IMG/VR virus record: IMGVR_UViG_3300017706_002620
Location: 1-50,230 of that record
Reading direction: 5' to 3' (one strand)
DNA from: a virus
Length of the DNA stretch: 50,230 bases
Below, piece after piece: positions 1 to 50,230 of this stretch (position 1 is its first letter; each line of letters starts with the position of its first letter). The position numbers were made by a program, and so were the translations under genes. The notes under the pieces were generated by a model that saw nothing but the letters and a program-made list of their open reading frames with translations, had not been told where the DNA came from and did no database searches.

Positions 1-642
1 TGCTTACCTGTAATTGATTACTGGGGGAAGGAGGATAAGGTCAGAGTTGATGTAAACCCATGGAAATGGAGATTATCAAGGAATGACACACATATCACGC
101 ATGATATTCCTGCGAAGCATAGAAGATATGATAAAAATGGAAATGTTTATTCAGTTGGATCTGATGGGTGTGATTATGTGCATACAGACAATTATCAACC
201 AATACCACACATGAATTTTTACACGCCCCAACATGAGCAAATTAGACAACAAATTTTAACTGATATGGATTTTAGAGATGCTAATTTAGAAAATTATAGT
301 AAGTTTATAAATGCAGCAGTCCAGGAGTTACCCGCAGTGCACCATTATTCGTGGTTTGATATTAAAAGAAAAATTTATACATACAAAAGCTATTGGTCAA
401 AACATTGGGCAAGCTTATATGATCGTGTCACTGATGATATTCCAGAAAATAATATGTTTTTTGATAAAAAATGGTCAGAAGTAAGTGATAAAGAGATTGT
501 AAATCTTTCTAATAAGATGGATAATGAATTAGGTGGATGGGTTTTTCATACTAGAGTAGACTTTAATAAGCCCACACCTTGGTATAGCATAGACAAAGAT
601 CACCCAATATTAATTCAAGAGTGGTTGCAGGAGAGAAAATAA
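1..642 (+). CDS. C-terminal part of an unidentified protein, possibly a glycosyltransferase (5' truncated)
   Basis: The frame is open from the first base, so the gene begins upstream of the window. Only 213 codons and the stop are visible. A GTG at 178 is in this frame, but it has no ribosome binding site and coding runs straight through it, so it is not the start. The visible part is soluble and rich in Trp, Tyr, His and Asp, with segments such as NPWKWRLSR and DIKRKIYTYKSYWSKHW. I see no catalytic motif. Position at the head of a run of glycosyltransferase genes, and a general resemblance to C-terminal halves of phage GT2 proteins, suggest a glycosyltransferase. That is inference. The next gene starts directly after the stop. 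Confidence 0.45.
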   Translation, partial: CLPVIDYWGKEDKVRVDVNPWKWRLSRNDTHITHDIPAKHRRYDKNGNVYSVGSDGCDYVHTDNYQPIPHMNFYTPQHEQIRQQILTDMDFRDANLENYSKFINAAVQELPAVHHYSWFDIKRKIYTYKSYWSKHWASLYDRVTDDIPENNMFFDKKWSEVSDKEIVNLSNKMDNELGGWVFHTRVDFNKPTPWYSIDKDHPILIQEWLQERK

Positions 643-948
643 ATGCAGACAGAAAATTTATTTCAAGTTTTTTCACAAATTTTTATTGAAAGTCAACAAT
701 CTTTTAATAAATGCGATATTAATTTGAGAACTAAATGCAGGACATTATCAGAAAAACTAAGTAGGATGGTCGAAGAATTAGAAGAAGACCCCTTCAAAGC
801 TGATATATCCTTGCTTGAATCTTTAGAAGAAGATACGCTACGTATACTCAAGTCGTGTACTGAATTAGAAAACAGAAGAGAAATGATTAAAGATTCAGTT
901 AGATCACTCCAAAATTCGACAAAAAATAAAATCGGAAGGAGTAAATAG
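643..948 (+). CDS. small helical protein of unknown function
   Basis: Encodes 101 residues. The ATG follows the upstream stop without a gap and has a GGAGAG ribosome binding site about seven bases upstream, inside the previous gene. The product is charged and looks almost wholly alpha-helical: residues 25-85 alternate hydrophobic and Glu/Lys/Arg positions and could form a coiled coil. Two or three scattered Cys show no metal-binding spacing. There is no signal peptide or membrane segment. It sits between two genes of the glycan block and probably shares their transcript. I do not recognise the family. Confidence 0.6.
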   Translation: MQTENLFQVFSQIFIESQQSFNKCDINLRTKCRTLSEKLSRMVEELEEDPFKADISLLESLEEDTLRILKSCTELENRREMIKDSVRSLQNSTKNKIGRSK

Positions 949-1671
949 ATGAGAAAAACTGTTTGTTTTGTGACACCAACATATAACGCCTCATTTCACT
1001 TAAGAGAGTGTTATGAGTCTTTAAAAGAACAATCTAACCCTAATTGGGAGTGGGTTATTTTAAATGACATGTCTAACGATGATACATTTGAAATTGCAAA
1101 TGAAATAGTAATGTCTGACGAAAAAGAAAGGGTGACATTTTTTAACCACGATCATAAAAAGTTTGCACTAAAAGGTATATACGATTATTTGCGTAATTAT
1201 AATGATTTTTCTAAACAAGTTATCGCTATTTTAGACGGAGATGACGCTCTCTGTAATGAGAATACTGTTGACTTAATATTAAAAGAATACGACAAAAATC
1301 CTAATCTAGATGCACTTTGGACTGCACATTCTTGGGATATCAACGGTATGAATATTTCTCGAGAACTTCCAGGAAATTTAAACCCATATCAATATCCATG
1401 GGTGAGTTCTCACTTAAAAACTTTTAAAGTCAACACATTTAAAAAAATTAAAAAAGAAAATTTTAAAGATTTAGATGGCAACTGGTTTGAGAGAGGTTAT
1501 GACCAAGCCTTATACTTACCTATTTTACATCTGGCAACAGAAAGAAAGTTCTTAAACGAAACATGCTACCTCTACAGAATTAATTCTAATTCTTTAAAAG
1601 TAAGAGACTGGAAAGAGAAAAGTCAAATGGACACGATACGTTTAGTGAGATCAAGAGGGTTAGTGCAATGA
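949..1671 (+). CDS. family 2 glycosyltransferase
   Basis: Encodes 240 residues with a GT-A fold signature. The N-terminus has the nucleotide-sugar binding start PTYNA (residues 10-14), followed by a helix and WVILNDMSNDDT. The metal-binding segment DGDD lies at residues 96-99. GT2 enzymes transfer a sugar from a nucleotide donor, here presumably in the cytoplasm because no membrane segment is present. The length is normal for a single GT2 domain without extension. The start has an AAGGAG site about eight bases upstream. The last four bases overlap the cupin gene (ATGA), so translation is probably coupled. Donor and acceptor cannot be told from the sequence. Confidence 0.85.
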   Translation: MRKTVCFVTPTYNASFHLRECYESLKEQSNPNWEWVILNDMSNDDTFEIANEIVMSDEKERVTFFNHDHKKFALKGIYDYLRNYNDFSKQVIAILDGDDALCNENTVDLILKEYDKNPNLDALWTAHSWDINGMNISRELPGNLNPYQYPWVSSHLKTFKVNTFKKIKKENFKDLDGNWFERGYDQALYLPILHLATERKFLNETCYLYRINSNSLKVRDWKEKSQMDTIRLVRSRGLVQ

Positions 1672-2009
1672 GTTTAAGAAAAATTGATAAACCCTGGGGT
1701 TCTGAGACAATTTTTGCTGAATCTAAAAAATATGTTGGTAAATTCATGCACATTAAGAAAAATAGTAGAATGAGCTTGCAATACCACGAAGTAAAAGAAG
1801 AAACAATATATGTCCAAAAAGGTGTTTTAAGGGTTTGGGAAAGTAAAGATGATAATCAATACATTGATTTGCAACCCGGGAGTATTTACCACGTCAAACC
1901 TGGTAAAATTCATAGGTTCGGCGCATCATCTGAACATGTACATTTAATTGAAGTAAGTACACCTGAACTAGATGATGTTGTTAGATTAGCGGATGATTAT
2001 AAAAGATGA
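1668..2009 (+). CDS. mannose-6-phosphate isomerase type II-like cupin
   Basis: Encodes a single-domain cupin of 113 residues. The KPWG motif (residues 8-11) and a QYH-x3-EE segment around His40, Glu44 and Glu45 are typical of the isomerase domain of type II phosphomannose isomerase/GDP-mannose pyrophosphorylase. A further His lies at residue 82. The family interconverts fructose-6-phosphate and mannose-6-phosphate, so the protein could feed mannose towards the GDP-mannose dehydratase encoded at 15154. No fused pyrophosphorylase domain is present, so GDP-mannose would have to come from the host or from a gene outside the window. It overlaps its neighbours by four bases on both sides. A general sugar-binding cupin role cannot be excluded. 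Confidence 0.7.
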   Translation: MSLRKIDKPWGSETIFAESKKYVGKFMHIKKNSRMSLQYHEVKEETIYVQKGVLRVWESKDDNQYIDLQPGSIYHVKPGKIHRFGASSEHVHLIEVSTPELDDVVRLADDYKR

Positions 2010-2950
2010 AAATTTTAATGTTAGGAAAACCAGGTGGAACTTTAGCAAGAACTTATGATTGGCACATTGAAGCATTGAATTCAGATGACAAAAAAAGATT
2101 TGATGTAGATTGTATTCACGATTTAAACGGTAATGTTGTGATAACAAAATATGATGTATTCTGGTTCTATGCCAAAGCATTTCCATCCGAACTATATTAT
2201 AAAGTGAAAGAGCTACGACCAGATGCAAAAATAGTGTGTGGTCCTAATATTATGTTAGACAAGCCTGATGTGGGTCTGTCTGACGATTGGGATAAGTGGT
2301 ATGCTAGTGAATGCCGACCAGACATTCACTTAGACCAGGTCATGTTTTATTCTGACCACGTCAAAAAATTTCTACCAGAAGAATTAAAAAGTGTTGCGAA
2401 AACATTGGATAAGTGCATTAAGCTTGACAAAAACTTGTACAGCAATACATCAAAGAAAGAATATGATGTACTTTTATACTCTAAGAAAAGAAGATATGAT
2501 AGCAAGTTTGAAGATTTTAGGTTTGATTTAATATCACTGCTAGATGAAAGTGATATTAAATATTGTGAAGTTCCCGCAGGAAAATTTGGTTCTTACGAAA
2601 GAAAAGACTACTTCAATCTTTTAAATAAATCAAAGTTTATGGTTAATTTGAGTTTGGACGAATGTCCCGGAATCCTTAATTATGAGTCAATGTTTTGTGA
2701 TGTCCCAGTCATTGGTTCAGAACACAACGTTCCAGTAAATAGTGACAAAAACTTACAAGTTGAAAATACTGACTATATGACAGAAAATTACCTTGTAAGA
2801 ACAGATGATGCTGCAAAAAAATACTTTGAAAAAGTTAAAGAAAAGTTATTGAAAGATTACAAACCATCGATTAGTCCTAGAGACTTTGTTTTGGAACACA
2901 CTAATTTTCAAAAATATTGTGACAACGTAGAAGAGTTATTATCTTTATGA
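2006..2950 (+). CDS. GT-B-like glycosyltransferase
   Basis: Encodes 314 residues with no membrane segment. The N-terminus (MKILMLGKPGG) looks like the first Rossmann strand and glycine loop of a GT-B enzyme. The C-terminal half contains KSKFMVNLSLDECPG and NYESMFCDVPVIGSEHNVP, which match the layout of the donor-binding site of GT1/GT4-type enzymes: an acidic residue, then a helix with Glu, then PV-IG. The classical E-x7-E motif is degenerate. It overlaps the preceding cupin gene by four bases (ATGA) and the following glycosyltransferase gene by four bases. It is probably a nucleotide-sugar transferase of the glycan block; substrate unknown. Confidence 0.6.
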   Translation: MKILMLGKPGGTLARTYDWHIEALNSDDKKRFDVDCIHDLNGNVVITKYDVFWFYAKAFPSELYYKVKELRPDAKIVCGPNIMLDKPDVGLSDDWDKWYASECRPDIHLDQVMFYSDHVKKFLPEELKSVAKTLDKCIKLDKNLYSNTSKKEYDVLLYSKKRRYDSKFEDFRFDLISLLDESDIKYCEVPAGKFGSYERKDYFNLLNKSKFMVNLSLDECPGILNYESMFCDVPVIGSEHNVPVNSDKNLQVENTDYMTENYLVRTDDAAKKYFEKVKEKLLKDYKPSISPRDFVLEHTNFQKYCDNVEELLSL

Positions 2951-3891
2951 AAAATTTAAATATCTTCTGTCATATACCTAGAGAAAACTGGGTTGTAGAT
3001 AGATTAGGCGAGGAGTACTCAAAATATTCTAGGCACAATATTAGCCACGTGGAAATTAACGAAAATACAGACATTATATGGTTATTTGCGGGATGGTGTT
3101 GGAATCATATTAATCCAAAAATACTTGAAAATTTTTACACAGTTTGTACAGAACATCATATTGTTAAAAGTAAGTTTGAAAAAGAGAAAAAATCTAGTTT
3201 TTTAAAAAGAGATCCATTCATTAACCATTACCTTACATACACTGAAGAAACCAAAAGCTTTATTAGTCGTTATACAGACAAACCTATAACTATTATACCT
3301 CACTGGATCAATGAAAATCTTTGGAGCAGATATGACAAAAACAGTGTCAGGCAAGAATTAAACATACCTGATAATAAGTACGTAATAAGCAGCTTCCAAA
3401 GAGATACTGAAGGTTTTGATTTAAAAACGCCTAAGCTAGAAAAGGGACCGGATATATTTGTAGAAAAAGTATGCCAAATAAATACCTTTAAAAGAGTACA
3501 CGTTTTATTAGGCGGGTGGCGAAGACAGTACATAATCAAACGCTTGAAAGAGTTAAATATTGAATACACTTATATAGAACTTCCAGAAATTGACATGATC
3601 AATAAGATGTATTGTGCTTCTGATCTTTACTTAATGTCATCTAGAGAAGAAGGTGGACCTCAATCAATATTTGAGGCAAGTTACCTTGAAATACCAATAC
3701 TCTCAACATTTGCAGGCCAATCAAGAAAAATATTAGACAAGAACTGTTTGTACAGTATTAAAGAAGAAATTGATAATAAAAAGTTAAAAAAAGCGATAGA
3801 ATGTGTAAAATCTAATAAAAAAAGTGTAGAATTGTTTGAAGTAAAAAATCACATGTTTGCTTATGATAAATTTTTCGATGAGGTAATTTAG
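2947..3891 (+). CDS. GT4-like glycosyltransferase
   Basis: Encodes 314 residues. The C-terminal domain has a clear GT4 donor-binding segment, SREEGGPQSIFEASYLEIP (Glu234 onward), followed by a conserved-looking GQSRKIL stretch. The N-terminal domain is short and contains a WLFAGW segment. No membrane helix is visible. GT4 enzymes are retaining transferases that use nucleotide sugars, commonly in capsule, O-antigen or protein glycan synthesis. The gene is translationally coupled (ATGA) to the previous glycosyltransferase and ends two bases before the first carbamoyltransferase gene, so the three may act on the same product. Confidence in the fold is good; specificity is unknown. Confidence 0.75.
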   Translation: MKNLNIFCHIPRENWVVDRLGEEYSKYSRHNISHVEINENTDIIWLFAGWCWNHINPKILENFYTVCTEHHIVKSKFEKEKKSSFLKRDPFINHYLTYTEETKSFISRYTDKPITIIPHWINENLWSRYDKNSVRQELNIPDNKYVISSFQRDTEGFDLKTPKLEKGPDIFVEKVCQINTFKRVHVLLGGWRRQYIIKRLKELNIEYTYIELPEIDMINKMYCASDLYLMSSREEGGPQSIFEASYLEIPILSTFAGQSRKILDKNCLYSIKEEIDNKKLKKAIECVKSNKKSVELFEVKNHMFAYDKFFDEVI

Positions 3892-3893
3892 AT

Positions 3894-5525
3894 ATGTATT
3901 TAGCGGGATTCTGGTCAGGGCACGATTGTAGCTACTGTATACTTAAGAACGGCATACCTGTTGTTCATAATGAATATGAAAGGTTCATCAGAGAAAAAGA
4001 ACCTGCAGGTGACTCTTTAAAATTCATGTTTGAAAATTTCTCAGACAAAGAAGAGATTAAACACTTTGCTACATGCTTCCCAACATCAAAAGCAACACAA
4101 TATGAAGAGTCTTTTGAGAAAGCAAAAGAGATCACTAATAAAAACAACGGTACATTGTATGCAGTAGGTCACCATCAGTCCCATGCTGCTAATGCTTTTT
4201 TTTCGTCGAACTTAGACGAAGCAACAATTATAACACTCGATGGTGGCGGTGTTGAACATAATAATTCTCCAACTGCTTGTACTATTTACAAAGGTAAACA
4301 AAATAAAATTGAAAATATTCACACTTTTATTTTAAATGATTTAAACATTGGTGGCGTTTGGACTCGTACAACACGTTACATTTTTAACCTCCAGTCAGGT
4401 TGGCCTAGAGGTCATCAGGCTGGATCAGTCATGGCCATGGCAGCTTTTGGAGACAGAGAAAAGTACTTTAAAGACTTTATTAAAATGTTAACAGTTGATA
4501 ATCGTATCTCAACAGCAAAACCACCTGGTCAGCCGAAAGGTGCAAATGTAGGCACTGATCCAAAGCACCCATATTTGCAAAAGTATAGAGAGATAGCTGA
4601 TAAAAGTGAGCAGGATAAATTTGATTTAGCAGCTAGCCTACAGGCTGCAACTGAACACGTACTAAAGAATTTAATAAAACAAGTAACGGATCAAATCCCT
4701 ACTAAAAACTTGTGTCTTTCTGGAGGTGTAGTTTTAAATTGTGTAGCAATTGGAAAAATTAAGGATTGGTTTCCGTTTATAGAAAATGTCTACATACCTC
4801 CAGCTCCTCATGACGGAGGTTTACCGATAGGGGCTGCGCAATTTGTATGGCATCAAGTTTTAGACAATCCTAGGATACAATGGAAAGACAACAGCTCACC
4901 TTACTTAGGTAAAACATATTTAAAAAAAGAAATAGAGACAGCATTAGATGAAAACAAAAGCGGTAATTTTAGTTTTGAAAAAGATGTAGAAGTTAGTCAC
5001 GTTATAGATCTTCTCGACAGTCAAAAAATAATATCAGTATTCGGAGGAGGATCTGAGTCAGGAAGAAGAGCGCTAGGTAATAGAAGTATCCTCGCTGATC
5101 CTAGGTCTGACAAGATGAAAGAATTAATTAATAAAAAAGTAAAGCATAGGCAATGGTATCGACCCTTCGCACCATCAATGTTAAGAGAAAAAGTATCAGA
5201 GTGGTTTGTTCGTGACGACGATAGTCCGTATATGAACATAGTTATGCATTTTAAAGATAATGTCAAGGATAAAGTTCCTGCTGTGGTTCACAAAGACGGA
5301 ACTGCGAGAGTTCAGACTGTAACAAAAAATGACAATGAGTGGTACTATAATTTCTTAAAAGCGTGGGAGACTAAATCAAACGTCCCTATTATATTAAATA
5401 CTAGTTTTAATGATAGAGAACCTATTTGTGAAACTCCTGAGCACGCCATAGGCTGTTTTTTAAGAACAAACATAGACTATTTATATTTTTACGATGCAAA
5501 AATTCTTGTGAGTAAAAACGGATAA
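3894..5525 (+). CDS. NodU/TobZ-family O-carbamoyltransferase (copy 1)
   Basis: Encodes 543 residues, close to the usual family length. The N-terminal Kae1-like domain has the metal-binding HHQSH motif (His93 to His97) followed by a TLDGGGV strand. The central part has LSGGVVLNCVAIGK. The C-terminal YrdC-like domain carries GGGSESGRRALGNRS (around 382-396) and RPFAPS. Such enzymes use ATP and carbamoyl phosphate, through carbamoyl-AMP, to carbamoylate a hydroxyl group, typically on a sugar. It is adjacent and closely related to the next gene: 5139-5173 and 6741-6775 differ at one base, and the 3' ends are nearly identical. Sugar O-carbamoylation is the simplest role given the neighbours. Modification of hydroxymethylated DNA bases is an alternative. 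Confidence 0.92.
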   Translation: MYLAGFWSGHDCSYCILKNGIPVVHNEYERFIREKEPAGDSLKFMFENFSDKEEIKHFATCFPTSKATQYEESFEKAKEITNKNNGTLYAVGHHQSHAANAFFSSNLDEATIITLDGGGVEHNNSPTACTIYKGKQNKIENIHTFILNDLNIGGVWTRTTRYIFNLQSGWPRGHQAGSVMAMAAFGDREKYFKDFIKMLTVDNRISTAKPPGQPKGANVGTDPKHPYLQKYREIADKSEQDKFDLAASLQAATEHVLKNLIKQVTDQIPTKNLCLSGGVVLNCVAIGKIKDWFPFIENVYIPPAPHDGGLPIGAAQFVWHQVLDNPRIQWKDNSSPYLGKTYLKKEIETALDENKSGNFSFEKDVEVSHVIDLLDSQKIISVFGGGSESGRRALGNRSILADPRSDKMKELINKKVKHRQWYRPFAPSMLREKVSEWFVRDDDSPYMNIVMHFKDNVKDKVPAVVHKDGTARVQTVTKNDNEWYYNFLKAWETKSNVPIILNTSFNDREPICETPEHAIGCFLRTNIDYLYFYDAKILVSKNG

Positions 5526-5528
5526 CAT

Positions 5529-7133
5529 ATGACAAAAAAAGAAAAAATAAAAATCCTAGGGTTCCAAACAGGACATGACGTTTCTTACTGCGTTTTAGAA
5601 GACGGTGTTCCTATACATCATGAAGAACTCGAAAGGTTTACTAGGGAGAAAGAGCCCTTAGGTGACGGTTTACGATTTGGTTTTGATTCCTTAGGTAACG
5701 AAGTTGAAAATATCAAATATTTCACGCTAGGAAACTTTGGCATGTATCAACCCAAAGGTATTAGGAAATGGGGCCCTCGCGGATGTTATGATCATAACTT
5801 AGTAAGAAAAATGAAAGATATTATTGTTAAGAATGACGGCGAATTTTTTGAAGTAGGACACCATTTGTCACATGCTGCCAACGCTTTTCTTACTAGTGAT
5901 TTTGATGACGCATTAATTATAACAATCGATGGCGGTGGTATGGAGTCTGATGGTACCGTGACAGCCTTTACAATAGCTGAAGGTGTAAATAACACTGTTA
6001 AACAGTTAAAGGTTTATGATATTAATGACATAAATCTAGGTGGAATATGGGACAAAGTGACTTCAAAAGTATTTAACTTATCAATAGGCTACCCTATAGG
6101 TAATCAGGCAGGATCAGTCATGGCTATGGCGACAATGGGTACACCTAAATACTTAGAAAGCTTTAATTTGAAAAATATAGATTATGAAAAACTTAAGACC
6201 GTCGCCGCGGAGTCTGAAAAAGAAAGTTTTAATGTTGCTGCATCTCTGCAAAAATTTACTGAAAACACGGTAAAAGAATATTTAAGTCATTACATTGAGA
6301 AGTTGAAACCTAAAAACATATGTTTTTCAGGAGGGGTTTCCTTAAATTGTGTGATGGTAGGAAAAATAAAACAGTGGTTTAGCTGTGTTGAGAATGTATT
6401 CTGTGATCCAGTGCCGTACGACGCAGGATTGTCTTTAGGTAGTGCAAGGTATGTTTGGCATTGTGTTTTAGGAAACCCTAGAATTAAAAACAAAGAAAAT
6501 AAAACCAGTTATCTAGGTAGACAGTATAACAAGCAAACCGTTATTAACTGTTTAAAAAACAACGAAATTAAATTGTCTTATAATAATTCTAGCGACAATG
6601 AGGTGATTAATTTACTTGCGGACAATAACATTATTTCTGTCTTCGGAGGAAAGTCTGAATCGGGCAGACGAGCTCTAGGCAATAGAAGTATCCTTGCGAA
6701 TCCAAAAGATGAAAAAATGAAAGATATTATAAACAGCAAGGTAAAGCATAGGCAGTGGTATCGACCCTTCGCACCTTCTATTCTAGCAGAAGAAGTTGAT
6801 AAATGGTTCGAAGAAAATTATGACAGCCCGTATATGTCTTTTGCAGTAAAATTTAAAGAGTCTAAAAGAAAATTAGTCCCTGCAGTTGCGCACTATGATG
6901 GAACAGGAAGGCTCCAGACTGTGTCAGAAGACACGAACTCGTGGTACTATGGTTTTATAAGGGCGTGGTATGAAAAGTCAGGTGTGCCTATCTTGTTAAA
7001 CACCAGCTTTAACGATCGAGAACCAATCGTAGAGACACCTGAACATGCTATAAATTGTTTTTTAAGAACCAATATAGACTATTTATATTTTTACGATTCA
7101 AAAATATTAGTGAGTAAAAAGGAGAAGAAATGA
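5529..7133 (+). CDS. NodU/TobZ-family O-carbamoyltransferase (copy 2, tandem paralogue)
   Basis: Encodes 534 residues and starts three bases after copy 1. It has the same domain order: HHLSH metal motif (His111 to His115), TIDGGGM, FSGGVSLNCVMVGK, then GGKSESGRRALGNRS and RPFAPS in the YrdC-like part. Catalytic signatures are intact in both copies, so neither looks like a decaying duplicate. Nucleotide similarity is strongly patchy: near-identical blocks at the C-terminal motif and the last 65 bases, with divergence in the N-terminal half and at residues 290-340. This suggests duplication followed by specialisation or gene conversion. The two may carbamoylate different sugars or positions, or act as a heterodimer (inference). 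It overlaps the SGNH gene by four bases. Confidence 0.92.
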   Translation: MTKKEKIKILGFQTGHDVSYCVLEDGVPIHHEELERFTREKEPLGDGLRFGFDSLGNEVENIKYFTLGNFGMYQPKGIRKWGPRGCYDHNLVRKMKDIIVKNDGEFFEVGHHLSHAANAFLTSDFDDALIITIDGGGMESDGTVTAFTIAEGVNNTVKQLKVYDINDINLGGIWDKVTSKVFNLSIGYPIGNQAGSVMAMATMGTPKYLESFNLKNIDYEKLKTVAAESEKESFNVAASLQKFTENTVKEYLSHYIEKLKPKNICFSGGVSLNCVMVGKIKQWFSCVENVFCDPVPYDAGLSLGSARYVWHCVLGNPRIKNKENKTSYLGRQYNKQTVINCLKNNEIKLSYNNSSDNEVINLLADNNIISVFGGKSESGRRALGNRSILANPKDEKMKDIINSKVKHRQWYRPFAPSILAEEVDKWFEENYDSPYMSFAVKFKESKRKLVPAVAHYDGTGRLQTVSEDTNSWYYGFIRAWYEKSGVPILLNTSFNDREPIVETPEHAINCFLRTNIDYLYFYDSKILVSKKEKK

Positions 7134-8011
7134 AACATTTAGTTGTATCAGGTTGTAGCCTAACAATATCTGACGGTGTTAATATTGGTAACAAAAACAG
7201 ATCTTGGGCATGGGCTCTATACGAACACCTAAAAATTGACAATCATGACTTGGAATTCCACAATGTTGGTCTGTCTGGTGGCGGAAATTACTTAATAGCA
7301 ATGAGTTGTATAGATACTGTCCAATGTCTAATTAATTCAGGTGTCCTAGCAAAAGATATTTTTGTAGTAACACAGTGGTCTGGATTATTTAGACCGGCAC
7401 TTTATACAGAGAATTTAAGACAAAATAGAAAAGTTGACTTTCATGAAATGAATACAGAATATACTAATCTAAAGAATTGTAACTTTGAAAAAGGTTTCTT
7501 TGTTGATACTGCAGGTCAGTTTAGAAGAAATAATCCATTTTGGTTAAAGTATCTAGGTGATTATACCAGTACAGCCTCAGCCTTCATTGGTGCACTAGAT
7601 AACATAACAAAACTCCAGTGGTACCTAAAAGCTCAAGGGGTAAAATACAGAATGTTTAACGGTTGGGATATTTTTACTGTATTTGATAAGAAGTCAGAAA
7701 GATTTGGCAGTGACATTGTTATTAATAAAAATCAGTTTGGTGAACATGTATATAATAATATAAACAACACACTTATAAAAGATACATGCCCGATATCACA
7801 AGGTCTTTGGGATCAGATAGACTGGGAATATTTTTGGACTTTTAAAAACAAAAATATAAAGTTTGGCGGGATGATGCAATGGATACAAAATAATGTTGAT
7901 AAGAATTCATGGTATGTCCAACCTCCTAGAGATGTGCACCCGCCTTCTGAAACTGCAAAAATCTTTTGTAAAGAAGTAATATTACCAGCTATGAGGCCTA
8001 ACTATGATTAA
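7130..8011 (+). CDS. SGNH/GDSL-like hydrolase
   Basis: Encodes 293 residues. The block I nucleophile region is SGCS (residues 7-10, Ser10 or Ser7 as nucleophile). Blocks II/III are represented by GLSGGGN (residues 47-53, Asn53 in the oxyanion hole). The C-terminal block V is DVHPP (Asp268, His270). There is no signal peptide, so it acts in the cytoplasm. The family contains esterases, and related folds catalyse O-acetyl transfer to or from glycans. Location directly after two carbamoyltransferases suggests tailoring of the same glycan, by removal or transfer of an acyl group. Its start codon overlaps the previous stop, and its tail overlaps a 38-codon ORF by eight bases. Confidence 0.65.
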   Translation: MKHLVVSGCSLTISDGVNIGNKNRSWAWALYEHLKIDNHDLEFHNVGLSGGGNYLIAMSCIDTVQCLINSGVLAKDIFVVTQWSGLFRPALYTENLRQNRKVDFHEMNTEYTNLKNCNFEKGFFVDTAGQFRRNNPFWLKYLGDYTSTASAFIGALDNITKLQWYLKAQGVKYRMFNGWDIFTVFDKKSERFGSDIVINKNQFGEHVYNNINNTLIKDTCPISQGLWDQIDWEYFWTFKNKNIKFGGMMQWIQNNVDKNSWYVQPPRDVHPPSETAKIFCKEVILPAMRPNYD

Positions 8012-8120
8012 AAAATTAATAGAAACTATTAGAAAGAAAATACAAGAATATAAGACAAGAAGAGATAACAAAAAAAAGATCGAAGAGATCAATGAAAATG
8101 ATCCTTTTATTTACAAGTAG
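8004..8120 (+). CDS. 38-residue basic small protein ending DPFIYK
   Basis: A short ORF begins with an ATG inside the last codons of the SGNH gene and stops at 8120, ten bases before the third carbamoyltransferase. The product is highly charged, Lys/Arg-rich and helical, beginning MIKKLIETIRKKIQEYK and ending NDPFIYK. The overlap and tight fit between two genes support real coding, and it fills the only gap in this stretch. I recall similar short basic proteins ending in DPFIY from marine myoviruses, but this is recollection and not a search result. Function unknown; possibly a nucleic-acid or protein-binding peptide. Confidence 0.5.
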   Translation: MIKKLIETIRKKIQEYKTRRDNKKKIEEINENDPFIYK

Positions 8121-8129
8121 ACGAGAAAA

Positions 8130-9590
8130 ATGAGAATTTTAGGAATAAATTGTTTGAATCACGATGCAGCAGTATCAGTAATCGAAGATGGTGAAATTGT
8201 TTTTGCCAGTCATTCAGAAAGATACAGTAGAATTAAAAACGACATGTATTTAAATGACAGTATTATGTCTGAAGCACTTTCTTTCGGAACACCTGATAAA
8301 GTTGCATATTATGAAAGACCGTGGATTAAAAAAACAAGACAACTTTACGCTGGTCAGTACGCAGAGGCTTTTGATCGTAGCAACTTACCTTCTATCTATT
8401 TAGGTAAGTGGTTTGACACAAAAAAGATTAATTATTATGATCATCATAAAAGTCACGCAGCTGCAGGATATTTTACTAGTCAGTTTGAAGAGAGTGTGAT
8501 TTTGGTCGTTGATGGGATTGGTGAGTGGGATGTAGTATCTATATGGCACGCTTGCGGCAATAAAATCAAGAAAGTAAAAAGTATTAAATACCCTCATTCT
8601 TTAGGGTTGTTTTATTCAGCAGTCACTAAAAATATAGGTCTCAAACCTTGCGAAGAGGAATATATTTTAATGGGAATGTCAGCTTGGGGTAAACCAATAC
8701 ATGCAGAAAAACTTCATAATGATTTGTTTTTAAAAGATCACCAAACACTTCGGCTAAAATATAATTTACACAAAGGTTTAGGTACTTATGGTTCTAGCTA
8801 TAAACCATTTGATTTTGCTGCCAGTGCTCAAAAAGTAACAGAAGAAGCCTTAGATAAGTTGCTGTCATACACGAAAAAGATGTTTCCAAATATTGACAAC
8901 TTAGTATATATGGGTGGGTGTGCTTTAAATTGTGTTGCAAATGCAAAAGTAGTGCCAAAATACTTTAAAAATACATGGATAATGCCTAATCCTGGTGATG
9001 CCGGATCTAGTTTAGGCGCTGCCGCGCTATGTTACGGAAAAAAATTAAATTGGACCGGTCCATTCTTAGGGCATGATATAAAGAATAAATACCCGGTTAA
9101 AGAAGCTTTAAAGTTATTGGTAAAAGGTGACATTATTGGTATTGCTAACGGCAAAGCTGAATTTGGACCTAGAGCACTTGGAAATAGAAGTTTGTTAGCG
9201 GATCCAAGAGGTGACGATATTAAAGATCGAGTTAATGTAATAAAACGTCGTCAAAAATTTAGACCTTTTGCGCCCTCGATACTAGAAGAGTTTGCAGATC
9301 AAGTTTTTGAAATGCCTGTAAAAAAAGTTCCTTATATGCAATTTGTTGCCAAGTGCAAGAGGCCAGATTTATATCCAGCAATTTGTCATGTAGATAATAC
9401 ATCAAGAGTCCAAACAGTTAGTAAAAAAGATAACCCGGGTTATCATTCGCTCCTGACAGAATTTTATAAATTAACTGGGTGCCCTATGTTATTAAATACT
9501 AGCCTCAATATTAAAGGCCAACCAATTGTAAATAATGAAAAAGACGCAATAGAATTTCAAAAGCACTACAACATAAGGGTTTTAGTATGA
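8130..9590 (+). CDS. NodU/TobZ-family O-carbamoyltransferase (copy 3, divergent)
   Basis: Encodes 486 residues, shorter than copies 1 and 2. It begins MRILGINCLNHDAAVS, with the usual ATPase-like first strand. The metal motif is HHKSH (His105 to His109), followed by VVDGIGEW. Later come MGGCALNCVANAK and, in the YrdC-like domain, GKAEFGPRALGNRS (about 341-354), with RPFAPS and LLNTSLN. The FGPRALG form is the more common family version; copies 1 and 2 have SGRRALG. This copy therefore belongs to a different lineage and is not part of the recent duplication. It probably carbamoylates a hydroxyl on another glycan position. Its stop overlaps the start of the aminotransferase gene (ATGA). Confidence 0.9.
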   Translation: MRILGINCLNHDAAVSVIEDGEIVFASHSERYSRIKNDMYLNDSIMSEALSFGTPDKVAYYERPWIKKTRQLYAGQYAEAFDRSNLPSIYLGKWFDTKKINYYDHHKSHAAAGYFTSQFEESVILVVDGIGEWDVVSIWHACGNKIKKVKSIKYPHSLGLFYSAVTKNIGLKPCEEEYILMGMSAWGKPIHAEKLHNDLFLKDHQTLRLKYNLHKGLGTYGSSYKPFDFAASAQKVTEEALDKLLSYTKKMFPNIDNLVYMGGCALNCVANAKVVPKYFKNTWIMPNPGDAGSSLGAAALCYGKKLNWTGPFLGHDIKNKYPVKEALKLLVKGDIIGIANGKAEFGPRALGNRSLLADPRGDDIKDRVNVIKRRQKFRPFAPSILEEFADQVFEMPVKKVPYMQFVAKCKRPDLYPAICHVDNTSRVQTVSKKDNPGYHSLLTEFYKLTGCPMLLNTSLNIKGQPIVNNEKDAIEFQKHYNIRVLV

Positions 9591-10174
9591 GTTTTGAAAT
9601 TATTAGAGAATTTGAAAATAGGATCGCTGATTTTTTTGGATCAAAATACGCTATAGCTGTTGATAGTTGTACTCATGGACTTGAGTTATGTTTGCGCTAC
9701 AAGAAAGAAAAACAAATCATGTCGCCTAAAAGAACATATTTATCTGTACCGATGCTAGCAAATAAATTAAATATTGACTTAGTGTGGAAAGACGAAAATT
9801 GGAAAGACTATTACTACATAACCTCTGATATTGTTGACGCTGCTGTATTGTGGGAAAGAAACAGCTATGTTAAAAATACACTCATGTGTATAAGTTTCCA
9901 GTTTAAAAAGCATTTAAATTTAGGTAGAGGCGGTGTAATACTAACAGACAATAAAACTCATGCTCAAGAATTAAAAAAAATGTCATATGACGGAAGAGAT
10001 CCAAATATACCTTGGAGACAACAAAATATAAAAAGTTTTGGTTATCACTACTACATGACACCAGAAACTGCTAAGATAGGTTTGGAAAAAATTGATTCAG
10101 CTATCTCCAGTAAACCTAGACAATGGCTTTTGGAAGACTGGCCAGATTTAACAAAAATGGATGTTTTTAAATGA
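9587..10174 (+). CDS. miniature DegT/DnrJ/EryC1-type aminotransferase
   Basis: Encodes 195 residues, about half the usual length of this PLP-dependent sugar aminotransferase family. The N-terminal part FFGSKYAIAVDSCTHGLELCL matches the cofactor-phosphate binding loop. The PLP lysine segment is SFQFKKHLNLGRGG (residues 103-116), Lys108 by its spacing from Ser103. A C-terminal stretch including KSFGYHYYMTPETAKIGLEKI corresponds to the family's region after the lysine. Missing are much of the large-domain insert and the C-terminal small domain. It overlaps the genes on both sides by four bases, so it is a deliberate short ORF and not a frameshift remnant. With the dehydratase at 15154 it could make a 4-amino-4,6-dideoxy sugar. 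Loss of catalysis is possible. Confidence 0.7.
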   Translation: MSFEIIREFENRIADFFGSKYAIAVDSCTHGLELCLRYKKEKQIMSPKRTYLSVPMLANKLNIDLVWKDENWKDYYYITSDIVDAAVLWERNSYVKNTLMCISFQFKKHLNLGRGGVILTDNKTHAQELKKMSYDGRDPNIPWRQQNIKSFGYHYYMTPETAKIGLEKIDSAISSKPRQWLLEDWPDLTKMDVFK

Positions 10175-10920
10175 TGAATGAAAAAAACTTAGGAGAAATT
10201 TTAGAAGTTTATGTTTGGACATCAAACGTCCAGATGGTTTGCATGCCGGCATGGGCTTATTTGTTTAATAAATTCTGGCCATACAATAAAAAAGTAACTG
10301 TTATAGGTTATGATTTTCCAGATTTTAAATTACCCGCAAATTTTAAATACGTTTCGCTAGGTACACAAAGAGGCCCTAAATTCTGGTCGGATGATATGAT
10401 AAGTTATTTCAGTAACGTGTCTGACGATTTATTTTATATGACAACAGAGGATGGATTCTTAGTTGATGACGTTGATAAAGAAATACAGCATAACGCTGCC
10501 AGAATAGCACCATCAAAAAGCGATTTTGCAAAGCTTAATTTGACAGCTAATTTAAGACAAAGAGCACACACTACTGTCGAAAGGGCGAAGAGATTTGATT
10601 TAATTAAAGCAGACCAAACTGCTGAATATAGAAATAGTTTGCATCACTCTATTTTTGAAAGAGAAAAGTTTTTACATACATTAGTTCCTGGCCAAACTCC
10701 TTGGGAGTATGAATTAGACTTTGAGACAGCCTCAAAATACAATCACGGTATATATGGTACAAGTAAAGAATATGCTTTAAAGGTAGGACATGGTTATAAA
10801 AAAGGTAGAAAAATACCGAATTGGTATTCTAATCTACATGCAAATGTAAGTAGTGTCAAACAACTAAATAAAAGTGACATTGCTTATATTGAAAAAAATA
10901 ATTGGGTACCACCCATTTAA
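10171..10920 (+). CDS. probable glycosyltransferase of unassigned family
   Basis: Encodes 249 residues without membrane segments. Visible blocks include WPYNKKVTVIGYDFPDF, LPANFKYVSLGTQRGPKFWS, MTTEDGFLVDDVD and FEREKFLHTLVPGQTPWEYE. The TTEDGFLVD segment resembles a metal-binding acidic motif in a GT-A-like fold, and the late TPWEYE segment resembles acceptor-site segments in some capsule glycosyltransferases. It overlaps the aminotransferase gene by four bases and precedes the acyltransferase gene by eleven bases, which places it within the amino-sugar set. The identification is inference from motif layout and context, not a firm family match. Confidence 0.5.
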   Translation: MMNEKNLGEILEVYVWTSNVQMVCMPAWAYLFNKFWPYNKKVTVIGYDFPDFKLPANFKYVSLGTQRGPKFWSDDMISYFSNVSDDLFYMTTEDGFLVDDVDKEIQHNAARIAPSKSDFAKLNLTANLRQRAHTTVERAKRFDLIKADQTAEYRNSLHHSIFEREKFLHTLVPGQTPWEYELDFETASKYNHGIYGTSKEYALKVGHGYKKGRKIPNWYSNLHANVSSVKQLNKSDIAYIEKNNWVPPI

Positions 10921-10931
10921 AAGGTTGCTTT

Positions 10932-11465
10932 ATGATAAAAGGATTTGACGTTTTTCTAAATGATGATATACATTTAAAAGAAAAATTGACAATAATTGGC
11001 AACCACGTTGCTATTGACAAAGGATTCTATTGCACAACTAGTTTAAGTTTAGGAAGCTATATTCATATAGGGCCATATACTGTTGTAATAGGTGGGAAAA
11101 ATTCAAAGCTAATAATGAAAGATTTTTCTTTTATGTCTGCTGGATGTAAAGTAGTGGCAGGTTCTGACGATTTTAACGAATCAAATTTAATGGGCCCTTT
11201 GATACCTGATGATATTAAAAAAATATTAACAACAGAGATAATATTTGAAAAATTTGCAGGATTAGGGGTAAACTGTACTATACTTCCAGGCATAACATTA
11301 TCTGAAGGTTCAATTGTTTGTGCCAGCTCGACAGTCACAAAAAATACCAAACCTTGGACGATATACGCTGGTAATCCTGCCCGACCTATTGGAAAGAGAG
11401 ACAAAAACAGAATTCTTTTACAAGAATCTAAAATTAGAAAAAGAGGTAATAATGAAAAAGAGTGA
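10932..11465 (+). CDS. hexapeptide-repeat (LbH) acyltransferase
   Basis: Encodes 177 residues from the ATG at 10932, which has an AAAAGG site about eight bases upstream. An in-frame ATG at 10902 lies inside the previous gene and lacks a comparable site. The product shows the left-handed beta-helix pattern of alternating small and aliphatic residues (GSYIHIGPYTVVIGG, then GLGVNCTILPGITLSEGSI) and ends with the typical NPARPIGKR. Such enzymes transfer acetyl or longer acyl groups from CoA or acyl carrier protein to sugar hydroxyl or amino groups. The acyl carrier protein gene overlaps its 3' end by 14 bases, so acyl-ACP is a likely donor here (inference). Confidence 0.85.
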   Translation: MIKGFDVFLNDDIHLKEKLTIIGNHVAIDKGFYCTTSLSLGSYIHIGPYTVVIGGKNSKLIMKDFSFMSAGCKVVAGSDDFNESNLMGPLIPDDIKKILTTEIIFEKFAGLGVNCTILPGITLSEGSIVCASSTVTKNTKPWTIYAGNPARPIGKRDKNRILLQESKIRKRGNNEKE

Positions 11466-11757
11466 TGCCAGAAATATTATTGTTGAATCAATAAGGAGCA
11501 ACATTGATATAAACAATGATCAAGAAACAATTTTAAAAGAAAACCCAGAAGATTTTGAAATTATAGGGTCACACGACAATATTGACTCACTCGATTTAGT
11601 TAGTATTCTTGTTGATGTAGAAGCACAGGTTCATGATAAATACGGTAAAATTATAATGCTTTCAAGCGACAAAGCAATGTCCCAAAATAATAGTCCTTTT
11701 AGAAACGTAAAAACTCTCACCTTGTTCCTTATTGAAGAGTTTGAAAATGAAAAATAA
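11452..11757 (+). CDS. acyl carrier protein
   Basis: Encodes 101 residues from the ATG at 11452 (AGAGG about eight bases upstream). A longer reading from 11314 would run through the acyltransferase gene in another frame and is rejected. The diagnostic DSLD motif lies at residues 45-48, with Ser46 as the phosphopantetheine attachment site, followed by an acidic helix LVSILVDVEAQV. The protein is slightly longer than a standard ACP of about 80 residues. No phosphopantetheinyl transferase is visible in the window, so a host enzyme must activate it. It overlaps both the acyltransferase and the ketoreductase genes, which argues for a dedicated acyl-loading set. Confidence 0.85.
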   Translation: MKKSDARNIIVESIRSNIDINNDQETILKENPEDFEIIGSHDNIDSLDLVSILVDVEAQVHDKYGKIIMLSSDKAMSQNNSPFRNVKTLTLFLIEEFENEK

Positions 11758-12448
11758 ATCTGTTGTTGTAACAGGCACATCAAAGGGAATTGGGAAGTAC
11801 ATAACCGAACAGTTGCTTAGTTTAGGATACTTTGTTTATGGGTGTTCTAGATCTAACATCGATATAAATCACAAAAATTATTTTCATTTTCAGATTAATA
11901 TTACAAGCGAAAGAGAAGTAGTTGAAATGTTTAAATCAATTAGAAATGATAGTAATCCACCGTTGTACGGGATGATAAATAATGCAGGTATAGCATCAAT
12001 GAATCATTGTATGTTAATGCCGGCACAAACTGTTAAAAATATATTCGAAGTCAATTTTAACGGAACGTTTATTTGTTCCAGAGAGGCATCAAAAATAATG
12101 AAAAAGTACAAGGCGGGAAGGATTATAAACTTCTCAACAATTGCTGTGCCCATGTCTCTAGGTGGTGAGTCAGTATATGCTGCGTCAAAGGCAGCAGTTG
12201 AGACTTTTAGTAAAAGTTTTGCCAAAGAAGTATCGAGTTTCGGAATCACAGTTAACACTATAGGGCCGAACCCAATTAAAACAGATTTAATTAAAAATGT
12301 CAAAAATGAAAAGTTAGAGAATATAATTCAACAACAAACTATAAAAAGATTTGGTACTTTTGAAGACGTAATGAATGTAATAAATTTTTATCTTGATAAA
12401 AATAGTTCCATGATAACCGGTCAAAAAATATATCTTGGAGGGCTTTAG
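11747..12448 (+). CDS. SDR-family 3-oxoacyl-ACP reductase-like protein
   Basis: Encodes 233 residues from the ATG at 11747, which has GAAGAG about eight bases upstream; a TTG five codons earlier is less likely. A classical short-chain dehydrogenase layout is present: TGTSKGIG (residues 9-16) for NAD(P) binding, NNAG, Ser130, and Tyr144-x3-Lys148 in YAASKAA. The late NTIGPNPIKTDL segment fits FabG-like enzymes. Flanked by an acyl carrier protein and an acyl-activating ligase, it likely reduces a 3-oxoacyl group carried on the ACP, or alternatively a keto sugar. It overlaps the ACP gene by 11 bases and the ligase gene by one base. Confidence 0.85.
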   Translation: MKNKSVVVTGTSKGIGKYITEQLLSLGYFVYGCSRSNIDINHKNYFHFQINITSEREVVEMFKSIRNDSNPPLYGMINNAGIASMNHCMLMPAQTVKNIFEVNFNGTFICSREASKIMKKYKAGRIINFSTIAVPMSLGGESVYAASKAAVETFSKSFAKEVSSFGITVNTIGPNPIKTDLIKNVKNEKLENIIQQQTIKRFGTFEDVMNVINFYLDKNSSMITGQKIYLGGL

Positions 12449-13797
12449 TGGATCATTTTGATAATGTTTGGAGTTCTATAAATAGTTGGGACAAAGAAAG
12501 TCTAGCCATTGTTTGTGATAATACAAGATATTCTTACAATAATTTAATTAATAAAGTTTATTATTACGTAAATTTTTTAAATCAAGAAGTTAATGATCTG
12601 CAAGGAAAAATAGTAGCAATCAAATCAAGTATGAGTTTTGATTCAATATGTTTGTTTTTTGCATTATGTAAATGTAAGTGTATCGTTGTTCCTGTTTCTG
12701 AAAATTCTTTTAAAAATATTGAATTTTATTGTGACAAAGCAAACGCTGATTACATTATTGACTTAACAAACAAACATGTTATACTAATTAAAAGGACAGA
12801 CTTATCAAAAAAACATGAATATCTTAATAAAATAAGAGAAAAAAACAAATCTGGTCTTATCGTATTTTCTTCTGGAAGTTCTGGAAAACCAAAAGGTGCG
12901 GTCCACGACATTGACTACATTTTTGAAAAGTTTATAAAACCAAGAAGAAAATTAAAAACGTTATCCTTTTTATTGTTTGATCATTTGGGAGGGATCAATA
13001 CTTTCATTTACGTCCTCAGTAGCGGTGGGTGTCTCGTAATACCTGAAAACAAAACAGTAAATAAAGTACTCAAAACTGTTGAAGAATTTAAAGTTGAACT
13101 TTTACCTACTTCTCCTTCATTTCTAAATCTAATGTTGGCTAGTGAGCTTTATGAAAAATATGATTTAAGTTGTTTGAAGATAATATCATACGGCACAGAG
13201 ATGATGCATGAAAAAGTATTACAAAAGCTAAACAAAACATTTGAAAATGTAACATTACAACAAACGTATGGGTTGACTGAGATTGGTGTCTTGCGTTCTA
13301 AATCGCTAAGCAATGATTCGTTGTGGGTAAAATTAGGTGGAAAAGAGTTTAAAACGAGAGTTGTCGATGGAAAGTTACAAATTAAAGGAAAATCAACGAT
13401 GTTGGGTTACCTAAATGCAGAAAACCCGTTTACAGAAGATGGTTGGCTTAAAACTGGTGATAACGTCGAAGTCGATGGAGACTACTATAAAATACTAGGA
13501 AGGGACACTGACATAATAATTGTAGGGGGACAAAAGGTGTATCCAGCTGAAGTAGAAAACATTATTTTAGACATGAAAGAGGTAAAAGACGTAACAGTTT
13601 TCTCAGAGAAAAATTCTTTGATAGGTTCAATAGTTTGCGCAAAAATAGTACCTAAAGATTTAGGTGTTTCTCATAAAAGACTAAGGTCAGATATTAAAAA
13701 ATATTGCAGCAATAGAATGGAAAAATTTAAAATTCCTGTTAAAATATTATTTGTTGATTCATTAGTTAGCAATAGATATAAAAAAGTTAGGAGTTGA
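12448..13797 (+). CDS. ANL-superfamily AMP-forming acyl ligase
   Basis: Encodes 449 residues from a GTG that overlaps the previous stop by one base, with TGGAGGG upstream. The ATP-binding loop is SSGSSGKPKGAV (Ser141 onward). The A5 motif is YGLTEIG (Tyr274 onward), the A7 motif includes TGD (336-338), and the hinge region GRDTDIIIVGGQKVYPAEVE follows. The catalytic lysine is probably in the last seven residues (RYKKVRS), where other members have a TGKI-x-R motif. The family activates carboxylic acids as acyl-AMP and passes them to CoA, ACP or an amine. With ACP and ketoreductase beside it, loading of a short acyl or hydroxyacyl chain onto the ACP is likely. At 449 residues it is somewhat shorter than the usual 500-550. 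Confidence 0.88.
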   Translation: MDHFDNVWSSINSWDKESLAIVCDNTRYSYNNLINKVYYYVNFLNQEVNDLQGKIVAIKSSMSFDSICLFFALCKCKCIVVPVSENSFKNIEFYCDKANADYIIDLTNKHVILIKRTDLSKKHEYLNKIREKNKSGLIVFSSGSSGKPKGAVHDIDYIFEKFIKPRRKLKTLSFLLFDHLGGINTFIYVLSSGGCLVIPENKTVNKVLKTVEEFKVELLPTSPSFLNLMLASELYEKYDLSCLKIISYGTEMMHEKVLQKLNKTFENVTLQQTYGLTEIGVLRSKSLSNDSLWVKLGGKEFKTRVVDGKLQIKGKSTMLGYLNAENPFTEDGWLKTGDNVEVDGDYYKILGRDTDIIIVGGQKVYPAEVENIILDMKEVKDVTVFSEKNSLIGSIVCAKIVPKDLGVSHKRLRSDIKKYCSNRMEKFKIPVKILFVDSLVSNRYKKVRS

Positions 13798-13799
13798 AA

Positions 13800-14690
13800 T
13801 TGAAAAACTATTTTACTGATGCAGCTGCTCTCGACATTCCGTGGATAGAGTCACCTTTTTTTAATTCGTTAATAAAACATACAGATCATAGTAGCGAACA
13901 AAAATCTTTTATTAAAGATTATGTTGAAAAAGGCTATGTGATTATTGATTTAAATGTTTCCGACGATCAAATTAAGTCTATAAGGCATGATTTAGACTTG
14001 TACATTCAGCAAAACAAGAGCAATCGTCAAAAAAACTACGAGTATAATGATGGCCCCAGACCATTTCAACTATGGAAACAAAGCCAAGCAATCAAAGATT
14101 TAGCAGTAAACAATCAGATTCTAGAAAAGTTAGAGCTACTTTATGGAAGAAAAGCATTTCCATTCTCAACAATTAATTTTTTGAAAGGATCAGAACAACC
14201 AATGCATAGTGATGCAATACACTTCCATACAGTCCCAAATTTGTGGATGGTAGGTGTCTGGGTTGCACTAGAGGACGTAGATGAAAACAATGGAACTTTA
14301 AAAGTAATTCCTGGTAGTAACAAGTGGGGAACGTGGGAGTATCCTAGTTTGAATCTGCCTCATCCAGATGATATAACCGACGGTGAGGTTGTTCTCTACA
14401 GAGAGTATGAAAATTTTATTAGACACTTAATTGTTGAAAAAAACGTTGAACCTCACGTTCTAAATATTAAAAAAGGACAAGCAGTTATATGGGCTAGCAA
14501 CACGTTGCACGGTTCAATAAAGATTGTTGACAACAGTAGAACGAGGTACGCACAAGCAATTCACTATTTCTTTGAAGGCTGTGAAAAATATTATCATCCT
14601 ATGTTCTCTAAAACACGTTTAGGTCTCTATGCTAAAAAATGGTGTGATGAAAATAATAATATATTAAATTATAAAGATGATAACGATTGA
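13800..14690 (+). CDS. PhyH-family Fe(II)/2-oxoglutarate dioxygenase
   Basis: Encodes 296 residues from the TTG at 13800, chosen because TAGGAG lies about six bases upstream; a TTG two codons earlier is also in frame. The iron triad is His136-x-Asp138 in MHSDAIHFH and His237 in NTLHGS. Arg247 or Arg249 is placed to bind 2-oxoglutarate. A double-stranded beta-helix pattern (VGVWVALEDVDENNGTLKV) lies between them. Family members hydroxylate small molecules, lipids or sugars. Context suggests hydroxylation of the acyl chain made by the preceding ligase, or of a sugar, possibly creating the hydroxyl for carbamoylation. The substrate is inferred only. A gap of 30 bases follows. Confidence 0.82.
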   Translation: MKNYFTDAAALDIPWIESPFFNSLIKHTDHSSEQKSFIKDYVEKGYVIIDLNVSDDQIKSIRHDLDLYIQQNKSNRQKNYEYNDGPRPFQLWKQSQAIKDLAVNNQILEKLELLYGRKAFPFSTINFLKGSEQPMHSDAIHFHTVPNLWMVGVWVALEDVDENNGTLKVIPGSNKWGTWEYPSLNLPHPDDITDGEVVLYREYENFIRHLIVEKNVEPHVLNIKKGQAVIWASNTLHGSIKIVDNSRTRYAQAIHYFFEGCEKYYHPMFSKTRLGLYAKKWCDENNNILNYKDDND

Positions 14691-14691
14691 G

Positions 14692-14699
14692 TATAATAT
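14692..14699 (+). promoter_or_regulatory. candidate late or -10-like promoter element
   Basis: TATAATAT lies in the 30-base gap before the cupin gene, 22 bases from its ATG. It is close both to the T4 late promoter core (TATAAATA) and to a sigma-70 -10 box. No convincing -35 element is visible, and AT-rich DNA makes chance matches likely. It would start a transcript running into the dehydratase gene. Confidence 0.25.
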
Positions 14700-14720
14700 T
14701 ACATTAGCAAAGACAATGAA

Positions 14721-15152
14721 ATGAAAAAGATATACTCAAAAGTAGACAGTGATAAATTAATACACGTAATATTTAGAAAAAGTGATTTTCCTAGCAGTGA
14801 TAGCGAAACGCACAGAATTGATATTGCAGAAGACCACCAGTATCTCCAGCTTTCAGCCCTAACTATGGAAAAAGGCAAAACATTTAAGCCTCACAAGCAT
14901 ATCTGGAAGACTGGTGAAAAAGAGTGTATTGCGCAAGAATCTTGGGTAGTTATAGCTGGCAAAGTTAAATGTTTTTTTTATGACTTGAATGATAAGTTAA
15001 TAAGCAATGAGATTTTAAATCCCGGTGATTGTAGTATGACTTTTGAAGGGGGTCACACTTACCTCATTGAAAGCGAGAATACACTGGTTTATGAATTTAA
15101 AACTGGGCCTTACAAGGGTCAAAAACTTGATAAAGTGTTTATAGGTGAATAA
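14721..15152 (+). CDS. cupin-domain protein
   Basis: Encodes 143 residues with a single cupin barrel. His residues in the FKPHKHIW segment and a Glu in QESWVVIAGKVK form the first cupin motif, and NPGDCSMTFEGGHTYLIE the second, with a His at the metal position. The family includes sugar epimerases, isomerases and metal-binding proteins of lipopolysaccharide loci. It follows one of the few real gaps in the glycan block, has a weak ribosome binding site, and ends directly before the GDP-mannose dehydratase gene. A role in sugar isomerisation is possible but not shown. It is longer than, and not obviously a copy of, the cupin at 1668. Confidence 0.65.
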   Translation: MKKIYSKVDSDKLIHVIFRKSDFPSSDSETHRIDIAEDHQYLQLSALTMEKGKTFKPHKHIWKTGEKECIAQESWVVIAGKVKCFFYDLNDKLISNEILNPGDCSMTFEGGHTYLIESENTLVYEFKTGPYKGQKLDKVFIGE

Positions 15153-15153
15153 A

Positions 15154-16134
15154 TTGAAAAAGAAAGCTCTAATAACAGGAATCTCAGGACAGGATGGTAG
15201 CTATCTTTCTGAGTACCTTTTGACTTTAGGATACGAAGTACACGGCATTGTAAGACGCCATTCAGTTGCTGAGAATCAAAATCATAGATTAGTAATGAAC
15301 GGTATTAGTGAAAAAGTAATAACACATTACGGTGACCTGACAGACTACCCATCTTTAGTTAGAATTATGAAAAAAGTTGAACCTGATGAAATATACAATC
15401 TCGGTGCAATGAGTCATGTCAGAGTGAGTTTTGATATGCCAGCGTTTACTATAAGGACAAACGCACTAGGTGTTTTAAATATGCTTGAAGTCTACAGGAC
15501 AATGTGTCCAAATGCAAAATTTTATCAAGCATCTTCTTCAGAGATGTTTGGAAACTCTGTAGACGATGACGGCGTTCAGAGATTAACAACCCCAATGAAT
15601 CCTGTAAGCCCTTACGGCTGTGCAAAAGTGATGGGTTACAATCTTGTTAGACATTATAGAAAAGCATACAATCTTCATGCATGTAATGGCATTTTATTCA
15701 ATCATGAATCTCCTAGGCGAGGTACTAATTTTGTCACCAACAAAGTTGTTAAAGGTGCAGTAATGATTAAAAAAGGGATGTCAGACAAAATGGAGTTAGG
15801 TAATATGGATTCTTTCCGGGATTGGGGCCACTCTAAAGATTACGTTAAGGCAATGCACATGATTTTAAATCACGATACACCTAGTGAGTTTATTGTTGCA
15901 ACCGGACAAACACACTCTGTAAGACAACTCTGCGAGATAGTTTTTTCAAAGCTAGATCTAGATTATAAAGATTATGTAGTCCAAAACCCGAAATACATGA
16001 GACCTGAAGAGCTTAAGTATTTGAAGGGAGATCCGTCACTTGCCAAAAAGTTGCTTGGGTGGAAACCTGAATATACGTTTGAAACAATGCTAGATGAAAT
16101 GATTGAAAGCTGGCAATCAAAATTAACAGAGTGA
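15154..16134 (+). CDS. gmd: GDP-mannose 4,6-dehydratase
   Basis: Encodes 326 residues from the TTG at 15154 (AGGTG six bases upstream); a GTG three codons earlier overlaps the cupin stop and is less likely. The NAD(P) motif is TGISGQDG (residues 8-15), followed by the Gmd-typical VHGIVRRHS. The active site shows SSSEMFG around Glu130 and Tyr154-x3-Lys158 in PYGCAK. The segment FNHESPRRG is diagnostic for the family. The enzyme converts GDP-mannose to GDP-4-keto-6-deoxymannose, the precursor of GDP-fucose, rhamnose, perosamine and related sugars. No fucose synthase is seen. The aminotransferase at 9587 is the natural next step, towards a perosamine-type sugar (inference). Confidence 0.93.
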   Translation: MKKKALITGISGQDGSYLSEYLLTLGYEVHGIVRRHSVAENQNHRLVMNGISEKVITHYGDLTDYPSLVRIMKKVEPDEIYNLGAMSHVRVSFDMPAFTIRTNALGVLNMLEVYRTMCPNAKFYQASSSEMFGNSVDDDGVQRLTTPMNPVSPYGCAKVMGYNLVRHYRKAYNLHACNGILFNHESPRRGTNFVTNKVVKGAVMIKKGMSDKMELGNMDSFRDWGHSKDYVKAMHMILNHDTPSEFIVATGQTHSVRQLCEIVFSKLDLDYKDYVVQNPKYMRPEELKYLKGDPSLAKKLLGWKPEYTFETMLDEMIESWQSKLTE

Positions 16135-16138
16135 ACAA

Positions 16139-16993
16139 ATGAAAAGTCAAGATTTTAAAATTAGTGGAACAACAAACTCTAGTAAATGGCAAACTAGATC
16201 TAGTTGGGATAAAAACTTCCAAGAAGAGCTTGAAAATTTCAAAAATCTTTTAATTGAACAAGTCGATAAAGGAGAGTCAAGAACTTACTACAAGTTTAGC
16301 GATGGCGAATATTTATTCCACAGTGGCGAATTCATCGGAGGAAGTGTTAAGGCGGGACGACGTGATATATCTAAAGAATTATCGAAAGATGAACTTAAAC
16401 CCTTTAGAGAAGGAATTCTTAAGAATGACTACAATATGAGTTGGGTTGCACCAAACATGATTAACCTTGATGAAAAGTTCAAAGATATATTTGGTAAACC
16501 ATTTGATTACCCTGTTGAGTTTGTATACGGATTAATAGCAAACAAATGGTTTTTTGAAACATTTAAAGGTAAAATAGGATTGATTGGCGCCGGTCCTAAA
16601 TTAGAACTAATCCAAAAACTTTTGGAACACAAAGAATATAGAGACTATTTAAAAATAGACAAGTTTGAGGATTACATATCAGTTCCTCAGAAATACATTT
16701 GCAATAATCTAGATGAAGTTGACATGTCGCTAAAGGAACAGTTAGAAAAGTCTAAATCAAAAATATTTTTAGTCGGTATAGGACACGCGCAACAAGCGTT
16801 GCTGCATAGAATGAAAAATTACAAAGATGCTGTATTTATTGTCTGCGGTGCAGGTATTTGTGCCATATCGGGTTTGCAAGATAATGACAGGCCGTATTTT
16901 GCTGATTGGACAAATTACCATTTAGGTAATTTTGACTATAGAAGTGTTGATATATGGAAACAAAATTTTAAAAAGACAAAACGCTTAGGTTGA
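16139..16993 (+). CDS. GT-D-like (DUF1792-type) glycosyltransferase
   Basis: Encodes 284 residues. An N-terminal FSDGEYLF segment holds the Asp-x-Glu motif (Asp55, Glu57) that binds metal in GT-D enzymes. It is followed by a middle GKIGLIGAGPKLELI strand-loop and a C-terminal FLVGIGHAQQALLHRM segment, in the order seen in DUF1792/GT-D proteins. No membrane segment is present. Characterised GT-D enzymes add sugars to serine-rich repeat glycoproteins in the bacterial cytoplasm, which fits a protein-glycosylation role for this block. Assignment rests on motif order and spacing, not on a search. It follows the dehydratase gene after four bases. Confidence 0.6.
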   Translation: MKSQDFKISGTTNSSKWQTRSSWDKNFQEELENFKNLLIEQVDKGESRTYYKFSDGEYLFHSGEFIGGSVKAGRRDISKELSKDELKPFREGILKNDYNMSWVAPNMINLDEKFKDIFGKPFDYPVEFVYGLIANKWFFETFKGKIGLIGAGPKLELIQKLLEHKEYRDYLKIDKFEDYISVPQKYICNNLDEVDMSLKEQLEKSKSKIFLVGIGHAQQALLHRMKNYKDAVFIVCGAGICAISGLQDNDRPYFADWTNYHLGNFDYRSVDIWKQNFKKTKRLG

Positions 16994-17000
16994 TTCTAAT

Positions 17001-17918
17001 ATGAGAGTTTTTATAAACAGACCTTACGTGGAAGGTCCTTGGGGCGGTGGTAACAGAACCATAAAAACATTAATCAATGTTCTTGAAAAGAGAGGGCACA
17101 GTTACTGTTTCGATATCAGGAAAGACTATGACGTTATTTTTTGCCAAGACCCGAGACCAGATGGAAACACCGGTCTTAGATATGAACATTTAATGTCAGT
17201 CAGAAAACAGAGAGGCACACCTATTTTCCAGAGAGTGGGTGATGTGTTTTTTCATAGAGGCGAAGATCAAACTGAATATTTAAAAGCAACTCTCGCACAC
17301 TCAGACAAGGTTAGTTTTATAACAGAGTGGGCAGCAAATTTTTTAGGATTTAGTATAGATAATCAAAGATATAATGTTGACCAGCTAAGACCACCCGAAA
17401 TATTCTATAATTGCACAGCAGAAAGAACTAGGGATCTAGAAAGTAAAAAAAAGAAAAGATTAATCACACATCATTGGTCAAACAACCCGCTAAAAGGCTT
17501 TGACTTCTATCTTGAAATAGATAAAATGTTGAATGACCGACCGGACTTAGAATTCGTGTATGTAGGTAGAACTCCCCAAAATTTCAAACCTAACAATATC
17601 AAAATTGTTGATCCTTTGAAGACGCTGGAAATAATAGCACACTTAAGAGCTGCTGATGTTTATGTCACAGCATCAAAGATAGAAACAGGAGGTAATCACG
17701 TAGTCGAAGCCATGGCTTGCGGTTTACCCGTCCTATATCATGAAGAAGGCGGAGGTATATGTGAGCTTTGTAAAGAAAACGGAATAAAATACAAAGATAT
17801 ATCTGAATTCCAAGTAAGTCTTAATGACATTCTCAATAAAAGTGTAAATAAATTTGAAGGGACATTAGAAGAAACTTGTAATAAATACGTTGACATGTTA
17901 GAATCTATATGTAAATAG
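17001..17918 (+). CDS. GT4-family glycosyltransferase
   Basis: Encodes 305 residues. The N-terminus MRVFINRPYVEGPWGGGNR has the glycine-rich acceptor-domain loop of GT4 enzymes. Near the middle is HHWSNNPLKGFDFYLE, the start of the donor domain, followed by VYVGRTP. The retaining-GT motif is ETGGNHVVEAMACGLPVL (Glu228 onward), in which the second Glu lies seven residues after the first. It is soluble. It lies between the GT-D-like gene and a HAD phosphatase gene, seven bases from the former. Sugar donor unknown. Confidence 0.82.
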   Translation: MRVFINRPYVEGPWGGGNRTIKTLINVLEKRGHSYCFDIRKDYDVIFCQDPRPDGNTGLRYEHLMSVRKQRGTPIFQRVGDVFFHRGEDQTEYLKATLAHSDKVSFITEWAANFLGFSIDNQRYNVDQLRPPEIFYNCTAERTRDLESKKKKRLITHHWSNNPLKGFDFYLEIDKMLNDRPDLEFVYVGRTPQNFKPNNIKIVDPLKTLEIIAHLRAADVYVTASKIETGGNHVVEAMACGLPVLYHEEGGGICELCKENGIKYKDISEFQVSLNDILNKSVNKFEGTLEETCNKYVDMLESICK

Positions 17919-17928
17919 AGGACAATTG

Positions 17929-18264
17929 ATGAAGTACGTATTCGATATCGATGGCACCATATGCTCAAATACTGGTGGTAAAAATAATTATGTTGACGCT
18001 GAACCTTTTAGCAATCGCATTAAAGAAATCAATAAACTGTATGAAGAAGGAAACACAATACTTTTTCTGACAGCAAGAGGTATGGGTAAAAACGACAATA
18101 ATGTAATTGAAGCATACAATCAATTTTATGAATTGACAAAAAAGCAGTTGAGTCTTTGGGGCGTTAAGTTTCACAAGCTCTATCTTGGAAAACCCGACGC
18201 TGATTTATTTGTAGACGACAAGGGTTGTAGCGATACTGTTTTTTTTAAGGAGCTTGCAAAATGA
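17929..18264 (+). CDS. small HAD-family phosphatase
   Basis: Encodes 111 residues from the ATG at 17929 (AGAGGA about six bases upstream; a TTG one codon earlier is also possible). The HAD nucleophile motif is FDIDGT with Asp6 and Asp8. Motif II is FLTARG (Thr), and the metal aspartates are in FVDDKG near the C-terminus. The protein has almost no cap domain and resembles small HAD phosphatases encoded in capsule and lipopolysaccharide loci. It could remove phosphate from a sugar phosphate, such as a nonulosonate 9-phosphate or a heptose phosphate. It overlaps the next gene by four bases. Confidence 0.75.
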   Translation: MKYVFDIDGTICSNTGGKNNYVDAEPFSNRIKEINKLYEEGNTILFLTARGMGKNDNNVIEAYNQFYELTKKQLSLWGVKFHKLYLGKPDADLFVDDKGCSDTVFFKELAK

Positions 18265-20300
18265 ATAATAATCTACCTACACTAGCAATAACAGTACATT
18301 CATCTAAGGGAAGACCAAAAGGTCATAATTATTTAGAAAACTTGCTAAAGTCAGCTTTTAAAAACCACAGATATATTAGAAATATAGTAATAGTTGATAA
18401 TGAAAGTAATCCCTCTGTTTTAAAAACAGAATACATTAAAGAATTTATTAATGACACCAGGCTCCAAATAGACATTTTTAGAGTCGACAATCAAAGAATT
18501 CATGGGTTGGCTGGGGCATGGAATCTTGCAATTAAGAAATCTTTTGATCTGGGCTGTGACTACATAATTAACGCAAATGATGATTTAATAATTGATAAAA
18601 GTATAGAAAATTTTGTCTATTGGGCTCAAAGTAAAAAAACTCCGTGGGTTGTTGGTCCTATTACCGATGACAGTGGAACAGGAGACAGACTTAGAAAATT
18701 ATCAAATACAAGGTATGCTTTAGAAAACAACTTAGACGTAAAGCCACTAAATTATTTCTCAAATACTAATGCTGAGTTATCTGCTAGAGAAATATGGGCC
18801 TCATGTAAACAAAATGACACATGGGTTATTGATGCTATTGACATAACATCAAGAAGCCACACCGGTCAACCGTGGTTAAATGGTTTTTGTTTTGCTATAA
18901 ACAGAAAAGCTAATGAAAGAATATTAAGTTTTTATGATAGTGACCAAAAATATATTTTTCCTATCACCGACAGTGGAAATAATCTAGACTCTGCAGGCAT
19001 AAAAAAGTCAAAATGGGGAGGCCAAGAACACGCGTTTAAAGGGTGGCGTGAAATATTTGGAATTGATTTAAAAATAATTGGAAATTGGTACGTTCCTCAC
19101 ATAAAAGATGAAAACAACCTTTGGCGAAAAATGCAAAAAAGTGAAAATACCTCCGGTGTCAAGATGATAAACTTTAATTTTGTATTAAATCAAGTCAATC
19201 ATATCCAATACTATCTACCACTAATCCAAGAAATTAATAAAAGTATGTCTGGAAAGATATCCTGCAATGTTTTTGCTAAAAAATCAAACAAATACAATTG
19301 TCCTTTCCTCGAGCGAAATTCAAAGCTTTTACTAAAAGAACATTCAATTTATAAATTTGAGTTATATAAGTTTTCTGATATAAAACTTTTCCCCGGAGTT
19401 TGCTTTTGCATCGAAGGCGCTGGTATTGATCAAAAAATAGAAAACCAAATTACTTTTGCGTTCACAAACAAAATAGATTTTTTATTCAATACCTCATCGA
19501 GCTTTAGCCCTAGTGCAATTGGGAAAAAAGACTTTAGGGAGAAAGTAGACTACGTGTTTTTCCCATCAAAGTTTTTTGCTGATTATTATAACAGGCTTTG
19601 GGAAAATAACTTGTATATGGGGACGAGCAGGTATCAAAGCAACGAAAAACTACTAAACAGAGAAACAATCTTAAACAAGTACGGTTTAGCAGACAAAAAA
19701 TACGCGACAATTGTTTACCCTAAAAAAAGAGATCTAATTAATACGGGTTTTGAAATAGAGGAAGTTTATGAAACTTTATGGGAACAAGGTTATTCTGTGT
19801 TAGTAAAGAATAGACAAAAAAATGGTTTGTATTCTTTATCTCATAAGGGCGATCGATATTTTGAAGATCATACAAACAGCATATCACTTTATCCACACAC
19901 GACTGATGAATTAACTGTCATATCTGATTTTATTATTAACTTTGGTTCGACGACTATTGAAGAAGCAATTTTTCTTAAAACACCTGTTATAAATTATGAA
20001 ATAAAAGAACTAGCAGACATTTCAAGTAACTGGAGTAAACTTTCTCACTTGCAGTTTAACAATACACACGGTCTTCTTGATAATGTCGATTCATCAAAGC
20101 AAGTTTTCGACTTTTTATATGATTTTGATTTTGTTAAAAATTTAGGAAAAAGTTTTGATAACCAAAGGTTAATAGACGCGATATCTGAAATTAAAAGTAA
20201 GGATTTTTCTAGAGACTTTAATGAATGCATTGAAAAGTACTACTTTGATAGCAATAAAGTGTCAGAAAATATTATAAATTTTTGTTTAGGAAAAATATGA
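18261..20300 (+). CDS. two-domain glycosyltransferase (GT2 plus GT-B-like)
   Basis: Encodes 679 residues, by far the longest protein of the glycan block. Residues 1 to about 290 form a GT2-like domain: LAITVHSS, IVIVDNES, then the DxD-like INANDDLIID, and WGGQEHAFKGW as the acceptor or catalytic-base region. Residues from about 300 form a second domain resembling the GT-B half of capsule or teichoic-acid transferases, with ISDFIINFGSTTIEEAIFL near the end. The reading frame is continuous, so this is a true fusion. Two consecutive transfers by one polypeptide is a reasonable guess. The second domain has some likeness to the protein encoded at 22886. Start is ATGA-coupled to the HAD gene. Confidence 0.68.
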   Translation: MNNNLPTLAITVHSSKGRPKGHNYLENLLKSAFKNHRYIRNIVIVDNESNPSVLKTEYIKEFINDTRLQIDIFRVDNQRIHGLAGAWNLAIKKSFDLGCDYIINANDDLIIDKSIENFVYWAQSKKTPWVVGPITDDSGTGDRLRKLSNTRYALENNLDVKPLNYFSNTNAELSAREIWASCKQNDTWVIDAIDITSRSHTGQPWLNGFCFAINRKANERILSFYDSDQKYIFPITDSGNNLDSAGIKKSKWGGQEHAFKGWREIFGIDLKIIGNWYVPHIKDENNLWRKMQKSENTSGVKMINFNFVLNQVNHIQYYLPLIQEINKSMSGKISCNVFAKKSNKYNCPFLERNSKLLLKEHSIYKFELYKFSDIKLFPGVCFCIEGAGIDQKIENQITFAFTNKIDFLFNTSSSFSPSAIGKKDFREKVDYVFFPSKFFADYYNRLWENNLYMGTSRYQSNEKLLNRETILNKYGLADKKYATIVYPKKRDLINTGFEIEEVYETLWEQGYSVLVKNRQKNGLYSLSHKGDRYFEDHTNSISLYPHTTDELTVISDFIINFGSTTIEEAIFLKTPVINYEIKELADISSNWSKLSHLQFNNTHGLLDNVDSSKQVFDFLYDFDFVKNLGKSFDNQRLIDAISEIKSKDFSRDFNECIEKYYFDSNKVSENIINFCLGKI

Positions 20301-20854
20301 AGATAACAGCTATAATACCCGCAAGAGGTGGATCAAAGAGGTTACTAAGAAAGAATATAGCTAAAATATGGGGGATCCCGATGTTATGCTGGTCAATAAA
20401 AGCTTGTAAAACATCTAAGTATGATATTGAAGTGTGGGTAAGTACAGAAGACGATGAAATAAAAAATATCGCAAAAAGCAGTGGCGCAAATATTCACAAA
20501 AGAAGTCCAGCACTTTCAGGAGATAAAGTTTTTAAACAAGAAGTGATAAGATCAGCAGCTAGGTTTATAGATGATAGCACAGAAAAATCTGACATATACT
20601 TATCAGTGCAGGCAAATTCACCCCAAATTAGTAGTAAAGTTATTGATAGCGTCATAGATAAACTTATAGAAACCGGTTGTTCTGAAGTTTTCACAGTTGA
20701 TAGAGACTTAATACAAAATGCCGCGATTAGAGCTTTTAAAGGTGACTATGTTTATCAAAAAGACCTTAGTACATATTGTGCTGTTGTCGCTTGTGACGTC
20801 GAAGATGTACATACTCAAGAAGACTTAGACCGGGTAGAAAAAAATGGAAGATAG
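20297..20854 (+). CDS. CMP-sialic acid synthetase-like cytidylyltransferase (short copy)
   Basis: Encodes 185 residues from the ATG at 20297 (TTAGGAAAA upstream); a TTG at 20282 is rejected. The CTP-binding motif ARGGSKRLLRKNI (Arg10, Ser13, Lys14) is complete, and VSTEDDEI follows as in the NeuA family. The protein is shorter than usual (about 220-230) and has SVQANSPQ where typical members have LQPTSP. The family activates nonulosonic acids or Kdo with CTP. Together with the NeuB-like protein at 22182 it could form one of two nonulosonate activation pairs. It overlaps the aminopeptidase-like gene by 11 bases. Confidence 0.8.
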   Translation: MKITAIIPARGGSKRLLRKNIAKIWGIPMLCWSIKACKTSKYDIEVWVSTEDDEIKNIAKSSGANIHKRSPALSGDKVFKQEVIRSAARFIDDSTEKSDIYLSVQANSPQISSKVIDSVIDKLIETGCSEVFTVDRDLIQNAAIRAFKGDYVYQKDLSTYCAVVACDVEDVHTQEDLDRVEKNGR

Positions 20855-22154
20855 TTTAAAGCTTAACTATGAAAAAGTCTTTCATGAGTTAAAAGATAGA
20901 CTTTTTCCCATATGCAGAAGCTTAACAGGTGAAGGGAACAGAGAAACTTTGAAAATCATTCAAGGGTTTTTAAGAGAAATGAATGTTTTTGAAACCCCTA
21001 GTAATCAAAAAGTATTTGATTGGGTAATTCCTAAAGAGTGGAAAGTAAACAAAGCCTATATAAAAAACGCCAAAGGTGAAACAATTATTGATTTTGACAA
21101 CAATAATCTTCATGTAATGGGTTATAGTACTCCTATAAATAAGGTGATGAGTTTTAAAGAACTAGATGAAAGGCTTTACTATGTAGAAAGCAAATCAGGG
21201 GATGTGATACCTTATAAAACATCGTATTACAATGAAAACTGGGGATTTTGCATTTCTAAAAATCAGTATGATAAAATTAAGAATGAAAGCGAAGAAAGCA
21301 AATTTCACGTCTGCATAGACACAGAATTGAATTTAGGAAGCTTAACTTATGGAGAATTGGTAATTGAAGGGAAGAAAAAAGATGAAATACTGGTGTCAAC
21401 TTACATATGTCACCCATCAATGTACAACGATAATTTGTCTGGAATAATTTTAAATGTGTTACTGGCAATACACCTTTCAAATAAAAAAAATAACTACACA
21501 TATAGATTCTTATTTTGCCCTGAAACGATAGGGACAATTAATTGGCTTTTTCAAAATAAGAACAATCTTAAAAATATTAATTGCGCGTTCGTCTCAACAT
21601 GTTGCGGGGTAGGTGATAACGTAACTTTTAAAAAGTCAAAGAAGAAAAAGAGTCTAGTTAATGAAGCAATGTGTAAAGCACTCCAAGACACACTTGATAA
21701 CTTTAGGGTAGTTGAATTTTCACCAATAGGGAGCGATGAAAGACAATTTTCTTCACTAGGTATTGACATAGATACTGGATCATTAATGAGGTCACCTTAC
21801 TATGAATTTGAAGAGTATCATACTTCTGCTGATGATCTTAGTAATGCTAAATTCGAAAACATCTGGGAAGTGTTTCAATCGTATGTGGAGTGTTTTTTTA
21901 TAATTGAGAATAACTTGAAGTTAGTTAATTTAAAAAACCAGTGCGAACCCATGCTTGGAAAGCACGGTTTGTATAGAACGATTGGTGGGAAAGTAAACAA
22001 CAGAAATAGAGAAGACGCACTTCGTTGGGTTCTTGCTTACGCAGATGGAGACAAAACTTTATTAGAAATTGCTGTTCTTTCCAAGATACCTTTTAGACAG
22101 ATATACGATGCATCGATTGAATTAATTAATGTAAATATACTTAATTTTGCTTAA
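20844..22154 (+). CDS. DUF4910-type M28-like aminopeptidase-related protein
   Basis: Encodes 436 residues, the expected full length. The zinc-site motifs of this polysaccharide-locus family are visible: CHPSMYNDNLSG with His190 and Asp196, PETIGTINWL, GSDERQF (Asp298, Glu299) and EYHTSADDL with His326. The C-terminal 70 residues look like the winged-helix part (GGKVNNRNREDALRWVLAY). Members occur in bacterial capsule and O-antigen loci and are predicted zinc aminopeptidases or amide hydrolases. The true substrate is not established, and removal of an amino-acyl group or hydrolysis of an N-acyl sugar is a guess. Overlap with the cytidylyltransferase gene suggests coupling. Unusual cargo for a phage. 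Confidence 0.8.
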   Translation: MEDSLKLNYEKVFHELKDRLFPICRSLTGEGNRETLKIIQGFLREMNVFETPSNQKVFDWVIPKEWKVNKAYIKNAKGETIIDFDNNNLHVMGYSTPINKVMSFKELDERLYYVESKSGDVIPYKTSYYNENWGFCISKNQYDKIKNESEESKFHVCIDTELNLGSLTYGELVIEGKKKDEILVSTYICHPSMYNDNLSGIILNVLLAIHLSNKKNNYTYRFLFCPETIGTINWLFQNKNNLKNINCAFVSTCCGVGDNVTFKKSKKKKSLVNEAMCKALQDTLDNFRVVEFSPIGSDERQFSSLGIDIDTGSLMRSPYYEFEEYHTSADDLSNAKFENIWEVFQSYVECFFIIENNLKLVNLKNQCEPMLGKHGLYRTIGGKVNNRNREDALRWVLAYADGDKTLLEIAVLSKIPFRQIYDASIELINVNILNFA

Positions 22155-22181
22155 AATTTAATATAAAGAAAGGAGGTAAAA

Positions 22182-22889
22182 TTGAAAATAGTTGTTGATT
22201 TATTTAACCAACACTCGGGTGACATGAACGAGTTAAAGCGACTTGCGCTAAGTGCTTTTATAAATGGTGCTGATGTTGCAAAGATCCAAATACTAAATAG
22301 TCAAAGAATTTGGGGTGATGATTCAAGAAAGTATCTTGAAATGACATACGAACAAGTAAAAGACTTTTATAATTTCTGCAAAACACACTCAATTGAGTTT
22401 TCTGCAACTGTCTTTGATGAAGAAAAGTTAGAGTGGCTTGATGATTTTGAAGTGGATTGGTATAAGATTGCTAGTGTAACAGCAAAAAAAGATGTTAGGC
22501 TAGTTGAAAAAATACTTGCAAAAAACAAACCTACAATAATCTCACTTGGTATGTATGATAAAGGAGAGTTTCCATTTGGTTTTAATGACAATATAAACTA
22601 TTTGTATTGCGTTTCTGAGTATCCAACATACCTTAATAACCAAAAAATAAAAGACATGCCTAATGAGTTTTCGAAAGCAACAGGCTTTCACGGTTATAGT
22701 GATCACTCTGTAGGCACAGCTCCAGCACTACAAGCTTATTTGCGTGGTGCTAAATTTTTAGAAAAACACTTCACTTTCAATAACTTTAATCAAAGATCAT
22801 GTGAAAAAGCTCACTTAGGATCGTTCACGCCTGATTCTCTAAAGAGTTTCACAAATCTTCTAAAAGAGTTTGAGGCTATGAAAAGTTGA
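22182..22889 (+). CDS. NeuB-like nonulosonate synthase, short form (copy 1)
   Basis: Encodes 235 residues from a TTG with a perfect AGGAGG six bases upstream, so the start is well supported. The TIM-barrel signatures of NeuB-type synthases are present: ADVAKIQIL, WYKIASVTAKK, IISLGMYDKGE, HGYSDHSVGT and FLEKHFTF. The C-terminal antifreeze-like SAF domain, which closes the neighbouring active site in characterised enzymes, is absent. Typical proteins have about 340 residues. The family condenses phosphoenolpyruvate with ManNAc or a diamino-dideoxy hexose. The first strand (DLFNQHSGDMN) differs from the usual EIGxNHNG. Activity and substrate may therefore be unusual. Overlaps the next gene by four bases. 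Confidence 0.82.
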   Translation: MKIVVDLFNQHSGDMNELKRLALSAFINGADVAKIQILNSQRIWGDDSRKYLEMTYEQVKDFYNFCKTHSIEFSATVFDEEKLEWLDDFEVDWYKIASVTAKKDVRLVEKILAKNKPTIISLGMYDKGEFPFGFNDNINYLYCVSEYPTYLNNQKIKDMPNEFSKATGFHGYSDHSVGTAPALQAYLRGAKFLEKHFTFNNFNQRSCEKAHLGSFTPDSLKSFTNLLKEFEAMKS

Positions 22890-24040
22890 AAACTGTTTTT
22901 ATTCTAAATCATGTAAGGGATACCCAGTTATGTCTTAACATCCTTGAGGTGTTAAACTATGAAATTGATGTTGTGATCACTTCTTTCATTGCGAGATCTG
23001 AGTATCCTATAACCGGTCATAAAATTTTTGAGCCTTGTATGACTGAGAAAGATATTGTAGATTTCGTAAATGTCATAAATTCTTTAAAATTAAAAAAAGT
23101 ATCTTTGCATCTTTGTAAAGACACCCCAAGTTTTTTAAATTTGATGAAAAATTACGACAGAGCAATTTCAAGAGGAAGGGCATTCATAATATTTAAACCT
23201 TTTGTAAAGAAGGCAATTGCACTTTCAATGAACAGAACATATCTTGATCGATTAATAGACGTTTTGCCAGTGTGGAAAGGTAACCTAGATATTGTTTTGA
23301 GCTCCAAGGCGTGGATCGATAAAGAGATTTGCAAAGGACATCTGTCAATCACATCCGACAGATACAGTATTATCAAAAATAAGTCTGAAAATTTTAAGTT
23401 TTTTGATTTTTCACATATGAATAAACAAAAACTTGATTCTATTGGGTTGACAGAAATAAAAAAAGAGTTAGAGATTCCTCTCGATGTTAAAATAGCAGTC
23501 ATATCTCCTAGAAATGAAATTTGCGAACCACTTTCTCTTTACAAAGGTCATGACAATCTGTTTGTTAAAAACACCATCGATCAGGTAGTTCAGTTAAAAA
23601 AAGAGGGTTACTATATTGTCTCTAGGTCAAGAATGGATCCGAAGACAAAAAGAATATTTAGTCAAAAAGGAAGAAATTCTCTGAGTGTTGACTTGATTAA
23701 TGCTTTGCATGAAAGAAATCTAGTCGACAAAGTCGTTGATGATAACTTGGGACATCCAGCAAAGGTTTGGAAGGTGATATACTGTGCAGATGTTGTCATG
23801 GTCTCTGATAACACTAGTCTTTGCAACGTGGAAAGTGTTGCATTAGAAAAACCGGTAATTATGCCATACAATGAAACGATTAAAAAGAACATAGAAAATC
23901 TAAACCCACCGATTAGAGAAATGTTTAAATATGAGATACTATTTAAAAGTTTGCAGGACGTTGATACCGAAAATTTTAATTCTTGTATAATTGAATTTAA
24001 AAATATCTGGTTCAAGAAATACACAGATCAGTTGTCCTAA
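22886..24040 (+). CDS. putative GT-B glycosyl- or glycerophosphotransferase
   Basis: Encodes 384 residues from a TTG (TTGA overlap with the previous stop; GAGG upstream). The N-terminus MKTVFILNHVRD resembles the first strand of a GT-B fold. Near the C-terminus is CADVVMVSDNTSLCNVESVALEKPVIMP. This matches the donor-site layout of capsule, CDP-glycerol and UDP-sugar transferases: an aspartate, a Ser/Thr loop, Glu, then PV-MP. It has no membrane segment. It follows a NeuB-like gene and precedes a gap of 54 bases. Resemblance to the second domain of the fusion at 18261 suggests related roles. Family not certain. Confidence 0.5.
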   Translation: MKTVFILNHVRDTQLCLNILEVLNYEIDVVITSFIARSEYPITGHKIFEPCMTEKDIVDFVNVINSLKLKKVSLHLCKDTPSFLNLMKNYDRAISRGRAFIIFKPFVKKAIALSMNRTYLDRLIDVLPVWKGNLDIVLSSKAWIDKEICKGHLSITSDRYSIIKNKSENFKFFDFSHMNKQKLDSIGLTEIKKELEIPLDVKIAVISPRNEICEPLSLYKGHDNLFVKNTIDQVVQLKKEGYYIVSRSRMDPKTKRIFSQKGRNSLSVDLINALHERNLVDKVVDDNLGHPAKVWKVIYCADVVMVSDNTSLCNVESVALEKPVIMPYNETIKKNIENLNPPIREMFKYEILFKSLQDVDTENFNSCIIEFKNIWFKKYTDQLS

Positions 24041-24067
24041 AACAATTTATTTTTAAATTAGAAGAAG

Positions 24068-24075
24068 TATAATTC
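24068..24075 (+). promoter_or_regulatory. candidate late or -10-like promoter element
   Basis: TATAATTC in the 54-base gap lies 20 bases before the methyltransferase start, with a good ribosome binding site (GAGGA) between them. It resembles the element at 14692 in sequence and placement. Both precede genes that follow real gaps in an otherwise gapless operon. No -35 element is clear. Low confidence because of base composition. Confidence 0.25.
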
Positions 24076-24094
24076 AGTACAATATGAGGATATA

Positions 24095-24913
24095 ATGATA
24101 CACAGTAGAGCGCACGCAAAGAAAAATTTAAAAAATTTAATGAAAAGTCTCTATGATAGTAACGAGTATTATGTGAGCATTGAATACGGTGAAAGAACTC
24201 TTTTTGAAGAAGCTTACCGAAAGTCATACGATCCTGATGGAATGTTCAGAGACCTAAGTAATCAATTTGAAATTGACAGAGTTTACGAGGAAAATTTAGA
24301 CGTATTTGATTACATATCAACAGTAGATCAAAATTTAAAAAGTAAAAAGCGAATCTTAGATGTGGGTTGCGGTTGTGGACCTTTTCTTTATCACATACCT
24401 AAAAATTGGGAAAAGTTTGGAATAGAAATATCAGAACATGCTTCTGTCATTGCCAAAAAAAATGTACCTGATGCAACAATAATAAACTGTGATTTTGAAA
24501 AAAGCTCGTATGAGGATGAATGTTTTGATATTATTTTATGTCATCAAGTTCTGGAGCATATCAGACAACCTGAAATATTTCTTAAAGAGTTTAATAGAAT
24601 ACTTAAGCCAGGAGGATCAATTATATTGTGTGTTCCTAATTTTGATTCTGGCTGTGCGAGATTGTTTGGCGAAAACTATCGTTTTTTTCATGACGATACA
24701 CACATAACACTCTTTTCTAATGATTCACTTACAAGGATGATCAGAGATGAAGGGTTTAATGTTATCAATATTGAATATCCTTACTTTGAGTCAGAAAAAT
24801 ATTTCAATATTGAAAATTTAAAAAGAATGAAAGACACTTCTTTAGTATCTCCTCCATTTTACGGCAACCTCATGACTGTTTACGCAATCAAACCTGACAA
24901 AGAGTCTATATGA
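24095..24913 (+). CDS. class I SAM-dependent methyltransferase
   Basis: Encodes 272 residues. Motif I, ILDVGCGCGPFLY, starts near Asp89, with an acidic residue at the end of strand 2 (FGIEIS). Later come FDIILCHQVLEHI and LKPGGSIILCVPN, the usual order for Methyltransf_11/23-type enzymes. The N-terminal 85 residues form a separate, charged extension. Such enzymes in sugar loci methylate glycan hydroxyls. Its start has GAGGA upstream. The stop overlaps the CMP-sugar synthetase gene (ATGA). It is likely a glycan O-methyltransferase, though a small-molecule or protein target cannot be excluded. Confidence 0.85.
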   Translation: MIHSRAHAKKNLKNLMKSLYDSNEYYVSIEYGERTLFEEAYRKSYDPDGMFRDLSNQFEIDRVYEENLDVFDYISTVDQNLKSKKRILDVGCGCGPFLYHIPKNWEKFGIEISEHASVIAKKNVPDATIINCDFEKSSYEDECFDIILCHQVLEHIRQPEIFLKEFNRILKPGGSIILCVPNFDSGCARLFGENYRFFHDDTHITLFSNDSLTRMIRDEGFNVINIEYPYFESEKYFNIENLKRMKDTSLVSPPFYGNLMTVYAIKPDKESI

Positions 24914-25560
24914 GAATAGTATCGTTAATACCTGCAAGAGCAGGGAGTAAGTCTATAAAAGACAAGAATGTAAAGAAAATTAACGGAAAACCTTTAATAT
25001 ATTATTCAATATCTGAAAGTAAAAAATGCACAATGATTCAAGACACATACCTGAGTTCTGACAGTGAATTATATTTAAAAATTGGCCGTAGTTATGGCGC
25101 AAAGTCTATAAAACGTCCTAAAGATATCTCACAAGACATGTCACCCACAGAAGAATGCGTAAAGCATTTCCTAGAAAAGGTTGATTGTGATATTGTTGTA
25201 TTAATACAGGCAACATCGCCGATGATACGTTCTGAGTATTTAGAAAAAGCAATAAATAAAATGATAAACGAAAATCTAGATTCAGTTGTTTCTGTACACA
25301 AAGATCATGGTTTCTGGTGGGAAAACAATATTCCAAAATACGACCCCAAAAACAGGCCTATGAGACAACAACAAGAAAGCCTTTATAAAGAATCAGGTAT
25401 GTTTTACATTTTTAAATCAGAACAATTTTTAAAAAATAATTGTAGAATATTTGGTAACACTGGTATATTTGTAATACCAGCTTTAAATGCAATAGAGATT
25501 GATGATGACCACGACTTTTTTCTCGTGTCGACTATAATGGAAAGAAAAAATGACAAATAA
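24910..25560 (+). CDS. neuA: CMP-N-acetylneuraminate synthetase-like cytidylyltransferase
   Basis: Encodes 216 residues. The CTP-binding motif PARAGSKSIKDKNVKKI (Arg10, Ser13, Lys14) is complete. TYLSSDSELYLKI and VVLIQATSPMIRSEYLEKAI follow as in typical NeuA proteins, and the C-terminal IEIDDDHDFFL matches the metal and dimer region. It transfers CMP to a nonulosonic acid, making the donor for sialyl-type transferases. Length is close to standard. The 3' end overlaps the NeuB-like gene at 25550 by 11 bases, so the two make a coupled pair. Whether the product is sialic, legionaminic, pseudaminic or another acid cannot be told. Confidence 0.88.
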   Translation: MRIVSLIPARAGSKSIKDKNVKKINGKPLIYYSISESKKCTMIQDTYLSSDSELYLKIGRSYGAKSIKRPKDISQDMSPTEECVKHFLEKVDCDIVVLIQATSPMIRSEYLEKAINKMINENLDSVVSVHKDHGFWWENNIPKYDPKNRPMRQQQESLYKESGMFYIFKSEQFLKNNCRIFGNTGIFVIPALNAIEIDDDHDFFLVSTIMERKNDK

Positions 25561-26374
25561 AACAAAAATAATAGCTGAGATTGGTATTAATCATAACGGT
25601 GATGTTAATCTAGCAAAAAATCTTATAGACGCAGCAATCGTTGCAGGATGTGATTATGCAAAATTCCAAAAGAGGACACCTGATATTTGTGTACCAGATC
25701 ATCAAAAAGATATTATGCGACAGACACCGTGGGGTAAAATAAAATATATAGAGTATAAGAAAAAGATTGAGTTTGAAAAGGATGAGTATGACGAGCTTTT
25801 TAGTTATGTTAAAGATAAGCCGATAGAAATATTTGCTTCTGTATGGGATGAACCTTCTGTTGATTTTATGTCAAATTATACTAATATAATGAAGATAGGC
25901 TCAGCAAGCATAACAGATGCAAATCTTTGCAAATATGCGCGGACCAAGTCGAAAGTTTTACTATTATCAACTGGAATGAGCAATGAAATAGAAGTTTGTG
26001 AAGCTATTGAAAATTGTAAACCTGATGTAGTAATGCACACAAATTCCACATACCCATCTCCTGTTAGCGAGCTCAACCTCAACTATATTAAATGGTTAAA
26101 AGAGAAGTGGCCAGAGTTAGAAATAGGTTACAGTGGTCATGAGTATGGTTTAGTGACAACATTCGCAGCAGTGGCTCTTGGATGCACTTGGATAGAAAGA
26201 CACATGACACTGGATAGAACAATGTGGGGGTCAGACCAGTTAGCATCTGTCGAAACACACGGATTCATGAAGTTAACAAAGGGAATACGAGACATAGAAT
26301 TGGCAATGGGTCTCGGCGGCCCAAGAGTTTTATTGGAAAAAGAAAAAGCTAAGAGAAAGAGCTTAAGAAAATAA
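25550..26374 (+). CDS. neuB: NeuB-like nonulosonate synthase (copy 2)
   Basis: Encodes 274 residues. It begins with the canonical AEIGINHNGDVNLAKNLI and continues with CDYAKFQKRTPDICV, IEIFASVWDE, IMKIGSASITD, LLLSTGMSN, YSGHEYGL and ERHMTLDR, which are the expected strands and loops of a NeuB barrel. As in copy 1 the SAF antifreeze-like domain is missing; standard enzymes have about 340 residues. It condenses phosphoenolpyruvate with a hexosamine derivative. Upstream steps (a NeuC or PseB/C/H/G-type set) are not obvious in the window, so the six-carbon precursor may be host-made, or made by the aminotransferase and acyltransferase at 9587-11465 (inference). Confidence 0.9.
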   Translation: MTNKTKIIAEIGINHNGDVNLAKNLIDAAIVAGCDYAKFQKRTPDICVPDHQKDIMRQTPWGKIKYIEYKKKIEFEKDEYDELFSYVKDKPIEIFASVWDEPSVDFMSNYTNIMKIGSASITDANLCKYARTKSKVLLLSTGMSNEIEVCEAIENCKPDVVMHTNSTYPSPVSELNLNYIKWLKEKWPELEIGYSGHEYGLVTTFAAVALGCTWIERHMTLDRTMWGSDQLASVETHGFMKLTKGIRDIELAMGLGGPRVLLEKEKAKRKSLRK

Positions 26375-26385
26375 GGATTGATTAA

Positions 26386-27000
26386 ATGGTATCTATAATT
26401 GTAACAAACTATAACTATGAAAAATTCCTCAACAGGTGTTTGCGTAGTTGTGTAAGTCAAAAAAATACAAACTTTGAAGTCATTATTATTGATGACTGTA
26501 GTCCAGTTTGTCCCAAACCATCAATTGAAAATTTTTTAGATGGTGAAAAAGTAAGATTTTACAAGACAGAAAAAAATTCAGGTGTTGCTGCAGCTTCAAA
26601 CTTAGGATTGAAAATGTCAAGAGGTCAATACGTGATTAGAGTCGACGCAGACGATTTTGTAAATGACCAAATGTGTTTTTTTATGTCAACGTATTTAGAT
26701 TATAATCATGATGCATTTTGTGTCTCTTGTGACTATTACATTGTTAACAATCATGAAGATATTTTAGAAAGAAAATATGCAAAAAAAGAAAATATTTCTT
26801 GTGGCATAATGTATCGCCGCGATCTTCTGTTAGAATTAGGAGGTTATAATGATAAAATGCGTCACAGAGAAGAAGAAGAGCTCAGAAAAAGACTGGGTGA
26901 TTTTTATAACATACATCACTTAGATATTCCTTTTTACCGCTACAGAATGCATAACGACAACAAGACAAAGACAAAAGAGTATAGACAATGCAAAGTCTAG
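26386..27000 (+). CDS. family 2 glycosyltransferase (short)
   Basis: Encodes 204 residues. The GT2 start is VSIIVTNYNYEKFLNRCLRS, then EVIIIDDCSP and YVIRVDADDFVN, with the metal-binding DADD in the expected place. After the nucleotide-binding half come CGIMYRRDLLLELGGYND and HREEEELRKR, the acceptor-side Glu region. The enzyme is compact and soluble. It follows the NeuB-like gene after 11 bases with AAGGA upstream. It could transfer the nonulosonate or another sugar of the chain. GT2 enzymes are not the usual sialyltransferase family, so another donor is more likely. Confidence 0.85.
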   Translation: MVSIIVTNYNYEKFLNRCLRSCVSQKNTNFEVIIIDDCSPVCPKPSIENFLDGEKVRFYKTEKNSGVAAASNLGLKMSRGQYVIRVDADDFVNDQMCFFMSTYLDYNHDAFCVSCDYYIVNNHEDILERKYAKKENISCGIMYRRDLLLELGGYNDKMRHREEEELRKRLGDFYNIHHLDIPFYRYRMHNDNKTKTKEYRQCKV

Positions 27001-27008
27001 GAGAGAAA

Positions 27009-27848
27009 ATGAAAATAGGGGTTGTAGGAAACGGTTTTGTAGGTTCAGCAATTATGCATGGATTTATTTTACATGTTGATGATATTATGGTCTATGACAA
27101 AGATATAAAGAGATCAACACATTCAATGAAAGATTTAGCAAACAATTCAGATATAATATTTGTCTGTGTACCAACACCAATGTTTGAGTCTGGTGAATGT
27201 GATCTGTCAATTGTTAAGACAGTTGTAGAAGAGTTAGCACAGTATGAATGCATAAAACAGAAAGTAATCGTTATTAAGTCAACTGTAGTTCCAGGAACTA
27301 CTGAAAATTTAGCAGCCAACTTTCCAGAACTAAATTTTGTCTTTAATCCTGAGTTCTTGACAGAAAGAAAAGCGAGGTTAGACTTTATTAATACTTCTAG
27401 AATTGTATTGGGAAGTAACAACCCGTTGGCAAACAACATCGTTGAAAAACTATATCGATTGAGATTCCCATATACAAAAATAATTAAGACAGACTTTGGA
27501 ACAGCACAGCTAATAAAGTATATGGCAAATTGCTTCTTTGCTACTAAGGTGTCCTTTATGAATGAGATGCACCAAGTTTGTGAAGCAATTAACGGTGACT
27601 GGGAAAAAGCACTAGAGGGTTTTATAACAGATGGCAGAATTGGCAATTCACATATCGACGTCCCGGGACACGATGGAGACTTTGGTTTTGGGGGAAAATG
27701 TTTTCCTAAAGATTTAAATGCAATGATTAAAAAAGCTGAGGCGTTAGGCATTAAACCTGATGTCATGAAAGGCGCGTGGGAAAAAAATAAAGAAGTAAGA
27801 AAAGATTTAGACTGGTATGATATCCCCGGGGCGGTAAGTAAAAAATGA
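27009..27848 (+). CDS. UDP-glucose/GDP-mannose dehydrogenase family protein, short form
   Basis: Encodes 279 residues from the ATG at 27009 (AGGAGAGA upstream). The NAD motif is GVVGNGFVGSAI near the N-terminus. The central domain has NPEFLTERKARLDF, and the catalytic cysteine is Cys231 in FGGKCFPKDL, all intact. The third, UDP-sugar-binding domain of bacterial enzymes (usual length 390-440) is missing; the protein stops about 50 residues after the cysteine. Members oxidise the C6 hydroxyl of a nucleotide hexose to a uronic acid in two steps. The next gene is an epimerase/dehydratase, so a UDP-glucuronate-derived sugar such as galacturonate or a pentose is likely (inference). ATGA overlap to that gene. 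Confidence 0.88.
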   Translation: MKIGVVGNGFVGSAIMHGFILHVDDIMVYDKDIKRSTHSMKDLANNSDIIFVCVPTPMFESGECDLSIVKTVVEELAQYECIKQKVIVIKSTVVPGTTENLAANFPELNFVFNPEFLTERKARLDFINTSRIVLGSNNPLANNIVEKLYRLRFPYTKIIKTDFGTAQLIKYMANCFFATKVSFMNEMHQVCEAINGDWEKALEGFITDGRIGNSHIDVPGHDGDFGFGGKCFPKDLNAMIKKAEALGIKPDVMKGAWEKNKEVRKDLDWYDIPGAVSKK

Positions 27849-28762
27849 CAATTAATTGTTTAGTCACTGGCGGATGTGGTTTTATAGGTTCTCATATTGT
27901 TGATCGATTAATCGATTTGGGTTGTTCAGTTAAGGTGATTGATGACCTGTCAGCAAACGAAAATGAAGAATTTTATTATAACGAAAAAGCACGTTATTAC
28001 AAGTACGACATATCAAAAGATGATTGCAGTCCACTATTTGCAGGAGTAAATGGTTTACCAATCGATTATGTTTTTCATTTAGCAGCAAGAAGTAGAATCC
28101 AACCAACGATTGGATCCCCAAGTGAATGTTTTGAAGTAAACGTAACAGGTACACAGAGGGTCCTAGAATGGTCCAGATGGAACAATGTAAAAAGAGTAAT
28201 ATATTCAGGTACCTCTTCCCTTTACGGTCACCAGAATCCAATACCATTTGCGCCTAATATGCCTGCTGACTGCCTAAATCCATACTCAATGTCAAAATGG
28301 ATGGGTGAACAGGTATGTAAACTCTACAATCAGCTTTATGGGTTAGAAACTGTAGTCCTAAGGTACTTCAATGTCTATGGGCCAAGAGAACCATTGAAAG
28401 GTTCATACGCTCCAGTTGTAGGTTTGTTTAAAAGACAAAAATCAGCCGGTGAGCCAATGACTATAGTCTCACCAGGCACACAAAGAAGAGATTTTACTTA
28501 TATTAATGATGTTGTCGATGCCAATATTGACGCTATGAAAGCAGTTTTTGAAGAAAAAGTTTTTAAAGTCTATAATGTTGGTACTGGAAAAAATTATTCA
28601 ATGTTAGAGTTAGCCCAAATGATATCTAAAAACCCAACTATTAAGATGATTGATAAAAGACCGGCAGAAGTTTTTGAGACACTTGCAGATATCAAAGACA
28701 CAATTAAAGATTTGGGTTGGTCACCCAAACACACTCTAGAAGATAAAATCAACAGTTATTAG
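27845..28762 (+). CDS. NAD-dependent nucleotide-sugar epimerase/dehydratase
   Basis: Encodes 305 residues of the extended SDR family. NAD binding is through TGGCGFIG (residues 8-15). FHLAARSRIQPTI follows, then Ser/Thr in YSGTSSLYG, and Tyr147-x3-Lys151 in NPYSMSK. RYFNVYGPRE and GTQRRDFTYINDVVDA are typical of UDP-glucose or UDP-glucuronate 4-epimerases and related decarboxylases. Directly downstream of, and coupled to, the UDP-sugar dehydrogenase gene, it probably works on UDP-glucuronate. The exact reaction, epimerisation or decarboxylation, cannot be chosen from sequence alone. Confidence 0.88.
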   Translation: MTINCLVTGGCGFIGSHIVDRLIDLGCSVKVIDDLSANENEEFYYNEKARYYKYDISKDDCSPLFAGVNGLPIDYVFHLAARSRIQPTIGSPSECFEVNVTGTQRVLEWSRWNNVKRVIYSGTSSLYGHQNPIPFAPNMPADCLNPYSMSKWMGEQVCKLYNQLYGLETVVLRYFNVYGPREPLKGSYAPVVGLFKRQKSAGEPMTIVSPGTQRRDFTYINDVVDANIDAMKAVFEEKVFKVYNVGTGKNYSMLELAQMISKNPTIKMIDKRPAEVFETLADIKDTIKDLGWSPKHTLEDKINSY

Positions 28763-28764
28763 AT

Positions 28765-29850
28765 ATGGATATATTAGTAATAGGCGCGGGTATTTTTGGT
28801 TGCACAATTGCATCGAAACTAGCCCAATTTAATCACAAGATTGTTTTAATCGACAAAGAAAATGATTTAATGCAAAAAGCTAGCAAGGTTAATCACAATC
28901 GCATCCACTTTGGATATCATTACCCAAGAAGTATTGAAACTGCAAAACAGTGCATAGACAGCCTTCCTGGTTTTTTGTTAGAATACGGAGAAAGTGTTAT
29001 TTCAGATTTTCCAAACTACTATGCAATTGCTAATACCAATAGTTACATCAGATCAGATCAGTTTTTAAGCTTTTGTGACAACTTAAGAATAAATTGTCGT
29101 GCTGAGTACCCATCTGAAAAGTTTTTAAATAAAAGCTTAATTGATAGTTGTTTTAGAGTAAGAGAACCAATCTTTAGTTACGATTGTTTAAAAGATGTAG
29201 TAAATAAAAAGATATCTAAGAAAAGTAATATTATTAAAAAATTTGGAACGACAATTATTTCTGTGAATAGAAAGTCTGATAGGTTCTTAGTAGAGTTTAA
29301 GCAAGGTGCAGATAAATTCCAGAAATACTTTCACAAAGTAATAAATGCAAGCTATTCAGGTTTAAACGTTATTAACAACATGTTTCAAGAACTACCTATT
29401 GATCTTAGATTTGAGTCCACAATAGTACCTGTTTTTGAATATAATTCAGAAAAAGTAGGTGTAACTATCATGGACGGCCCATTTTGCACAATAATGCCAT
29501 ACGGTCACCATAAAAACAAGTTCTTATTGTGGAGCGTAGATCAGTCAGTTTTAGAAAATGCAAAAAACATCAATAACCTTAACTTAGAAACAGAAAACTA
29601 CGATATATCTAAAATTTATAAAATATCAGAAAATTATTTACCTTTCTTAAAGCATGCAAAACATATAGAAACACTACATACTGTAAAGACAGTCGTAGAA
29701 AACAAGTATGATGCAAGAAAGTCAGAAATATTTCTTGGTAAGGATGGTAATTTTATTGCAGTGCTTTCTGGAAAAATTATGTGCTGTGTAAAGATCGCGC
29801 ATGAAATATGTGAAATTATTGAAGGTCGTCATAGGAGAGACATTTTATGA
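28765..29850 (+). CDS. FAD-dependent oxidoreductase (DAO family)
   Basis: Encodes 361 residues. The FAD-binding start is ILVIGAGIFGCTIA (glycines 7, 9 and 12), followed by IVLIDKEND with the acidic ribose-binding residues, and NHNRIHFGYHYPRS. The rest of the chain fits the D-amino-acid-oxidase/glycine-oxidase-like fold, with a C-terminal GKDGNFIAVLSGKIM that would contact the isoalloxazine. Members oxidise amines or hydroxy acids. In sugar loci similar proteins are seen without known substrates. The stop overlaps the next SDR gene (ATGA), so the two redox enzymes may act in sequence on one sugar or side chain (inference). Confidence 0.8.
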   Translation: MDILVIGAGIFGCTIASKLAQFNHKIVLIDKENDLMQKASKVNHNRIHFGYHYPRSIETAKQCIDSLPGFLLEYGESVISDFPNYYAIANTNSYIRSDQFLSFCDNLRINCRAEYPSEKFLNKSLIDSCFRVREPIFSYDCLKDVVNKKISKKSNIIKKFGTTIISVNRKSDRFLVEFKQGADKFQKYFHKVINASYSGLNVINNMFQELPIDLRFESTIVPVFEYNSEKVGVTIMDGPFCTIMPYGHHKNKFLLWSVDQSVLENAKNINNLNLETENYDISKIYKISENYLPFLKHAKHIETLHTVKTVVENKYDARKSEIFLGKDGNFIAVLSGKIMCCVKIAHEICEIIEGRHRRDIL

Positions 29851-30488
29851 AAAATATAATAGTTTTTGGAGCATCCGGTTTCTTAGGTTCAAGTTTTATA
29901 ACGAAAAAAAGCGAAAAGTACAATTTTATAGAATATTCAGGTAGAAAAGACTTAGATTTTACAAAACCTGAACATGTAGAAAGTTTTAGAATACCTCACA
30001 TGCAAATAGACGGCGTTCTATTTATGCAAGGAATCAGCCCAAGCGTTGGGTTTGAAGATATAGAACCACAACATTTTAATAAAATGTTCAATATAGACGT
30101 TGTGTCACCTTTCCTAATTTTAAGAAAATTAAGAAGAAACAAAAAACTCCGAAGCAATTGCTGTATAGTATTTATATCATCAATTGCTGCTAAGAAAGGT
30201 AGTTACGACCCTGCGTACGCTTGTGCTAAATCAAGCATACAAGCCTTAACAACCATTTTAAAAAACAATATATTAAAAGTAAGGATAAACACTGTTTTGT
30301 TGGGCCTGGTTGAAGATTCACCAGTTCATAAGGGAATGACTGTTGATTTTATTGACAAACATAAAAAAAGAATGAATGGCAAACTAGTCAAGATTGACGA
30401 TGTTGTAAATATTATAGACAACATTATTGAAAATGAAAGTATTGATAACACAGAATTTAAAGTAGACTGCGGTTACAAATTATGTTAA
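29847..30488 (+). CDS. short-chain dehydrogenase/reductase
   Basis: Encodes 213 residues. The nucleotide motif is VFGASGFLGSSF. A conserved Asn-Ala-Gly-like position is replaced by MQGISPS. Ser111 or Ser112 in FISSIAAKKG and Tyr124-x3-Lys128 in YACAKSS complete the catalytic set. It is slightly short for the family (about 240-250) and its C-terminus is compact. It is coupled to the FAD enzyme and is the last enzyme of the main glycan block, 13 bases before a small charged protein. Reduction of a keto sugar or keto acid is likely; substrate unknown. Confidence 0.8.
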   Translation: MKNIIVFGASGFLGSSFITKKSEKYNFIEYSGRKDLDFTKPEHVESFRIPHMQIDGVLFMQGISPSVGFEDIEPQHFNKMFNIDVVSPFLILRKLRRNKKLRSNCCIVFISSIAAKKGSYDPAYACAKSSIQALTTILKNNILKVRINTVLLGLVEDSPVHKGMTVDFIDKHKKRMNGKLVKIDDVVNIIDNIIENESIDNTEFKVDCGYKLC

Positions 30489-30501
30489 AAGAGGAAGGAA
30501 A

Positions 30502-30684
30502 ATGTTTAAAAGAATTATAAGTTTTTTATTGGGTGATAAAAAAGAAAAACTAAAAAAGCAGATTGATAGCAAGTATAAACAAGCAATCGAATACCAAAGA
30601 AACGGAAACATCCGAAAATACTCAGAGTTAATGAGTGAGATCTCATTACTAGAAGATGAGTATAACGAAGAAAAAATTGATTAA
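30502..30684 (+). CDS. 60-residue charged small protein
   Basis: Starts with ATG after a strong AGGAAGGA site. The product is a helical, strongly charged peptide beginning MFKRIISFLLGDKKEKLKKQ and ending in an acidic stretch, with no membrane segment long enough to span. The overall style, a hydrophobic tip followed by basic then acidic helix, is like that of the 38-residue protein at 8004. It closes the glycan block and is followed by a gap of 59 bases. Function unknown. Confidence 0.55.
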   Translation: MFKRIISFLLGDKKEKLKKQIDSKYKQAIEYQRNGNIRKYSELMSEISLLEDEYNEEKID

Positions 30685-30725
30685 TTGTAAAAAACACTCA
30701 CACTGCGTAGTATTAATATGAATTT

Positions 30726-30733
30726 TATAACAA
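30726..30733 (+). promoter_or_regulatory. weak candidate promoter element
   Basis: TATAACAA lies in the 59-base gap between the small charged protein and the nuclease gene, 10 bases before the nuclease start codon. Its resemblance to a T4-like late core is partial and its closeness to the ATG leaves almost no leader. Reported only because this gap separates the glycan block from the next set of genes. Confidence 0.12.
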
Positions 30734-30743
30734 TGGTGCAAAT

Positions 30744-31583
30744 ATGAGTACACAACAATTTCCAACTGGAAAACCACACATATCTTTCTCTGAAGTAAAG
30801 CAGTGGAAAGAATGTCCATATCGACATAAACTTGTGTACATCGACAAGATTGACACATTTGAGCCGTCACCCTATCTTCATTTTGGAACAGCTGTTCACG
30901 AAGGTTGTGAAACACTTCTAGAGACACGACAAATTGACCGCGATAAAATAATAGGGGTCATGAAAGAAGAGTGGAAGAATGCTGGATACGAGAACCCAGA
31001 GTGGTACTCTAAGCAACCCGGGTGGTACAAACACGAACCTGTAGATGTTTGGGAGACTTGGGCTAACAATATGTGGAATGAAGTACTTGACTTTTTAGAT
31101 AAAGAACTTCCTGGGTGGGAATGTTTTGAGGCTGAGGAACAACTTTACGAAGTAATTGATGACATAAAAGTCCCGCTGAGTTTTAAAGGCTTTATCGATG
31201 GTGTACTTAAGGTACCTAAGAAGCGAGGTGAGGGACATGTCTATTGGATTATTGACTGGAAAACTGCAGGGGCTTGGGGTTGGCGAAGAGATAAAAAACA
31301 AGACTTAGGTATGACGGCACAATTGATTCTGTACAAACACTTTTGGGCTAAAAAGCATAATATCGATCTAAAAGATATACGATGCGGCTTTGTTTTGCTA
31401 AAACGAGGTGGAAAACCAGGTAAAGTGTGCGAGCTAGTAACAGTTTCTGTAGGGCCGAAAACTTATGCTAAGGGTGTAAAGCTTATGAGAAACATGATTA
31501 GCTCTGTGGCGAAAGGAATATTTTTAAAAAATAGAAATAGTTGTAAGTATTGTCAATTTTATCAGACAGAACACTGTACATAA
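30744..31583 (+). CDS. PD-(D/E)XK nuclease with probable Fe-S cluster
   Basis: Encodes 279 residues of the RecB/Cas4-like nuclease class. HFGTAVHEG gives the conserved His. The catalytic core is FIDGVLK (Asp152) and IIDWKT (Asp171, Lys173). Four cysteines are placed as in iron-sulphur nucleases: Cys24 in ECPYRHK, and Cys267, Cys270 and Cys278 near the C-terminus (C-x2-C-x7-C). Such phage nucleases act in recombination, DNA processing or degradation. It is the only DNA enzyme in the window and stands apart from the glycan genes, with gaps of 59 and 89 bases on its two sides, so it may be separately expressed. Confidence 0.85.
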   Translation: MSTQQFPTGKPHISFSEVKQWKECPYRHKLVYIDKIDTFEPSPYLHFGTAVHEGCETLLETRQIDRDKIIGVMKEEWKNAGYENPEWYSKQPGWYKHEPVDVWETWANNMWNEVLDFLDKELPGWECFEAEEQLYEVIDDIKVPLSFKGFIDGVLKVPKKRGEGHVYWIIDWKTAGAWGWRRDKKQDLGMTAQLILYKHFWAKKHNIDLKDIRCGFVLLKRGGKPGKVCELVTVSVGPKTYAKGVKLMRNMISSVAKGIFLKNRNSCKYCQFYQTEHCT

Positions 31584-31608
31584 TTTTGTTTACTTTTTGT
31601 CTTTAATG

Positions 31609-31616
31609 TATAAAAT
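31609..31616 (+). promoter_or_regulatory. candidate late promoter in the 89-base gap
   Basis: TATAAAAT, followed at once by TATAAAC (31617-31623), lies in the longest intergenic gap of the window, 57-64 bases before the start of the next gene. Both resemble the T4 late core TATAAATA with one or two differences. The gap also has a short AGACA/TGTCT hairpin (31631-31643). If functional, it would drive two glycosyltransferases and possibly the sigma-like and baseplate genes beyond. Confidence 0.35.
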
Positions 31617-31672
31617 TATAAACAATAATAAGACAGTTTGTCTAAGATATTGTACATTACAAAGGTGAGTAA

Positions 31673-32923
31673 ATGACAGAAGACGGAAAATTTAAAGTTT
31701 TGGTACTTTCTGACCACGCACTATCAACAAGTGGGGTCGGAACACAAACAAGACATCTAATTGAAGGATTGTTGAAGAAAGGATGTTGGTCTTTCAGACA
31801 ATTTGGTGCTGCACTCAAACACCAAGACTATCGAACAGTAGTTGTTAATGACGATTTTGTGATAAAACCAATTGATGGTTTTGGAAGTCCGGACATACTA
31901 AGAGTTACACTGGCAACAGAAAAACCAGACTTACTCTTTATATTCACAGATCCTAGATTTTTTGTTTGGCTTTTTGATATGGAGGATGAAATTCACCAAG
32001 TTTGTCCCATTGTTTGGTGGCATGTTTGGGATAATTACCCGTATCCAGATTTTAATGATTCTTTTTATCGTGCAACAGACGCAATTAACTGTCATAGTCA
32101 TATGACATATACAATGTTAAATGAAAAATTTCCGGAAAAAACTAGCTTTATTCCTCACGCCTTACCTGACAACTTATTTTATTCTATGAATCCAAAAGAA
32201 AGAAGACAACATAAAATTAATTTATTAGGGAAGGATCGTGAAGATCATTTTGTTGGTATTTGGGTTAACAGAAATGCTAAAAGAAAAAGACCTTCTGATC
32301 TATTAGAATCTTGGTCTTTGTTTTTAGACAATTTAGAAGAAAAACACGGACATCGAAAAGCAACATTAATAATGCACACAGAACCAACAGACAGTGAAGG
32401 TCCAGACTTGTTTCGAGTGGTCGAAATGCTAGGGATACAGGATAATGTTTTCTTTTCTAGAGATAGAATAGAATTTGAAAAAATGAACGTATTATACAAC
32501 ATAACTAACTTTTGCATCAATACTTCATATGCTGAAGGCTTTGGTTTAGCCACGCTAGAGTCAATGATGACTGGTACACCTATTATTGCTCCGAAAACAG
32601 GTGGGTTAACAAGGCAAGTTGTTGATCACCGAGATGGATCAGAAAATGGTGTAGCACTTGATATAGACTTTAAAACGCTGGTTGGGAGTCAAACTGTTCC
32701 TTACATATACGAAGATTATGTAAGTAATCAAAACTTTGCAGATGCAATAATGAAGTTGTATAAAATACCTGATCAAAAAAGAAAAGAACTTTCTAGGAAA
32801 GTTAAAGAGTACGCTGATAGTGAGTTTAGTCACCAGAAAACGACAAATGCATGGCACCATTCTATGCTAGACACCATTAAAAAATTTAAAAATAGAGAAA
32901 ACTGGAATATTGAGGAAATATAA
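31673..32923 (+). CDS. GT4-family glycosyltransferase
   Basis: Encodes 416 residues. The N-terminal domain has VLVLSDHALSTSGVGTQTRH, with the glycine-rich loop of GT4. The donor domain begins near GIWVNRNAKRKRP, and the retaining-GT motif is SYAEGFGLATLESMMTGTP, with GTPIIAPKTGG after it. It is soluble and full length. It starts after the longest gap with AAAGGTGAG upstream and overlaps the next glycosyltransferase gene by one base (TAATG). Separated from the main sugar block by a nuclease, it may glycosylate a different acceptor, such as DNA or a structural protein (inference). Confidence 0.88.
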   Translation: MTEDGKFKVLVLSDHALSTSGVGTQTRHLIEGLLKKGCWSFRQFGAALKHQDYRTVVVNDDFVIKPIDGFGSPDILRVTLATEKPDLLFIFTDPRFFVWLFDMEDEIHQVCPIVWWHVWDNYPYPDFNDSFYRATDAINCHSHMTYTMLNEKFPEKTSFIPHALPDNLFYSMNPKERRQHKINLLGKDREDHFVGIWVNRNAKRKRPSDLLESWSLFLDNLEEKHGHRKATLIMHTEPTDSEGPDLFRVVEMLGIQDNVFFSRDRIEFEKMNVLYNITNFCINTSYAEGFGLATLESMMTGTPIIAPKTGGLTRQVVDHRDGSENGVALDIDFKTLVGSQTVPYIYEDYVSNQNFADAIMKLYKIPDQKRKELSRKVKEYADSEFSHQKTTNAWHHSMLDTIKKFKNRENWNIEEI

Positions 32924-34113
32924 TGCAAAGAAAAAAAGTACTTTTGAGAGCACCGCTTTTAACAAACAGTGGTTATGGTATTCATTCAAGGCAGATTTTT
33001 GATTGGCTTTACAGAAGAGAAGACATAGAGCTCATTGTAGAATGTCTACAGTGGGGTAGAACTTCGTGGTTACTTAATGAATCGTCTGAGAACGGCATTG
33101 TTGGGGAAATAATGTCATGTTCAAAACCCTTTGAGAAAAATGAAATTGATATATCTTTCCAAGTTCAGCTCCCAGACGAATGGGATGAGACCTTAGGAAA
33201 AATTAACATAGGTGTGACAGCACTAGTTGAAACAGACAGGTGTTCACGAGCTTGGGTGGAAAAATGCAATAAAATGAGCAGAATTATAGTACCCTCAACA
33301 TTTACAAAGAACGTTTTGAGGCGTTCTGGTCCGATTACTGTACCCGTAGAAGTTATACCTGAGTGGTACAATACTAGCTTGTTAAGTAAGAGCAAGATAT
33401 CAAAAACTTTAAATGATAAGAGGTTTGATCAAATCGACAGTAAATTTAATATTTTAATGATTGGTACATTAACCAGTCAAATACCTCAGGACGATAGAAA
33501 AAATTTGGTAAATACGATTAAGTGGGTATCGAAAGAGTTTGCAGGTAACGAAGAGGTTTGTGTGATTCTTAAAACAAACTTTGGAAAAGGAACAACAAGC
33601 GATAAGAAACTTTGTAAAGATTATTTAAGAAGTTTAAAGACTGAATTAAAACTACCAGAGTTTCCAAGAATTAAACTTTTGCACGGCAACATGACACCGC
33701 TTGAAATTGCTTCTTTATTTAATCATCCTAAGATTAAAATGTATGTAACAGCAACACGAGGTGAGGGTTATGGCCTGCCTATTATTGAAGCTGCAGCCTC
33801 AGGAACGCCTGTTGTAGCAACTAACTGGTCTGGTCACTTACAATTTCTAGATAAGGAAAAATTTGGATGTGTTGACTATAAACTCGTTGAGATTAGCGAT
33901 TCCCGTGTAGATGATAGAATTTTTGAGAAAGGTTTTAAATGGGCTGAAGCTAATGAAACTAGTTTTAGAGAAGAAATTAGAAAAGTCTATGATGATTATG
34001 GGCTAGCAAAAAATAAGGCTAGAGAAATGATGAAAAATGTACGTTCAAATTTCAATGATAAGGCAATTAAAAAACAGTATGATGAATTAATTGTGAAGGT
34101 CACTGAAAAATGA
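32923..34113 (+). CDS. GT4-family glycosyltransferase
   Basis: Encodes 396 residues. The start VLLRAPLLTNSGYGIHSRQ again has an acceptor-domain loop (NSGYG). The middle IVPSTFTKNVLRRSG is typical of GT4, the donor site is ATRGEGYGLPIIEAAASGTP, and ATNWSGHLQF follows. Its organisation is parallel to the gene before it, with which it forms a coupled pair, but the sequences differ and they look like partners and not a recent duplication. It overlaps the small membrane protein gene by four bases, linking this pair to the late block. Specificity unknown. Confidence 0.88.
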   Translation: MQRKKVLLRAPLLTNSGYGIHSRQIFDWLYRREDIELIVECLQWGRTSWLLNESSENGIVGEIMSCSKPFEKNEIDISFQVQLPDEWDETLGKINIGVTALVETDRCSRAWVEKCNKMSRIIVPSTFTKNVLRRSGPITVPVEVIPEWYNTSLLSKSKISKTLNDKRFDQIDSKFNILMIGTLTSQIPQDDRKNLVNTIKWVSKEFAGNEEVCVILKTNFGKGTTSDKKLCKDYLRSLKTELKLPEFPRIKLLHGNMTPLEIASLFNHPKIKMYVTATRGEGYGLPIIEAAASGTPVVATNWSGHLQFLDKEKFGCVDYKLVEISDSRVDDRIFEKGFKWAEANETSFREEIRKVYDDYGLAKNKAREMMKNVRSNFNDKAIKKQYDELIVKVTEK

Positions 34114-34427
34114 CTTTAGATTTAATACTTATTGGATTGTGTTGTTTTCTATTATTTCTGTCGATCTTTCTTGGACGAAAACTTTATCAATTTTCTATTA
34201 TTTTAATAGATGTCGAAGATGCTGTAGAAGAGTCGCTCGATATTTTAAATGAAAAGTACGGTAAAATGAACGAAGTGTTAGAAAAACCAGTTTTTTTTGA
34301 CTCTATGGAAATTCGACAAGTTATATCTGACATTAGAGAATGTCATAGAGCAATACTCATAATAGCTAATAAGCTGACAAGAAAAATAGGGACACAAGGT
34401 GGCGAGACTCAAAAAGAAAACCGTTAA
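34110..34427 (+). CDS. small protein with one N-terminal membrane segment
   Basis: Encodes 105 residues. Residues 4-22 are a hydrophobic stretch (LILIGLCCFLLFLSIFLG) suited to one membrane span, followed by a mainly helical, acidic domain (VEDAVEESLDILNEKYG) and a basic tail. Proteins of this design occur near neck or baseplate genes of marine myoviruses by my recollection, without known function. ATGA coupled to the glycosyltransferase gene, and the 3' end overlaps the sigma-like gene by 29 bases in another frame. It could be a membrane-anchored regulator or a lysis-related protein; neither is shown. Confidence 0.6.
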   Translation: MTLDLILIGLCCFLLFLSIFLGRKLYQFSIILIDVEDAVEESLDILNEKYGKMNEVLEKPVFFDSMEIRQVISDIRECHRAILIIANKLTRKIGTQGGETQKENR

Positions 34428-35145
34428 AAGAAAAAGCAAAACTAAAAAGTTGTATTTTGGAAAAGAAGCGCATGCAGCAATTGTAGAATACCAATCTTCA
34501 ACATGTAGGCGTAAAAGACACAAAATATATGAAACAAAGATACGACAGTCATTTAACAAACTGGTAGAAAATTTAATTTTTATTCATGGGTTTGCCCGTG
34601 ACCCACTAACATTCCAAACATTAAAGTTAGACTGTGTAACTTTTTTATATGAAACATTAGAAAAGTTTGATCCGGAAAGAGGCTCTAAAGCTTTTTCATA
34701 TTTCAATGTCTGTGCTAAAAACTTTTTAATAATCCAAACAAACAAAAATAATAAACGAGGTCGAAGAAATGTAAGCTTTGACGATTATACTAACCTAAGC
34801 TCTTCTGACAGGAGAAGTATAGAATTTTACAGTTACGTTCCTTCACCTGAATCAACAATGATTCAAGAAGAAGATAAAGCGCGAATGTTTGAAGTTTTAA
34901 ATATTATTGAGTCAAAGATTAAAAATGAAAATGAAAAGCTTTGTGTAAAAGCAGTCGCAAAGCTCTTTAAAGATATTGACAGTTTAGAACTTCTAAACAA
35001 ACGTGCAATTTTTGTTTATCTGAGAGAAATTTCAGGTTTAAATCCAAAACAGCTTTCTGTTGCTATGTCAAGTGTAAGAAAACATTTTAGAGAAATTGTT
35101 AAAAATAACGAAGAATACCAGTCAATGTTTAGGATCGGGTTATGA
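34399..35145 (+). CDS. sigma-70-like protein, probable late-transcription sigma factor (gp55-like)
   Basis: Encodes 248 residues from a GTG, with AATAGG and CAAGG upstream. The N-terminus is strongly basic. The segment DCVTFLYETLEKFDPERG, followed by SKAFSYFNVCAKNFLI, matches sigma region 2 as seen in T4 gp55-type factors: a long helix, the FDPxRG turn and an aromatic DNA-contacting helix. There is no region 4, as in gp55. T4 gp55 has 185 residues; this one has extra N- and C-terminal helices. It would direct host RNA polymerase to late promoters such as those suspected at 31609. Its location at the head of the structural genes is fitting. It overlaps both neighbours. Confidence 0.68.
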   Translation: MARLKKKTVKRKSKTKKLYFGKEAHAAIVEYQSSTCRRKRHKIYETKIRQSFNKLVENLIFIHGFARDPLTFQTLKLDCVTFLYETLEKFDPERGSKAFSYFNVCAKNFLIIQTNKNNKRGRRNVSFDDYTNLSSSDRRSIEFYSYVPSPESTMIQEEDKARMFEVLNIIESKIKNENEKLCVKAVAKLFKDIDSLELLNKRAIFVYLREISGLNPKQLSVAMSSVRKHFREIVKNNEEYQSMFRIGL

Positions 35146-35474
35146 AGAACAAAGAGGATAAAATTAAGGAGTTTTCCGATTTACTTGATGGTTTGCAAAA
35201 CACAGAAGATAAAAAAAAGATGTTATGGAAAGAATCATACCAGAATGCAATTGAAGATAGAGAAAGTGCTGCGATTCTTTTAAACGATTTGTTAGTTATG
35301 ATACCAGGCAACTCAGGAAACCATTCAACACATGGTTCATTAGCAACAAAATACTTAGAGCGGATGTCTAAAAGTAATGACCAGATAATTAAACTTGCAG
35401 AATTAATAGCAAAAGAACAAGAGCGACAAGACACAGTTTCACCTGACGACATATTTAAAAGTATAGGAGAATAG
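35142..35474 (+). CDS. small helical protein of unknown function
   Basis: Encodes 110 residues, ATGA-coupled to the sigma-like gene. The product is helical and charged, with a middle segment GNSGNHSTHGSLATKYLERM between two helices, and no membrane segment or cysteine motif. In T4-like phages small helical proteins of this kind can be terminase small subunits, chaperones or regulators. The position between a sigma-like factor and a baseplate spike does not decide. I do not recognise it with certainty. Confidence 0.6.
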   Translation: MKNKEDKIKEFSDLLDGLQNTEDKKKMLWKESYQNAIEDRESAAILLNDLLVMIPGNSGNHSTHGSLATKYLERMSKSNDQIIKLAELIAKEQERQDTVSPDDIFKSIGE

Positions 35475-35475
35475 T

Positions 35476-37089
35476 ATGTCAAAAGGTAAAGATTACCGTT
35501 TTTTTAAGTCAATTCTAAGTGCAGTTGCAGGTGATGGTTTACTCCAGGGTCAAGACGACGAGCTAGAAAGAGGTATAAATTATAATTTTTTGACAGGCAT
35601 TGTTAACGATGTTATAACCAACCCTTATGAATATTTAAGGACACCAGTTGCAGCAGATCCTTCTGTCACAGTTGGGGAAATGTTATCTGGTCGTAAAAAA
35701 GTTAAAGATATTAAAGCTGGGTTATCTAATAAGGACTTAGTTGATTCAGCGCCGATGAATTCAATAATAGCACAAATTATTGATCCGGGTCGCGCAAGTA
35801 CAGATGGTGTGCTTCCTGTCCTGTGTTATCCTTTTTTCCCGCCTCATTTATCTTTACCTTTGAATCCTGGAGAATACGTCTGGATAATTGAGTGCGACGT
35901 AAAGGGATCGAAGATGTATTATTGGATGTGTAGGCAGGTGGGTCCAATTCATGTTGATGATTTAAATTACACTAGCATGGAGCGCTTGACACAAACAGTT
36001 GAAATCGTTGACTCATTTAACAAAAATGCAGGATCAAAAAAGCCCAGTACAGACTTATTAGACGCAGCTGTTTCACTTGACGGTAGTACAGATAAGTCAA
36101 ACTCAAACAGTGGTTTTAGTAAAATTTTTGCAAATTCAAATGCATACCGGAGTGAGTTTACTGGCGAGCCAGTCCCTAGATTAGCAAAGGATTGTTCAGA
36201 TTTGCTTTTACAAGGGTCTAATAATACAGGAATTCATTTAACAACTGAAAAATTTTCTAAACCTGAAGACACTGACTTAAAAAATACTAAACATACTGGA
36301 AAATCTAATGAAAAAGATGCACTGCCGACTCGAAAACCAGACTCCTCAGCAATTGATATTTTTGTAAAAAGAAAAAAGAATTCACTGGATCAACTAGTTG
36401 AGTTAATAGATGATTCTGAAAAGTTTGATGGAATAAACACAGTTAAGAACGTCTGCAGTAACGATGTCTATACTTACATTGAAAACGATAAACTGGCATC
36501 ATTAAGATATCAGGATGACAGCGTTTATGATAAAGAGTTAAATGATGATGGTAGTGATGCACTCAACGTCGGTGCAAGACTTTATCTCTCACATAAATGT
36601 GATATTGACAATACTTTTTTAATTAATTTTGATGTGTTAGGAGAACACACAAAAATGGGCCCATCAATAATTACTTTCGCTCAGCACAATAGAGTTGTAG
36701 GTGAGCAAGATGTAAGATTGGTTTCTAGATCCGGTCAATCCTTTGTTGACCTCGATGAAAAAGGTAACATCATAATCAAAACAAAAAGTCAAAAAGTAAT
36801 ATTAAAAGAGGATGGTAATGTCGTTATAAATGCGTCAGGAAAGATATTCTTGCAAGAAAACGCACCCCAATCATTTGTGCGAGCTGAGGATTTAGCAACA
36901 GAGTTAACAAAACTTAAAACAGCACTATCTACTATGGCAAATGCCCTTACATCAGGTGGTTTTTGTCCCTTCCCAGCAGGTCCAAATGCTGTACTTGGTG
37001 GCGCAATGGGCGCCCTAGCAGGAACCTTAGGTAGTGTCCAAGTAGCACCTACTGCACCTTGGGTATCTAAAAAAATTAAAGGAGAATAA
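35476..37089 (+). CDS. baseplate spike or hub-like protein (gp5/gpV-like)
   Basis: Encodes 537 residues. The N-terminal third contains an OB-fold-like stretch (LCYPFFPPHLSLPLNPGEYVWII). A long low-complexity Ser/Asp/Lys linker follows (about 195-320). The C-terminal part has short alternating repeats (VDLDEKGNIIIKTK, VILKEDGNVVINAS, GKIFLQE), like the beta-helix prism of tail spikes such as T4 gp5 or P2 gpV. The end carries a Gly/Ala-rich helical tail. It precedes gp25-like and gp6-like genes, as a spike would in a baseplate operon. No lysozyme domain is evident. It would pierce the host envelope at the tip of the tail. Confidence 0.6.
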   Translation: MSKGKDYRFFKSILSAVAGDGLLQGQDDELERGINYNFLTGIVNDVITNPYEYLRTPVAADPSVTVGEMLSGRKKVKDIKAGLSNKDLVDSAPMNSIIAQIIDPGRASTDGVLPVLCYPFFPPHLSLPLNPGEYVWIIECDVKGSKMYYWMCRQVGPIHVDDLNYTSMERLTQTVEIVDSFNKNAGSKKPSTDLLDAAVSLDGSTDKSNSNSGFSKIFANSNAYRSEFTGEPVPRLAKDCSDLLLQGSNNTGIHLTTEKFSKPEDTDLKNTKHTGKSNEKDALPTRKPDSSAIDIFVKRKKNSLDQLVELIDDSEKFDGINTVKNVCSNDVYTYIENDKLASLRYQDDSVYDKELNDDGSDALNVGARLYLSHKCDIDNTFLINFDVLGEHTKMGPSIITFAQHNRVVGEQDVRLVSRSGQSFVDLDEKGNIIIKTKSQKVILKEDGNVVINASGKIFLQENAPQSFVRAEDLATELTKLKTALSTMANALTSGGFCPFPAGPNAVLGGAMGALAGTLGSVQVAPTAPWVSKKIKGE

Positions 37090-37091
37090 TA

Positions 37092-37235
37092 ATGACAAGA
37101 GAACAATTAGCTAATGAAGTAAGAAAAGCACTGACCCCACCAGCAGATGTAGAAGATCCAGCAGAAATTCAGAAATTAATCGCAGAAGCCTTAGCTAATG
37201 CTATCGTAGAATATGTTAAAACACCTGAAGGTTAA
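37092..37235 (+). CDS. 47-residue small protein
   Basis: A short ORF starts with ATG three bases after the spike gene stop, with AAAGGAG upstream, and ends at 37235. The product begins MTREQLANEVRKALTPPADV, is acidic, Ala-rich and helical, and ends YVKTPEG. The good ribosome binding site and the tight spacing support translation. It resembles no family I know. It could be a small baseplate or chaperone component. Confidence 0.6.
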   Translation: MTREQLANEVRKALTPPADVEDPAEIQKLIAEALANAIVEYVKTPEG

Positions 37236-37240
37236 GAAGA

Positions 37241-37278
37241 TTAACAAGTAAACTACTTTAGTAGATAATTACTGTTAA
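37241..37278 (+). other. imperfect hairpin between small ORF and gp25-like gene
   Basis: The outer arms TTAACAAGTAA and TTACTGTTAA pair with one bulged A. Inside, CTAC (37253-37256) pairs with GTAG (37261-37264) around a TTTA loop. That gives about 14 base pairs in all. It ends eleven bases before the gp25-like start codon and is not followed by a T tract, so it is not a classical terminator. It may be an RNA processing or translation-control element. Confidence 0.4.
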
Positions 37279-37288
37279 GGGTAATATC

Positions 37289-37780
37289 ATGGGTCATTCT
37301 CAGTTTAATTTTAAAAGTAGTGGTGTCAGAACAACAGATAAGCGGTTTCAAAAGAAAACTACGTCTTCAGAGCGCCCAATTGGAATAAAGACACCTCTTG
37401 AACCAGGCGACGATATATTCAAAATGCACACAAGTCCTATTAGGCAGCTAACAGATAATTTTAGAAACTTAATTATGACAAATAATGGCGAGAGGTTAGG
37501 GATGTTTAATTTTGGTGCAAACTTAAACAGTGTTGTTTTTGAATATAGTAACTCACCAGACTTTGAGCAAGTAGTGGGTGAAGCAATTATCCAATCGACT
37601 CAAAAGTTTATGCCTATGATAACTATAACAGATATATCTTCTGTTTTCATTGATGAGATTGAAAAAAATGATGCTAACAGCGTTGGCTTGGCAAAGGTTA
37701 GAATTAAGATCGAGTATGTAATACCAAAGTTTAAAAGTCCAAAGCTTGCAATTGAAGTTGACCTAAACCTCGGAGGATAA
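37289..37780 (+). CDS. gp25/gpW-like baseplate wedge protein
   Basis: Encodes 163 residues. PIGIKTPLEPG and FKMHTSPIRQLTDNFRNLI give the N-terminal part, then GERLGMFNFGANLNSVVFEY is the conserved core of the T4 gp25/P2 gpW family. ITDISSVFIDEIE and VRIKIEYVIPKF form the final beta strands. In the phage tail the protein joins the sheath to the baseplate and starts sheath assembly. It immediately precedes the gp6/J-like gene (eight bases), which is the expected order in contractile-tail systems. The start is 11 bases after the hairpin above, with AAGGG as ribosome binding site. Confidence 0.85.
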   Translation: MGHSQFNFKSSGVRTTDKRFQKKTTSSERPIGIKTPLEPGDDIFKMHTSPIRQLTDNFRNLIMTNNGERLGMFNFGANLNSVVFEYSNSPDFEQVVGEAIIQSTQKFMPMITITDISSVFIDEIEKNDANSVGLAKVRIKIEYVIPKFKSPKLAIEVDLNLGG

Positions 37781-37788
37781 TAAATAAA

Positions 37789-39633
37789 ATGGCAAGAAAT
37801 ATTAAAAAAGATGTACAAAAGCATAAAGAGCGAAGCTACACAAATAAAGACTTTAACTCGCTTAGAAACGAGTTGCGCAGATACGCACTGACACATTTCA
37901 GCGACAATGTCATTGATTTTTCTGATGCAAGTATGGGTGGTTTAATTCTAGATTTAGCCTCTTACGTAGGCGATGTCATGACTTTCTATATGGATCACCA
38001 GTTTAATGAGAATTCAATAGAAAACGCAGTTGAAAGAACGAATGTAGAAAGATTGATTAGAGAAGCCGGCCTAGAAATTCCTGGTGCAGCTCCGTCTTAC
38101 GCGACTGTGAGTCTTTCAATTGTTGTGCCGGCACAGCTAGTCAACGGAGAATATAAACCACAAACTATATCACTGCCAATGATCAGACAAAATTCAATAT
38201 TCAGCACTTCTGACGGAAAAGAATTTACTTTGATGGAAAATGTAGACTTTGCAACACTCGACGATAATGGGAGATTGTTGGCAGAATTTAGAGTTGGTTC
38301 TTTACGTGCCGGTATTCCTGTTAACTTTGTTGTTACAAGAGATGGTGTAGTATCAAGCTCAAAAATCACATCCCAGACTTTTGTGATTGAAGATAACTTA
38401 ATCCCATTCAGGACTATAACCCTGGGACAGGAAAATGTTAATGAGATTATAACAGTCACAGATACACTAGGTGATAGCTACTTTGAAGTCGACACATTGT
38501 CACAAGATACTGTCTTTAAAACATATGAAAATACTTCATATGATCGATCAGATGTTCCTTTTAGAATGGAACTTCTACACGCTCCTAAGCGTTTTATAAA
38601 AGTAAGAAGTACAAATACTGGATTAACAACTTTGCGTTTTGGCTCAGGTGATGAATCAGCTTTCGATGAAGATGTAATACCTGACCCAAGCGATCACGCT
38701 ATAACACTCTATGGAGATAGATCAACAATAACAACAGTAGCAATCGACCCAAATAGTTTTTTAACAACACAAACACTTGGTATATCTCCTAAAAACACAA
38801 CATTAACAGTCACTTACAGGTACGGCGGAGGATTAAGCGACAATGTTTCCGCAGGCAATATAAATTCTGTAAAAACGCTGTTGACTACTTTTAATTCTTC
38901 ATTAGCGCCTTCTGTGGAGGCATCTGTAAGAGCGTCAACTGATGTTATAAATATTAAAAGAGCAGCTGGCGGTGAAGATGAACCAACACTAGAAGAACTT
39001 AGAAATATAGCAATTTTTAATAGAAATGCACAAAATAGAATTGTTACAAGAGAAGATTTAATAACGAGAGTTTATTCAATGCCCTCAAACTTTGGAAGAG
39101 TTTTTAGAGTTGCTGTCGCAGACAACCCTAGAAACCCTAGGGGCGCTCAACTTCATATCATCTCTCGTTCTAGCTCTGGTAAATTAGTAACATCAACAGA
39201 CACTTTAAAACAAAACTTATCAAAATATTTAAATAAGTTTAGACTAGTATCAGATGCAATAGATATTCTAGATGCATCAGTAATTAACTTGGGTCTGAAC
39301 TATGGCATCACAGTTGAAAAAGGATATCGTGCGCCCACCGTTATTGCATCTGTCAATTCTAAACTATCTTCATACTTTAGAACAGAAAATTTTCAAATTA
39401 ACAAACCAATTATTGTTGGCGAGTTAGAAAATTTAATACTAAACGTCCCAGGCGTAGTATCAATTATTAGTTTAAACATTGTTAATAAAGCAGGTATATC
39501 GAATAACAAGATATATAGCACATTTAGATATGATGTTAAACAAAATTTAGACAGAGGAATGCTTTTTCCACCCGTTGGCGGAATATTTGAAGTAAAATTT
39601 CCAAACGATGATATCGAAGGAAGAGGTTTATAA
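37789..39633 (+). CDS. gp6/J-like baseplate wedge protein
   Basis: Encodes 614 residues. Typical baseplate-J-like features: SYTNKDFNSLRNELRRYA, SMGGLILDLASYVGDVMTFYMD and the AVERTNVERLIREAGLEIPG segment near the N-terminus. In the C-terminal third come NRIVTREDLITRVYSMP, FGRVFRVAVADNP and VGELENLILNVPGVVSI. T4 gp6 (660 residues) and P2 J have this plan. The protein forms the wedge dimers that make the ring of the baseplate. It is coupled to the next gene by a TAATG overlap and lies directly after the gp25-like gene. Confidence 0.85.
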   Translation: MARNIKKDVQKHKERSYTNKDFNSLRNELRRYALTHFSDNVIDFSDASMGGLILDLASYVGDVMTFYMDHQFNENSIENAVERTNVERLIREAGLEIPGAAPSYATVSLSIVVPAQLVNGEYKPQTISLPMIRQNSIFSTSDGKEFTLMENVDFATLDDNGRLLAEFRVGSLRAGIPVNFVVTRDGVVSSSKITSQTFVIEDNLIPFRTITLGQENVNEIITVTDTLGDSYFEVDTLSQDTVFKTYENTSYDRSDVPFRMELLHAPKRFIKVRSTNTGLTTLRFGSGDESAFDEDVIPDPSDHAITLYGDRSTITTVAIDPNSFLTTQTLGISPKNTTLTVTYRYGGGLSDNVSAGNINSVKTLLTTFNSSLAPSVEASVRASTDVINIKRAAGGEDEPTLEELRNIAIFNRNAQNRIVTREDLITRVYSMPSNFGRVFRVAVADNPRNPRGAQLHIISRSSSGKLVTSTDTLKQNLSKYLNKFRLVSDAIDILDASVINLGLNYGITVEKGYRAPTVIASVNSKLSSYFRTENFQINKPIIVGELENLILNVPGVVSIISLNIVNKAGISNNKIYSTFRYDVKQNLDRGMLFPPVGGIFEVKFPNDDIEGRGL

Positions 39634-41147
39634 TGTATAGAATACTATCAGCATCAAAAGATACGTACATTACTAATAAAATAATCAATAATAGTACTCG
39701 AGCAACAGATTCAAACGTAGGCTCAGCTGGGACACTAGACTTATTTAAGCTATACGATGAAAACATTGTGAGCGGAGAAACACAATCAATAGAACTTACA
39801 CGATTGTTGCTAAAGTTCCCAATTACAGAGATCAGTCAGATGGATTCAGAAGGTGATATTGACATAACAGACAGCAGTTTTAAGTGCCACGTCAAACTTC
39901 ATGATGTCTATGGAGGCCAAACAACTCCAAGAAACTTTAAGGCAATACTTTTTCCTTTAGCAAAAGATTTTGATGAAGGACCTGGAATGGACGTTGTAAA
40001 ATTTTCTGATGTTGGTGCAACAAATTTTATAACAGCATCGATAACAAATGGAGTCGCTGTTCCTTGGGGTTTACCCGGTGCCATGAATTCAGGTTCTCTA
40101 GGAAGCGCTGGTTTAGATGTTTATGTGAGCGGATCATTAGGCGCAGGAATTGTGGCATTAACAAGTGAACAACATTTCGAAACCGGGAAAGAAGATTTAC
40201 TTATGGATGTGACAACAATAATTTCCGGAACAGTCTCCGGACAGATACCAGACAAAGGATTTCTTATAGGGTTTTCTGGTAGTTTTGAGAAAAATAGCAA
40301 ATCTTATTTTGTAAAAAGATTTGCGTCAAGAGACTCACAAGTCGCAGCACTGCGTCCTAAGTTGACTGTGGCATACAATGACAGTACGATAGATAAACAC
40401 TCTAGTTTTATTTTTAATGTATCTTCTTCTTTGTACCTTAGGAATTATCAGTATGGCAATTTAGCAAATATAGTATCAGATACAGCCGGAACCACTTTAA
40501 CAGGTGAAGACTGCATGATTGTTAAGCTCGAGAGTGGAAGTTTTAAGAGAACATACAACGTTTCGCAAGCGCTAAACGGTAGACATAGAATGACAGGAGT
40601 TTACAGTGCTTCTTTTGCAGTTTCAAGTTTTGAACCTCTCTTGTACACACAAGCAAACTTAACTGGATCGATCACCTTCAACGAAACTTGGTCAAACAGT
40701 GCAGAAACTGTCACTTTTTTATCATCGTCGTTAACTATAAAAAGAGCCAAGCGATCTCTTACAAATTCTCAAAACCAAAATAACTTACTTGTAACACTCC
40801 TTAATGTGAATGATGAGTACAGAGTTGGTGAAATAGTAAATATTCGAGTTTTTGCTGAAAGTAGAGACAGAACTGTTTCTTTTGTAAGAACTCCGTATGA
40901 AAAGAAAAGTGAAATATTTCATGAAATGTATTACCGCGTAAGAGATGTTGTCGACGGAAAAATCATTGTAGACTTTGACAAGGTAAACAACTCAACAAGG
41001 CTGTCAACAGACCAAGACGGTATGTTCTTTACATTTTATGCTGACTCCTTACCGAAAGGTAGGCTTTACGCGTTTGATTTTCTAATACGCAGAAATGGAA
41101 GAGACACAGTAATAAAAGATGCAGCTTCTAACTTTAGGATCGTGTAA
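39633..41147 (+). CDS. DNRLRE-like virion protein, probably baseplate-associated
   Basis: Encodes 504 residues, mainly beta. The N-terminal half matches the DNRLRE/CBM-like plan: DTYITNKIINNSTRATDSN, a Gly turn and TLDLFKLY, then ELTRLLLKFPI, and RPKLTVAYND at about residue 250. The C-terminal half has further beta sandwich-like repeats. No signal peptide is present. The position between gp6-like and the LamG-like gene, with TAATG overlaps on both sides, argues for a baseplate or tail-periphery part such as a wedge or adhesin-support protein. The family is used for carbohydrate or protein contacts in other settings (inference). Confidence 0.55.
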   Translation: MYRILSASKDTYITNKIINNSTRATDSNVGSAGTLDLFKLYDENIVSGETQSIELTRLLLKFPITEISQMDSEGDIDITDSSFKCHVKLHDVYGGQTTPRNFKAILFPLAKDFDEGPGMDVVKFSDVGATNFITASITNGVAVPWGLPGAMNSGSLGSAGLDVYVSGSLGAGIVALTSEQHFETGKEDLLMDVTTIISGTVSGQIPDKGFLIGFSGSFEKNSKSYFVKRFASRDSQVAALRPKLTVAYNDSTIDKHSSFIFNVSSSLYLRNYQYGNLANIVSDTAGTTLTGEDCMIVKLESGSFKRTYNVSQALNGRHRMTGVYSASFAVSSFEPLLYTQANLTGSITFNETWSNSAETVTFLSSSLTIKRAKRSLTNSQNQNNLLVTLLNVNDEYRVGEIVNIRVFAESRDRTVSFVRTPYEKKSEIFHEMYYRVRDVVDGKIIVDFDKVNNSTRLSTDQDGMFFTFYADSLPKGRLYAFDFLIRRNGRDTVIKDAASNFRIV

Positions 41148-44100
41148 TGTCAAATAAAAAACTCTTGGATCGATCGCAAGGAAAACTTTTTACACCTAAA
41201 TTTTCTAGAAGTAACAAGCCTTCAAGTAATGTCTTGGCGAGTCAAACTGATTCTACTTTAAACAATTCTTCATTTAAAAACACAAACTTGAGTAGCACGT
41301 CTTCCTTTAGATATGGAGACAAACCCCACTTAGTTTCAACACAACAGCTTAGAATTGACTGGGATAGGTTTGAAAATCATACTTTTTTCCATTCAGCTGT
41401 GGCAAATGTTAATGAATCATTTGATCGAATCATAAACTTTTACCCATTTGAAAAAAGCGAAAAAAACGTAGAACAGTTTGAGGACAATCTTACTGGTTAT
41501 GAGAAACATATACTAAACACATTCCCCAAAAACGTTGGTTACTTGAATTTTTCAGGTACAGTTCAGGGTGAAAGTTTGAGTAATGGTACACAAATTAGTG
41601 TCAAAGACAGTCGCGGCGCCTCAGTTAACACTATTTCAGATAGAGTTGATGGAGCTCCAATTTTAGATCCAAGAAAATCACCTTTTTCTTTTGAAATGTT
41701 TGTAAGAGTCCCCCAGCAATCAAATGACAATCAAGTGTTGATACAGAAATATTCTAGTTTATCACAGAACTTTACATTGGCTTTGTCACAATCTAGCAGT
41801 TTAAATAATTGTGAAATACATTTTGGAATAACATCAGGGTCAAACTACCTGATAACTTCAGGATCATTAAATAAAGGCACTTTTAATCATGTAACAGCAT
41901 TTTATGATAGATTTGGAGATCAAAGGGTGAAGCTATTGATTAATAATGATATTCATTCTTCTAGTCAGGCTAAATTGTTTGAAAATTTAATTTATAATGC
42001 TAATGACATGACAATAGGTGTAGGAAGTAACGCTAGAATAGGCGGTAGTATTTTCTCAGTTGAGACTACGTTTTCAGGTTCTATCGACGATCTAAGATAC
42101 TTTCATTCTGTCGACTCCGTCAAAACGATTAAAAAAAGAAAATTTAGAAGTTTCTATCCTAGTTCTGAAGAACCAGCGCTAAGATTGTATTATCGATTTA
42201 ACGAACCTTATGGTGTTTATGATGGTAATAATATAGTTTTAGATTCGTCTGGTAATTCTTTACATGAAAGGATCGTCAACTTTGACACAACAAACCGCTT
42301 GACAGGTTCAGACAATCCTGTTTTAACAGAAAATGAATACAGAAACCCAGTTTTGTTTCCAACGTTTGAACCCTTAAAAGCGCTTAACATACGACTGCTG
42401 TCTTCTGCGTCACTTTATGATGATTTTAATCCAAACCTAATAACAAAGTTAGTTCCCAAACATTATTTTCAAGAAGGTACTAACTTTAGAGAGTTTAATG
42501 AAGAGCTAGACAGGCTTGGAAAAAACTTCCATACGTTTTCATCAAACAGGCCTGGTTCTGGTAAAAGTGAGTTGTTAGGACCTCAAATGTTAATAAAGCT
42601 TTTACTAACATATGCCAAGTTTTTTGATGAATTAAAGATTATGATTGATGGTATTACTAGCTATAATCATACCAATTACAATGATTACGACACAACACCT
42701 GACGTGTTTTTAAGAAATAAAGCAAAATCAACAAACACCACACTACCAGACATTTTTTCAACAGGTGACTTAAGTCAATATTTGCTTGGTATCGATCTAA
42801 GTCAAGGAAAAGCAAAAGCTGTAAAATCACTTAATGAAATACAGAATCTTATCTGGCGCAGAATACTTTCAGAAGCACCAAAAATGAAACTGCATAAAGG
42901 CACAGTTCATTCTGTTAAAAGTATATTTCGACAAACAGGTATTGAACCTGATAATATTTTAACTTTTAGAGAATATGGTGGATCAAAACAAAAATCTTTA
43001 GATGCATCACGAGAAATGAAAAGAGATGTCTTTAGGTTTTTAAGCTTTACTGGTTCTTATGGTAAAATAACAACAGCAGTGGATGCACAAGGCTTCCCTA
43101 CAGACACCGAAATTCCAAAGATTAAATCCGGATACTTATCTGGTTCAAGAATACAAATAGGCCGACCTTTAACAAGAGGTACTTTTGTAAACAAGACAAG
43201 ATCAAAAATACATGGTACTAGTAACCAGAAAGGTGATGGTCTATTTACATCTGGAAGTTTTACTTTTGAAGGTCTTTATGACTGGGAACAGGGTTTTAGT
43301 AATGTAAAAGAAAGTTTGATTCGATTAAATGTGACAGGAACATCTGCGCCTAGCAACAGTGAATCATGTGTAGTTAATCTAGTCGCCTCAAGTGACAAGT
43401 TAAGTTTGTTTTTTAATGAAAGCCCTTCAAAATCAGATACATCAGAGTTGTTCTTGACAGGTGTAAATGTTTTTGATAAAGATGTCTGGTATGTTTCTTT
43501 TGGTAGAGAATCAGGGCACGATTTAAAAACGATAGGCACTAGCTCTTATTTTTTACGTGCTGCAAAACAGCTCAATGGGGATATTATAGAAAATTATAAA
43601 ACCTCTTCTCTTTTCATGGACTATAGTAATAACGTTTTTCAAAATATTTCAGCACACAACACTTCCGGAAGTTTTTTACTTGTAGGTAGTCAGTCACTTC
43701 AGACAGGCGGTACAGGATTTTTAAATAATAGCGCGACAACCGATTCAAAAGTAACAAACTTTCACGGGCTCATCACAAACTTAAGATTTTTCTCAAAAAA
43801 TACAACTAACCAAGAGTATTTGAACAGAGCAAGAAATTATGACAGTTTTGGTGTTAATGATCCAAAAGTTAATTACAATTTTACAAATCTTGAAACCGGT
43901 TCTTTTGAAAGGTTGATATTACATACTGACGCGAAACAGGGAACACAGTTAACTGACGCATCCGGTAATATTAGAATATTTGACTTTTCACAAAATAATT
44001 TACATTTTATAGGATCAAATTTTCAAACGTCTAAAAACGTAATGAAAAACATGAGGGTAGATTTTGAAACACTCTCAAATAATTTTGATTTAAATCACAC

Positions 44101-44638
44101 CCGAAACAAGGTAAGGGTGAGATCTTTTCAAGATGCCAACAATCTTGAGCAAAGTTATTTTGCAACCACACCTCCTGTTCATGAAGTACTACCTTTTGAA
44201 GAAAGTCTAGATGATAATCGATTATCACTCGACATGTCTGTGATGAAAGGATTAAATGAAAATATTCTAAGAATTTTTAATAATTTCGATCCGATTGATG
44301 ATGCCTTAGGACGACCAAATTTAATTTTTGGAGAAACTTACGGAGATTTAAGGCATTTAAGAGAGGTATATTTTAACAATGTTACTGAAGTAATGAATCT
44401 GCAAAAATATCGAGATTTATTTAAGTGGATTGATAATTCTTTCACAGATGCGATTTATTCTGTAATACCAAGAACTACAAATTTTTTAGGAATTAATTTC
44501 ATATACGAATCAAATGTCCTAGAGCGAAATAGATTTAAATACTTTTACGATGAAATTTATATGAAATCCGGACAAAGAGACGGAGCGCGAGGAAACATAT
44601 TTCTATCGCAATTTGTTGGAAAGATGAAAAAGTACTAA
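41147..44638 (+). CDS. large virion protein with two LamG-like domains
   Basis: Encodes 1163 residues. A first LamG/concanavalin-like region runs from about residue 180 (FSFEMFVRVPQ) to 315 (SGSIDDLRYF), with the usual NHVTAFYDRFGDQRVKLLIN in the middle. A second runs from about 704 (FTFEGLYDWEQ) to 872 (FHGLITNLRFF). The N-terminal 80 residues are Ser/Asn-rich and unstructured, and the C-terminal 200 are helical and charged. Size and location, after gp6-like and the DNRLRE-like protein, suggest a gp7/gp10-like wedge component or tail adhesin. The two sugar-binding-like folds may bind host or virion glycans. Identification of the fold is by eye. Confidence 0.6.
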   Translation: MSNKKLLDRSQGKLFTPKFSRSNKPSSNVLASQTDSTLNNSSFKNTNLSSTSSFRYGDKPHLVSTQQLRIDWDRFENHTFFHSAVANVNESFDRIINFYPFEKSEKNVEQFEDNLTGYEKHILNTFPKNVGYLNFSGTVQGESLSNGTQISVKDSRGASVNTISDRVDGAPILDPRKSPFSFEMFVRVPQQSNDNQVLIQKYSSLSQNFTLALSQSSSLNNCEIHFGITSGSNYLITSGSLNKGTFNHVTAFYDRFGDQRVKLLINNDIHSSSQAKLFENLIYNANDMTIGVGSNARIGGSIFSVETTFSGSIDDLRYFHSVDSVKTIKKRKFRSFYPSSEEPALRLYYRFNEPYGVYDGNNIVLDSSGNSLHERIVNFDTTNRLTGSDNPVLTENEYRNPVLFPTFEPLKALNIRLLSSASLYDDFNPNLITKLVPKHYFQEGTNFREFNEELDRLGKNFHTFSSNRPGSGKSELLGPQMLIKLLLTYAKFFDELKIMIDGITSYNHTNYNDYDTTPDVFLRNKAKSTNTTLPDIFSTGDLSQYLLGIDLSQGKAKAVKSLNEIQNLIWRRILSEAPKMKLHKGTVHSVKSIFRQTGIEPDNILTFREYGGSKQKSLDASREMKRDVFRFLSFTGSYGKITTAVDAQGFPTDTEIPKIKSGYLSGSRIQIGRPLTRGTFVNKTRSKIHGTSNQKGDGLFTSGSFTFEGLYDWEQGFSNVKESLIRLNVTGTSAPSNSESCVVNLVASSDKLSLFFNESPSKSDTSELFLTGVNVFDKDVWYVSFGRESGHDLKTIGTSSYFLRAAKQLNGDIIENYKTSSLFMDYSNNVFQNISAHNTSGSFLLVGSQSLQTGGTGFLNNSATTDSKVTNFHGLITNLRFFSKNTTNQEYLNRARNYDSFGVNDPKVNYNFTNLETGSFERLILHTDAKQGTQLTDASGNIRIFDFSQNNLHFIGSNFQTSKNVMKNMRVDFETLSNNFDLNHTRNKVRVRSFQDANNLEQSYFATTPPVHEVLPFEESLDDNRLSLDMSVMKGLNENILRIFNNFDPIDDALGRPNLIFGETYGDLRHLREVYFNNVTEVMNLQKYRDLFKWIDNSFTDAIYSVIPRTTNFLGINFIYESNVLERNRFKYFYDEIYMKSGQRDGARGNIFLSQFVGKMKKY

Positions 44639-44652
44639 GGAGACATAATTAA

Positions 44653-45759
44653 ATGGAACTTTTAACAATGGGCTTTGTAGATGATGTTTCTACAGCTGTC
44701 ACACCTCAGCTTATATACATTACCGGATCCGGAGGCTCAGACACTGGGCAGTATGTAACAGCAAGCTTACCAAACCCAGCTATAACATCAGCGACATTAA
44801 GAATTGGCACTAGTATTACAAGGACACCTGCATCAGTTAAGACTTTTGAAAGTACAGATGTTGGCGGTGTTAGATTAGGTAGTGTAACGGTTTTTGAAAA
44901 TGGAGAACCAGCTGACCAGATAGACATGTCAACATTTGATGGGTTTCGGACTGGTAAGAATATAAATTCTTTCACACAATTTGGAGGTGCAACTAACGTT
45001 CGCCCTATGATAAGAATATCACCTGAAGGCTTCTTTGAAAAGACGACAGGTGACAAGATTAATCACTTTGCTTCTTTTAATAGTTTTGGAATGGGTTTGC
45101 ATTATAAAATTGTAGATGAAAATTTAAAACTGATTCCTTTTAACGACTTCTCAAAACTAACACCTGTGGATTTAATTGGAAGACAATCAGTGTTTGCTTA
45201 TCCTTTTATTTTTAATGCAGACAAGACTTTAGAACAGTTCACAGATCCTTCTCATCCCGGTAATGATGGTGCAATTGATGTTTTTGAAGTAAGACATTCG
45301 TTGATAAACTTATCAACGTCAGACATTAGAGTTTACGGTTGCCGAGGAGATTACCAAGGTGGCGGAATTGAAAATAATCGTAAAGGAAGCACAACTATTG
45401 ACAGTAAGTATGAGTTAAAAGTTAAGTCAAGCGGTCTGTTTTTAGACTCCCAAGAAACAGAATTTGGTAAGTTTAGTTTTCCACAGATAGGTGTGACAGG
45501 AAGCTCTGGGTATAAGTTTCCACTACCTGGTTTTATTGATGATAGCAAATATGTCTCAGCACCGTTTGATGAGTCTGTTGATTATCTGAAAAATAGTTAC
45601 AAGTTTAAAACTTCGCCCATGCAAAATTTCTTATCTAGTTCACGTAACAGTATAAGCGAAATCGGAACACGTTTTAAATCAACAACTTGCGGGTTAGTAT
45701 ATGGAGAAAGCAATTTATTAGGCACAGACTCAATTGCTTTCGGAGGATTAAAGAAGTAA
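44653..45759 (+). CDS. virion structural protein, probably baseplate or tail
   Basis: Encodes 368 residues, beta-rich with many Gly, Ser and Thr, and no known domain. The ATG at 44653 has AAGGAGA about ten bases upstream; the ATG at 44668 is an alternative. The sequence contains SGSGGSDTGQYVTASLPNP and a Gly-rich C-terminal half. It lies between two large structural genes and shares a TAATG overlap with the next. Its role is inferred only from position. Confidence 0.5.
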   Translation: MELLTMGFVDDVSTAVTPQLIYITGSGGSDTGQYVTASLPNPAITSATLRIGTSITRTPASVKTFESTDVGGVRLGSVTVFENGEPADQIDMSTFDGFRTGKNINSFTQFGGATNVRPMIRISPEGFFEKTTGDKINHFASFNSFGMGLHYKIVDENLKLIPFNDFSKLTPVDLIGRQSVFAYPFIFNADKTLEQFTDPSHPGNDGAIDVFEVRHSLINLSTSDIRVYGCRGDYQGGGIENNRKGSTTIDSKYELKVKSSGLFLDSQETEFGKFSFPQIGVTGSSGYKFPLPGFIDDSKYVSAPFDESVDYLKNSYKFKTSPMQNFLSSSRNSISEIGTRFKSTTCGLVYGESNLLGTDSIAFGGLKK

Positions 45760-48700
45760 TGCCAAAAATATTTTTAACAGGAAGTGGTAATTCTAAAGGT
45801 TATGTCACCGGTTCAGGAATACTCAATAATCCAGTTCGAACTATCATAAGAGATCGCGATAATCGTACCGGTACGTACCCGACAATACACAGAATGAACA
45901 GGAAAGGCAATGCTGGTATATTATCCAATGCAGTGTTCGATGATACAAAGACAGTTAAATTTGGGAACGGTATCACTGACGATTTCACCATTGGGGAAAG
46001 CAATGTATTTACAAAGGCTGTAAATAACAAACATTGGTTGACTTCATCAACTGATATTTTAATTCGAAAAGAGTTTGATCCTAGGGGTGATTTTGAATTA
46101 ACAACTGGTGCAGTCGTCTTAGCAGGCCCACCGGATGGAGACGGCAGATGGTTGCAAACAAACCAAAAAGTAGGTAATCCTACGCTAACATTTTCATTGT
46201 TACAAGGTCCTTACAACAACACCGGAGCGCTAGCAAAATTTAGACTCAACTTAGGCGAAGGTAAACCGACAGACGTATTTAAAGTCCAAATAAGTATAAC
46301 GGGTAGTAGTTGGACTGACGTTCCTTTAAAAAACATACATTTAGGGACGAATGATGTTTGGTCTGATGTGTTAATTGTTAATGAAAATAGTAAGCATGTT
46401 GTCCCAAGAAATGTCTTTGAACTACGTAGAGTTTTAGCTGGTTTAAACATCCCTAATGTTAATGACTTATTTAAACCAGTACTTAATTTCAAATTAGACA
46501 TGAAAGATTTTGCTGAGACTGGCATTAAAGAACCATTTTACATAAGGTTTATACAACCTTCAGTAAGCGACAACGACATTAACGTTTGGGCCATTGGTCA
46601 CGTTGATATCACTTCAAGAGATGAACAAGTAACTTATCCTTTTTTAGGCACAGGTGATGTAGCATCAAATTATCATAAAAATCAAACCATTGCAACACCT
46701 AATTTTATAAACAGTATAGTATCCTCTGGTTCTTCAATTAGTGGTATCACAGATTCTGCAACTTTACCTTTTAATAGTCAACCAATCCAACCTTTTAACG
46801 AAGATAGTGTCATAGACATAAACAACAGTGGTTTCTATTCAATCGGCACAAGAGAAGACGTAACCCCAGGGTTTTCGTCTCCCTTGACAAATAAAACAAA
46901 ATTTGAAATCGACTTGAGCCCATACAAAGAAACAGACCTAGGCCTTATTAACCAAGGTGTTTTTGGAGACAAAACATTTGGTAATCAAGTCATGGCTTAC
47001 TGGAATAATTCCACAAAAACATGGCAAAAAATTGGTAAACCTTTACCTTACGGCATTTCCGCGCTAAGAAACCTTCCAACCTATGCTGACACTGCTAGTG
47101 TCTTGACTTCATCTGCAGTAGGTTTTGGTGCTGATTCTTCAATACCTCTAGTATCAGCACCCACCCAAGGTAGCCCAGTTGTAACCCTCAATAATCGAAA
47201 TGCTCTTAGCGCCATGACTAAACCAATTGATACTTTTTGTTTTCCTTTCGGCCCCCAATATCACGCAACTGGAAGCCAGACAATCAAAGCTAAGGATATT
47301 GGAATTACCAAACCTTTTATCTTAGAAAAAACAGAATTAAATTTTGATATAAAGATAGAATTACCTAAATCAGGAAGTATAGATTGGGCAGTTGGAAGTG
47401 GTAATGGAAACAAATCTTATCTAGACGCTTTTTCTCCTAATGTGCACATCACGAATTCCAATTCTAAAATTGTAAATATGACAGGCTCAAACCATATAAC
47501 TCCTTCGTTTTTCATATTAAGACAATCAAAAGACAACTTTGTACATGAAAGAACGTTCAAAAGCAACAGACTGACCGCGGTCAGTACCGGTTTTAAATTT
47601 AGTATTCCAGGACATTATTCAATTGCGTCAGGAACATCTCATAGCAGCCCTCCACCTGTTTTTGTAGATACGACAAGAGACTTAATCACATTCAAAACTT
47701 CTTTGTTTAATTTTGAACATACAAACTACACATACCCACAAATTAGTCATAGTGATATTCGAACAGCTGGTATTCCTGCTGACCATTTTGTACATGTCAA
47801 ATTAGACCATCCTAACGATGACAGTGACGCTGCAAAGCCTACTTCATATACAGGAAGTAACATTATGCAAAGTGAAGTAAAGCTAGCGTCACCATATACG
47901 GACACAAAATTCGTGTTTCATTTACAGTCTAATAACGCGAGAGCCTTGCTTTTAGGTAAAGAAAGTAATAACAGAAATTATGGTAATTACGGAATTCAAA
48001 GATCATTAGCAAATAACATATCTAGTTTTACACCTGCAGACAGTTTTTTGTTACCAGACGTGGTAATATCAAACGCACCTACAAGAAGAACAGCGCCAAA
48101 TGAATCTGACGTTAACAAAACATCACCTTACATCATTTACCCAAGCGATGAGTTAATTTTTGGTTGGCAGTACCCTTTACCAAAAGACACATTTTCAAGT
48201 GTTGGCCCGGGCCCTGCTAGCGGTCATTTAGGTTTTCATAAGATGACCTTGTTTGGTAATAGTAAATTAATCTTGTACGGCTCTCAGGTAAAAGACGGAA
48301 AAGAATTTCATGAAGGTTTAAATCAAAATCTCACGTCAAACGCAATCCACGAGGTGATAGGTAGTGAACCCGTAGTTGATCAATTCGATTTAGCATCACA
48401 CGGAGAATTAACGGGAAGTATGTCAGATTCAGTATATTGGGCCTTTTACGATTCTGCAGCCGGACCGATTGCTGATCAGGAACTTTCCTATGCTGTTGGA
48501 AGCTTAATAACACCCTCACGATTGCACAGGCACGCTAATAGTTTCCAACAAACACAATGGAGACAAAAATCATCAGTCAAAGATTATCCTAAAAAGAGGC
48601 TCGGTGGTATTATAGGTGCCACTGGCGCCGGCACTGTAGATGCTAATATGCAAAGTGTTAATGGTCTCCGGCCGCACACTCCCGGTTTAAATTTAAAAGG

Positions 48701-49283
48701 TATAATAAAGCTCCTCGACAGTATACAGGATACATCCAGTCAAGGCAGACCTGTAGGTAATTTTATCCCCCAAATACAGAGATTTAACAATATAAATGAC
48801 ATACAAAGATCATATTTTGATTCTGAGATCGCAAACATTAATGTCGAGTCAAATTATGGATCATCCCAAAACTACACTTTTACATATACTGCTGACCCTT
48901 TATTTATCGCCAAGCTAGGTGGATCTCCTAAGTATTATTTCGACAGAAACAATTACGGTCAATTTTCAAACTTTATAAGACAGGGTTTTGACACTAGATA
49001 TTTAAAGAATACATTAACTGTTATAAATAATTTGGTGACTGAATCACCTATTAGAGTTCGCTTTGTCGAAGATTCTTACGACGAAGAAAATCTTAATTTT
49101 AGAAAATTTAGCCTTATAAAGCCTGGAGACATAGACAACACAGCATATGAAACATTCCAAAGCTCTAATATAAGTCTTTTTGCGACATCGTCCTTGCCGT
49201 TTAAAGAAGGCACCCGGAATAGCGTGAGTGACGACGTCCCAAGGAACAGAACATATTCGCCAGCTGCAGTTGAGGTTACTTAA
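45759..49283 (+). CDS. very large virion protein of unknown fold
   Basis: Encodes 1174 residues from the ATG at 45759 (TAATG overlap). An in-frame upstream ATG at 45687 lies within the previous gene and has no good ribosome binding site. The product is low in charge, rich in Asn, Ser, Thr and Gly, beta-strand predicted throughout, with no signal peptide, membrane span or catalytic motif. The first 20 residues (MPKIFLTGSGNSKGYVTGSG) are Gly/Ser-rich. It is likely a tail fibre, baseplate or adhesin component, given its size and its place before the collagen-like fibre gene. This and the LamG protein are the largest products of the window. Confidence 0.5.
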   Translation: MPKIFLTGSGNSKGYVTGSGILNNPVRTIIRDRDNRTGTYPTIHRMNRKGNAGILSNAVFDDTKTVKFGNGITDDFTIGESNVFTKAVNNKHWLTSSTDILIRKEFDPRGDFELTTGAVVLAGPPDGDGRWLQTNQKVGNPTLTFSLLQGPYNNTGALAKFRLNLGEGKPTDVFKVQISITGSSWTDVPLKNIHLGTNDVWSDVLIVNENSKHVVPRNVFELRRVLAGLNIPNVNDLFKPVLNFKLDMKDFAETGIKEPFYIRFIQPSVSDNDINVWAIGHVDITSRDEQVTYPFLGTGDVASNYHKNQTIATPNFINSIVSSGSSISGITDSATLPFNSQPIQPFNEDSVIDINNSGFYSIGTREDVTPGFSSPLTNKTKFEIDLSPYKETDLGLINQGVFGDKTFGNQVMAYWNNSTKTWQKIGKPLPYGISALRNLPTYADTASVLTSSAVGFGADSSIPLVSAPTQGSPVVTLNNRNALSAMTKPIDTFCFPFGPQYHATGSQTIKAKDIGITKPFILEKTELNFDIKIELPKSGSIDWAVGSGNGNKSYLDAFSPNVHITNSNSKIVNMTGSNHITPSFFILRQSKDNFVHERTFKSNRLTAVSTGFKFSIPGHYSIASGTSHSSPPPVFVDTTRDLITFKTSLFNFEHTNYTYPQISHSDIRTAGIPADHFVHVKLDHPNDDSDAAKPTSYTGSNIMQSEVKLASPYTDTKFVFHLQSNNARALLLGKESNNRNYGNYGIQRSLANNISSFTPADSFLLPDVVISNAPTRRTAPNESDVNKTSPYIIYPSDELIFGWQYPLPKDTFSSVGPGPASGHLGFHKMTLFGNSKLILYGSQVKDGKEFHEGLNQNLTSNAIHEVIGSEPVVDQFDLASHGELTGSMSDSVYWAFYDSAAGPIADQELSYAVGSLITPSRLHRHANSFQQTQWRQKSSVKDYPKKRLGGIIGATGAGTVDANMQSVNGLRPHTPGLNLKGIIKLLDSIQDTSSQGRPVGNFIPQIQRFNNINDIQRSYFDSEIANINVESNYGSSQNYTFTYTADPLFIAKLGGSPKYYFDRNNYGQFSNFIRQGFDTRYLKNTLTVINNLVTESPIRVRFVEDSYDEENLNFRKFSLIKPGDIDNTAYETFQSSNISLFATSSLPFKEGTRNSVSDDVPRNRTYSPAAVEVT

Positions 49284-50230
49284 TGGGTAAAAAGCTTAAA
49301 AAGAAAAGTGTATCTGAAGCGAGAAAAGTAGCGTTCTACAAACAAACAGATACGTTGGGCAATATACAAAAAATCATTTTCCCCAGTACTGTGCAGGTCG
49401 GCACAAATGGCGACGAATTTGCATCAAGCATAATAGGTTCAATTCAACAAACCCGACAAGGTTTGTCTTATCTTGTCGCAGGATCAAACATAGCCATTGT
49501 ATCAGGATCAAACGGCCAAGTAACAATATCAGCTACAGCTGGTGCTGAAGGTTCCCAAGGTGACGCAGGAGCGAACGCAAAAACAGTAAATTTGACCGCT
49601 AACGCCACAATAATTCAATATGATGCAGCAGGTGCTAATCCATCACCATCTTCGATAACATTGACTGCAACTAGTCAAGAATTTACAAACGGCTTTTTTA
49701 AATTTACTGGAGGTGGTGGGTCTTTTTCTGACGAAGGGTCTTATTCTGACGGTACCGGTGCGAATTCAGATACAGCAACATTCACTGTACCCTCATCTTT
49801 CTCTTCAACGCCTTACGACTTCAGAGTAGGCGTAGCAGAGGCCGGACAATCAGAGCTGGTTTTTGACACACTTAGTATTGGTTCAACTCGAATTGGTGAC
49901 ACAGGGAGTGCAGGTCAAAAAGGAGACACAGGTGATACTGGGTCAAACGGGTCAAACGGGTCAAACGGTTCTGATGGTTCTGATGGCGCAAACGGATCAG
50001 GTGTTGTGGTCAGTCTAGACCCATTGTCTGTTCTTCTAACTGCGAATAGTGCAGGATCTGTGAGTGACTTTACGCCTTCTGGGGCAACAATAAAAGTTCA
50101 TGAGAATGGAACAGCAATAAATGTAGACACTAGCTTAAGCTCAAATAGTCGTTTTTTTGTTGTCTCTGCCACTGGAACTAATATTACCGCAGGTGGTATT
50201 TCCCAAACAAACGGTCAGAATAGCGCAACA
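49283..50230 (+). CDS. collagen-like tail fibre protein (3' truncated by window end)
   Basis: The frame starts at an ATG overlapping the previous stop (TAATG) and stays open to the last base, 316 codons. After a basic N-terminus come two beta-rich modules separated by Gly-x-y runs: a short one, GAEGSQGDAGANAKT, and a longer block of twelve triplets (49895-50002) beginning GDTGSAGQKGDT. The AKTVNLTA segment after the first run resembles a module I recall from collagen-like virion proteins of marine phages. Collagen-like runs form trimeric shafts in phage fibres. The receptor-binding tip is outside the window. Confidence 0.75.
   Translation, partial: MGKKLKKKSVSEARKVAFYKQTDTLGNIQKIIFPSTVQVGTNGDEFASSIIGSIQQTRQGLSYLVAGSNIAIVSGSNGQVTISATAGAEGSQGDAGANAKTVNLTANATIIQYDAAGANPSPSSITLTATSQEFTNGFFKFTGGGGSFSDEGSYSDGTGANSDTATFTVPSSFSSTPYDFRVGVAEAGQSELVFDTLSIGSTRIGDTGSAGQKGDTGDTGSNGSNGSNGSDGSDGANGSGVVVSLDPLSVLLTANSAGSVSDFTPSGATIKVHENGTAINVDTSLSSNSRFFVVSATGTNITAGGISQTNGQNSAT
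49895..50002 (+). repeat. collagen-like Gly-x-y repeat, twelve triplets
   Basis: Twelve consecutive Gly-x-y codon triplets encode a collagen-like stem within the fibre gene. The order is GDT, GSA, GQK, GDT, GDT, GSN three times, GSD twice, GAN, GSG. Few prolines are present, as in phage collagen-like shafts that lack prolyl hydroxylation. Confidence 0.85.
49940..49984 (+). repeat. 9-base tandem repeats within the collagen-like block
   Basis: GGGTCAAAC occurs three times in a row (49940-49966), then GGTTCTGAT twice (49967-49984). The identical codons, not only identical residues, suggest recent slippage or recombination and a variable stem length. Confidence 0.8.

Follow-up and report, generated by a model that had tools for sequence, protein, structure and literature searches.

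A glycan gene island with three NodU-type carbamoyltransferases is replaced wholesale among related phages

Carbamoyltransferases are common in viruses, but what do they modify? In enzymes of the TobZ type, the C-terminal domain turns carbamoyl phosphate and ATP into carbamoyl-AMP, with which the metal-holding N-terminal domain then carbamoylates a sugar hydroxyl. To our knowledge, the only phage carbamoyltransferase function tested so far is on DNA. In flagellin-type glycosylation, a structural protein is glycosylated in the cytosol. Virion glycosylation is cited for mycobacteriophages (PMC12619734), beyond which our literature searches gave little on phages with such virion sugars. The phage lineage of the family that acts on 5-hydroxymethylcytosine (the MetaGPA lineage, with Xp15, Effie and BF503P2; PMC8670742) has two domains and a conserved metal site. 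Among T4-like phages, the cyanophages P-SSM2 and S-SSM7 carry large contiguous sugar-gene sets, the 'LPS' clusters, with Nol-like carbamoyltransferases (PMC3037559). Moraphages, large aquatic phages whose core includes four glycosyltransferases, a sigma factor, gp25 and gp6, also carry uncharacterised variable islands (PMC12619734).

How does the present locus compare with these systems? The window, which is the whole of the 50,230-base virus record IMGVR_UViG_3300017706_002620, belongs, judging from its genes, to a T4-like phage, a virus of bacteria. Its glycan island is a continuous same-strand run of sugar-nucleotide, glycosyltransferase and decoration genes directly before exonuclease, sigma-factor-like and baseplate genes (Table 1); baseplate and tail genes lie at 35476-49283. 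It resembles the cyanophage clusters as a large contiguous sugar-gene set in a T4-like phage, but differs from them in its two NeuB modules, its position before the baseplate genes, the separate clade of its first two carbamoyltransferases and its distant gp6. A search with the window gp6 gave matches, at about 30%, only to Flavobacterium phage immuto, Microcystis phage Mel-JY01 and one huge phage; no Kyanoviridae record and no cyanophage gp6 of the same family was among them. Glycosyltransferases, a putative sigma factor, gp25, gp6 and variable islands are features in common with the Moraphages, a likeness drawn from their description only; the Moraphage markers TerL, MCP and PolB were not found within the window.

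Table 1. Genes of the island and its flanks, with the evidence for each
Feature	Position	Strand	Evidence
Left flank: two conserved phage genes, 154 and 101 aa	178-948	+	66-76% and 70-71% in G016, G019, same place
Glycan island, about 29-30 kb	949-30488
GT2 glycosyltransferase, conserved left anchor	949-1671	+	PF00535 2.6e-13; 79-88% in G016/G019
Cupin sugar isomerase-like	1668-2009	+	PF01050/PF07883
Two GT-B type glycosyltransferase-like genes	2006-3891	+	second PF00534 3.2e-08; first weak: phrog_4356 6.9e-05, PF00534 0.031
CT1, NodU-type carbamoyltransferase, 543 aa	3894-5525	+	PF16861 1.5e-60, PF02543 2.4e-24; HHQSH, RALGNRS
CT2, NodU-type carbamoyltransferase, 534 aa	5529-7133	+	PF16861 2.6e-62, PF02543 2.6e-21; HHLSH, RALGNRS
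293-aa protein, putative SGNH/GDSL-like by eye	7130-8011	+	GCSLT near start, DVHP near end; no family match
CT3, NodU-type carbamoyltransferase, 486 aa	8130-9590	+	PF16861 1.2e-56, PF02543 2.1e-41; HHKSH, RALGNRS
Short DegT/DnrJ/EryC1-type sugar aminotransferase, 195 aa	9587-10174	+	PF01041 2.4e-18
Hexapeptide acyltransferase	10902-11465	+	NCBIfam hexapeptide families to 1e-12; WcaF/WbbJ/NeuD-like
Putative acyl-carrier-protein-like	11452-11757	+	DSLDLV motif; no family match; from sequence
Short-chain dehydrogenase, then AMP-binding acyl ligase	11732-13797	+	PF00106 3.3e-40; PF00501 5.4e-30
PhyH-type 2OG-Fe(II) dioxygenase	13794-14690	+	PF05721 1.5e-18
GDP-mannose 4,6-dehydratase	15145-16134	+	PF16363 1.1e-114; E. 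coli GMD structure 1.7e-91
Protein guessed to be GT-D-like	16139-16993		FSDGE motif; poor structure model, pLDDT 45
GT4 glycosyltransferase, HAD capsule-phosphatase-like protein, large GT2 protein	17001-20300	+	PF13692 3.7e-13, TIGR01689 9.3e-08, PF00535 1.8e-07
Nonulosonate module 1: CMP-sugar synthetase, DUF4910 protein, NeuB, GT-B-like protein	20282-24040	+	PF02348, PF16254, PF03102; model for last
Last protein of module 1, GT-B fold suggested	22886-24040		low-confidence model (63) with GT-B structure matches
SAM methyltransferase	24095-24913	+	PF13489 1.1e-25
Nonulosonate module 2: CMP-sugar synthetase and NeuB	24910-26374	+	PF02348 2.9e-26, PF03102 1.4e-62; nearest solved is pseudaminic acid synthase
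GT2 glycosyltransferase	26386-27000	+	PF00535 2.4e-27
Compact UDP-sugar dehydrogenase and NAD epimerase, right border partly conserved	26988-28762	+	39-85% and 67-76% in relatives
FAD-dependent oxidoreductase and short-chain dehydrogenase	28765-30488	+	replaced in relatives
Right flank: PD-(D/E)XK exonuclease	30744-31583	+	PF12705 1.5e-20, phrog_69; 70-92% in relatives
Two conserved GT4 glycosyltransferases of the phage lineage	31673-34113	+	PF00534, PF20706; 53-81% in five relatives; also in distant phages
Putative late sigma factor (gp55)-like protein	34399-35145	+	from sequence and position; no Pfam match; conserved 58-81%
Baseplate wedge proteins gp25-like, gp6-like	37289-39633	+	phrog_261 0.00056, phrog_219 1.5e-16

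The original prediction of three intact NodU-type carbamoyltransferases within six kilobases holds: CT1, CT2 and CT3 are open frames with both Pfam domains of the family, N-terminal PF02543 and C-terminal PF16861. Because these matches are well over the cut-off, the identity of the enzymes is far beyond chance, and PHROGs places all three in 'Nol-like carbamoyltransferase' (phrog_1601, E down to 2.6e-117). The HHxSH and RALGNRS motifs are intact in each of them, as had been claimed. In the alignment they also keep the H-x3-H, D and D positions, which we take to be the metal ligands of TobZ. CT1 and CT2 are 49% identical, and CT3 is 29-32% identical to either.

Where do the three enzymes stand within the family? 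CT1 groups with the phage copy L031 (support 99/95) and CT2 with L032 (100/99). A recent tandem duplication was set aside because these are separate orthologs in another phage. The clade of CT1 and CT2 is also separate from the cyanophage copies; the P-SSM2 carbamoyltransferase used for comparison lies among nucleotide genes, outside any glycan cluster. Cellular relatives of CT1 and CT2 adjoin NeuB in Pelagibacteraceae, and a Crocinitomicaceae MAG carries such relatives in a cluster that resembles an O-antigen locus. CT3 falls in a separate, widely viral clade (80 virus contigs kept, plus hundreds of further family matches), in which it stands closest to further viral copies and to one on a rhizobial plasmid. 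The phylogeny, proposed with the prediction as a check, leaves all three outside both the 5-hydroxymethylcytosine clade and the groups of TobZ, GdmN and NovN, and an antibiotic-type clade was rejected. The expectation of sugar-type carbamoyltransferases in a glycan context is borne out; that each of the three makes a different product is conjecture.

Among near relatives, the island has been replaced wholesale between conserved flanks. This replacement is new here; like the fact that the DNA is a phage's, it was not part of the prediction and is the more unusual point. Flank identity to three related virus records (G015, G016 and G019) is mostly 60-92%, but the majority of island genes either lack a counterpart there or match one at under 40%. 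For example, in G016 about 4 kb lies between the flanks, with a sulfotransferase, a methyltransferase and two glycosyltransferases instead; other relatives have about 20 kb at the same interval. Across the relatives the decorations differ too, sulfation being one. All virus records compared are fragments. Conserved flanks and a replaced interior of nucleotide-sugar and glycosyltransferase genes are also the pattern of bacterial O-antigen and capsule loci. The window island differs from these in lacking a flippase, a polymerase, an initiating transferase and any further multi-membrane protein.

Neither the window island nor the 269 genes of related islands include a protein with at least four membrane segments, by a detector that found 9 segments in E. 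coli Wzx and 6 in Wzy. Flippase PF01943 and initiating transferase PF02397 are absent from 12 related records. Multi-membrane genes lie near carbamoyltransferases in 51 of 73 cellular loci versus 4 of 67 viral loci. The island thus has neither the flippase nor the polymerase gene of a Wzx/Wzy-type locus; what it encodes is a pathway of soluble enzymes, with no parts for lipid carriers or export, as in virion glycosylation.

What might such an island do? The substrates, products and acceptor of the three enzymes we infer from conserved residues, enzyme families and analogy. Carbamoyl-AMP would be made by the C-terminal domain of CT1-3 and its carbamoyl group handed to a sugar hydroxyl by the N-terminal domain. 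The sugars would come from the island itself: a GDP-6-deoxy hexose, probably 4-amino and N-acylated, one or two CMP-nonulosonic acids and a UDP-uronic acid. Because all needed components are soluble, the glycan would be assembled in the cytosol, where it may be attached to the phage's own virion proteins, just as a structural protein is modified in the cytosol by flagellin glycosylation islands and in the virion glycosylation of mycobacteriophages. By comparison with a phage glycosyltransferase pair, the window island is far larger. Exchange of the whole cassette would then give related phages different types of glycan. That CT1-3 are sugar O-carbamoyltransferases of a phage island whose glycan is placed on virion proteins has, in our judgment, about an even chance of being right, and we prefer it to remodelling of the host surface. 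A bolder and more doubtful proposal is that this T4-like aquatic lineage has a 'glycotype locus', an O-antigen-like cassette swapped wholesale between conserved flanks, whose decorated sugars (carbamoylated, methylated, sulfated, nonulosonic acids) might be built wholly in the cytosol and vary the virion coat like a bacterial serotype. Replaced, membrane-free glycan islands offer a testable case for some phages diversifying their own coat sugars, which, if true, bears on host range, phage competition and virion recognition.

Alternatively, the island may remodel the surface polysaccharide of the infected host (O antigen, capsule) by borrowing the lipid carrier, flippase and polymerase of that host, the carbamoyl groups masking receptor sugars and so blocking rival phages. 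We regard this as a real but lesser possibility. Such a role has been put forward for cyanophage clusters (PMC7824862; PMC2984593), the cellular relatives of CT1 and CT2 sit in surface-glycan clusters, and the cassette replacement resembles that of O-antigen loci. However, the initiating transferase, flippase, polymerase and multi-segment proteins are lacking from the window and the 269 related genes, in contrast to most cellular loci, and the island adjoins virion genes, though position alone is weak proof. Some observations count against a virion target: no acceptor protein was identified and the T4-like late promoter TATAAATA is no more frequent than by chance; host lipid carriers and flippases could fill the phage's gaps and allow modification of the host surface; the records are all fragments; and similar cyanophage clusters have been read as host-surface masking (PMC7824862).

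A diffusible, antibiotic-like small molecule is a third possible product, as suggested for the S-SSM6a carbamoyltransferase/halogenase cluster of cyanophages (PMC7824862), and acyl-carrier-like proteins, acyl ligases, dioxygenases and carbamoyltransferases are indeed also found in secondary metabolism. This is very improbable, since glycosyltransferases and the two CMP-nonulosonate modules predominate in the island, there is no exporter, and the nearest relatives in the tree are viral and rhizobial plasmid copies for CT3 and copies from surface-glycan clusters for CT1 and CT2.

Could at least one of CT1-3 carbamoylate 5-hydroxymethylcytosine in the phage DNA, as the phage lineage of the same family does? 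The prediction had held that a DNA-modifying copy could not be excluded, while noting no local dCMP hydroxymethylase or thymidylate synthase. The second part stands: PF00303, which covers both, is absent among the window proteins scanned, and the wider search that had been proposed gave no match to it in 24 related virus records, the longest of 237 kb, whereas members of the DNA lineage have thymidylate synthase or dCMP hydroxymethylase as neighbours. PF00145 (C5-methylase) is absent from the related virus records too; PF12851 (TET/JBP) gave no match in a search without positive control, which is uninformative alone. The first part is largely overturned. The 5-hydroxymethylcytosine enzyme clusters with its phage relatives in a clade (100/100) apart from CT1-3, and the AU test rejects placing CT1 and CT2 (p=5e-7) or CT3 (p=5e-4) inside it. 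The position of TobZ R423 is T in 5 of 5 DNA-lineage rows of the alignment and R in 34 of 34 others, CT1-3 included, and that of G421 is G in CT1-3, versus C (mostly) or G in the DNA lineage. Although the genome of the window phage is incomplete, the tree, the AU test, the residues at the diagnostic positions and the genome searches led us to set DNA modification aside as very improbable, and CT1-3 very probably act on a glycan. Sugar-type and DNA-type phage copies can be told apart by a simple rule, from the clade split together with the R423T marker. Just as hard to credit is a chimeric contig, part bacterial glycan cluster and part phage, or genes that are decaying filler, as in the 'stuffer DNA' suggested for glycan clusters of large cyanophages (PMC3037559), because the flank order is the same in related phages enclosing other islands, base composition is even over both borders, and all frames are intact and overlapping.

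Three carbamoyltransferases in one virus are rare, as none of 63 other carbamoyltransferase-bearing records has more than two. A phage with three is nevertheless of a known kind, since cyanophage S-SSM7 has the same number (PMC3037559).

Is the island a fixed part of this phage lineage? The window is an IMG/VR virus record in its entirety (50,230 bases), and each of its genes was compared with those of five related phages. Every gene taken as real lies on the plus strand, with short gaps or overlaps, and nearly all genes with a recognisable family in the island are assigned to sugar metabolism. The left-flank genes are 66-88% identical in the near relatives G016 and G019, and from the exonuclease onward the right flank is mostly 60-92% identical in these two and in G015, a few faster-evolving tail genes being lower. 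Between the flanks, most window genes have in these three records a counterpart that is absent or below 40% identical; this does not hold for the UDP-sugar dehydrogenase and the epimerase of the right border, a small cupin beside the left one and a HAD phosphatase. G016 has about 4 kb in the same interval, with a UDP-sugar dehydrogenase, a sulfotransferase, a methyltransferase and two glycosyltransferases, thus sulfation instead of carbamoylation at this locus. G019 has about 20 kb of different genes. The island is therefore exchangeable between related phages, and the kept flanks with replaced interior resemble bacterial O-antigen loci. The two GT4 genes downstream of the exonuclease are also found in distant phages, adjoining those phages' own islands. 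Among related cyanophages glycan genes are sporadic and polymorphic (PMC7824862), and variable islands of unknown content are recorded in moraphages (PMC12619734). The island belongs with the already known phage glycan clusters bearing Nol-like carbamoyltransferases; its interest rests on cassette exchange and a purely soluble gene content.

Features of the window and of loci from related phages
Feature	Position	Strand	Remark
Left-flank genes	178-1671	+	
Glycan island	949-30488	+	
CT1	3894-5525	+	carbamoyltransferase
CT2	5529-7133	+	carbamoyltransferase
Small basic ORF	8004-8120		38 codons, between SGNH-like gene and CT3
CT3	8130-9590	+	carbamoyltransferase
DegT aminotransferase	9587-10174	+	compact, half-length
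Gene with homologue in L249	16139-16993	+	51%
NeuB	22182-22889	+	235 aa, seemingly too short for C-terminal SAF domain
NeuB	25550-26374	+	274 aa, likewise
UDP-sugar dehydrogenase	26988-27848	+	compact, third domain without match
Start of phage genes	30744	+	PD-(D/E)XK exonuclease, two GT4 glycosyltransferases first
gp55-like sigma factor	right of 30744	+	read by eye
Spike-like protein	right of 30744	+	read by eye
gp25- and gp6-like baseplate wedge proteins, further large tail proteins	right of 30744	+	
Large tail protein	45687-49283	+	36-43% in near relatives vs mostly 60-80% for neighbours; much faster evolution
Collagen-like, Gly/Ser/Asn-rich tail-fibre-like gene	from 49283	+	GDTGDTGSNGSNGSDG; open at contig end 50230
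L052, sulfotransferase of G016 (237-kb relative)	7698-8261		in minimal island
L249, other phage of this lineage	4989-5825	opposite	alone, between exonuclease and two conserved GT4 genes
L085, Synechococcus phage Sf-CH3	1998-3625		split carbamoyltransferase

What would the island make? Established family functions suggest its products, and from them we infer the substrates. GMD would give GDP-4-keto-6-deoxymannose, with which the short DegT aminotransferase, a hexapeptide acyltransferase, an ACP-like protein, an acyl ligase and a dehydrogenase would act; this gene set therefore suggests an N-acylated amino sugar. The two modules of NeuB and CMP-synthetase, one of them closest to pseudaminic acid synthase, are predicted sugar makers, and a UDP-sugar acid would also be made, judging by the families. 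Methylation and carbamoylation would follow sugar building. Short enzyme forms recur in related phages, such as DegT in L007 (63% over 196 aa).

Membrane segments were counted by a Kyte-Doolittle scan, which gave 9 for the flippase of E. coli O16 and 6 for its polymerase. No window gene encodes a protein with at least two, and none of 269 genes in islands or carbamoyltransferase neighbourhoods of 13 related phages has at least four. A gene with at least four stands near carbamoyltransferases in 51 of 73 cellular loci vs 4 of 67 viral loci, a rough control only, as the cellular loci are CT1/CT2-type and the viral ones CT3-type. Flippase (PF01943) and initiating transferase (PF02397) were absent from 12 related records, while control genomes were positive. 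These results describe a soluble pathway, complete for cytosolic assembly only unless it borrows parts from the host. Mainly because all membrane components are absent, we favour glycosylation of virion proteins in the cytosol, at about an even chance, over remodelling of the host surface by the island, a tentative second choice; the island's place before the baseplate genes weakly supports the former. Evidence for late expression was sought and none was found. The collagen-like fibre gene may encode a glycan acceptor or an adhesin. The gp6 protein matched six phage records only, at about 30% identity, including Flavobacterium phage immuto, Microcystis phage Mel-JY01 and a 484-kb uncultured phage.

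Might the carbamoyltransferases modify DNA instead? The original prediction favoured a glycan, which is supported, and kept a DNA-modifying copy as an option without local support, which is now largely excluded. Of the relatives of the 5hmC enzyme, whose sequence is printed in its discovery paper (PMC8670742), those of Xanthomonas phage Xp15 and Bacteroides phage BF503P2 have a thymidylate synthase or a deoxycytidylate hydroxymethyltransferase close by; the region in Acinetobacter phage Effie is without annotation. A maximum-likelihood tree was built from 39 proteins, some PDB rows being partial and NodU a long branch of unsure placement; this DNA lineage is a single clade in it (100/100, branch of 2.5 changes per column) and CT1-CT3 fall outside that clade. 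AU tests rejected forcing CT1 and CT2 (p-AU 5.5e-7) or CT3 (4.9e-4) into the DNA clade. Among the TobZ positions flagged as separating modified contigs, W408, G421 and R423 (PMC8670742), 423 is T in 5/5 rows of the DNA lineage and R in each of the remaining 34, CT1-CT3 among them; 421 is C in 4/5 DNA-lineage rows, and 408 is uninformative in our alignment. Thymidylate synthase/hydroxymethylase (PF00303) was absent from 24 related records and C5-methylase (PF00145) from 13, all fragments. Cellular relatives of CT1/CT2 adjoin NeuB in Pelagibacteraceae; in a Crocinitomicaceae MAG the setting is an O-antigen-like cluster, where the neighbouring genes, judged by eye, are acyltransferases and fucosyltransferase-like and GDP-fucose-synthase-like genes. 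This speaks for surface-type glycans as CT1/CT2 substrates. In Sf-CH3, and likewise in S-RIM44, a carbamoyltransferase is divided between two genes whose order is swapped, the C-terminal domain leading, and may be a permuted enzyme; in Sf-CH3 the pair is directly downstream of thymidylate synthase.

All three window enzymes have both Pfam domains and, as predicted, intact motifs, and each retains the four metal-ligand positions in an alignment with 36 relatives. CT1 and CT2 (49% identical; CT3 about 30% to either) are nearest the solved structures 7xb6 and TobZ, and CT3 novobiocin carbamoyltransferase and GdmN. In the same tree CT1 and CT2 lie within an eight-member viral clade (100/100), and CT3 in a separate viral clade (100/100) that includes a Mesorhizobium huakuii plasmid protein (49%). 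A fresh CT1/CT2 duplication is ruled out, since the sister of either protein is a copy from a different phage record, which holds only one. How rare are three copies? Carbamoyltransferases are present in 14 of 24 related records (one copy in 12, two in two), and another 49 virus records (36 to 361 kb), all with a CT3-type enzyme, contain exactly one carbamoyltransferase each, so that none of these 63 reaches three. Cyanophage S-SSM7 is reported with three, of three lengths (PMC3037559), and the feature therefore has precedent; we found carbamoyltransferase matches at several places in S-SSM7.
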